The notes under the pieces: generated by a model
Seen by the model: only the letters and a program-made list of their open reading frames with translations
The model's database searches: none
Told to the model about the DNA's origin: nothing
Shown here: positions 1 to 32,462 of the stretch, one piece after another
Layout of the letters: each line of letters starts with the position of its first letter
Numbering within the stretch: the first letter of the stretch is position 1
Assembly (NCBI GenBank): GCA_024239015.1
Contig: JANBVM010000003.1
Location: 1 to 32,462 of the forward strand
DNA length: 32,462 bases
Reading direction: 5' to 3'
From: Patescibacteria group bacterium
GTDB lineage: Bacteria > Patescibacteriota > Minisyncoccia > Minisyncoccales > JANBVM01
Program-made: the position numbers and the translations under genes

Positions 1-1
1 T

Positions 2-337
2 TGGCTTTTCAATAAGAACTTTGACATAGCCTATATAAGAACAATGATTTTTGCTGCTCTATCTATTGATTCTCTTTTTTATGTTTTTTCTTGCAAGAGC
101 TTGAGACGTAACTTATGGCATATTAACCCTTTTTCAAATAAGTTTTTGATTGGAGCTTTAATGGTTGGAGTTGTAATGCTGGTCTCAGCTATTTATCTTC
201 CTCTGTTCCAAACGCTTTTAAAAACGGTATCTCTTAATTTTCAGGACTGGCTAATTATTATTGGAGTAGGCCTTATTAATATGATTTTAATCGAAGCTAC
301 TAAGTGGTATTTTATTGTTAAAAAAGAATATGTTTAA
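2..337 (+). CDS. P-type cation-transporting ATPase, C-terminal fragment (5' end outside window)
   Basis: The reading frame is open from the first bases of the window, so this is the 3' end of a longer gene. The visible 111 residues contain hydrophobic helices ending in a short basic tail. The pattern (an ...AYIRTMIFA... helix, a loop with LWHINPFSNK, then two more helices) is what I know from the C-terminal transmembrane block (Cation_ATPase_C) of P2-type Ca2+/Mg2+ ATPases. These enzymes pump cations across the membrane at the cost of ATP. The phosphorylation and nucleotide-binding domains would lie upstream and cannot be checked here. The stop overlaps the start of the next gene by 8 bases, which suggests one transcription unit of membrane transporters. 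The ATG at 44 is internal and not the true start. Confidence 0.75.
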   Translation, partial: WLFNKNFDIAYIRTMIFAALSIDSLFYVFSCKSLRRNLWHINPFSNKFLIGALMVGVVMLVSAIYLPLFQTLLKTVSLNFQDWLIIIGVGLINMILIEATKWYFIVKKEYV

Positions 338-1484
338 GAAATTAATTCTTCCAATAGCTACTCTTTCTGGCACTATTGTGGGTGTGGGTGTTTTTTCTTT
401 ACCTTATATAACCTTGAAAGTAGGACTTTTACCAATGCTCATTTATTTTTTAATCTTGGGAACCTTGGTGATTTTAATTCATCTATTCTTTGGAGAATTA
501 GCTTTAGTTACTCCTGATTTCAAAAGATTGCCGGGCTTTGCTAAATTTCATTTGGGAGCTTTAGGTGGACAAATAGCTTCAATTTCTGCTATTTTGGGGG
601 GCTTTGGGGCAATTCTGGCCTATCTGATTGTTGGAGGAAGATTTTTAGAGAGTTTGCTTTCTCCAACCTTTGGAGGAAACAATCTTTTATATACTATCTC
701 TTACTTTGCCTTTGGAGCTATTTTAATTTTCTTTGGAATAAAAATTATAGCTAAAATAGAGTTTTTAGCATTGATTCTTTTTATTTTTGCTTTATTGGCT
801 ATTTTTTTCCGTAGTTATTCAATTATTGAAATAGGGAATTTCATGCTTTTTCCAGTGGGTTCAGTTTCAGGCATTGATACAGCAACTCTCTTTTTACCCT
901 ATGGAGCAGTCCTTTTTTCTCTTTGGGGAGCATCTTTAATTCCTGAAATAGAAGAGATGTTGGGGAAGAACAAGAAATTACTATCCAAGATACTTGTTAT
1001 AGCTACCTTAATCCCAATAATAATTTATCTCTTTTTTATTTATTTAATTTTAGGTATTACTGGAGTCCAAACTACAGAATCAGCCTTAACTGGCTTGCAG
1101 GATTATTTGGGAAACGGAATAGTGGTTCTAGCCCTTATCTTTGGTTTATTAGCTACCTTTACCTCTTTTATCGTTCTGGGCTTAACTTTGAAAAAGATTT
1201 TTTGGTATGATCTAAAGATAGGAAAGAATTTATCTTGGGCACTTACATGTTCTGTCCCTTTGATCCTTTTCTTAGCAGGTGTCAAAAGCTTCATTAAAGT
1301 GATAGGCTTGGTGGGTGGAGTAATGTTAGGAATCAACGGTATCTTGATCTTATTGATGTATCAAAAGTTTATTTCTAATCAGGCAGAGGGAGCAAAGCCT
1401 AAAAAAATTAGATTTCTAATATTACCTCTAATCTCGATCTTTGTTATTGGAATATTTTATGAAATATTTTACTTTTTAAGATAA
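330..1484 (+). CDS. amino-acid permease-like membrane transporter (APC superfamily, aromatic amino-acid/HAAAP-like)
   Basis: The product has about 384 residues and roughly 11 hydrophobic helices. Near the N-terminus it has the glycine-rich unwound-helix pattern SGTIVGVGVFSLPY, typical of the first helix of APC-fold permeases, where the broken helix contacts the substrate amino group. Later helices (GAVLFSLWGASLIPEIEEM) resemble the tryptophan/tyrosine permease group. I chose ATG 330 rather than TTG 315 because the permease motif begins right after it and the ATG overlaps the upstream stop by only 8 bases. Its stop codon overlaps the next ATG by one base, so it is probably co-transcribed with the exchanger downstream. 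The substrate cannot be read from the sequence; amino-acid uptake would suit an auxotrophic CPR cell, but that is inference. Confidence 0.75.
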   Translation: MFKKLILPIATLSGTIVGVGVFSLPYITLKVGLLPMLIYFLILGTLVILIHLFFGELALVTPDFKRLPGFAKFHLGALGGQIASISAILGGFGAILAYLIVGGRFLESLLSPTFGGNNLLYTISYFAFGAILIFFGIKIIAKIEFLALILFIFALLAIFFRSYSIIEIGNFMLFPVGSVSGIDTATLFLPYGAVLFSLWGASLIPEIEEMLGKNKKLLSKILVIATLIPIIIYLFFIYLILGITGVQTTESALTGLQDYLGNGIVVLALIFGLLATFTSFIVLGLTLKKIFWYDLKIGKNLSWALTCSVPLILFLAGVKSFIKVIGLVGGVMLGINGILILLMYQKFISNQAEGAKPKKIRFLILPLISIFVIGIFYEIFYFLR

Positions 1485-2449
1485 TGGCTTTAATAATCTG
1501 GTTTTACATTTTAATCTTCATTCTTTCTTCCCTAGCCTTGGTTCAGTCTGGGGTATGGGTAATCAGAGTTTTAAATAGGATAGCTGAATTTTTAGGGTGG
1601 AGAGAGTTTGTGGTGGCTTCCGTCCTAATGAGTTTTGCAACTTCTTTGCCTGAAATTTTCATTGGTATTACCTCAGCCCTAGCTAAAAAGCCTGAACTTG
1701 CCTTCGGGGTTATTATTGGCTCTAACATAATTAATCTAACCTTAGTAATAGGAATTGGGGTTTTGGTTGCAAAGGGGTTAAGATTCGAAAGCAAAATCAT
1801 ACAAAGATCTTCTCTCTACGCTGGTCTGTACGGTATTTTACCTCTTGTTTTAATCCTCGATGGTAAAATTTCTCGACCAGATGGAGTCATTTTACTTTTG
1901 GCTCTAGCCTTTTATTTTTTCCAGCTCCTATCTCAAGAAAGGAAGTTTACCAAAATCTTTTCTAACCAGAATCAAAAAGGGTGGTCTCATTTCAAACTAT
2001 TTCTAAAAGATTTATTTGTTTTTTGGATAGCAATCGGTTTCTTGTTATTAAGTTCAGAAGGAATTATTTTTGCAGCTTCAAGGATAGCTGTTACTTTTAA
2101 CATATCCTTGGTAATCATCGGGGCTATCTTAGTAGCTTTTGGGACTTCTCTCCCCGAGCTAGTTGTTGAGATTAGGGCTGCTCAAGCAGGCCGCAAGAAA
2201 ACGATTCTGGGAAATATAATGGGTTCAGTAATAGTTAATTCTGCCCTTGTCTTGGGTTTAGTAGCTATAATTTCACCCTTTGAGATTACTAATTTTTCAC
2301 CCTACTTAATAGGAATCATTTTTACCGTAGTCACTTCTCTATTTTTTGTTCTTTTTGCCAAAACCGATAGTAAAATTACCGAAAGGGAGGCTATATTCTT
2401 AATTGGTATTTATATCATTTTCTTCTTAGCCCAGATTACCGTAGGGTAA
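1484..2449 (+). CDS. CaCA-family Na+/Ca2+ (or cation/H+) exchanger
   Basis: The 321-residue membrane protein has the two inverted alpha repeats that define the calcium:cation antiporter family. Repeat 1 lies at about residues 46-90 with SFATSLPEIFIG and GSNIINLTLV. Repeat 2 lies at about 215-260 with AFGTSLPELVVEI and GSVIVNSALV. The acidic residues in the two SLPE motifs are the ion ligands in the family. About ten helices are visible, and length is normal for bacterial YrbG-like exchangers. It likely extrudes Ca2+ in exchange for Na+ or H+. The start codon shares its A with the upstream stop, and the upstream neighbour but one is a P-type ATPase fragment, so this looks like a small ion/solute transport operon. 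Confidence 0.88.
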   Translation: MALIIWFYILIFILSSLALVQSGVWVIRVLNRIAEFLGWREFVVASVLMSFATSLPEIFIGITSALAKKPELAFGVIIGSNIINLTLVIGIGVLVAKGLRFESKIIQRSSLYAGLYGILPLVLILDGKISRPDGVILLLALAFYFFQLLSQERKFTKIFSNQNQKGWSHFKLFLKDLFVFWIAIGFLLLSSEGIIFAASRIAVTFNISLVIIGAILVAFGTSLPELVVEIRAAQAGRKKTILGNIMGSVIVNSALVLGLVAIISPFEITNFSPYLIGIIFTVVTSLFFVLFAKTDSKITEREAIFLIGIYIIFFLAQITVG

Positions 2450-2484
2450 TTGACTTTAATCAAATATTAAGATAAATTTAAGCA

Positions 2485-3477
2485 ATGAACGAGCTTTTTT
2501 TTATCTCATTTGTTATTTTACTAGGCGGAGGAATAGTTGGAACTTTTATCTTTTTGAACAGAAAATCAAGTTCTGATAAAACACAAAATGAGTCTATTAG
2601 AGATTTGGAGAGACGCCTGACTGACCTGATGATAAAACAGATGAAAGAAGTCAGAGATAGTCAGGGAGGAGCATCAAGAGCCCTCCACGACCAGATAAGG
2701 TCGTTTACAAAAGAAACGATTCAGATTAGAGAAGGTTTAAAGCAAATTCAAGAAAAGGTGCAAGATGTTTCCTCTTTCCAGGAAATCTTTAAGTCTCCCA
2801 AACTCAGAGGACAATGGGGAGAAGCTTCTTTAGAACACATCCTAACCCAACACTTTCCTCAAGAGCTTTGGATCCGCCAGCACAGTTTTTCTTCAGGGCA
2901 GCAAGTGGATATGGCTCTAAAGCTTCCCAATGGTAAAATATTGCCAATTGACTCAAAGTTCTCTTCAGATAATTTCCAAAGGATGCTTCATTCAACCACT
3001 GATGACGAGAGAAGTCTTCATGAAAAAAGCTTTCTCTCTGATTTAAAACTGAGGGTTGATGAAATATCTTCAAAGTATGTTTTACCCTCAGAAGGGACAG
3101 TAGATTTTGCCTTAATGTATATTCCAGCCGAAGCCATTTATTACGAGATAATGTTTAATTTGAGGGAAAAAGATGTGGCCTCTTATGCCTGGAAGAATAA
3201 GATTATTTTAACTTCTCCCAACACAATTTATCTGACTCTGAGAACTATTGAGCACTGGTTCAGAGACACCCAAGTCTCAAAGCAGACTCAAGAAATCTTA
3301 AAGAGATTAAGCAGGATTAATCAGGATGCTGGGAAACTGATGAAAAATTTTGGCAGGCTCGGCACCCATTTAAAAAACACGGTTTCTGCCTATGACAGCT
3401 CGGAAAAAAGACTTGGTTTATTCTCAGGTAGGGTCGAGAAATTATTAGACATGAAAAAGACAAAAAAATTAAAATAA
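2485..3477 (+). CDS. rmuC: RmuC-family DNA recombination protein
   Basis: The 330-residue protein has an N-terminal membrane anchor (about residues 4-24), a charged coiled-coil region (about 35-95) and the conserved RmuC domain from about 100 to 315. Landmarks are the segments SPKLRGQWGEASLEHIL, LPIDSKFS and YIPAEAIYYEI. RmuC proteins have a restriction-endonuclease-like core and limit inverted-repeat or repeat-mediated rearrangement in E. coli; the exact biochemical activity is not settled. It is shorter than E. coli RmuC, mainly through a reduced coiled coil, as usual in streamlined genomes. It sits 35 bases after the exchanger and 7 bases before rplU, so co-transcription with the ribosomal protein is likely. 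Confidence 0.9.
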   Translation: MNELFFISFVILLGGGIVGTFIFLNRKSSSDKTQNESIRDLERRLTDLMIKQMKEVRDSQGGASRALHDQIRSFTKETIQIREGLKQIQEKVQDVSSFQEIFKSPKLRGQWGEASLEHILTQHFPQELWIRQHSFSSGQQVDMALKLPNGKILPIDSKFSSDNFQRMLHSTTDDERSLHEKSFLSDLKLRVDEISSKYVLPSEGTVDFALMYIPAEAIYYEIMFNLREKDVASYAWKNKIILTSPNTIYLTLRTIEHWFRDTQVSKQTQEILKRLSRINQDAGKLMKNFGRLGTHLKNTVSAYDSSEKRLGLFSGRVEKLLDMKKTKKLK

Positions 3478-3484
3478 AATCAAT

Positions 3485-3799
3485 ATGTTTGCAGTTATAA
3501 AAACCGGGGGTAAACAATATATTGTCAGCCCTGGAGATAAAATAAAAATAGAGAAATTAGATAAAAAGGAGGGACAGGAAACAACCTTCAAAGAGGTTTT
3601 ATTATTGCAAAAAGGTAAAAAATTGGAGGTTGGAACACCCTTAGTTAAAAAAGCAAAGGTGGTAGGGAAAGTAATCAAGCAAGATAAGCATAAAAAGGTG
3701 ATTATCTTTAAATTCAGGGCCAGCAAAAGGTACAAGGTAAAAAAGGGTCACAGACAGTCCTTCACAGAGGTAGAGATAACTAAAATAGAGATAGAATAA
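3485..3799 (+). CDS. rplU: 50S ribosomal protein L21
   Basis: The 104-residue basic protein starts MFAVIKTGGKQY, the classic L21 N-terminus. It contains the C-terminal signature region KFRASKRYKVKKGHRQSFTEV, which binds 23S rRNA. Length matches bacterial L21 (about 103). In most bacteria rplU is followed by rpmA (L27) and then obg. Here the next gene is a convergent recR, and obg lies about 27 kb away at 30272-31210, so the usual rplU-rpmA-obg block is split and L27 is not in this window. Confidence 0.97.
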   Translation: MFAVIKTGGKQYIVSPGDKIKIEKLDKKEGQETTFKEVLLLQKGKKLEVGTPLVKKAKVVGKVIKQDKHKKVIIFKFRASKRYKVKKGHRQSFTEVEITKIEIE

Positions 3800-3805
3800 C
3801 AATAG

Positions 3806-3842
3806 GTTTATTCACAGAATGAATATCAGGGCTTTTTTTTTA
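3806..3842 (+). terminator. weak rho-independent-like terminator after rplU
   Basis: A short inverted repeat (TATTC ... GAATA) is followed by a run of nine to ten T residues before the convergent recR end. The stem is weak, so the T-run is the main evidence. Confidence 0.35.
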
Positions 3843-4439
3843 TTTCCTTCCTTCTAGAGCGCTTTTTAAGGTTTCTTCGTCAGCATATTCCAGTTCACCG
3901 CCAACTGGTAATCCTCGACCCAAACGAGTAATTTTTTTATTTAAAGGCGCTAAAATCCTTTCTATATACAAAGCTGTTGCTTCACCCTCAGTATTAGGAT
4001 TGGTAGCAATAATGATTTCTTGAATTCCCGGGTCTTTTTTAAGCCTTTCTTTTAATTCTTTAAATCTTAATTTCTCAATGTCTTTTTTCCTTAGAGCTGA
4101 AACTGTACCTCCTAAAATAAAGTAAAGCCCTTTATATATTTTTAATTTTTCAAGAGCCATTAAGTCTGGATCTTTTGAAACAATACAGAGTAGTTTTTTG
4201 TCTCGGCCAGAGTTAGAACAGATTTCACAAATTTCAGCTTCTGCCTCAAAGGTATTAAAACACAAAGAACAAGTCTTTATATTCTTTTTAAGGTCAGAAA
4301 TAGAAGAGACTAATCTATCAACATCCTCGTCTTTGGCTTTTAAAAGATAAAAAACAAATCGGGCAGCTGTTCTAGGCCCGATGGTTGGAAATTTAGAAAA
4401 TGATTCAATTAATTTTTGAATGCTTCTTGGGTAATTCAT
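3840..4439 (-). CDS. recR: recombination mediator protein RecR
   Basis: The 199-residue protein has the full RecR architecture: an N-terminal helix-hairpin-helix region (SKFPTIGPRTAARFVFYLL), a four-cysteine zinc finger (CSLCFNTF...CEICSN, about residues 57-78), and a Toprim domain (LLCIVSKDPDLMALEK through IIIATNPNTEGEATALYI). With RecO and RecF it helps load RecA onto SSB-coated gaps. Length equals that of E. coli RecR (201). It lies 8 bases downstream of dnaB on the same strand, so the two replication/repair genes probably share a transcript from the promoter at about 5810-5838. Confidence 0.97.
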   Translation of the reverse strand: MNYPRSIQKLIESFSKFPTIGPRTAARFVFYLLKAKDEDVDRLVSSISDLKKNIKTCSLCFNTFEAEAEICEICSNSGRDKKLLCIVSKDPDLMALEKLKIYKGLYFILGGTVSALRKKDIEKLRFKELKERLKKDPGIQEIIIATNPNTEGEATALYIERILAPLNKKITRLGRGLPVGGELEYADEETLKSALEGRK

Positions 4440-4447
4440 AAAAATGT

Positions 4448-5800
4448 CTAAGCATCGTGAGATTTGTCTAAAGTTCTAAAGGTTACTCTTCTTTCATCAA
4501 AATAAAGCTCAACTCTTCCAATAGGTCCATTTCTATGTTTGGCAATAATCAAATCAGCTATATTCTTCCTTGCGGTTTCAGGTCGATAACGATCCTCACG
4601 GTAAATGAACAAAACTACGTCTGCATCCTGTTCAATTGTGCCAGACTGTCTTAGGTCAGACAACCTTGGAATCTGAGGAGATCTTTGTTCAACGGCTCGG
4701 GACAATTGAGAAACAACCAAAACTGGAATATCAATCTCTCTGGCCAAACCTTTCAAAGCCCTGGAATTCTCTGAAACCTGTTGCACTGGGTTAGCGTTTG
4801 GGTTCATGGGTTCCATTAATTGTAAGTAGTCAACAATAATTAATCCCAACCCTTTTTCCATTTGCAGCCTTCGACACATAGCTTTCATTTGCAATACGGT
4901 ATAAGAGAAAGCGTCATTAACATAGATTGGAGCTTCAGATAAAAGTCCCATGGCTTGTTGTATTTTACTGAAATCATCTTCATCGCCTTCTTCAGAAAGC
5001 CTGCCTGTTCTTAATCTCCACAAATCAACTCCAGAGACGCTGGCAATCAATCTATCGACTACCTGATCTTTTGACATTTCTAAAGAAAATAGTCCCACTG
5101 GAATTTTCTGATTAACTGAGATATTAAGAGCTAAGTTGATAGCTAGGGCTGACTTTCCTAGAGATGGACGAGCGGCTAGAATTATCAGGTCTGACTTTTG
5201 GAGACCAGCTAAAATATTGTCTAGGTCGGGAAAACCAGTGGCTAATCCTCTCAAGCCTGTTTTGTGTTTTGATAGATTATCAATTCTTTCAAAAGCTTGT
5301 TCTAGAGAGTCTTTTACTAGTGTGAATTCTTGGGAAAGACTTCTTTGGGCAATGCTGAAGATCCTTCTTTCAGCTTTATCTAAAACATTGTCTACGTCTT
5401 CTGCTTCATCATAGCCCAAGCCTTCTATTTCCTGAGAAGCTGATATTAGGTCTCTCAGAATCTTTTTTCGATGAACAATTTTGGCATAATTTAAGGTATG
5501 AGCTGCAGTAGGAACAGAATTTACTACTTCAGTTATATAGCTATTTCCTCCAATTCCTTCTAATCGATTCTCTTCTTTTAATCGATTTGAAACTGACAAG
5601 AAATCAATTGGTTCATTGTTTCCAAAGAGCTTCAAGCAAGCCTCATAGATTCTTTGGTGGTCTTTACGGTAAAAATCATCTGGTCTCAAAAAATCAGCCA
5701 CCTTAACAATAGCTTCTTTATCAAGCATTAGGCAGCCTAACAAAGATTGTTCAGCCTCAATTGATTGGGGAGGTAATTTTTTTGGTAAATCACTAGCCAT
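4448..5800 (-). CDS. dnaB: replicative DNA helicase DnaB
   Basis: The 450-residue protein begins with the DnaB N-terminal collar domain (PPQSIEAEQSLLGCLMLD) and continues with the RecA-like motor. Walker A is AARPSLGKSA (residues 209-218), Walker B is the LGLIIVDYLQLM segment, and the QSGTIEQDADVV and arginine-finger regions follow. Length is normal and there is no intein at the P-loop. It unwinds the replication fork as a hexamer. The gene is divergent from the glycosyltransferase gene across a 91-base spacer that carries overlapping promoters, and is followed closely by recR. Confidence 0.97.
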   Translation of the reverse strand: MASDLPKKLPPQSIEAEQSLLGCLMLDKEAIVKVADFLRPDDFYRKDHQRIYEACLKLFGNNEPIDFLSVSNRLKEENRLEGIGGNSYITEVVNSVPTAAHTLNYAKIVHRKKILRDLISASQEIEGLGYDEAEDVDNVLDKAERRIFSIAQRSLSQEFTLVKDSLEQAFERIDNLSKHKTGLRGLATGFPDLDNILAGLQKSDLIILAARPSLGKSALAINLALNISVNQKIPVGLFSLEMSKDQVVDRLIASVSGVDLWRLRTGRLSEEGDEDDFSKIQQAMGLLSEAPIYVNDAFSYTVLQMKAMCRRLQMEKGLGLIIVDYLQLMEPMNPNANPVQQVSENSRALKGLAREIDIPVLVVSQLSRAVEQRSPQIPRLSDLRQSGTIEQDADVVLFIYREDRYRPETARKNIADLIIAKHRNGPIGRVELYFDERRVTFRTLDKSHDA

Positions 5801-5809
5801 ACTATACTC

Positions 5810-5838
5810 AATTTACCCCAACAACTTAAGATTGGCAA
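5810..5838 (-). promoter_or_regulatory. predicted sigma70-type promoter for dnaB-recR
   Basis: Read on the minus strand, TTGCCA (plus 5833-5838) and TAAATT (plus 5810-5815) are separated by exactly 17 bases and sit just upstream of the dnaB ATG at 5800. The -35 matches consensus at 5/6, the -10 at 4/6. Confidence 0.45.
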
Positions 5839-5860
5839 GTTTTTGACTCTCTGCTAGAAT
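5832..5860 (+). promoter_or_regulatory. predicted sigma70-type promoter for the glycosyltransferase gene
   Basis: TTGGCA (5832-5837) and TAGAAT (5855-5860) are separated by 17 bases, 31 bases before the chosen ATG at 5892. Both boxes match consensus at 5/6. The -35 overlaps the -35 of the divergent dnaB promoter almost completely, so the two promoters probably compete for polymerase. Confidence 0.55.
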
Positions 5861-5891
5861 AAACGAATTATTGGTAATAATTTGTAGAATT

Positions 5892-7118
5892 ATGAAGGTT
5901 GGTTTAATTTGCTTTCATTCTTTTTTAAACCCAGGCGGGGTAAAAAGGCACGTTTTGGATCTTCACAAAGAGCTGAAGAAAAGGGATGTAGAAACAAAAA
6001 TCATTATTCCAAGAAGGAAAAGGTCAGAAAGCTATGGTAAAGACGTCATCTTATTAGGAACTTCTTTTCCAATTAATTTTACTGGCAGCCAAGCTGATTT
6101 TAATATACATTTTGATCCTATAGCTATTGAAAGAACTTTAAAAAAAGAAAAGTTTGATATTCTGCACTTTCATAATTTTGGGTTCCCCTCCATTTTACAA
6201 ATTTTAATCAGCCCTTCTGCTTCAAAATCTTTAAATGTTTTAACTTTTCATGCCAACATTAAAGGCAATGAGTTTTTAGAGAATTTTCCTGCACTTATAT
6301 ATTTTTCTAATAAAATCAGCCAATGGAAAATAGATGGAGTCATAGGGGTAGCTCCTTTAAATCTAGAATACTTTAGCCTCTACAGTGGGCTGAAGAAAGT
6401 AATCCCCAATGGAATAGATCTTGATAAGTTTAATATAAGTATTCCTAAAATCAAGAAGTTTTCTGACAAGAAGATTAATATGCTCTTTGTGGGTAGGATA
6501 GAAGAAAGAAAAGGTTTAATCTATTTACTTAAGGCTTTTAAAATCTTGCAGAAAAAATCCTCAAACCTAAGACTAATTATTGTTGGTGAAGGCCCTTTGG
6601 AAAAAGAATGTAAGAAATATGTAAAAGACAACGATTTAAAAGAAGTTGTTTTTGAGGGCCAAGTTCCAAAAAGTTTAGCTGGTTATTACAGAACAGCAGA
6701 TATTTTTATCAGTCCAGCTATTTTTGGAGAAAGCTTCGGTTTAGTGCTCTTGGAAGCCATGGCTTGTGGAGCTCCAGTAGTAGCTTTTGCTAATCAAGGA
6801 TACAAGTCTTTTTTAAAAGGAAAAGCGGCTGAACGATTCTTAGTGGAACCAAAAGATTACAAGGGTTTAGCTAGAAAAATCGAGGTTTTAGTTAACAGCC
6901 AAGGATTGAGAGAGAAGATTGCAAAAAAGCAATTCCAAGAAGCCAAGAAATATTCTTGGCCAAAAGTGACAAATCAAGTTTTAGATTTTTACAGAGTTTG
7001 CCAGGAAGCCAAAACAAAAAAGAGAAAAAACGGTTTTTCTCTTAAAAATATAGAAAGTAAGATTTTTGATATAGCCAATAAAGATGTTTCAAAATGGATA
7101 GATCGTATTGGAAAGTGA
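5892..7118 (+). CDS. glycosyltransferase family 4 (GT-B fold)
   Basis: The product from ATG 5892 has 408 residues. The N-terminus (MKVGLICFHSFLNPGGVKRH) has the GT4 glycine-rich acceptor-domain loop. The C-terminal half has the nucleotide-sugar domain: FVGRIEERKGLIYLLKAF, then the E-x7-E motif in PAIFGESFGLVLLEAM, whose glutamates contact the donor sugar. It probably adds a hexose to a lipid or surface glycan; donor and acceptor cannot be read. ATG 5892 is preferred over TTG 5871 because the beta-strand of the Rossmann fold begins right after it. About 40 C-terminal residues past the domain are basic and of unknown role. Confidence 0.88.
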   Translation: MKVGLICFHSFLNPGGVKRHVLDLHKELKKRDVETKIIIPRRKRSESYGKDVILLGTSFPINFTGSQADFNIHFDPIAIERTLKKEKFDILHFHNFGFPSILQILISPSASKSLNVLTFHANIKGNEFLENFPALIYFSNKISQWKIDGVIGVAPLNLEYFSLYSGLKKVIPNGIDLDKFNISIPKIKKFSDKKINMLFVGRIEERKGLIYLLKAFKILQKKSSNLRLIIVGEGPLEKECKKYVKDNDLKEVVFEGQVPKSLAGYYRTADIFISPAIFGESFGLVLLEAMACGAPVVAFANQGYKSFLKGKAAERFLVEPKDYKGLARKIEVLVNSQGLREKIAKKQFQEAKKYSWPKVTNQVLDFYRVCQEAKTKKRKNGFSLKNIESKIFDIANKDVSKWIDRIGK

Positions 7119-7127
7119 TTGTTTTCT

Positions 7128-8486
7128 TTAAATCTTATTGATTTTTGAACCCTCTTTTGTATCTTTAATTGAATATCCCAATTCTTTTATCTCCTTTCTT
7201 GCTCTGTCTGCTTTTTTCCAGTCATCCTTTTTTCGATATTCTTCTCTGATTTTAACCAAGTCTTTTATTTTTTTAGGAATGCTTGGTTTTTTAATTTTAG
7301 CTAAATTCAAGCCAAAAACTTTATCAAAATCTAAAATGATTTTGTATTTTTCTTCATTAGAAAGTTTTTTTGATTTTACTACATTCCACATTAAAGCTAG
7401 GGCTTTGGGCATGTCTAAATCATCATTAATGGATCTCAAGAACTTTTTTTGATAGCTCTGCATTATTTCGTTTCTTGCTGTTTGTTTTTTATTTCCTGTC
7501 TTTATTTCTATTACTTTCTGATAAAGATTATTTAAACTTTGTTCAGCTGACTTTAAGGATTTCCAGGTAAAATTCATCTTTGATCGATAATGAGCAGTTA
7601 AAAATAAGTAGCGTAAGGATAGGGGATTGAATCCTTTACTTTTAACCTCATGCATTTCAATGTAATTTCCTAACGACTTGCTCATCTTTTGGCCCTCAAT
7701 ATCCAAAAGGCCAGCGTGAAACCAATAATTAACAAATCTGACTTCATTAGCAGCTTCAGATTGAGCAATCTCATTCTCGTGATGGGGGAATTTTAAATCC
7801 ATTGCTCCTCCGTGAAGATCAATCGTCTTCCCTAAATACTTACTAGCCATCACCGAACACTCAATGTGCCATCCCGGTCTGCCCTTTCCCCATGGGCTTT
7901 TCCAATAAGGCTCTCCTTTCTTCCATCCTTTCCACAGGGCAAAGTCAGCGATATCTTTTTTTTCGTATTTATCGGTTTCTACTCTGGTGCCAGTTTTTGC
8001 TTTATCCAACTTAATGCCTGAGAGTTTTCCATAGTTTTTAAACTTGGAAACATCATAATATACAGATCCGTCTTTTTCCACATAACCATAATCTTTATTA
8101 ATTAAAGCCTGGGTCATTCGTATAATCCCAGGTACATGCTCGGTAACTTTAGGATACTTGTTAGCTGGAATAATATTTAGATCGGCAAGGTCTTTTAGGA
8201 AAAGGGGGGTATAACGATTAGCTAATTTTCTTATGGTGATATCGAGTTCATTTGCCTTTTTGATCATATCGTCATGAACGTCGGTAATGTTGAGAATGTG
8301 TTTCACTTTATAGCCGTTGTAGAGAAACATTCTTTTTAAGATGTCAAAATTTACGTAGCTTCGAGCATGACCTAAATGTCCCGGACCGTAAACAGTGGGT
8401 CCGCAAGTATACATACCTACCTGATTCTTTTTGATTGGTTTGAAAGTTTCTTTTTTTCGAGAAAGAGTGTTATAGATTTTAAGCAT
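7128..8486 (-). CDS. cysS: cysteinyl-tRNA synthetase
   Basis: The 452-residue class I synthetase has the zinc ligand C28 in TCGPTVYGPGHLGHAR and the HIGH-type motif HLGH (residues 37-40). Further zinc ligands lie in WHIECSVMA and HHENEIAQSEA, and the KMSKSLGN motif is intact. It charges tRNA-Cys in the cytoplasm. Length is close to the bacterial norm (about 460), with the C-terminal DALR region present. It is convergent with the glycosyltransferase gene (9-base gap) and divergent from the GtrA gene. A TATAGT -10-like box lies about 14 bases upstream of the ATG. Confidence 0.97.
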   Translation of the reverse strand: MLKIYNTLSRKKETFKPIKKNQVGMYTCGPTVYGPGHLGHARSYVNFDILKRMFLYNGYKVKHILNITDVHDDMIKKANELDITIRKLANRYTPLFLKDLADLNIIPANKYPKVTEHVPGIIRMTQALINKDYGYVEKDGSVYYDVSKFKNYGKLSGIKLDKAKTGTRVETDKYEKKDIADFALWKGWKKGEPYWKSPWGKGRPGWHIECSVMASKYLGKTIDLHGGAMDLKFPHHENEIAQSEAANEVRFVNYWFHAGLLDIEGQKMSKSLGNYIEMHEVKSKGFNPLSLRYLFLTAHYRSKMNFTWKSLKSAEQSLNNLYQKVIEIKTGNKKQTARNEIMQSYQKKFLRSINDDLDMPKALALMWNVVKSKKLSNEEKYKIILDFDKVFGLNLAKIKKPSIPKKIKDLVKIREEYRKKDDWKKADRARKEIKELGYSIKDTKEGSKINKI

Positions 8487-8545
8487 AATATAATTATTTT
8501 ACTATAGGTCTTCTTTTTTTTAAAGATTTATGATAGAATAAGTTT

Positions 8546-9160
8546 ATGAAAAAAGCAGATATTATACTTGCAATTTTGTCTGGAGAGGGAGTAGCTTGGT
8601 TGTTTTATGGTCTAATTAAAGGTTCTGGTCTAGAAGAAATTTTTGGAATAGGAGTTGCACTTATGGGTTGGATTCTGTTTATTTCTTTTCCAATTTTAAC
8701 TCTATTTGCCCTTTGGATAAGTTTCTTAATTGGAAAGAAGTTCTTGTTTGTTTCTCAGGCAGCAAAGTTCTTTTTAACTGGAGTTATGGCGACCTTGATA
8801 GATCTGGGAATTTTGAATGTTCTATTTTGGTTCTTTGGACTAGCTACCGGTTTAACCTTCAGTGTTTTTAAGGGTATTTCTTTTTTGGTAGCTACTCTTG
8901 CTAAATACTGGGGGAACAAATTCTGGGCTTTTGAAAAATCTGAAATGACAGGGGTTAAGAAAGAGTTTACTCAGTTTTTCGTTGTCACCCTGATTGGCTT
9001 GGGAATAAACGTTGGGGTAGCCTCATTTATAGTAGATACGGTTGGCCCCCAATACGGAATACCACTCCAGGTTTGGATAAATATTTCAGCACTCTTTGCA
9101 GCTGTGGTTGGTTTCATCTGGAACTTTTCTGGCTACAAATTCATAGTATTTAAGAAGTGA
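8546..9160 (+). CDS. GtrA-family membrane protein with N-terminal two-helix extension
   Basis: The 204-residue protein has about six hydrophobic helices. The C-terminal part from about residue 72 is a GtrA-like domain: KFFLTGVMATLIDLGILN, KYWGNKFWAFEK and FIWNFSGYKFIVFK are the usual landmarks. GtrA proteins are thought to move polyprenyl-linked sugars across the membrane or support cell-surface glycosylation. The first 70 residues add two extra helices not found in the minimal four-helix GtrA. A TAGAAT -10-like box lies 7 bases before the ATG, which suggests a nearly leaderless transcript. It lies 4 bases before dnaX, so the two are probably co-transcribed. Confidence 0.82.
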   Translation: MKKADIILAILSGEGVAWLFYGLIKGSGLEEIFGIGVALMGWILFISFPILTLFALWISFLIGKKFLFVSQAAKFFLTGVMATLIDLGILNVLFWFFGLATGLTFSVFKGISFLVATLAKYWGNKFWAFEKSEMTGVKKEFTQFFVVTLIGLGINVGVASFIVDTVGPQYGIPLQVWINISALFAAVVGFIWNFSGYKFIVFKK

Positions 9161-9164
9161 AGCT

Positions 9165-10283
9165 ATGTCATTAGTCCTGTATCGCAAATACCGACCTCAG
9201 GGATTTAATGAGATCGTTGGTCAAGAACATGTCGTTAAAACTCTAGCCAATGCCATTTCCAGCAATACTATTTCCCATGCCTATTTTTTCTCAGGGCCAA
9301 GAGGAACAGGAAAAACAAGTATAGCCCGTATTTTAGCTAAAGCAGCCAATTGTGAAAACAGAAAAAAGAAAGACTTTGAACCCTGTAATGAATGTTCTTC
9401 CTGTCTTGAGATCAAAGCTGGAAGATCAATTGATTTAATCGAAATTGATGCCGCATCTCATCGAGGAATAGATGATATTAGAGAGTTAAAAGAGGGGATT
9501 AAGTTTTCTCCAACAAAATCAAAATACAAGGTTTTTATATTTGATGAAGCCCATCAATTGACCAAGGAAGCTGCTAACGCTCTTTTAAAAACGCTAGAAG
9601 AACCACCAGCTCACGCTATTTTTGTTCTGGCAACAACAGAGATTCAAAAAATGATTCCAACAATTATTTCCAGGTGTCAGAGATTTGATTTTCGAAGGTT
9701 AACTCTGCCTGAAATATCAAAAAGATTGGATATTATTTCTAAAAAAGAGAGTGTTAAAATAGAAAAACCAGCTTTAGAATTAATTGCTCAAGTCTCAGGA
9801 GGATCAATTAGAGATGCAGAAAGTTTGTTGAACCAACTTTTTACTCTTTACGGGGGTTTGGGGAAGGAAGTTAAAGCTGAAGATATTAAAGATTTATTGG
9901 GATTGGTTGAGATAAAATTAGTCAGTGACTTTACTAATCTTTTAGCTGATAAAAAAACTTTTGAAGCAATAAGTTATTTGAATAAAGTCAATGAGAAAGG
10001 ATTAGATTTGCATGAGTTTGTAAAAACATTGATTAGTTATTTAAGGAAAGGGTTGATTTTAAAGATAATGGGGCAGGAAAGTAATCCTATTCATTCAGAA
10101 GATTTCTTGTCTGGATTAACAAGTGAGGAGATTAAAAGTCTTAAAAACCAGGTTGAGAGTTTTGAAGATAAAGATTTAAGAGAAATCCTGAATAGCCTTT
10201 TGGGAGCACAAAACAAAATGAAATATTCTCCAATACCACAATTACCTTTAGAATTAGTTATTGTAGAAATTTGTGAAACATAA
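9165..10283 (+). CDS. dnaX: DNA polymerase III subunit gamma/tau (short, gamma-like)
   Basis: The 372-residue protein starts VLYRKYRPQGFNEIVGQEHV, the DnaX signature. It contains Walker A GPRGTGKTS (residues 44-52), a four-cysteine zinc module (CENRKKKDFEPCNECSSC), Walker B with DEAH and the sensor-1 region FVLATTEIQKMIPTIISRCQ. It is an AAA+ clamp-loader subunit. It ends shortly after the oligomerisation domain III, so the tau-specific domains that bind DnaB and the polymerase alpha subunit are missing; short DnaX proteins are common in reduced genomes. The stop is 4 bases before the tRNA-Gln gene. Confidence 0.95.
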   Translation: MSLVLYRKYRPQGFNEIVGQEHVVKTLANAISSNTISHAYFFSGPRGTGKTSIARILAKAANCENRKKKDFEPCNECSSCLEIKAGRSIDLIEIDAASHRGIDDIRELKEGIKFSPTKSKYKVFIFDEAHQLTKEAANALLKTLEEPPAHAIFVLATTEIQKMIPTIISRCQRFDFRRLTLPEISKRLDIISKKESVKIEKPALELIAQVSGGSIRDAESLLNQLFTLYGGLGKEVKAEDIKDLLGLVEIKLVSDFTNLLADKKTFEAISYLNKVNEKGLDLHEFVKTLISYLRKGLILKIMGQESNPIHSEDFLSGLTSEEIKSLKNQVESFEDKDLREILNSLLGAQNKMKYSPIPQLPLELVIVEICET

Positions 10284-10287
10284 TCAT

Positions 10288-10358
10288 TGCGGGGTCGTCC
10301 AATGGTAGGACGGAAGCCTTTGGAACTTCTAATCTAGGTTCGAATCCTAGCCCCGCAG
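10288..10358 (+). tRNA. tRNA-Gln (anticodon TTG)
   Basis: The 71-base cloverleaf folds by eye. The acceptor TGCGGGG pairs with CCCCGCA, with the U1-A72 pair and G73 discriminator typical of tRNA-Gln. The D-arm is GTCC-AATGGTA-GGAC. The anticodon stem is GAAGC/ACTTC with a C-A mismatch at the loop-closing pair, and the loop CTTTGGA places TTG at 34-36. The T-arm is CTAGG-TTCGAAT-CCTAG. The CCA end is not encoded. The gene marks the left boundary of the accessory island, and a repeat unit begins at its last bases. Confidence 0.88.
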
Positions 10359-10386
10359 CAACCTTGAGCGCGGTTCGAGAGACCGA
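10337..10386 (+). repeat. dispersed tRNA-3'-end-like hairpin repeat, copy A (merged with tRNA-Gln 3' end)
   Basis: The tRNA T-arm and acceptor end run straight into GCAGCAACCTTGAG and then CGGTTCGAGAGACCG. The same order (GGTTC T-arm-like piece, GCAGC-type piece, CTTGAG, hairpin with TCGAGAG loop) recurs at 27908-27964 and 30134-30196, in the same orientation. This placement makes it the candidate left attachment site of the island. Confidence 0.6.
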
Positions 10387-10390
10387 TCTG

Positions 10391-10440
10391 CTTATCCCAT
10401 TAGAGCGACCGAGAGGGGTTCGAATCCTACCGCCGGAGCA
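10391..10440 (+). pseudogene. tRNA-like remnant lacking the anticodon arm
   Basis: A D-arm-like piece (TTAGAGCGACCGA) is followed at once by a T-arm-like piece (GGGGTTCGAATCCTAC) and an acceptor-like end (CGCCGGAG then CA). No anticodon stem fits between them and the T-stem is imperfect, so it is not a working tRNA. It looks like a deleted tRNA gene next to tRNA-Gln. Confidence 0.4.
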
Positions 10441-10447
10441 GGCTAGT

Positions 10448-10468
10448 GCTCGGTTTGAGTGACCGAGC
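10448..10468 (+). repeat. hairpin unit of the dispersed repeat family
   Basis: GCTCGGT and ACCGAGC form a perfect 7-bp stem around the 7-base loop TTGAGTG. Stem and loop correspond to CTCGGT-TCGAGAG-ACCGAG in the copy at 27942-27960. Confidence 0.55.
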
Positions 10469-10474
10469 CGCATT

Positions 10475-10498
10475 AAAAACCCGATAAATCGGGTTTTT
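10475..10498 (+). terminator. strong bidirectional rho-independent terminator
   Basis: AAAAACCCGAT and ATCGGGTTTTT form a near-perfect stem with a very tight loop, A-rich on the left and T-rich on the right, so it can terminate on either strand. It would end the dnaX/tRNA-Gln transcript and insulate the island. Confidence 0.85.
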
Positions 10499-10600
10499 AG
10501 TTTGGCTTGAATTTTTACGCTGGAGTTTATAAATAAAAGGCAAAAAATTAATTTTATAACAACTAGAATTATGAACATTCTAAAAAGGATAAAATTATTT

Positions 10601-10606
10601 TATAAT
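10601..10606 (+). promoter_or_regulatory. consensus -10 box upstream of the ABC-3C operon
   Basis: A perfect TATAAT lies 12 bases before the ATG at 10619. No good -35 is visible at 17 bases. The short distance implies a very short leader. Confidence 0.4.
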
Positions 10607-10618
10607 TAAAGAACGATT

Positions 10619-11587
10619 ATGTATAAGAAAAGTATATACTTAGATAAAATAAATAATCTTCTTTCCGCTCTTGTTGTGAGCATTAAAAACAAGAATGCTT
10701 TATCACTTATTGATGGCAGCGTTCTTAGTGAAGATTTTTTCAAAGACCTTTTGAATAAAGTTTATGGCTATAAATTTATTAATTTAAATGAAGAAAAAAG
10801 TAATTACCCGGGCATAGATTTAGGCGATAAGAGGCGCAGGATGTGTGTGCAGATAACTGCTGAGAATGCTGCAAACAAGATTAAGGATACCATTACAACC
10901 TTTGAGACACAAAAAGGATATAAGGAGTATGATACGCTTATAATTTTTGTCGTTGGCTATAAGAAGAATTACAGAAAAGACTTTCAAACAAAAAAAATCC
11001 ATTTTGATAAAAACGACAATATATGGGATATTAGAACACTTTTCAAAAAAATTTATTCGCTTGATACTTTAAAGATAGCTGATATATCTAATTATCTCGA
11101 TTCTGAACTTCAAAACATTATAACTATCAATCCAATCGATTTGTCAGAGTATGATATCAAATTCATTTTGGAAACTCTTTGGGCATATATAAATAAAAAC
11201 CTCACAGTAATAGAGGGTTCAAAAAAGAAATATCAATTACATAAGCGTGAAAATGATTTCATTGCTCGGAAAAATACATTGAATAATGCTAGTGATACAC
11301 TTTTTGACAAGGAAATAATTCCAAATTTAAAGCATGCAAAGGAAATAGAAACTTTTTTAGGTGATCCAATCAACGATGAATACCAAAGAAAGTATTTTGA
11401 AATAACCGAGGCTTTTCAGAAAGTCTATTTTGAGGATTCTGAAAAATTTGATGGCATTGAATCCTTATTCGGCTTCATATTCGATGAAATAATTAATTAT
11501 CAGAACAGAGACGTAATGGATGATGCGAAGCTACTAATTATATTACATAATATGTATTTTAATTGCGATATTGGGAATAATCCCTAG
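10619..11587 (+). CDS. SMEK-domain protein, ABC-3C system component
   Basis: The 322-residue protein starts with a helical segment and LLNKVYGYKFINLN, then PGIDLGDKRRRMCVQIT (residues 64-80). This D-Lx-x(n)-QxT arrangement (D67, Q78) is what I know as the SMEK domain, which looks like a degenerate restriction-endonuclease fold. The C-terminal half is helical and unassigned. SMEK proteins occur in ABC-three-component conflict systems, with a small middle component and a DUF2326-type ATPase. Exactly those two follow: the next gene starts 6 bases downstream and the ATPase gene overlaps it. The role is presumably the effector or sensor arm. Family identification is from memory of motifs. Confidence 0.72.
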   Translation: MYKKSIYLDKINNLLSALVVSIKNKNALSLIDGSVLSEDFFKDLLNKVYGYKFINLNEEKSNYPGIDLGDKRRRMCVQITAENAANKIKDTITTFETQKGYKEYDTLIIFVVGYKKNYRKDFQTKKIHFDKNDNIWDIRTLFKKIYSLDTLKIADISNYLDSELQNIITINPIDLSEYDIKFILETLWAYINKNLTVIEGSKKKYQLHKRENDFIARKNTLNNASDTLFDKEIIPNLKHAKEIETFLGDPINDEYQRKYFEITEAFQKVYFEDSEKFDGIESLFGFIFDEIINYQNRDVMDDAKLLIILHNMYFNCDIGNNP

Positions 11588-11592
11588 ATAAT

Positions 11593-11835
11593 ATGTTAAA
11601 GCCTAACAAGTACACAAGCGTAGATTTATCTGTTTTGTTTGTAAGCTACGAATTACTCAAGATATTTAAATCTCGTAAGGTTATAGCTTATTCAGATTTA
11701 TTAAATCAGGTCTTGAGCGTAAGAGGAGAGAATACACGAAAACTGTTTCTTCCTGCTTTAAGCTTTTTATATTTACTCGGCAGAATTGAGTATCATAAAA
11801 AAGAGGATGTAATAGAATTTAAACATGAAAATTAG
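11593..11835 (+). CDS. ABC-3C system small middle component
   Basis: The 80-residue protein (MLKPNKYTSVDLSVLFVSYE...) is helical, with a winged-helix-like C-terminal end (ALSFLYLLGRIEYHKKEDVIEF). It lies between a SMEK gene and a DUF2326-type ATPase gene and overlaps the ATPase start by 11 bases. That size, position and sequence style fit the middle-component proteins of ABC-3C systems, which are thought to bridge effector and ATPase. The function rests mostly on context; I cannot tell which middle-component subfamily it is. Confidence 0.65.
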   Translation: MLKPNKYTSVDLSVLFVSYELLKIFKSRKVIAYSDLLNQVLSVRGENTRKLFLPALSFLYLLGRIEYHKKEDVIEFKHEN

Positions 11836-13591
11836 CAAAATATATTCAAACGATCCAAGAATGAAACCCATTCTTTTTAGGCCAGGCTTCAATGTTGTGT
11901 ATGGAGATGTTGAAAAGAAATCTGCAATCAAGAACGAACACAACATAGGGAAAACACTCCTTGTTGATTTAATCGATTTTTTATTATTGAAGCGTACGAG
12001 TAAAAAAAATAGACTGTTTAAATATAAAGATAAACTTGGGGGTTGGTGTTTTTTCATGGAACTTGAATTAGAAAAAGGAAAATTTCTAACGATCAAAAGA
12101 TCTCTAGACAGTTCTTCTTTAGCGTCCTTTAAACTCCACTCCAAGAAAAACCAAGATTTTTCGAATGAAATCGTCTGGGATGAGAAGGACACTAAGTTGT
12201 ACGCCAAGAAGTCAAAAGACTCATTGACGATCTTGGAGGATTTATTAGGTTTTGACGTATTGCAAAATTATTCAGTTCGTTTCTTTTTATCCTATCTCTT
12301 GCGCACCCAATATGATTACAGTGATGTATTCAAAATGCCTGAATTTCAAGGGCTAGACGTGGACTGGAAACCACCTCTCTTTAGTTTGTTGGGTTTTGAA
12401 GAAAAATACGTAATTGAAAAATATAGAATTCAGTATGAAATAGATAATAACCAAAGAATACTTAAAACGGTCTTAGGTAGTAAAAAAGATAGTAGCGGTG
12501 AAGCTTACGTATTAAAAGCTGCGATAACAGAGAAAGAGCGTGAAAAAATGCAGGTAAGTCAGCAAGTTGATAAGTTCGACTTTTATTTGAAAGAACAAAA
12601 GTTAAATAAACAATTAATAGAAGAAGTTGAAACTAAGATTAGTAAATTAAATTCTGAAAGATACAGACTTGACTATGAAATAAACAGGATAAAAGAAGCC
12701 TTAAGAGAGAAGGTGATCTTTAGTATTGATGATGTGCAAAAGGTGTTTGAAGATGTGAAAATTTATTTTCCTGAAAAAATGAAGAAAGATTACGATGATC
12801 TAATAAAATTTAATTTAAGTATTTCTAAAGAGAGATCTAAATATTTGCATGAAGATTTAGAAGCATATGCTGAATATCTATCTGATGTCACGTCAGAATT
12901 AAAGAAGTTGAACCAGCAAAAAGAGGAAGACCTCTCTTTCTTAAGAGGTACTGATACTTTTAGGAAGTATAAGCAGAATCAACAAGATTTATTTGGGCTA
13001 GAAGAGCAAATAAATCAATACAAAGCAAGATTGGATTCTTTAGGGACAGCCGAAAATTATGAGAAAAAAATCGAAGTTCTTAGAGAAGAATCTAAAGATG
13101 TCGCAAAAAGTCTAAAGAAAGTCATAGACGCTGGGAATAGAATACACGGTAAAATTTCAGCTATATTTACAGATATATTTAAAAAGACAATGCACGGTAG
13201 TGCATTACTTGTTGTGAGACCTAATAATGCTGGCAATCCTGAATTTGAAAGTATAACCATAAGCAAAGAAGCACAAGACGAGTTAACTGGTCAGAGCGAA
13301 GGCTATACGTCAAAAAAAGTGCAGTGTGCAGCTTTTGTGTTGTCCATCCTAAGTGTTTATAGCTCAAGAAAGTTTTATAAATTTGCCTATCACGATGGAT
13401 TGTTTGAGAGTTGGGGAAACAATCCCAAAAAGAATTTTACAAATGAAGTGAGAAAAATTTGTAAAGAAAATGATCTACAATACATAGTTAGTATGATTAA
13501 AAGCGATGTTCCTGAAGATTTTTCTTTCAACGAAGGAGAAATTATTTTAAGCTTAGACGATAAAAACAAATTACTTGGCTTTTCTTTTTAA
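11825..13591 (+). CDS. DUF2326-type SMC/ABC-like ATPase of ABC-3C system
   Basis: The 588-residue protein has an ABC/SMC-like split ATPase. The N-terminal P-loop is NEHNIGKTLLVDLIDFLLL, with N-x-GKT replacing the canonical GxxxxGKT. A long charged coiled coil spans about residues 225-430. The C-terminal lobe has a signature-like SEGYTSKKVQCAAFVLSI and a Walker-B-like FAYHDGLFESW. This is the layout of the DUF2326 ATPases of ABC-3C conflict systems. It likely senses or remodels nucleic acid and controls the SMEK partner. It overlaps the middle component gene by 11 bases, so translation is coupled. Codon and base use are AT-rich and differ from the preceding core genes, in line with transfer. 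Confidence 0.78.
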   Translation: MKISKIYSNDPRMKPILFRPGFNVVYGDVEKKSAIKNEHNIGKTLLVDLIDFLLLKRTSKKNRLFKYKDKLGGWCFFMELELEKGKFLTIKRSLDSSSLASFKLHSKKNQDFSNEIVWDEKDTKLYAKKSKDSLTILEDLLGFDVLQNYSVRFFLSYLLRTQYDYSDVFKMPEFQGLDVDWKPPLFSLLGFEEKYVIEKYRIQYEIDNNQRILKTVLGSKKDSSGEAYVLKAAITEKEREKMQVSQQVDKFDFYLKEQKLNKQLIEEVETKISKLNSERYRLDYEINRIKEALREKVIFSIDDVQKVFEDVKIYFPEKMKKDYDDLIKFNLSISKERSKYLHEDLEAYAEYLSDVTSELKKLNQQKEEDLSFLRGTDTFRKYKQNQQDLFGLEEQINQYKARLDSLGTAENYEKKIEVLREESKDVAKSLKKVIDAGNRIHGKISAIFTDIFKKTMHGSALLVVRPNNAGNPEFESITISKEAQDELTGQSEGYTSKKVQCAAFVLSILSVYSSRKFYKFAYHDGLFESWGNNPKKNFTNEVRKICKENDLQYIVSMIKSDVPEDFSFNEGEIILSLDDKNKLLGFSF

Positions 13592-13745
13592 ACTATTTTT
13601 CTTACGAAGGAAATTAAAGGATAAATATATTTCATGAATTGAGTGGTGATTGTGCCTATTTTTAATTTACTCGGGTGTCCGAACATAGTTTACAATACCC
13701 CGCAGCTCAAATTCGAAGACAAAGAGATTTCTATAAATATAAAAC

Positions 13746-13769
13746 GTCCGATATCGGGCATTTTATTTT
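13746..13769 (+). terminator. likely terminator downstream of the ABC-3C operon
   Basis: GTCCGA and TCGGGC form a 6-bp stem (one G-T pair) followed by ATTTTATTTTG, about 155 bases after the ATPase stop. Confidence 0.45.
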
Positions 13770-13788
13770 GTTATAGCTACGACCATAT

Positions 13789-13902
13789 CTAATGTAGACT
13801 TTCACAAGCTATTTCATTATTGTCTCCATTAAGACGGTGAATGTCATTACTAATTCCTCCGCAATACTCAAAAACTCCTTGACTCTCTATATAAAGAATG
13901 TC
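13789..13902 (-). pseudogene. 3' remnant of a gene with an Excalibur-like calcium-binding end
   Basis: A minus-strand frame without ATG/GTG/TTG start encodes 37 residues ending YCGGISNDIHRLNGDNN followed by EIACESLH and a stop. The Cys...DxDNxxxACE arrangement resembles the Excalibur motif found at the ends of secreted nucleases and surface proteins. The frame is closed upstream by a stop, so only the end of the gene survives. It lies just downstream of the PH-like/TM gene on the same strand. Confidence 0.4.
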
Positions 13903-13924
13903 TTAAGAGATATATTTAGATTTT

Positions 13925-14701
13925 TTAGTAAATACTATAAACTACTTCATCGTCAAGAATTATCTCTTCGCTCTGCCATCCTTCTGATTTATCCCAATTT
14001 AACGTAACAAACCAGTTACTTCTTATCATGGCACCAAAAGAATTTTGGGCATCAACATAAGAAACAACCCTGAAGCGATTTTTTAATGCTGGCTCGTCTT
14101 CGTGGGCCGGAACGTCAGGTAGGGAAATAATCCTAGGTTCGCCTTCAAAGACTCCGGGAAACTTAGCCGTTGAGGGAGATTTTAAGAAAGCTTTTACAAA
14201 CTTTTTTGCTATAATACCGGCTTGACCTTCAGTAGGCTTGCTTTCTTGCCCTTGATTGGATTGAGACGATGGAGAACTTGGTTTGGAATCATTTGTAAGC
14301 CCCGATTTAAAGATAAAGATTATCAGAATAATCAGGAAGGTTAAAACTACCGGATTACTTTTCTTTTTAGAAGGTTTTTCTAATACTGCTTGTTCAGGAA
14401 TTTCTGATAATGGTTTTTCTTGGTCTCCTCTTTGGTTTTGTTTAACCTGTCCGAACTCTCGTTTTGATTGGTAGATAGCGTCACGGAGTTTGTTTTGGTC
14501 GTTTGCCTTGACTGGTATTTTGATTCTTTTTCCCGCAGTTGTTTCAATAGTTACTTGTCCAAGAAATCTTGATGTTTCTACAGATACAATGTGATTGATT
14601 GCAATAGTCTTCTCGCCGCTCAAAATTAACTTGTAAGCCACATAATCAGGATAAACGCTTATCCTGGAGCCTGTTTGAGATGTTTCAAATAAAGGTTTCA
14701 T
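13925..14701 (-). CDS. membrane-anchored protein with N-terminal PH-like domain
   Basis: The 258-residue protein has three parts. Residues 1-80 form a short beta-rich PH-like domain of the kind found in bacterial bPH proteins (ISVYPDYVAYKLIL, TIAINHIVSVETSRFLGQ). One transmembrane helix lies at about 116-131 (NPVVLTFLIILIIFIF). After a Ser/Gln-rich linker (about 137-155), an outside domain of about 100 residues (AKKFVKAFLKSPSTAKFPG ... SNWFVTLNWD) follows. The last part resembles small secreted domains seen fused to zinc-ribbon or PH modules in bacteria. Function is unknown. No signal peptide; the topology is N-in/C-out. It stands alone between the ABC-3C and recombinase modules, preceded by a long GC-rich structured region. 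Confidence 0.6.
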   Translation of the reverse strand: MKPLFETSQTGSRISVYPDYVAYKLILSGEKTIAINHIVSVETSRFLGQVTIETTAGKRIKIPVKANDQNKLRDAIYQSKREFGQVKQNQRGDQEKPLSEIPEQAVLEKPSKKKSNPVVLTFLIILIIFIFKSGLTNDSKPSSPSSQSNQGQESKPTEGQAGIIAKKFVKAFLKSPSTAKFPGVFEGEPRIISLPDVPAHEDEPALKNRFRVVSYVDAQNSFGAMIRSNWFVTLNWDKSEGWQSEEIILDDEVVYSIY

Positions 14702-14725
14702 ATTTTGATTTATTTTAATTTTATT

Positions 14726-14869
14726 TTACCGACTTTTTTTGGTTTTGCATTTTAACTGACGGGAACACAAAGCTCGCCGCCAGCGATGACTTGCGCCACC
14801 CATACCGGTTTCCCGATATGACCGATCAAGGTGCTCTGACGACGAGCTTAATACCTTGATCGGTTTTTT
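14726..14869. ncRNA. GC-rich structured intergenic element (candidate RNA or leader)
   Basis: This stretch is clearly richer in GC than its surroundings. CGGGAA (about 14760) pairs with TTCCCG (about 14810) around a GC-rich interior, and a strong terminator hairpin follows at 14821-14869. Two readings are possible: a small plus-strand RNA ending at that terminator, or the 5' leader of the minus-strand PH-like gene. A 25-codon minus-strand frame (14726-14803, starting MGGASHRWRRALCSRQ) also lies inside it. I do not recognise a known riboswitch. Confidence 0.4.
14821..14869 (+). terminator. strong rho-independent terminator on the plus strand
   Basis: ACCGATCAAGGT and ACCTTGATCGGT form a perfect 12-bp stem, with an inner GCTC/GAGC stem in the loop, followed by six T residues. 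No plus-strand gene lies just upstream, which is why a small RNA is suspected. Confidence 0.8.
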
Positions 14870-14938
14870 GCGCCATACCTTATGAAATTTATAAGGGTTA
14901 GGCATATTAAATTGTTACTTCATCATATCAGAACCTTT

Positions 14939-16264
14939 CTATTTTTCCAGATAAATCATTTTATCCTTGAGTACTAGCTTTGTCTTTAAGCGGGAAAGAA
15001 GTTCTCTTTTTTCTACGATAGAACCTTCCTTTAAAAGGTATTTTGCGTAGATCTTGGCATTTATTTTATCTTTGGCTTCAGCTTGCTTTTTTATTCCAAG
15101 AACTGAGGATCTGAATTTGTTATACCTTTCTACTTCTTTTTCTATTCCTTCTTCCATACCAAGCTTGTCCAAGCTAACCTTGTCTATGATGCTTAGCAGC
15201 TGCTCAATCAATCCTTCTTCTCTAATGTATCCTGATTTACATTCAATGTCCCTACTTCTAGTACAGCCATAATACACATACCTTTTAGTGGTTCCATCAC
15301 TAAGCTTTTTAAATTTTTCATCTGCGCTAACCCCAGAGTCACACAATCCACATTTAAGTAATCTGGTGAAGGCAAATTCTTTACTTTGAGCTCTTACTAT
15401 ATTGTCTCTGGTAAGCCTATCCTGAACTTTCTCAAACAACTCTTTGGTTATAATCGGGGTATGTTTACCCGTATACCAGTTTCCACTCCCGCGAGGATAT
15501 TCAAAGACTCCATAATAGAAGGTGTTTTTAAGAATGAGATATATATTGCTCAAACTCAGAGGTTTTCCATTCTTGGTTTTAAAATTAGTATCTCTCAACC
15601 ATTGGTATAGTTTTCTGCCGCTCCATTCTTCATGAATAACTTTCTCAAACATTTTTTTAATAACCGGTGCGCGCTTTGGATCAACTAATACATAGCCCTT
15701 TCTATCTGTCCTTTTTTCGTTTAGGTAGCCCGTTGGCGCTGTTGATGACCAAAGACCCATCTCTGCCTTAGCCCTTAAGCCTCGTTTAACATTTTGGCTT
15801 TTGTTATCGTTTTCAAGCTTGGCCTGACTCCCAAGAATCATTAGTAGAAATTTTTCATTAGGCGAGTCACTAAATTTTTGACTATAAGTTCTGATGGCGA
15901 GAAGTATTTTCTGGTCCATTAGATCTACTAATGCTCCCAAGTCACCTGCATTTCTACTTAGTCTATCTGGTGCCCACGTAAGAATAGCGTTGAACTTACC
16001 GACCTCTATATCTTTGAGCATTTGGTTATAAACAGGCCTTAATCCTACCGCTTTGGCAGAATGGCTTTCTTTTCGTATTTCAACCACATCGAGCTTCTCT
16101 CGTTCTGCTATCTTGAGCATTTCTTTAATCTGCGAATCAATGGAAAGCGCCTGAAGTTCATCAGATTCAGTTGATTTTCTGGCATATAGGCAGTAGCGGG
16201 TGATAGGGATTTGAGATGCTTCTTTACTTTTGTTTTGGGTATCTGTGAGGGTTGTATTCATCAT
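14939..16264 (-). CDS. large serine recombinase (site-specific integrase/resolvase family)
   Basis: The 441-residue protein has the resolvase/invertase catalytic domain with Ser31 in YCLYARKSTESDE and the arginine-bearing segment ILTWAPDRLSRN. A Recombinase domain follows (RAKAEMGLWSSTAPTGYLNEKR), then a zinc-ribbon (CGLCDSGV...YGCTRSRDIEC) and a C-terminal coiled region. Large serine recombinases integrate and excise phages and elements at att sites through 2-bp crossover with Ser-DNA links. It is on the short side for the group, because the coiled-coil part is reduced. It lies 131 bases after the terminase gene on the same strand, so it is the obvious mobility enzyme for the island. Confidence 0.93.
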   Translation of the reverse strand: MMNTTLTDTQNKSKEASQIPITRYCLYARKSTESDELQALSIDSQIKEMLKIAEREKLDVVEIRKESHSAKAVGLRPVYNQMLKDIEVGKFNAILTWAPDRLSRNAGDLGALVDLMDQKILLAIRTYSQKFSDSPNEKFLLMILGSQAKLENDNKSQNVKRGLRAKAEMGLWSSTAPTGYLNEKRTDRKGYVLVDPKRAPVIKKMFEKVIHEEWSGRKLYQWLRDTNFKTKNGKPLSLSNIYLILKNTFYYGVFEYPRGSGNWYTGKHTPIITKELFEKVQDRLTRDNIVRAQSKEFAFTRLLKCGLCDSGVSADEKFKKLSDGTTKRYVYYGCTRSRDIECKSGYIREEGLIEQLLSIIDKVSLDKLGMEEGIEKEVERYNKFRSSVLGIKKQAEAKDKINAKIYAKYLLKEGSIVEKRELLSRLKTKLVLKDKMIYLEK

Positions 16265-16266
16265 TT

Positions 16267-16363
16267 ATTGGTCTTTTTAATTCTTATATGTGTCGACCAA
16301 TTACATTGATGACGCAACCCTGCTAGTGAGTCCAGGATCCATCAGTTGGTAAACTGTTGGTAA
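16267..16363. promoter_or_regulatory. inverted and direct repeats upstream of the recombinase gene (candidate attP/operator region)
   Basis: ATTGGTC (16267-16273) and GACCAAT (16295-16301) form a perfect 7-bp inverted repeat just before the recombinase start. GTTGGTAA occurs twice, 11 bases apart (16345-16352, 16356-16363). Phage attachment sites of serine recombinases usually lie next to their gene, so this is a reasonable place for one; the exact site is not identifiable by eye. Confidence 0.3.
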
Positions 16364-16395
16364 CTAAAAGCCATCAAAAATCCCTTTAAATCCCT

Positions 16396-17862
16396 CTAAA
16401 ATTCTCGGTCTAGGAGTCCAGCGAGAATCGGTCTTTGTCCTGTTCCCTGCGAGGGAAATCCGCTTGAAGTATAATCTGACTCTTCGATAATCTTTCCAAT
16501 AAGTAGCGCAAAAGCATCAGCCAAATCATCATATTTTTCTGATCCAAACCCTAAGAGCTGTTGTATCAACTGCTTGTTTCCCTCTCTATGAAACAAAACC
16601 TTTCCTTGTTTTAAATACGGAGTGGTGATAGACAGTCTAGCTTTTTTATCTTGACCCATAAGAGGAATCCCTTTAGCCGGATAACCTTCGTTTTCAAGTT
16701 GCTGAATAAGAGATTTCTGATAACCAACGTCTTCTATATAAATGTAGTGCGGTTTACCAGCTGAGGCATATATCTCTTTTATTCTTTCCGTTGTCTCAGG
16801 AAAAGTTAATCTTTCATTTACTGGAAAGGGGAGTATATATATTTTTAATTTTCCTCTTTCTCTACACACTCTGGCAGATACCATGGCTGTAAAGTGAGCG
16901 CTGGATTTCTGGGAAATAGCTAAATCTAAAGCAGTAGCTGAATAGAGATATTGAACTTCTTCTTTCTCTGTGTCAGGCAATTCATCATAATAAGTTATCC
17001 AATCAGGATGTATAACTCTGTCTGCATCCGGAACTATCTTTAACATATATTCCCTTTGCCAGGTTGCTTCATCTCCAATCTTCCTCTTTTCGGCATTTAC
17101 AGCCTGCTCGTCCGGGAATTTACTTCTCCATAAGGCATTTTCTCGGTCCATAAATGGGTATTCTTTATATAGTCCGTCTAACCGATCTTCTTTTATTCCT
17201 CTCTTGATGCGCATTAATGGTGAATCTTCGTGCAGGAGGTTACCTATAATAATTAATCTTGTGTTCTGATCTCCAGATGGAATTACATCACCTGTAAGCC
17301 AGGCATATGTTTTATCCCGATTCTCTTTAGTTCTTATTGAATCTAAATCCTCAATGTCGTCGCAGATAATGAGGTCTGGTCTGTGTTCTCCGTGTTTCAA
17401 CCCTCTGATGCTCTGCTCAACCGAAGCAACAGAAATCCGCGCCTTATACCTAGGTATTACAAGGGAAGACGAACCCCATTGATTAGTCTGTTCCTTGAAA
17501 GGACCCAGGTCTGCTCGTAATAAATCATTGTTTTCAAGCTCTTCTCTCAAATTTGCTAAGTGTTGATGCACTTGCCTTTGAGTTTGGCTGAGAATAACAA
17601 CGTATTTCTTTTGCTGTTCTCCAAGGATTGCCCAAATAGGGTAGGAGAGAGTAAAAATGGTTGATTTAGCTGAACCTCTGAAAGCTACCATGACAAGAGT
17701 TTTGATCTTTGTATTTTCACTCAAAGCAAACATTTCTTTCTGGAATTTAGCGGTTTGGTGTTTCACGTGTAACTTGAGATACATATTGAAAAACCAGTAA
17801 TGACTCCTTTTCCCAAGCTCCCGCCTGAGTCTTGGGTTTCTAATTATCTTATCTATATTCAT
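16396..17862 (-). CDS. phage terminase large subunit
   Basis: The 488-residue protein has an N-terminal packaging ATPase with Walker A AFRGSAKST (residues 60-68) and Walker B LIICDDIED. The C-terminal RNase-H-like nuclease has acidic residues in SATALDLAISQKSSAH, YIEDVGYQKSLI and KYDDLADAFALLI. All motifs are intact, so the protein should be active. TerL packs DNA into a prohead by docking on a portal protein, but no portal or capsid gene is found in the island. The start overlaps the small-subunit stop by 4 bases. The last codons (LLDREF) lie on a 13-base sequence matching the dispersed repeat core at 12/13. Confidence 0.9.
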   Translation of the reverse strand: MNIDKIIRNPRLRRELGKRSHYWFFNMYLKLHVKHQTAKFQKEMFALSENTKIKTLVMVAFRGSAKSTIFTLSYPIWAILGEQQKKYVVILSQTQRQVHQHLANLREELENNDLLRADLGPFKEQTNQWGSSSLVIPRYKARISVASVEQSIRGLKHGEHRPDLIICDDIEDLDSIRTKENRDKTYAWLTGDVIPSGDQNTRLIIIGNLLHEDSPLMRIKRGIKEDRLDGLYKEYPFMDRENALWRSKFPDEQAVNAEKRKIGDEATWQREYMLKIVPDADRVIHPDWITYYDELPDTEKEEVQYLYSATALDLAISQKSSAHFTAMVSARVCRERGKLKIYILPFPVNERLTFPETTERIKEIYASAGKPHYIYIEDVGYQKSLIQQLENEGYPAKGIPLMGQDKKARLSITTPYLKQGKVLFHREGNKQLIQQLLGFGSEKYDDLADAFALLIGKIIEESDYTSSGFPSQGTGQRPILAGLLDREF

Positions 17863-18281
17863 TTTTCTTTTTCCTCCTTTAATTGTTTATTATCGAAACC
17901 TTTTGTATTAAGAGAGGCCAGACTTAGAGCCTCTTTAATGAGTGCTTCCTCCTCTGGGGTTAGTTCTTCGTCCTGGATTCTAAGTTTAGCCGTGATTTCT
18001 AAGTGATTGCCGTAGGTTCCATGGTGATGCCTCAACCAGAACGTTATAGCGCTCAAATTTTGGTCCTTAATAGCCGAGATCAGCTGACTCTCGGCTAAAT
18101 CATTGACCAGTAGTAAGCCCTGCTGAATCGCTTTGTCTGTCTCTTTTTTAAACTCAGGATCTTCTTTTCTCCATCGGTAGTAAGTGGCCCTTCCAACACC
18201 AGTTTTCTCGCATATAATCTGGACGATCGGTGTTTGGCTGAGGCGGTCTATTATTAGCTTTTTAGTCTTATCTTTTTTCAT
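17859..18281 (-). CDS. phage terminase small subunit-like HTH protein
   Basis: The 140-residue protein has an N-terminal helix-turn-helix (PIVQIICEKTGVGRATYYRW, about residues 17-36) followed by helices (LAESQLISAIKDQNLSAITF, WLRHHHGTYG), a pattern I know from small terminase subunits of the phBC6A51-like type. TerS recognises the packaging site and recruits TerL. It is translationally coupled on both sides: its ATG overlaps the methyltransferase stop and its stop overlaps the TerL start, each by 4 bases. A general transcription factor is possible, but the position before TerL makes TerS much more likely. Confidence 0.82.
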   Translation of the reverse strand: MKKDKTKKLIIDRLSQTPIVQIICEKTGVGRATYYRWRKEDPEFKKETDKAIQQGLLLVNDLAESQLISAIKDQNLSAITFWLRHHHGTYGNHLEITAKLRIQDEELTPEEEALIKEALSLASLNTKGFDNKQLKEEKEK

Positions 18282-19603
18282 GACTGTATCTTTTTAGTTT
18301 TCTTACCGGTTAACCTTTCCCATCTTCGCTTGATAACTTCGCAATACACATTTGATAATTCCATCAGATAACATCTCCTCTGCATTTTTTCTGATGCAAT
18401 AAGTGTTGATCCACTTCCACCAAATGGTTCTATAATTAAATTGTTCCTTTTAGTTAAAACTTTGATGTAGGGGATAAGTATCTCCACTGGTTTGCAGCCA
18501 AAAACAACTCCTTGTCCTGAGCTTTTGGCGTCGTCAGCCTTAAACTGTATAAAGTCTGTAGGGCAAATCTTTTTGCCCTTTTTGTATCCTTCCCAGTGTG
18601 GTCTACCGCCAATTGCATACAGTGCAGTCTCATACTCGTTCTGCAATAATTCATCTTCATCTTCCATGTTCAAATCAATATTCCCTGAAGTACCTGCCAT
18701 GGCTATATCATGCTTACTGAAGAATCTATATTTAGCTGCGAACCCTTGAGTTCTATTAGGAAGGTTCCAGACAATCATATTCCTGACCTTCCAATGTTTT
18801 TCCATCTCGCCCCAGACTTCTCTGATGTTCTTCCAATTTTCAAAAACAATAATATTAAAATCTTGTTTTTGAATCTTACTGATATTAGCCATCCATTTTT
18901 CAGTAAAGTCATCCGGTAGAACATCTGTTTCAAGATACTTCCTATTTCTACGGAATCCAAACCCAGGAGCCTTGCCCTTATACTTAGTTTTTAGATATTC
19001 AAGCCGATAGGGCGGATCTGTAAAGCAGAAATCTGCTTTTTGTCCATCCATTAGTTTTAGGACGTCATCTTTTTGGGTCGAATTGCCACACATTAATTTG
19101 TGGTTTCCTAACTGATAGATATCTCCTTTTTTCACTTTCACTTTTTTAATATCCAGTTTTCTTAGCTCTTTCTCCAGATCAAATTCTTCCGGCATAGATT
19201 CGATAGGGAAGATATCGTCTAACTCTTCACTGTGGAATCCTATATCAGATAAGAAATTTTCATCAAATTTGCCCAAAAGCTCCAAGTCCCATTCTCCGGT
19301 GTTTTTATTTAGCCTAAGGTTTAACTCTTTTTCTTTTTCAATGTCTGATATGTTTATGTACAACACAGGAATCTCCTCATAGCCAAAATCTTTAGCCACC
19401 TTGAGCCTGAAATGGCCTCCTATTACTACATCCTTTCTGTTGGGAGCCGAGTTACAGATTACAGGCTTGAGCAATCCAAACTTCTTTATGCTTTCTTTTA
19501 AATCTGCCGTTGCTTTATCTGACCACTTTCTAGGATTGTATGTTGACGGCTTGAGCTGGTTTATTGGAACATAAGAAACCTTGAGGTTATTAATTTCATT
19601 CAT
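18278..19603 (-). CDS. ParB/Srx-like nuclease domain fused to DNA adenine/cytosine-N4 methyltransferase
   Basis: The 441-residue protein begins with a ParB-N domain (YVPINQLKPSTYNPRKW, and VIGGHFRLKVAKDFGYEEIP with the GGHxR-type motif at 62-66). A linker of about 60 residues precedes a beta-class amino-methyltransferase with motif IV DPPY (196-199) before motif I EPFGGSGSTLIASEKM near residue 398. DPPY suggests N6-adenine. Such fusions are common next to terminases in prophages, where they may modify or mark packaged DNA. It is the first gene of the minus-strand module and its upstream side faces the inverted-repeat control region at 19635-19827. Confidence 0.9.
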   Translation of the reverse strand: MNEINNLKVSYVPINQLKPSTYNPRKWSDKATADLKESIKKFGLLKPVICNSAPNRKDVVIGGHFRLKVAKDFGYEEIPVLYINISDIEKEKELNLRLNKNTGEWDLELLGKFDENFLSDIGFHSEELDDIFPIESMPEEFDLEKELRKLDIKKVKVKKGDIYQLGNHKLMCGNSTQKDDVLKLMDGQKADFCFTDPPYRLEYLKTKYKGKAPGFGFRRNRKYLETDVLPDDFTEKWMANISKIQKQDFNIIVFENWKNIREVWGEMEKHWKVRNMIVWNLPNRTQGFAAKYRFFSKHDIAMAGTSGNIDLNMEDEDELLQNEYETALYAIGGRPHWEGYKKGKKICPTDFIQFKADDAKSSGQGVVFGCKPVEILIPYIKVLTKRNNLIIEPFGGSGSTLIASEKMQRRCYLMELSNVYCEVIKRRWERLTGKKTKKIQS

Positions 19604-19634
19604 AGTAAATTCAAATTTAATTAATAAAACAAAA

Positions 19635-19662
19635 ATCAGTAGCTATAATATAAGCTACTGAT
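19635..19662. repeat. perfect palindrome around a TATAAT box
   Basis: ATCAGTAGCT and AGCTACTGAT pair perfectly (10 bp) around the spacer ATAATATA; TATAAT occurs at 19644-19649. A -10 box inside a palindrome is a classic operator/promoter layout. Confidence 0.65.
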
Positions 19663-19683
19663 GAAAAAACCGAGGTAAAATCA

Positions 19684-19723
19684 AATCAGCGCTTATAATA
19701 TAAACTAAGTGTAAGTGCTGATT
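19684..19723. repeat. second inverted repeat sharing the TATAATATAA core
   Basis: AATCAGCGCTTA and TAAGTGCTGATT pair over 12 positions with one G-T pair. The sequence ATCAG-x-GCT-TATAATATAA is shared with the palindrome at 19635, so the two are related units. Confidence 0.6.
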
Positions 19724-19726
19724 GAC

Positions 19727-19753
19727 TACTTCTTGGCGGGCCAACTAGAAGTA
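19727..19753. repeat. nested hairpin in the control region
   Basis: TACTTCT and AGAAGTA form the outer stem; TTGG-CGGG-CCAA forms an inner hairpin. Confidence 0.5.
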
Positions 19754-19874
19754 ATATATTTCCTCAAGCCGTACGAGAAGGAAGGAGAGTTTTTTACCTA
19801 TAAGAGTTCGACAACTACTATAGTTTTACAACCACCATCTTCTCTGACAATAAGGAACCTTTATATCTAGAATA

Positions 19875-19900
19875 GTCTTGAAGAGAAAGACAATCTTTTT
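19875..19900 (+). terminator. terminator-like hairpin within the control region
   Basis: GTCTT and AAGAC form a stem around GAAGAGA, followed after three bases by a T-run. With the TATAAT at 19644 or 19694 it could delimit a plus-strand RNA of roughly 200-250 bases. Confidence 0.4.
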
Positions 19901-19957
19901 ATTTATTTGTAAACTATTTTAATCATAGGTTATCAGGAATCTCTGTCAAGTCCCTCA

Positions 19958-19971
19958 AGAACTTGCGTTTC
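19958..19971 (+). promoter_or_regulatory. SOS-box-like site upstream of the repressor gene
   Basis: AGAACTTGCGTTTC resembles the Gram-positive LexA box CGAACRNRYGTTYC, with mismatches at the first base and the first centre base. It lies 50 bases before the start of a LexA/UmuD-like gene. Possible autoregulation; not proven. Confidence 0.3.
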
Positions 19972-20020
19972 TCTCCTTTCTGTGCTACAAATACCTTATT
20001 AAGGAGTTAAAACCTATCTT

Positions 20021-20659
20021 ATGCATATAGTACAGAAAAAGATATTAAAATTTCTTCAAAAAACAAAAATATCGAGCATTGGTTATTCTACGCTGGGGAG
20101 GTTTATTGAGAGTCCTCACCCTCAGAAGATAAAACATCATATTGAGCAGTTAGAGAAAAAGGGATTTATTTCTTATAACCATGAGACCAAAGCCGTAAAG
20201 GTATTAAAGGTAGTTACTTTTGATGACTATGGTTTAATTAATCTGCCTATAGTGGGAGCTGCAAATTGTGGTCCGGCAGGCTTGATAGCTGAAGAATCTT
20301 TCGAAGGCTATCTAAAGGTATCCCCGGAAATTTTAGGAAATAAAAATCCAGACGGCTTATTTGTTATAAAGGCAGAGGGAAACTCTCTCAATGATGCAAA
20401 AATCCCGGGTGGAACTGTAGAGGATGGGGATTACGTCGTTATTGATGGGAAAAATCGTAGTCCCTCAGATGGTGATTACGTCCTATCTGTAATTGACGAT
20501 TGCGCTAATCTTAAAAGATTCTACAGAAAAGGAGATCAGATCATATTAATGTCCAAATCAAAATCAGACATACCTCCCATTTATATTCATTCCAAGGATT
20601 TTCCAGACTATATGGTAAATGGGGTAGTGGTAAGAGTTATTAAAAAACCAAAATCTTAA
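20021..20659 (+). CDS. LexA/UmuD-like self-cleaving repressor (S24 peptidase)
   Basis: The 212-residue protein has a LexA-like winged helix (STLGRFIESPHPQKIKHHIE, residues 23-42) and a C-terminal S24 domain. The cleavage-site region GAANCGPAGLIAEE carries Cys83-Gly84, like UmuD and unlike the Ala-Gly of classical LexA. The catalytic serine is S122 in AEGNSLND and the catalytic lysine is K165 in ANLKRF. The protein should therefore cut itself when stimulated by RecA filaments and relieve repression. It probably controls the divergent recombinase/terminase operon through the inverted repeats just upstream, as in prophages. An AAGGAG Shine-Dalgarno-like sequence lies about 14 bases before the ATG. 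It could alternatively be the host LexA, but its island position argues for an element-borne repressor. Confidence 0.85.
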   Translation: MHIVQKKILKFLQKTKISSIGYSTLGRFIESPHPQKIKHHIEQLEKKGFISYNHETKAVKVLKVVTFDDYGLINLPIVGAANCGPAGLIAEESFEGYLKVSPEILGNKNPDGLFVIKAEGNSLNDAKIPGGTVEDGDYVVIDGKNRSPSDGDYVLSVIDDCANLKRFYRKGDQIILMSKSKSDIPPIYIHSKDFPDYMVNGVVVRVIKKPKS

Positions 20660-20713
20660 TTTAAAGTTTCGTCGATAGGCGAGGAGATACGAGAGCGTCT
20701 GTCATAAAAGAAT

Positions 20714-23626
20714 ATGAAGTCAGTAATCAATAGATTAAAGAAGGTATTTTTAGAGAGAGGTAAAGGTTCCGAAGTTGATCCTGGCTTTAAGTTACTTCCA
20801 GATAAACCAATTAAACCAGACAAACAAGAAGACATCCGTTTTGGTCATAAACAAATAATAAATACAATTTTTAAACTTATAAGATACACTGATCCTCCTC
20901 TTGCGATAGGATTATACGGTAATTGGGGTACCGGTAAAACTACGATAGTTAAATCTGTTGAGGAGCTAGTAAAACAAATCGGGTACCAGACGCTTTATTT
21001 TGATGTATGGAAGTACGAACAAGACTCACTAAGAAGACAATTTCTTATTGAGCTCGATAGAAAAGTTTTTGATAGTCGCTTACAATATGAGGCATTATTA
21101 AATCAGTCACTTTCGTGGCCGAAGAAAATTGATTTTCGCACTTATGTAAAGGAAATAAGCAAAAACATCGTTGTTAGGTCTTTGGGGATCGGTACAATAG
21201 TTCTTCTTGGTCTTTGGGGATTCTTTACTTTAACCGAATCTAAACCTTCCGTAATATTTTTATCAAATGCAGTTTTCCAGCTCGGACTTCTGGGAACGAT
21301 AATAAGTTTTATCTTAAAGTCATTTGAAGTAGTTCATGGCACGGTTCGAGAATATCGAACAGATTCTGCCGAAGGCTTTGAAGCTCATTTTAAAAATGCT
21401 TTTGAGAAAAAAGAATTAAAGGACAAAACTCTTTTTGTAATCATAGATAATCTTGATCGTGTGGAAAACTCAAAAGTAATAAGTGTATTATCTGACATAA
21501 AAACTTTTCTTACAGGTGATGATGGTGAGCAAAAGGTGGTATTCTTAATTCCGTGTGATTATGAATCCCTAAGAGTACGTCTCAGCAAACTACATGGCGA
21601 CGACTTTGACGCAGACGAGTTTTTTAGGAAATTTTTCAACTTAAGTATTCGAATTCCGAAGTTTATCGATATAGATCTTTTTAATTATATTCGTGATTTA
21701 TTAAAAGAAACGAAAGTTGAAGAATATCAAAAAAATTCTGAACTAGGAGGAGTTATTTACGCATCACTCAAGGACAATCCTAGAGAGATAAAGCAATTCA
21801 TTAACTCGCTCACTACACAGGTGTTACTTGCACGAGAGAGACAGCTTCAGGTTGTGCTCGATAGCATCGCTTTTTTGGCAAAACTTCTAGTGATACGGCA
21901 AAAGTTTCCGAAACTGTATTTAATCCTTGAAGAAGAATCCATCCGCTCTCTCGTGACTTTGGATGACGAAGACTTGGCAAAGGCCTTTAAGCGTAATTTA
22001 GTCTTTTCGGGTTGGAGTGAAGACAAGATCGCCGAGGAAATTAGGAGGTTTGAAGAGTTTAATGGTCTTACGCCAGGTATTAACGTTGACACTCTCGATG
22101 TCTTTCTTACACTTCGTCAATCAGACGAAGAAAAACAAATACCCGAATGGAAGAGTTATGTATTGGCTGCCGAGGAGAAAGAATATAACGCTGCAACAAA
22201 AATATTTTCACAAATCAAAAAGGAAAATAATCTAGCAATTTTTGACCAACTTTTAAAAGACAGGGTTGAAAGGGTGCGTATGGGTTCTGCTCTTATAAAC
22301 TTTGTCGCGATTACATTGCAAATCCTTGGGAAAAACAAAGAACCCCTGAAAGAATTTTTTGATGCTGCAGCAAATCACTTTCCATATGACATTGATTTTA
22401 ATCGTTTCTACAAGGAGTTTGACCCTCAAACAATATTTAAGTTTTGGTATTCAAACATCAGTAACACAAAAAGAGATAGAATTGTACCACCGTTTATTGC
22501 ACTATTAGAGATAATAATTGACGGAAAAACAACCGCACTAGATCAAGATTATGCCTTGTCCTTACTAACCGTAATCGCAGAGAGTCCACAAATATTCCAA
22601 AAGTATAAAAAACAAATCGGAAATCAAATATCAGATCATTTCTTTACATATCCCTACTTACTTCAATTTAGAAGTAAAAGATCACGCGAGTTGTTTGTAT
22701 TAAAAGATGCTAGCGGTAAGTTTGTCGACTCCATTGACCTTGAAGATTTTGAGAATCCCGCACAATTGAAAGAAGTTCTTCGGTTTTGGAATAGATTGAG
22801 CCTACCTACCAGTGCAATATTAAATTCGTTCAAAAAATACAGAGAATTGGTCAAGGCGACTAAGCCTGAAGATGAGAGCGAGATAAAACTAGAACTCAGC
22901 AAACAGTTTGTGCAATTTTCTAAAAATAATGCGTCGATTGTAAATAAAGAAAGTGATACTTCGACATATTCGCTTGAAATATCAGCTATAGCTGCCAGTT
23001 TCGGTAGTTTCTACGATCAGATGGATGAAACAGGTAAGAAGCAAATAATATCCGCTATCGATTACTTATCTAATTGGAAAATGAACAGTAATCGTAGCGT
23101 GATGGATTCGAAGATTAGCAATTTTATCGAATCGTCAAGCGATGAGACTTTGCGCGCGGTAAGTATGAGGCAATTGAAGGATTGGACACAAAAGCCAACG
23201 ACCGTTGAGGCCGTTTTGCGTAGAAGTCAAAAAAATCCAATAATTTTCTTAGAAAAAAAGCTATACGAAGTTCTTAGTGACGACCAAAATCAAATAGTTG
23301 TTATGGGTCTCATAAATAATGGCCTAAGTTTTTTGCCCACCATGGAGGCAATTAATTTTAATATTAGCGACAAAGAGGCTATGATCGTGGGTATCATCCA
23401 GAGGATTCCTGCGTTGAATACAGCTGATTTGGCAAAAATTATGAATGCGCTAAAAGAATTAGGCATCGGCTCTCTTAGCCACAGAGTGGATGAGCTTAAG
23501 AATCGTTTAATTGAGCAAAAGAGCAATCATCCAGCGGAAAGGGAGGATTTTAAAAAATTACTTCGACAATATAAGAAAGATAATATTTTCAATAAGGGAC
23601 AGCTTAATGATTTAGGTATTGAATAG
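20714..23626 (+). CDS. KAP-family P-loop NTPase, membrane-associated
   Basis: The 970-residue protein has Walker A GLYGNWGTGKTT (residues 66-77) and Walker B FVIIDNLDR (241-249). Between them lie two membrane helices at about 153-172 and 183-201, the typical KAP signature insertion. DNPREIKQFINSL resembles the arginine-finger/sensor region. The remaining roughly 600 residues are helical, without clear motifs, and look like a repeat-type (HEAT-like) scaffold. KAP NTPases recur in anti-phage and conflict islands, with partner effectors. The gene follows the repressor by 54 bases. Its long C-terminal tail and the genes after it suggest that it is the core of an unnamed defence module. Confidence 0.83.
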   Translation: MKSVINRLKKVFLERGKGSEVDPGFKLLPDKPIKPDKQEDIRFGHKQIINTIFKLIRYTDPPLAIGLYGNWGTGKTTIVKSVEELVKQIGYQTLYFDVWKYEQDSLRRQFLIELDRKVFDSRLQYEALLNQSLSWPKKIDFRTYVKEISKNIVVRSLGIGTIVLLGLWGFFTLTESKPSVIFLSNAVFQLGLLGTIISFILKSFEVVHGTVREYRTDSAEGFEAHFKNAFEKKELKDKTLFVIIDNLDRVENSKVISVLSDIKTFLTGDDGEQKVVFLIPCDYESLRVRLSKLHGDDFDADEFFRKFFNLSIRIPKFIDIDLFNYIRDLLKETKVEEYQKNSELGGVIYASLKDNPREIKQFINSLTTQVLLARERQLQVVLDSIAFLAKLLVIRQKFPKLYLILEEESIRSLVTLDDEDLAKAFKRNLVFSGWSEDKIAEEIRRFEEFNGLTPGINVDTLDVFLTLRQSDEEKQIPEWKSYVLAAEEKEYNAATKIFSQIKKENNLAIFDQLLKDRVERVRMGSALINFVAITLQILGKNKEPLKEFFDAAANHFPYDIDFNRFYKEFDPQTIFKFWYSNISNTKRDRIVPPFIALLEIIIDGKTTALDQDYALSLLTVIAESPQIFQKYKKQIGNQISDHFFTYPYLLQFRSKRSRELFVLKDASGKFVDSIDLEDFENPAQLKEVLRFWNRLSLPTSAILNSFKKYRELVKATKPEDESEIKLELSKQFVQFSKNNASIVNKESDTSTYSLEISAIAASFGSFYDQMDETGKKQIISAIDYLSNWKMNSNRSVMDSKISNFIESSSDETLRAVSMRQLKDWTQKPTTVEAVLRRSQKNPIIFLEKKLYEVLSDDQNQIVVMGLINNGLSFLPTMEAINFNISDKEAMIVGIIQRIPALNTADLAKIMNALKELGIGSLSHRVDELKNRLIEQKSNHPAEREDFKKLLRQYKKDNIFNKGQLNDLGIE

Positions 23627-23769
23627 GTATTAAACAAAAAAAGAGATTTGTTAAAAAAAAGCAAAAGAGAAAACCAATAAAGGAAGTAGTCAAGAGATTA
23701 GCTGAGATTTTTTTCATGCAGGTCAGGGGCCGAAAAGAGTTTAGAGATTACTATGGAAATGACTTATAA
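23627..23769 (+). pseudogene. open frame without normal start (possible small-gene remnant)
   Basis: After the KAP stop an open frame runs to TAA at 23767-23769 and encodes a very basic peptide (KQKKRFVKKKQKRKPIKEVV then KRLAEIFFMQVR). The only ATG is at 23716 and gives 17 residues. The peptide looks gene-like (amphipathic helix after a basic head) but lacks a usable start, so it may be the 3' end of a lost gene. It overlaps the next gene's start by 17 bases. Confidence 0.3.
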
Positions 23770-24835
23770 ATATCTCAAACCAGAATCACATTACAGCGAT
23801 CTCTACGATCGCTTTACTGTTGAAGAATGTAGAAGGATAGAAAAAAGTCTTTCTAAATTAGAATACAAGCCAAAAATAAAAGGAAATAAAAAATCAAAGA
23901 AAAAAGAAATAAAGGTAACAATTAATTTAGCCCCCATTCCTTTATATGCTATTAAGGGCGAACGATATTTTAAAAAAGCTGAAACAATAAAAGAATGGAT
24001 GGAAAGAGATAGGGGCAGGGATGAAAAATTAGAAAACACGCCACCACCTCAAAATATTTCATGTCCCTCTTGTGACTCAGAAATGGAAGTTACTATGAAA
24101 GATTTACGTATTGAATTAGATGAATCAAAAAATAGGGTATTGTTCTCCTTTGAATGTCCCTCCTGTAAGAAAAGAAAAGGAATATATGAAAACGGAGAAG
24201 GGTGGAAACCTGCTCCGGTAATGTGCCCAAAATGCAACAATGAAGTAGAAAGGGATCATAAGAGGAAAGGAAACAAGATAACTACCATTTACAAGTGTTC
24301 AGAATGTGGTCATAAAGAAAAAGAGGTTTGGGATCTTGATAAAAAAGAGCCTAAAGAAAAGCTAGACCCAGATTTTGAAAAAGACAGAAAAAGATTCTGC
24401 CTATCAGAAAAAGAAGGACAAGAATATGTTGCTTCTAAGGTAAAGCTGGAGCATATTTCAAAGATGCTGGACGAATGGAAAGAAAAACAAAAGAACAAGG
24501 AATTATACGATAAGGTTAAGAAAATAAAGAAATTAAACATTGCAGGACTCAAAAAACTCTTAACACCAACCCTAGATAAAGGAAATTATATTAAACTTGA
24601 ATTTTCAAAACCAGAAATTAAAAAAGACATAGCCATTGAATTCACTGTTCAGGATGATAAAGCTGATAGGGGAAAGCATGACAGTAGAATCCAACTGCAA
24701 AGGATTATCAAGAAAAATATTGAAAATACGAACTGGAGATTAATGAGTGAAGGGGTTAATTACAGATTAGGGATTTTATCTGGGAGACTAAGAGGATATG
24801 ATAATAAAGAAGATTTAATAAGGCTGATAATCTGA
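23753..24835 (+). CDS. double zinc-ribbon protein of unknown function
   Basis: The 360-residue protein is strongly charged, with eight cysteines in four CxxC pairs: C104/C107, C135/C138, C158/C161 and C182/C185. These make two zinc ribbons in a row. The N-terminal 100 residues are basic (GNKKSKKKEIKV). A helical linker (about 225-265) leads to a C-terminal domain of about 110 residues with alternating beta-like segments (YIKLEFSKPEIKKDIAIEF). It probably binds nucleic acid, but I do not recognise the family. It ends 3 bases before the next gene's ATG, so it is co-transcribed with the HEPN protein that follows. Confidence 0.6.
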   Translation: MEMTYKYLKPESHYSDLYDRFTVEECRRIEKSLSKLEYKPKIKGNKKSKKKEIKVTINLAPIPLYAIKGERYFKKAETIKEWMERDRGRDEKLENTPPPQNISCPSCDSEMEVTMKDLRIELDESKNRVLFSFECPSCKKRKGIYENGEGWKPAPVMCPKCNNEVERDHKRKGNKITTIYKCSECGHKEKEVWDLDKKEPKEKLDPDFEKDRKRFCLSEKEGQEYVASKVKLEHISKMLDEWKEKQKNKELYDKVKKIKKLNIAGLKKLLTPTLDKGNYIKLEFSKPEIKKDIAIEFTVQDDKADRGKHDSRIQLQRIIKKNIENTNWRLMSEGVNYRLGILSGRLRGYDNKEDLIRLII

Positions 24836-24838
24836 TAT

Positions 24839-25759
24839 ATGAACGAGTATTTAATTGAACATAAAATAAAAACACTGTCCCAACTTTCGGAGCCATTCGA
24901 TTATAAAGGTTTTAATTTTAGACATTGGGATTTTAATTACAGAGATGGTTGGCTGGGAGACGCATGGGTGGCAAGGAAACTCATTATTGCTGAGAGTGCT
25001 ACAGAAGCAATTAATAGGTTTAGGAAAGAATTAATTCCTATAGTTGATTGTATTGCCTTTGTAAGCCAATGTTATACTACCGTAGAGTTAGAGTCCTTTA
25101 TGATTTTAAGGAAAAACGATAATCCTCAGATTATTTTTTTCTTAAGGCACGCATACGAATCGAAAGGAGTCCCATTGCACTTTAACGATGAGGAAAAGAG
25201 CGCCCTAGAATCGCTTGATAAATTTAAGAAAAAGCATGTATTTCGATATCTGCGGGAATCCACTAATTCTTCTACATTTTATACTAGACTAGCCATGCTC
25301 GTTGCAGCTCTTGAAGGGATTGCAGGTCAAATATTAATCAAAGGTAAAAAGTTCACGAACAAAGAATATATTAAGGAAGAAATTGTCAAAGATGACAATC
25401 TATTCCAAAAAATTTTTGCTTATGGAGAGGGAATAAGACCTCAATTGTTTCATGGGTGTGAAGTTGATCTTGGTCCAGACGATGTTAATTATGCTAGAGA
25501 GATTTATAAGAAGATTGTTAGATTCTTTAATAATAGGTTTAAAGCAAAGATTAAAGTGGATGTTCGTAATCCTCAGAGAACTCCTTTCGGGAATTACAGG
25601 GGAGGAAATGTATACTTGGAATCAAAACACAAAGAAAATAACATTAATCTTAAGAATGTTATAGAGATTTTTGAAAGAGCATTTGGATACTATGACAAAA
25701 GAGATAGGGAGATTTTTGATAAATTTTTTTCAATAATAAAAATGCCCAAAAATTACTAA
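24839..25759 (+). CDS. HEPN-domain (Apea-like) protein, likely RNase effector
   Basis: The 306-residue protein has a hydrophobic helix TRLAMLVAALEGIAGQIL (about 149-166) followed by GIRPQLFHG with R200 and H205. R-x4-6-H after an ALEG-type helix is the catalytic signature of HEPN nucleases, and the LFHG wording is that of the Apea/ApeA-like group. HEPN enzymes cut RNA and act as abortive-infection toxins. The N-terminal 140 residues (FNFRHWDFNYRDGWLGDAW) may be a sensor or binding domain and are unassigned. It lies 3 bases after the zinc-ribbon gene. Two-gene coupling suggests that the zinc-ribbon protein regulates or targets it. Confidence 0.62.
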   Translation: MNEYLIEHKIKTLSQLSEPFDYKGFNFRHWDFNYRDGWLGDAWVARKLIIAESATEAINRFRKELIPIVDCIAFVSQCYTTVELESFMILRKNDNPQIIFFLRHAYESKGVPLHFNDEEKSALESLDKFKKKHVFRYLRESTNSSTFYTRLAMLVAALEGIAGQILIKGKKFTNKEYIKEEIVKDDNLFQKIFAYGEGIRPQLFHGCEVDLGPDDVNYAREIYKKIVRFFNNRFKAKIKVDVRNPQRTPFGNYRGGNVYLESKHKENNINLKNVIEIFERAFGYYDKRDREIFDKFFSIIKMPKNY

Positions 25760-25830
25760 TATAATTCTGGCTTAAACGTTAAAAAAAACCGATAAAATTT
25801 ATAAAGAAAATGTAAAAATATTTCAGAATT

Positions 25831-26928
25831 ATGTCAGCAATCTCTAAAAAAATAAACAATCCTGAATTAAATAAATATATTGCTAGCAATAATATTTTGA
25901 GAGCGAAAGATTTTTTACTTAAATTAATATTAGAAGATAATGATTTTAGCAAAAGCACTGACTCGTGGTCATTCTATGCAAACAAGATATCCGTTAAGTT
26001 ACACAATATAAAAACAAAAATAGATTTTTGGATAAAATTAGGAAAAACCATTGAGGAGGCTGAGATATCTCAAAAACAGTCAATATATTGGGGTGTCGTA
26101 TATTGGAAACTAGCAACACTTGATTTAGTGGACGGAGAAGAATTCCCAAAAGTTATTCAATTATTAGAACAATCATACGAGCAAGACTTAGAGTACCAAA
26201 AGAAAGATCCAAGCAACTTCCGAAGTATAAAGCTTGCCGAGCATAAGGCAAAAGGAATGGCAGCGTTTAGACTAAAGAACTTTCTTTCGTTAATTATTGA
26301 TGATGTGAACAATGCGTATGCGGTTCATCCAGAATTTAGAATCATAAGAGGCTTTTTAAGCAACAGAAAGGATAGGAGGATCATCAATCAAATTATTGTC
26401 CAGGCCTTTGATCTTCATATTGAAGATCCAAATTTTTTTAACACATTGCCATGGGAACCGTTTGATAGACTTCTCAGAAGGAACCCGTATCGTGTTCACA
26501 TTCAATCATTTTATAATGCAGCTGGTTGGTTGGTGGGAAAAAGACAGGAATTAGAAAAGAATAGTTTAGAAAAATACGGAGTTTCTTATGCGATAATGCT
26601 ACTTGCCGGCACATTAATAGAAGGAGTTCTTTTCAACTTGCCAAAAGTTAGAAGGGAAGTGTCAAGAGAGAGGGTAAAAAAGCCTACCTTGGGTTATTTA
26701 ACTCATCTCTATTTCAAGGTATACAGAAGAAGGCTTTCTAAGGAAATCGGCTTCTTTCTGTGCGTTATTAATTATATACGCAATAAAATACATCCTAGTG
26801 ATTTTGATAAAAATATCGATCGTAGAATCAATATAAATTTTGCAAGTTTTGTTTACCGGCTTGCAGAAAGATGTATTATATTACTTGCAATACGTCACAC
26901 AAGGAAAAATCCATATAAACAAACTTAG
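25831..26928 (+). CDS. helical protein with HEPN-like C-terminal region, unknown function
   Basis: The 365-residue protein is almost entirely helical. Residues 1-160 resemble tetratricopeptide-like helix pairs (WSFYANKISVKLHNIKTKID, YWGVVYWKLATLDLVDGEEF). The C-terminal part has a hydrophobic helix (VSYAIMLLAGTLIEGVLFNL, about 251-270) followed by YIRNKIHPSDFD with R317 and H321. This ALxxGxxxEG-helix plus RNxxHP pattern is HEPN-like, but with R-x3-H it is shorter than the usual Rx4-6H, so activity is uncertain. It stands 71 bases after the HEPN gene on the same strand. I cannot name a family. Confidence 0.5.
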   Translation: MSAISKKINNPELNKYIASNNILRAKDFLLKLILEDNDFSKSTDSWSFYANKISVKLHNIKTKIDFWIKLGKTIEEAEISQKQSIYWGVVYWKLATLDLVDGEEFPKVIQLLEQSYEQDLEYQKKDPSNFRSIKLAEHKAKGMAAFRLKNFLSLIIDDVNNAYAVHPEFRIIRGFLSNRKDRRIINQIIVQAFDLHIEDPNFFNTLPWEPFDRLLRRNPYRVHIQSFYNAAGWLVGKRQELEKNSLEKYGVSYAIMLLAGTLIEGVLFNLPKVRREVSRERVKKPTLGYLTHLYFKVYRRRLSKEIGFFLCVINYIRNKIHPSDFDKNIDRRININFASFVYRLAERCIILLAIRHTRKNPYKQT

Positions 26929-27012
26929 GGGTGGGTAGATAGATTCTTTGCTGTTTTCTATGCTTTCTAATTTTGATTTAAGGTTTTAATTAAGAGCTTT
27001 AATGTAGACTAT

Positions 27013-27810
27013 ATGCAAACACCATGGAAAATAATTTTTGGCTATCGCCGTGAGGGAAGAGTGAGCTGTCAAGGAGCCTATGAAGAGATTTTTAGAGCTG
27101 CCTTAGCATACAAATTCAAAAATCTTCCGCTTGGTAGTGCAATTCCTGTGGACGCCCAAGTATTAACAGATTCTATTTTCAAATTAAATGCACACGACCA
27201 ACTTACAGTAGGCGGTAAACAAATAGATGGACAGAAAGTAAAAGAGTTATTTATTACAACGATATTCCTTAAATATTTGGAAGATAAATTTCCCCCCGGT
27301 AGCTTAATTTTTGTTGTTATACCGGAGAAAGAATCCTCATGCGATACTGCGATAATGGTTGTTAAGCCAGGGGCAAAGATTGACAGGTTGGACGAGAAAC
27401 AGCTCAGACTGCCTACAGAACACTTACCTTTTCTTTTCCAAATTAAAGAGTATGTTGATTATAAAAATTTAATAAGTGGCTCACTGTCTCCCTTCCGACC
27501 CATAGATGTTGAAAAACTTCAGGTGTTAGTAAAAGATTACGAAGAGATTGTTTTGGTTTATCAGAGGGATTTTTTGGATTACAAAAGCGAAGATTTAAAT
27601 GAATTCTTTAAGCTAAATACTTATTGTTATCTTATTTCTCCCTTTTTTGATTCTCAATATATACCCAAGAATTCGAGTTCAAAAAAATACGAGCCCGTAC
27701 CCATAAACAAAGATAAACATAATTATATTATCACCTTCCCGGGCAAGACGTTCTCTATAGCCGATTTTGAACGTCCAAGATTCTTAATTAAAGAAAAATA
27801 TATTCTTTAG
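27013..27810 (+). CDS. protein of unknown function, possible PD-(D/E)XK-like nuclease
   Basis: I do not recognise this 265-residue protein. It has an alternating alpha/beta look. An N-terminal acidic helix (GAYEEIFRAAL, E24/E25), then SSCDTAIMVV with D111, then LPFLFQIKEY with Q143 and K145 follow the E...D...(E/Q)-x-K order of restriction-endonuclease-like folds. No other motif supports this. The C-terminal 100 residues contain a basic, Ser-rich loop (IPKNSSSKKYEPVPINK). It is separated from the upstream gene by 84 bases and from the CBASS operon by 193 bases with repeats, so it probably belongs to neither unit strictly. Confidence 0.45.
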   Translation: MQTPWKIIFGYRREGRVSCQGAYEEIFRAALAYKFKNLPLGSAIPVDAQVLTDSIFKLNAHDQLTVGGKQIDGQKVKELFITTIFLKYLEDKFPPGSLIFVVIPEKESSCDTAIMVVKPGAKIDRLDEKQLRLPTEHLPFLFQIKEYVDYKNLISGSLSPFRPIDVEKLQVLVKDYEEIVLVYQRDFLDYKSEDLNEFFKLNTYCYLISPFFDSQYIPKNSSSKKYEPVPINKDKHNYIITFPGKTFSIADFERPRFLIKEKYIL

Positions 27811-27829
27811 CCTATTCACTGTCTCATTT

Positions 27830-27864
27830 GTCTCGTTTTAGCTTAAAGTGGTCCCGACCGAGAC
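27830..27864. repeat. inverted repeat GTCTCG ... CGAGAC
   Basis: A 6-bp inverted repeat follows the unknown gene. Its right half lies in GACCGAGACG (27856-27865), which recurs exactly at 27957-27966 in repeat copy B, about 100 bases downstream. Confidence 0.45.
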
Positions 27865-27907
27865 GCGTTATTCAAAACCTTCAAGATCCTTCATTTTTCC
27901 CTTAAAA

Positions 27908-27964
27908 CTTCGGTTCTAGACCGAGGATGCCAGCAACCTTGAGCTCGGTTCGAGAGACCGAGAC
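27908..27964 (+). repeat. dispersed tRNA-3'-end-like hairpin repeat, copy B (upstream border of CBASS)
   Basis: The first hairpin is TCGGT-TCTAG-ACCGA, then GGATGCCAGCAACCTTGAG, then the second hairpin CTCGGT-TCGAGAG-ACCGAG. The order and loop sequences match copies A (10337-10386) and C (30134-30196). It ends 40 bases before the CD-NTase start. Confidence 0.7.
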
Positions 27965-28003
27965 GGATCAGAAGGTTCCAAGAACAAATCAATTATTAAG
28001 AAT

Positions 28004-28915
28004 ATGGCTATTCAGAAACAATTCGAAAAATTTTACGCGAACATTAAACTTACATCAGTCCAAAGAGAAGATGCAAGGAGGAAATATGATGGTGTTTGCA
28101 AAAAGCTACATGATAATTATTATCCTGAGATTGAATATAACGGGAGCACAAGATTACTGATTGGTTCTTATGGAAAACAAACACACATAAGACCCGCAAG
28201 AGATATCGATGTAATTTTTATAATGCCTTCAGAAAAATTTGACCAATACGATGATAATCAATCAAATTGTCAGTCTCAACTTTTGCAGGATATTAAAAAA
28301 ATTTTAGAAGAAAAATATCCAGATACTCCAATTAGAGCATCCGGAAAAGTAGTGATATTAGAATTTTCTGATAGCCAGCATCAGGTAGAGTTGCTCCCAG
28401 CGTGGGAGAATGAGGACAAAACCTTCAAAATTCCGAACTCAGAAAATGGAGGAAGTTGGGAAGGGTGGGACCCAAGATCAGAAATACAAGGAATTAAAGA
28501 CTCAGACACAAAAACCGGAGATACAAAAGCATTAATTCGAATGATTAAAAAATGGACGGAGAGATGTTCGGTGGAGATAAAATCATATAAGATAGAAAAC
28601 GAAGTATTGAATTTCTTTCATTTATCTGATTTAAAGTATCAATTTTATTCAATTTTAGTTCGAGATTTCTTTGCTTTTTTCTACGATAATGCCAGTGATG
28701 AAGATCTAAAAAGTCATCTGAAAACAGTACGCGATCGAGCTCAAAAGGCTTATTCTTTTGAAGAAGAGGGAAAAATTAATAAAGCGACCGATGAATGGAA
28801 AAAAATATTTGGTGACGATTTTCCAAAAGAAGAAGAACAGCAAAGGAATAATTTTGCTCCAAGTAATGATCAGCCTGGGCCAATAGTAAATCCTCCCAAG
28901 CCACATGGTTATTGA
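28004..28915 (+). CDS. CBASS CD-NTase (cGAS/DncV-like nucleotidyltransferase)
   Basis: The 303-residue protein has the SMODS nucleotidyltransferase signature: G54-S55 in LIGSYGKQT, D67 and D69 in ARDIDVIFIMP, and a third acidic residue E129 in HQVELLPAW. This enzyme makes a cyclic oligonucleotide signal when phage is sensed. The C-terminal tail is Pro/Asn-rich and flexible (APSNDQPGPIVNPPKPHGY), ending Gly-Tyr. In type II CBASS the C-terminus of the CD-NTase is conjugated to targets by the E2 partner, and an E2-like gene overlaps this stop by 11 bases. The product nucleotide cannot be told from sequence. A plausible start at ATG 28004 precedes the first helix; no strong Shine-Dalgarno is visible. 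Confidence 0.9.
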   Translation: MAIQKQFEKFYANIKLTSVQREDARRKYDGVCKKLHDNYYPEIEYNGSTRLLIGSYGKQTHIRPARDIDVIFIMPSEKFDQYDDNQSNCQSQLLQDIKKILEEKYPDTPIRASGKVVILEFSDSQHQVELLPAWENEDKTFKIPNSENGGSWEGWDPRSEIQGIKDSDTKTGDTKALIRMIKKWTERCSVEIKSYKIENEVLNFFHLSDLKYQFYSILVRDFFAFFYDNASDEDLKSHLKTVRDRAQKAYSFEEEGKINKATDEWKKIFGDDFPKEEEQQRNNFAPSNDQPGPIVNPPKPHGY

Positions 28916-29540
28916 GCTAACGTTAGATGATATAACTTGGCTCAAGAAAAAATATCCCAAACTAAAATTTCATAGAGAAAAAAATGTGATTCGAGGTGAA
29001 TTATCTTTTAATAGAAAATATGGAAGCGTTGGGATTAAGGATTCCTATTTTCTTGAGATAAAACTGCAGAGTAAGGAGAACTCTATTTTACCTCAAGTAA
29101 AAGAATTTGGTGGGAAAATTAAAAGAATTTCGGAAAAATTAGCAAAGCCCCTAATCGATTTGCATGTTAATCCAGACGGAACTTTATGCCCGTGTATTTT
29201 TGAAAAAGAAAAAGCGTATTTCCCAACTGGTTTCAAAATGCAAGTATTCTTTGAGCAGATACTAGAACCTTATCTTTATTGGATTAGTTATACTCAAAAA
29301 TATAAAATATCTCCCTGGGAAGAATACGCTCATGGAAATTTAGGATATTTAGAATTATATGCCGAAGAATATATAAATCTTGAAAAACTAAGAGAATATT
29401 TTTCTGAGAAAGAATTACAAAAAATTAAAAAAGCAAAAGGCCATCATCAGTGTCTTTGTAAAAGAGAGAAAGAATTAAAAAATTGTCATAAATTAATTTA
29501 CAGTGCCATTTATAAATTAAAAAATGAACTCTATGGATAA
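28905..29540 (+). CDS. stand-alone E2-like conjugating protein of CBASS (type II, short/E2-only form) with SEC-C-like tail
   Basis: The 211-residue protein has an E2-like core: beta segments, then LHVNPDGTLCPC (H87, catalytic candidate C95) and YFPTGFKMQVFFEQILEPYLYW, the order expected of bacterial E2-like proteins in CBASS. No E1 or JAB gene follows, so it belongs to the E2-only arrangement, in which E2 joins the CD-NTase C-terminus to other molecules and raises its activity. The C-terminal end CLCKREKELKNCH (183-195) is a CxC-x8-CH zinc motif like SEC-C domains. Its ATG lies inside the CD-NTase's last codons and its end overlaps the SLATT gene, so the three are translationally coupled. Confidence 0.78.
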   Translation: MVIELTLDDITWLKKKYPKLKFHREKNVIRGELSFNRKYGSVGIKDSYFLEIKLQSKENSILPQVKEFGGKIKRISEKLAKPLIDLHVNPDGTLCPCIFEKEKAYFPTGFKMQVFFEQILEPYLYWISYTQKYKISPWEEYAHGNLGYLELYAEEYINLEKLREYFSEKELQKIKKAKGHHQCLCKREKELKNCHKLIYSAIYKLKNELYG

Positions 29541-30084
29541 AACTAATTTACAAATCATAAGAGAATCATTCGGGAAAGTTGCATATTCGCATAAAACACA
29601 TGAAAAGGCAGCAGAAATAGAGGAAGGCAAAAAGAAAAAAATTAAATGGGGTAATATTTTTTTGACAACTTTTACTTCAGGAACTTTAGTCGGCAGGATC
29701 GTGACCAATGAAGCAGCTTTACTTTATATTGGTGCTGCTCTCGCTACCTTAGCTTTGGCTTTCACAATTTTTCAGCTAAGTTTCAATCCTGCAGAGAGAG
29801 CCGCAAAACATAAATCCACAGCCCAAAAACTTTGGTATATAAGAGAAAAATATGTTCATTTGATGGCAGATATAATTAATGATAGATTGAGCGAGGATTT
29901 AATTGTTGCCGAGAGAAATCAGTTAATTGAGGAATTAAAACTTATATATGAGTTTGCTCCAGGAACGGATTCAAAATCCTATCAAGAAGCAAGAAAAGCT
30001 TTAAAGATTAATGAAGAGTTGACTTTTTCGAACGAAGAAATTGATCAATTTTTACCTGATAGCTTAAGGATTGAGAAGGATTAA
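29524..30084 (+). CDS. SLATT-domain two-TM effector of CBASS
   Basis: The 186-residue protein has two adjacent membrane helices (about 42-60 IFLTTFTSGTLVG and 64-86 AALLYIGAALATLALAFTIF), preceded by a helical KAxxIEEGKKKK segment. After them comes the conserved cytoplasmic helical region AERAAKHKSTAQKLWYIREK. This is the SLATT (SMODS/SLOG-associating 2TM) layout. Such proteins are thought to oligomerise into pores that depolarise the membrane and kill the infected cell when the cyclic nucleotide is made. ATG 29533 is an alternative start that overlaps the E2 gene by 8 bases only. A terminator lies at 30245-30268. Confidence 0.82.
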   Translation: MNSMDKTNLQIIRESFGKVAYSHKTHEKAAEIEEGKKKKIKWGNIFLTTFTSGTLVGRIVTNEAALLYIGAALATLALAFTIFQLSFNPAERAAKHKSTAQKLWYIREKYVHLMADIINDRLSEDLIVAERNQLIEELKLIYEFAPGTDSKSYQEARKALKINEELTFSNEEIDQFLPDSLRIEKD

Positions 30085-30133
30085 TTTTCTTTAATCCCTA
30101 TTTATTTCTGAGGTTTTACTTAAATTTCTAGCA

Positions 30134-30196
30134 AGCAGGTTCTAGTATCGTCTGCGACCCGCAGCTATCTTGAGCTCCGTTCGAGAGACCGAGACT
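30134..30196 (+). repeat. dispersed tRNA-3'-end-like hairpin repeat, copy C (downstream border of CBASS)
   Basis: AGCAGGTTCTAG, then CGACCCGCAGCTATCTTGAG, then CTCCGT-TCGAGAG-ACCGAG (one stem mismatch). Same orientation and order as copies A and B. It lies 50 bases after the effector stop and is the last island sequence before obg, so it is a candidate right attachment site. Confidence 0.7.
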
Positions 30197-30244
30197 CTCC
30201 AATCAATGGTTCTGAACTCATTCAATAGGGGGGAGCAAATTTAG

Positions 30245-30268
30245 CCTGAGATTATTCCTCGGGTTTTT
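30245..30268 (+). terminator. rho-independent terminator after the CBASS operon
   Basis: CCTGAG and CTCGGG (one G-T pair) form a stem around a 7-base loop followed by five T residues, just before the convergent obg end. Confidence 0.65.
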
Positions 30269-30271
30269 AAT

Positions 30272-31210
30272 TTATGAAATAAAGGTTCTTAGTTTTTTCA
30301 AACTATCCTGATTATGAATAGAAACGGGCAATATTTGTTTTTTCAGTTTTTTCAAAACCTTAAGGATTAACTTAATTTCTTTCTCTGACTTTAAATCTGT
30401 TTTGGTAAGAAGAATAATTTCCGGTATCTTTAATAATTTTTCATTATAACTCTTTAGCTCATTCCTGATTTGTCGATAGCTTTTTTCAGGTTCTTCAAGT
30501 TCACAAGAAAGGCAGTGAAATAAAAGTGAAACTTTCTCAATATGTTTTAAAAATTTAATCCCTAAACCTTTTCCTTTAGAAGCCCCCTCTATAAGTCCTG
30601 GAATATCAGCAATAATTTTACCCCCTAATTCTCCTAAGTTAGGCTCAAGAGTAGTAAAAGGGTAATCACTGATTTTTGGATTAGCGTTTGTTAGCTCTTT
30701 AAGCAAACTGCTTTTACCAGCATTAGGGAAGCCAATAAGCCCATAATCAGCAATAAGCTTAAGATTAATATATAAATCTCTTTCCTGGCCTTTAAAACCC
30801 TTCTGGGCATTCATTGGCGTAACATTTGTAGAAGAACGAAATTCCCAGTTGCCTTTACCGCCTCGTCCTCCCTGACATAAGAGAAAACGAGAATCTTTAT
30901 CAGTCACTTCAAAGGTTTCTTTAGAATTATTATCAGTAATAATAGTCCCAATAGGAACTTTAATTTCTAAATCCTCAGCAGACTTACCGGACTTTATGTT
31001 TGACGTCCCATGCTGACCGTTTTCTGTTTTGATTTTAGCGCCTTTTGAAATATTAGAAAGAGCATAAATATCTGAAGTAGAGGTAATAAAAATACTGCCG
31101 CCATTTCCTCCATTACCGCCATCTGGGCCTTTTATTCTTTTATGAAAAGAAACTTTTCCATTCCCGCCATCCCCAGCCTTAAATTTAATGTTTATTTCTG
31201 TAATTAACAT
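30272..31210 (-). CDS. obgE: Obg/CgtA family GTPase
   Basis: The 312-residue protein has the glycine-rich Obg fold (KAGDGGNGKVSF, GPDGGNGGNGGSI, residues 1-155) and a G domain with G1 GFPNAGKSS (160-168), G2 YPFTTLEP, G3 DIPG (202-205) with the GASKGKGLG switch, and G4 LLTKTD. Obg supports late 50S assembly and stress control. The protein stops right after the G domain, so the C-terminal OCT domain of many Obg proteins is absent; this is common in other lineages too. In most genomes it follows rplU-rpmA; here it stands alone, on the far side of the island from rplU. Confidence 0.96.
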   Translation of the reverse strand: MLITEINIKFKAGDGGNGKVSFHKRIKGPDGGNGGNGGSIFITSTSDIYALSNISKGAKIKTENGQHGTSNIKSGKSAEDLEIKVPIGTIITDNNSKETFEVTDKDSRFLLCQGGRGGKGNWEFRSSTNVTPMNAQKGFKGQERDLYINLKLIADYGLIGFPNAGKSSLLKELTNANPKISDYPFTTLEPNLGELGGKIIADIPGLIEGASKGKGLGIKFLKHIEKVSLLFHCLSCELEEPEKSYRQIRNELKSYNEKLLKIPEIILLTKTDLKSEKEIKLILKVLKKLKKQILPVSIHNQDSLKKLRTFIS

Positions 31211-31253
31211 ATGTTTTTTTCATTATATCAGGCAGAATGAGTTCTGTGAATTT

Positions 31254-31290
31254 CACCTTCAAGGTGTTTTAGTTATTGCGCCTTGAAGGT
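31254..31290. repeat. paired palindromes upstream of obg (operator-like)
   Basis: CACCTTCAAGGTG is itself a palindrome. ACCTTCAAGG (31255-31264) and CCTTGAAGGT (31281-31290) form a perfect 10-bp inverted repeat. The element lies 44 bases upstream of the obg ATG on the minus strand, within a 261-bp gap. Either a regulator site or a hairpin in the leader. Confidence 0.45.
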
Positions 31291-31471
31291 ACTACATCTC
31301 TAATAGGTAGATTTAGTGAGAGATAAACAGGAACAGGAATAAGCTGTTTTGCGCCTAGCTAACTGGTAAAATCGTCTTTTAAGCGGTTTTTGTTTTGTTT
31401 TAGGCAAGGACATTTGTCGGTTTTTGTTTTCTCAAAATTGACAAGGATTAGGAAAGAGCTAAATTAAAATA

Positions 31472-31687
31472 ATGAAAGAAAAAATTAAGAAACTCTGGCT
31501 ACTATTTGGCATCTCAATGGCGTTGGTTTCAGCTTGTGTTTGGCTTTATTTTTTAATACCCTTTTTCATAGATCCTAATAGTTATCAAATTATTGGAGAA
31601 TCTAATAGATTGATTTCTGGTGTTGAGATTTTATTACAAGTAAATGTTATTACAGTCTTAATTTATTTTTTAGCTAAGAAATTGTAG
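31472..31687 (+). CDS. small two-helix membrane protein of unknown function
   Basis: The 71-residue protein has a basic start (MKEKIKKLW), a first helix (FGISMALVSACVWLYFLIPF, about 12-31) and a second helix (LLQVNVITVLIYFL, about 53-66), with a short polar loop containing DPNSYQIIGESN. I do not recognise it. A TTGACA (31438-31443) followed after 16 bases by TAAATT lies just before the ATG and could be its promoter with a nearly leaderless transcript. The Nudix gene follows by 29-47 bases. Confidence 0.5.
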   Translation: MKEKIKKLWLLFGISMALVSACVWLYFLIPFFIDPNSYQIIGESNRLISGVEILLQVNVITVLIYFLAKKL

Positions 31688-31734
31688 GACATATATTATA
31701 AAAATGAATTGGATAAATGATTAATGGTAACAAT

Positions 31735-32424
31735 ATGCATCAAATACAAAAAAATGTTCTCAGGAATTTACTTTTTAAAGAAAAGGCACGTTTTTCAGAA
31801 TTAAATACAGAGAATGTCTCTAATGATCATTTTAGTTTTCATGTAAGGAAATTAGCAGAAAAGGAATTAATTGAGAAAAGTCAGGAAGGTTTTTACAATT
31901 TAACTATTTCAGGGAAAGAATATGCTAATAGATTAGATACAGACACTACAGAAGTAAAAATAGAAAAACAGGCGAAAATAAGCGTTCTTATAGTTTGTAT
32001 AGACGATTCTGGGGATAAGAAGAAATATCTGGTTCAACAAAGACTAAAACATCCTTATTATGGTTTTCATGGTTTTGTCTCGGGAAAAATCCGATGGGGA
32101 GAGACCGTTTACGAGGCAAGCGCCAGGGAGCTGGAAGAAGAAACAGGCTTGCGAGCAAAATTAGAATTAGCTGGCATTGAGCATAAAATAGACTATTCTA
32201 AAGATGGAAAACTTTTAGAAGATAAATATTTTTATATTCTCAAAACAAATAAACTATCAGGAGAGTTATTGGAAAATTTTGAAGGAGGAAGAAATCTGTG
32301 GATGACCAAAAAAGAAATAAAAGAAACTCCTGAATTATTTGACGATGTGCTAAAGGTAATAGATGTTGTTGACGGAGATAGGTTCACTTTTTTTGAAGAT
32401 AAATATAATGTAAAGCGTTATTAG
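31735..32424 (+). CDS. Nudix hydrolase with N-terminal winged-helix domain
   Basis: The product from ATG 31735 has 229 residues. The N-terminal 65 residues form a winged-helix-like domain (KNVLRNLLFKEKARFSELNT, FHVRKLAEKELIEKSQEGFY). The Nudix domain follows, with the complete box G-x5-E-x7-REUxEExGU in GKIRWGETVYEASARELEEE followed by TG. Nudix enzymes split nucleoside diphosphates linked to another group; the substrate here is unknown. The wHTH fusion is known in Patescibacteria-type genomes and could be a sensor of its own substrate. ATG 31717 in the same frame is an alternative start; 31735 was preferred because the HxIQKxxLRxLL helix is where the domain normally begins. Confidence 0.85.
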   Translation: MHQIQKNVLRNLLFKEKARFSELNTENVSNDHFSFHVRKLAEKELIEKSQEGFYNLTISGKEYANRLDTDTTEVKIEKQAKISVLIVCIDDSGDKKKYLVQQRLKHPYYGFHGFVSGKIRWGETVYEASARELEEETGLRAKLELAGIEHKIDYSKDGKLLEDKYFYILKTNKLSGELLENFEGGRNLWMTKKEIKETPELFDDVLKVIDVVDGDRFTFFEDKYNVKRY

Positions 32425-32433
32425 ATTATTTCT

Positions 32434-32462
32434 AAGCAGGTTCTAGATCGAGAATGCCAGAT
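32434..32462 (+). repeat. dispersed repeat, partial copy D at the window edge
   Basis: AGCAGGTTCTAG (also in copy C), then ATCGAGAATGCCAG (13/14-like to CCGAGGATGCCAG of copy B). The window ends before the second hairpin, which I would expect directly to the right. Confidence 0.6.

What the first reader, a model, noticed from the sequence alone, without database searches (positions are those of the whole stretch)
14939..19603. Packaging-only mobile module: recombinase, TerL, TerS, ParB-methyltransferase, no capsid genes
TerS and TerL are intact and coupled by 4-base overlaps with a ParB-methyltransferase gene, and a serine recombinase follows. There is no portal, protease, capsid or tail gene in the island. 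This could be a phage satellite that packages itself into a helper's particles with its own terminase, or a prophage remnant. The intact motifs argue against simple decay.
Basis: partly seen in the sequence, partly recalled or inferred. Interest (0 to 1): 0.65.

Follow-up and report, generated by a model that had tools for sequence, protein, structure and literature searches.

The report
Capsid-less mobile defence islands with terminase
Tiny parasitic bacteria of the CPR phylum carry a widespread family of mobile DNA islands that bring anti-virus defence genes and a complete, working-looking viral DNA-packaging motor but no virus shell, so they most likely travel between cells inside shells stolen from infecting viruses.

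Summary
In detail: recombinase, TerL, TerS and ParB-methyltransferase lie intact at 14939-19603, with no structural gene. It is not prophage decay. The four genes are the core of a 17.6-kb element (about 10.36-27.95 kb) inside a 19.9-kb island at the 3' end of tRNA-Gln. A related genome lacks this island, and 30/31-bp att repeats mark the element's ends. A CBASS cassette sits beyond it, between two further att copies.

The same core recurs across CPR/Patescibacteria: 128 surveyed loci hold both TerL and the recombinase. Their TerLs form one fully supported clade with no structural-gene member; true prophage TerLs branch outside it. All four genes are under purifying selection (dN/dS about 0.1). 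The first tRNA beyond the recombinase points its 3' end at the element in 32 of 32 loci. No other gene is conserved, and the cargo is mostly anti-phage defence. None of 20 host genomes holds the portal or capsid families found in related prophages.

Best reading: a new family of phage-satellite-like islands that package themselves with their own complete terminase into capsids of an incoming phage. Mobility and long-term maintenance are well supported. Packaging into helper capsids is inferred, and no helper was identified. I found no earlier description in the open-access library searched.

The parts
10288..10359 (+). tRNA-Gln(TTG), chromosomal target; element lies at its 3' end
   Evidence: ARAGORN; homology with the related genome G287 (L059) stops at 10360
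10356..10391 (+). att site at tRNA 3' end (left end of island): CAGCAACCTTGAGCGCGGTTCGAGAGACCGATCTGC
   Evidence: 30/31 bp repeat at 27931 (E 1.6e-10); matches 31, 28 and 26 of 36 elsewhere in the window against at most 21 in shuffled island sequence
10436..10471 (+). degenerate att copy (26/36), 80 bp after the first, with a tRNA-3'-end-like stretch before it
10619..13591 (+). cargo: ABC-three-component defence system (SMEK/CTD12 10619-11587, MC8 11593-11835, DUF2326 ATPase 11825-13591)
   Evidence: Pfam; PADLOC PDC-M68B E 3e-46
13925..14905 (-). two small genes after the recombinase (258-aa protein with a hydrophobic, probably membrane-spanning stretch, and a 59-aa ORF)
   Evidence: phrog_13160, unknown function
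14939..16264 (-). large serine recombinase (REC)
   Evidence: PF00239, PF07508, PF13408; phrog_95
16396..17862 (-). terminase large subunit: Walker A FRGSAKST, Walker B LIICDDIED, nuclease residues D313, E377, D446/D449 invariant in the 20-member alignment
17859..18281 (-). terminase small subunit
   Evidence: PHROG small-terminase families
18278..19603 (-). ParB-N / N6-N4 DNA methyltransferase (DPPY and FGGSGS motifs present)
19604..20020 (.). divergent promoter region with a perfect palindrome ATCAGTAGC-N10-GCTACTGAT (19635-19662), candidate operator (weak evidence)
   Evidence: 8 of 500 shuffles reach it; not recurrent with the same arms in relatives
20021..20659 (+). S24/LexA-CI-like repressor, divergent from the packaging operon
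   Evidence: PF00717, phrog_4; S24 family in 26 of 128 loci
20714..23626 (+). cargo: KAP-family P-loop NTPase
   Evidence: PF07693; PADLOC PDC-S20 E 1e-21
23753..27810 (+). four cargo genes of unknown function
   Evidence: no family, or weak zinc-ribbon
27931..27966 (+). att copy, right end of the main 17.6-kb element
   Evidence: 31/36 match
28004..30084 (+). CBASS cassette: cyclase 28004-28915, E2-like 28905-29540, 2TM (SLATT_4) effector 29524-30084; lies between two att copies and has no recombinase of its own
30162..30197 (+). outermost att copy (28/36); host homology resumes at 30263

Best explanation
This is one member of a family of integrative, satellite-like defence islands of CPR bacteria. 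A large serine recombinase integrates the element at the 3' end of a tRNA gene, between att sites (shown by anatomy). An S24 repressor silences a ParB-methyltransferase-TerS-TerL operon (inferred; 26 of 128 loci have it). On phage infection or DNA damage the operon is switched on and the element is excised (inferred). TerS recognises a pac/cos signal on the element, and the element's own TerL docks on the portal of empty procapsids made by an incoming helper phage and pumps the element in (inferred). The methyltransferase probably marks or protects the packaged DNA (inferred). The particle injects the island into a new cell, where it integrates and supplies anti-phage systems. The element thus carries a full packaging motor but borrows the whole particle.
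For: (1) Recurrence: the same ParB-MTase-TerS-TerL-[variable cargo]-REC order in many CPR lineages. (2) One TerL clade (SH-aLRT 100) holds all 99 non-redundant REC-linked TerLs and none of the 16 TerLs with structural genes. (3) Catalytic residues kept and dN/dS medians 0.08-0.11 for TerL, TerS, REC and ParB-MTase. (4) Integration: the first tRNA beyond REC points its 3' end at the element in 32/32 loci (p 5e-10) and in 16/16 of the class set (partly the same elements). Att pairs: window 30/31 bp, L275 35/35 bp, L283 30/32 bp. Empty-site comparison with G287. (5) Only REC (128), TerL (128), ParB-MTase (123) and TerS (at least 80) are common among 128 loci; no other family except S24 exceeds 20. 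(6) Cargo is mostly defence: Gabija, type I/II R-M, CBASS, Shedu, KAP, ABC-3C. (7) Portal families phrog_2662 and phrog_12 and capsid family phrog_10 are absent from 20/20 module-bearing genomes but present in 3 of 4 prophage controls, so the particle would have to come from outside.
Against: No helper phage, packaging signal, excised circle or virion-derived read was shown. No replication gene is conserved, whereas earlier satellites are said to encode a replicase (PMC10690885). Viral contigs (IMG/VR) members may be assembled from cellular DNA. Some loci are cut by contig ends (33 of the 132 TerLs in the clade have unknown context), and the PHROG tally for their neighbours shows only the 25 commonest families.
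Confidence: 0.72

Rival explanations
1. Decaying prophage remnant: structural genes were lost and the packaging genes are leftovers.
For: TerS-TerL-ParB-MTase is a common phage gene order; sister TerLs belong to full prophages with portal, protease and capsid next to TerL.
Against: One deep clade without structural genes across the phylum, dN/dS about 0.1, intact catalytic residues, precise tRNA/att targeting, and no structural family in cargo listings.
Confidence: 0.04
2. The terminase is an interference weapon rather than a vehicle: it occupies helper portals or cuts phage DNA, as part of the defence repertoire, while the island moves only by chance or transformation.
For: It sits among defence genes; satellites commonly interfere with helper packaging; many cargo genes are anti-phage.
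Against: TerS and the ParB-MTase are kept with TerL and REC as a co-inherited core (Mantel p 0.001-0.002), which fits a packaging machine for the element's own DNA better than a decoy. Interference and packaging can coexist.
Confidence: 0.12
3. The terminase has a capsid-independent role: a DNA translocation or processing motor for excision, replication or cell-to-cell transfer that does not involve phage particles.
For: No resident portal/capsid family in 20 host genomes; no helper known; no replication gene conserved.
Against: Both ATPase and nuclease residues and TerS are kept as in phages; I know of no terminase that works without a portal.
Confidence: 0.08
4. Gene-transfer-agent-like or lateral-transduction system: TerS/TerL package host DNA in place, starting at the integrated element, rather than the excised element.
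For: No replicase is conserved; the packaging operon is transcribed towards the tRNA junction, so in-place headful packaging would run into host DNA (orientation).
Against: GTAs encode their own capsid, absent here; a recombinase is always present and att sites are kept, implying excision and integration matter.
Confidence: 0.08

Closest known systems
Phage-inducible chromosomal islands (PICI / SaPI), TerS-type
   Same: Integrated island of about 13-18 kb with a repressor, integrase and own TerS; carries defence-type cargo; no capsid genes
   Different: SaPIs redirect the helper's TerL with their TerS (PMC10690885); here a complete TerS + TerL is carried, with a serine rather than tyrosine recombinase, a ParB-MTase, and no conserved replicase or capsid-remodelling gene
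Capsid-forming PICIs (cf-PICI) and MulchRoom/MiniFlayer satellites
   Same: Carry both terminase subunits
   Different: Those also carry portal, major capsid and head genes (PMC10690885); here all of these are missing in every member examined
PICMI, PLE and P4-like satellites
   Same: Small integrated elements lacking capsid genes that carry or confer phage resistance
   Different: PICMIs depend only on a DNA packaging motif (PMC11389934) and P4 uses the helper terminase at cos sites (PMC10690885); none is described there as carrying TerL
Tycheposons and VEIMEs (marine satellites)
   Same: Integrative elements with cargo, proposed as phage satellites (PMC11389934)
SCC elements (staphylococcal cassette chromosome)
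   Same: Large serine recombinases, one chromosomal target, tandem accretion of cassettes bounded by repeats (from memory, a lead only)
   Different: SCC targets rlmH and carries no terminase; here tRNA 3' ends and a packaging module

Membership tests
Phage satellite (functional definition: encodes mechanisms or signals favouring packaging into particles wholly or partly made by a phage; PMC11389934) | encodes a packaging mechanism | tested here: met
   intact TerS + TerL under purifying selection
Phage satellite | not itself a phage: no virion genes of its own | tested here: met
   no structural family in the window; no TerL context had both REC and structural genes; no other gene conserved
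Phage satellite | its DNA is found in helper particles / is transferred by a helper phage | not testable with these tools
   needs virions, a helper and an infection experiment
PICI / SaPI | tyrosine integrase, divergent stl/alpA-type regulation, pri/rep replication module | tested here: not met
   serine recombinase; no replication family conserved among 128 loci
cf-PICI | portal, head protease and major capsid genes in the island | tested here: not met
   absent in the window and relatives
Prophage (Caudoviricetes) | portal/capsid/tail genes next to TerL | tested here: not met
   present in the control prophages L052-L055, absent here
Gene transfer agent | host-encoded capsid cluster | tested here: not met
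   portal phrog_2662/phrog_12 and capsid phrog_10 absent from G000 and 19 other module genomes; more distant capsids cannot be excluded
Integrative element at tRNA genes | insertion at tRNA 3' end with duplicated att core | tested here: met

The most novel reading that the evidence does not exclude
The family is a phylum-wide class of CPR mobile elements in which a complete terminase has persisted for a long time without any capsid gene. It may be the main carrier of defence genes among CPR bacteria, working either as a 'motor-only' satellite that takes over procapsids of any compatible phage, or through a terminase that moves DNA without capsids at all.
Probability: 0.3. Interest if true: 0.9.

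Novelty: new variant of a known kind. Interest (0 to 1): 0.75.

Why it matters
How CPR bacteria, with tiny genomes and an epibiont life, exchange genes and acquire phage defence is poorly known. This gives a concrete, testable vector: a recombinase-terminase core found in roughly 5-8% of sampled CPR genomes, inserted at tRNA genes, with swappable defence cargo. It also fills a gap in the range of satellite strategies, between 'TerS only' and 'full capsid plus terminase': a full motor and no shell. The module can serve as a marker for finding defence systems and helper phages in CPR.

Tried and rejected
TerL as single query in viral contigs gave nothing; an alignment query was needed. A 44-bp terminal repeat of the 17.3-kb contig L213 looked like a circle but falls in an RHS-like repeat, so rejected as an excised form. 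Short direct repeats (up to 17 bp) near tRNAs were as frequent on the wrong strand (4 vs 4 loci); only repeats with E below 1e-8 were used as complete att pairs there. A palindromic operator between the repressor and ParB-MTase genes is not recurrent in relatives and is kept only as a candidate. Decay, GTA and cf-PICI readings were tested and set aside. Literature searches found no prior description, but the library holds open-licence papers only and no preprints.

Full report
WHAT IS THERE. The four genes are present exactly as described, with clear family matches. The operon order on the minus strand is ParB-MTase, TerS, TerL, REC; the first three overlap by 4 bases. TerL keeps the Walker A (FRGSAKST), Walker B (LIICDDIED) and nuclease residues; D313, E377, D446 and D449 are invariant in 20 relatives. 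Its AlphaFold model (pLDDT 86) matches HK97, D6E, Sf6 and T7-like terminases by fold.

THE ISLAND. Two chromosomal flank genes (dnaX and an Obg-like GTPase) were searched in 60 genomes of the order. In G287, same family, they lie 3.7 kb apart. Alignment of that locus (L059) with the window shows homology stopping at 10360, the 3' end of tRNA-Gln, and resuming at 30263. G287 holds an unrelated insert of three genes (about 3.4 kb) at the same tRNA, so this is a hotspot. Within the window a 36-bp att-like sequence at the tRNA 3' end recurs in the same orientation at 27931 (31/36), 30162 (28/36) and 10436 (26/36); shuffled island sequence never exceeds 21. The simplest reading is two elements side by side: a 17.6-kb one with the packaging core, ABC-3C and KAP genes, and a 2.2-kb cassette with a CBASS operon (cyclase, E2-like, 2TM effector) and no recombinase.

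RELATIVES. The TerL has relatives in 29 of 384 genomes of the class and 41 of 380 of the phylum. Counting only those at about 41% identity or more leaves roughly 5-8%. Gene maps and a wider survey of class, phylum, GTDB and IMG/VR loci show REC downstream of TerL in 128 cases, in the same direction in all but one (L045). Structural genes lie downstream of TerL in 18 other cases, and never both. Some GTDB loci repeat class/phylum loci; after removing near-identical TerLs there are 99 REC-linked and 16 structural ones. In the TerL tree all 99 REC-linked TerLs plus 33 with cut or unknown context form one clade (support 100, branch 0.96) that contains no structural-gene TerL; 15 of the 16 structural ones branch just outside. 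Full prophages were confirmed by PHROG hits to portal, protease and major capsid beside TerL. Close pairs give dN/dS medians of 0.08-0.11 for all four genes.

CORE AND CARGO. Clustering 2,219 proteins of 128 REC+TerL loci gives REC in 128, TerL in 128, ParB-MTase in 123, TerS in at least 80, S24 repressor in 26, and no further family in more than 20. So there is no hidden conserved capsid or replicase. Cargo proteins match Gabija, type I and II restriction-modification, CBASS, Shedu, KAP and similar systems. TerL, REC and ParB-MTase distances are correlated but loosely (Mantel r 0.14-0.26, p 0.001-0.002): a co-inherited but reshuffled module.

INTEGRATION. In 32 of 32 further loci the first tRNA beyond REC points its 3' end at the element (p 5e-10), while only one locus shows a tRNA on the other side within the held sequence. 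The class set gave 16 of 16 (partly the same elements). Complete att pairs were found in L275 (35/35 bp, 13.2 kb) and L283 (30/32 bp, 13.1 kb); both contain the palindrome TCGTGCTAGCACGA, also present behind tRNA genes in L040 and L251. A GACC[CG] motif occurs just after the tRNA in 22 of 42 element-adjacent tRNAs against 6 of 60 others (p 3e-6), and three of those six are themselves next to elements. G239 holds a tandem array with three recombinases.

WHERE WOULD THE CAPSID COME FROM. Portal families phrog_2662 and phrog_12 and capsid family phrog_10 were searched in the whole genomes of 20 module carriers, including the window's own genome: no hit. Three of four prophage-control genomes hit (the fourth has another portal family). 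So no resident helper prophage of these families is present and the particle would have to come from an infecting phage. The nearest isolated phage TerL is only 26% identical.

MECHANISM. Shown: an intact, selected packaging motor; a recombinase tied to tRNA 3' ends and att repeats; defence cargo; absence of structural genes. Inferred: excision on induction, recognition of a pac/cos site by TerS, docking of TerL on a helper portal, transfer in helper particles, and protection of DNA by the methyltransferase. Rivals that keep the data but change the use of the terminase (interference, in-place packaging, capsid-free transfer) remain open and are scored separately.

PRIOR KNOWLEDGE. Published satellites listed in PMC10690885 and PMC11389934 use a helper terminase at cos sites (P4, some SaPIs), their own TerS only (other SaPIs), or a full capsid-plus-terminase set (cf-PICI, MulchRoom/MiniFlayer). 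A full terminase without any capsid gene is not among the strategies described there. Searches for CPR satellites or terminase-bearing defence islands found none, with the limit that subscription papers and preprints are not held.

LIMITS. Nearly all hosts are metagenome bins. Three hits carry non-CPR labels (L210 Bacillota, L250 Omnitrophota, L257 Pacearchaeota) and may be binning errors; the list was cut at 80, so members outside CPR cannot be excluded. IMG/VR membership does not prove virion origin. Distant structural proteins could escape profile searches, though none is conserved across loci.

Noticed in passing
window 27931-30197: A CBASS operon lies between two att copies without its own recombinase, as if it were a passenger cassette moved in trans.
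   Followed up: partly
L059:12108-15497 (G287): The same tRNA-Gln site in a related genome holds a different small insert (AAA-ATPase-like gene and two more genes) with no terminase or recombinase: an insertion hotspot.
   Followed up: partly
L228, L231, L235, L242, L132, L134, L136, L137: Two different TerL genes in tandem (about 525-580 aa and 500-543 aa) before the recombinase, several in Peribacteria/Peregrinibacteria-labelled bins.
   Followed up: no
L048/L075/L076 (G239): Tandem array at one tRNA-Ser with three recombinases and two terminase modules, and a 23-bp att-like copy about 33 kb from the tRNA.
   Followed up: partly
L275 and L283 att sites; L040, L251 behind the tRNA: An identical palindrome TCGTGCTAGCACGA directly behind tRNA-Ser, -Glu and -Asp genes in different hosts, probably the crossover site of one recombinase subgroup.
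   Followed up: partly
L213:10760-14229: Two adjacent, more distant serine recombinases (576 and 582 aa) replace the usual single one.
   Followed up: no
L052-L054, L125, L126: CPR prophages with a sister TerL and portal/capsid-type genes downstream: candidate helper relatives.
   Followed up: partly
L210, L250, L257: Module on contigs labelled Bacillota, Omnitrophota and Pacearchaeota; either binning errors or spread beyond CPR.
   Followed up: no
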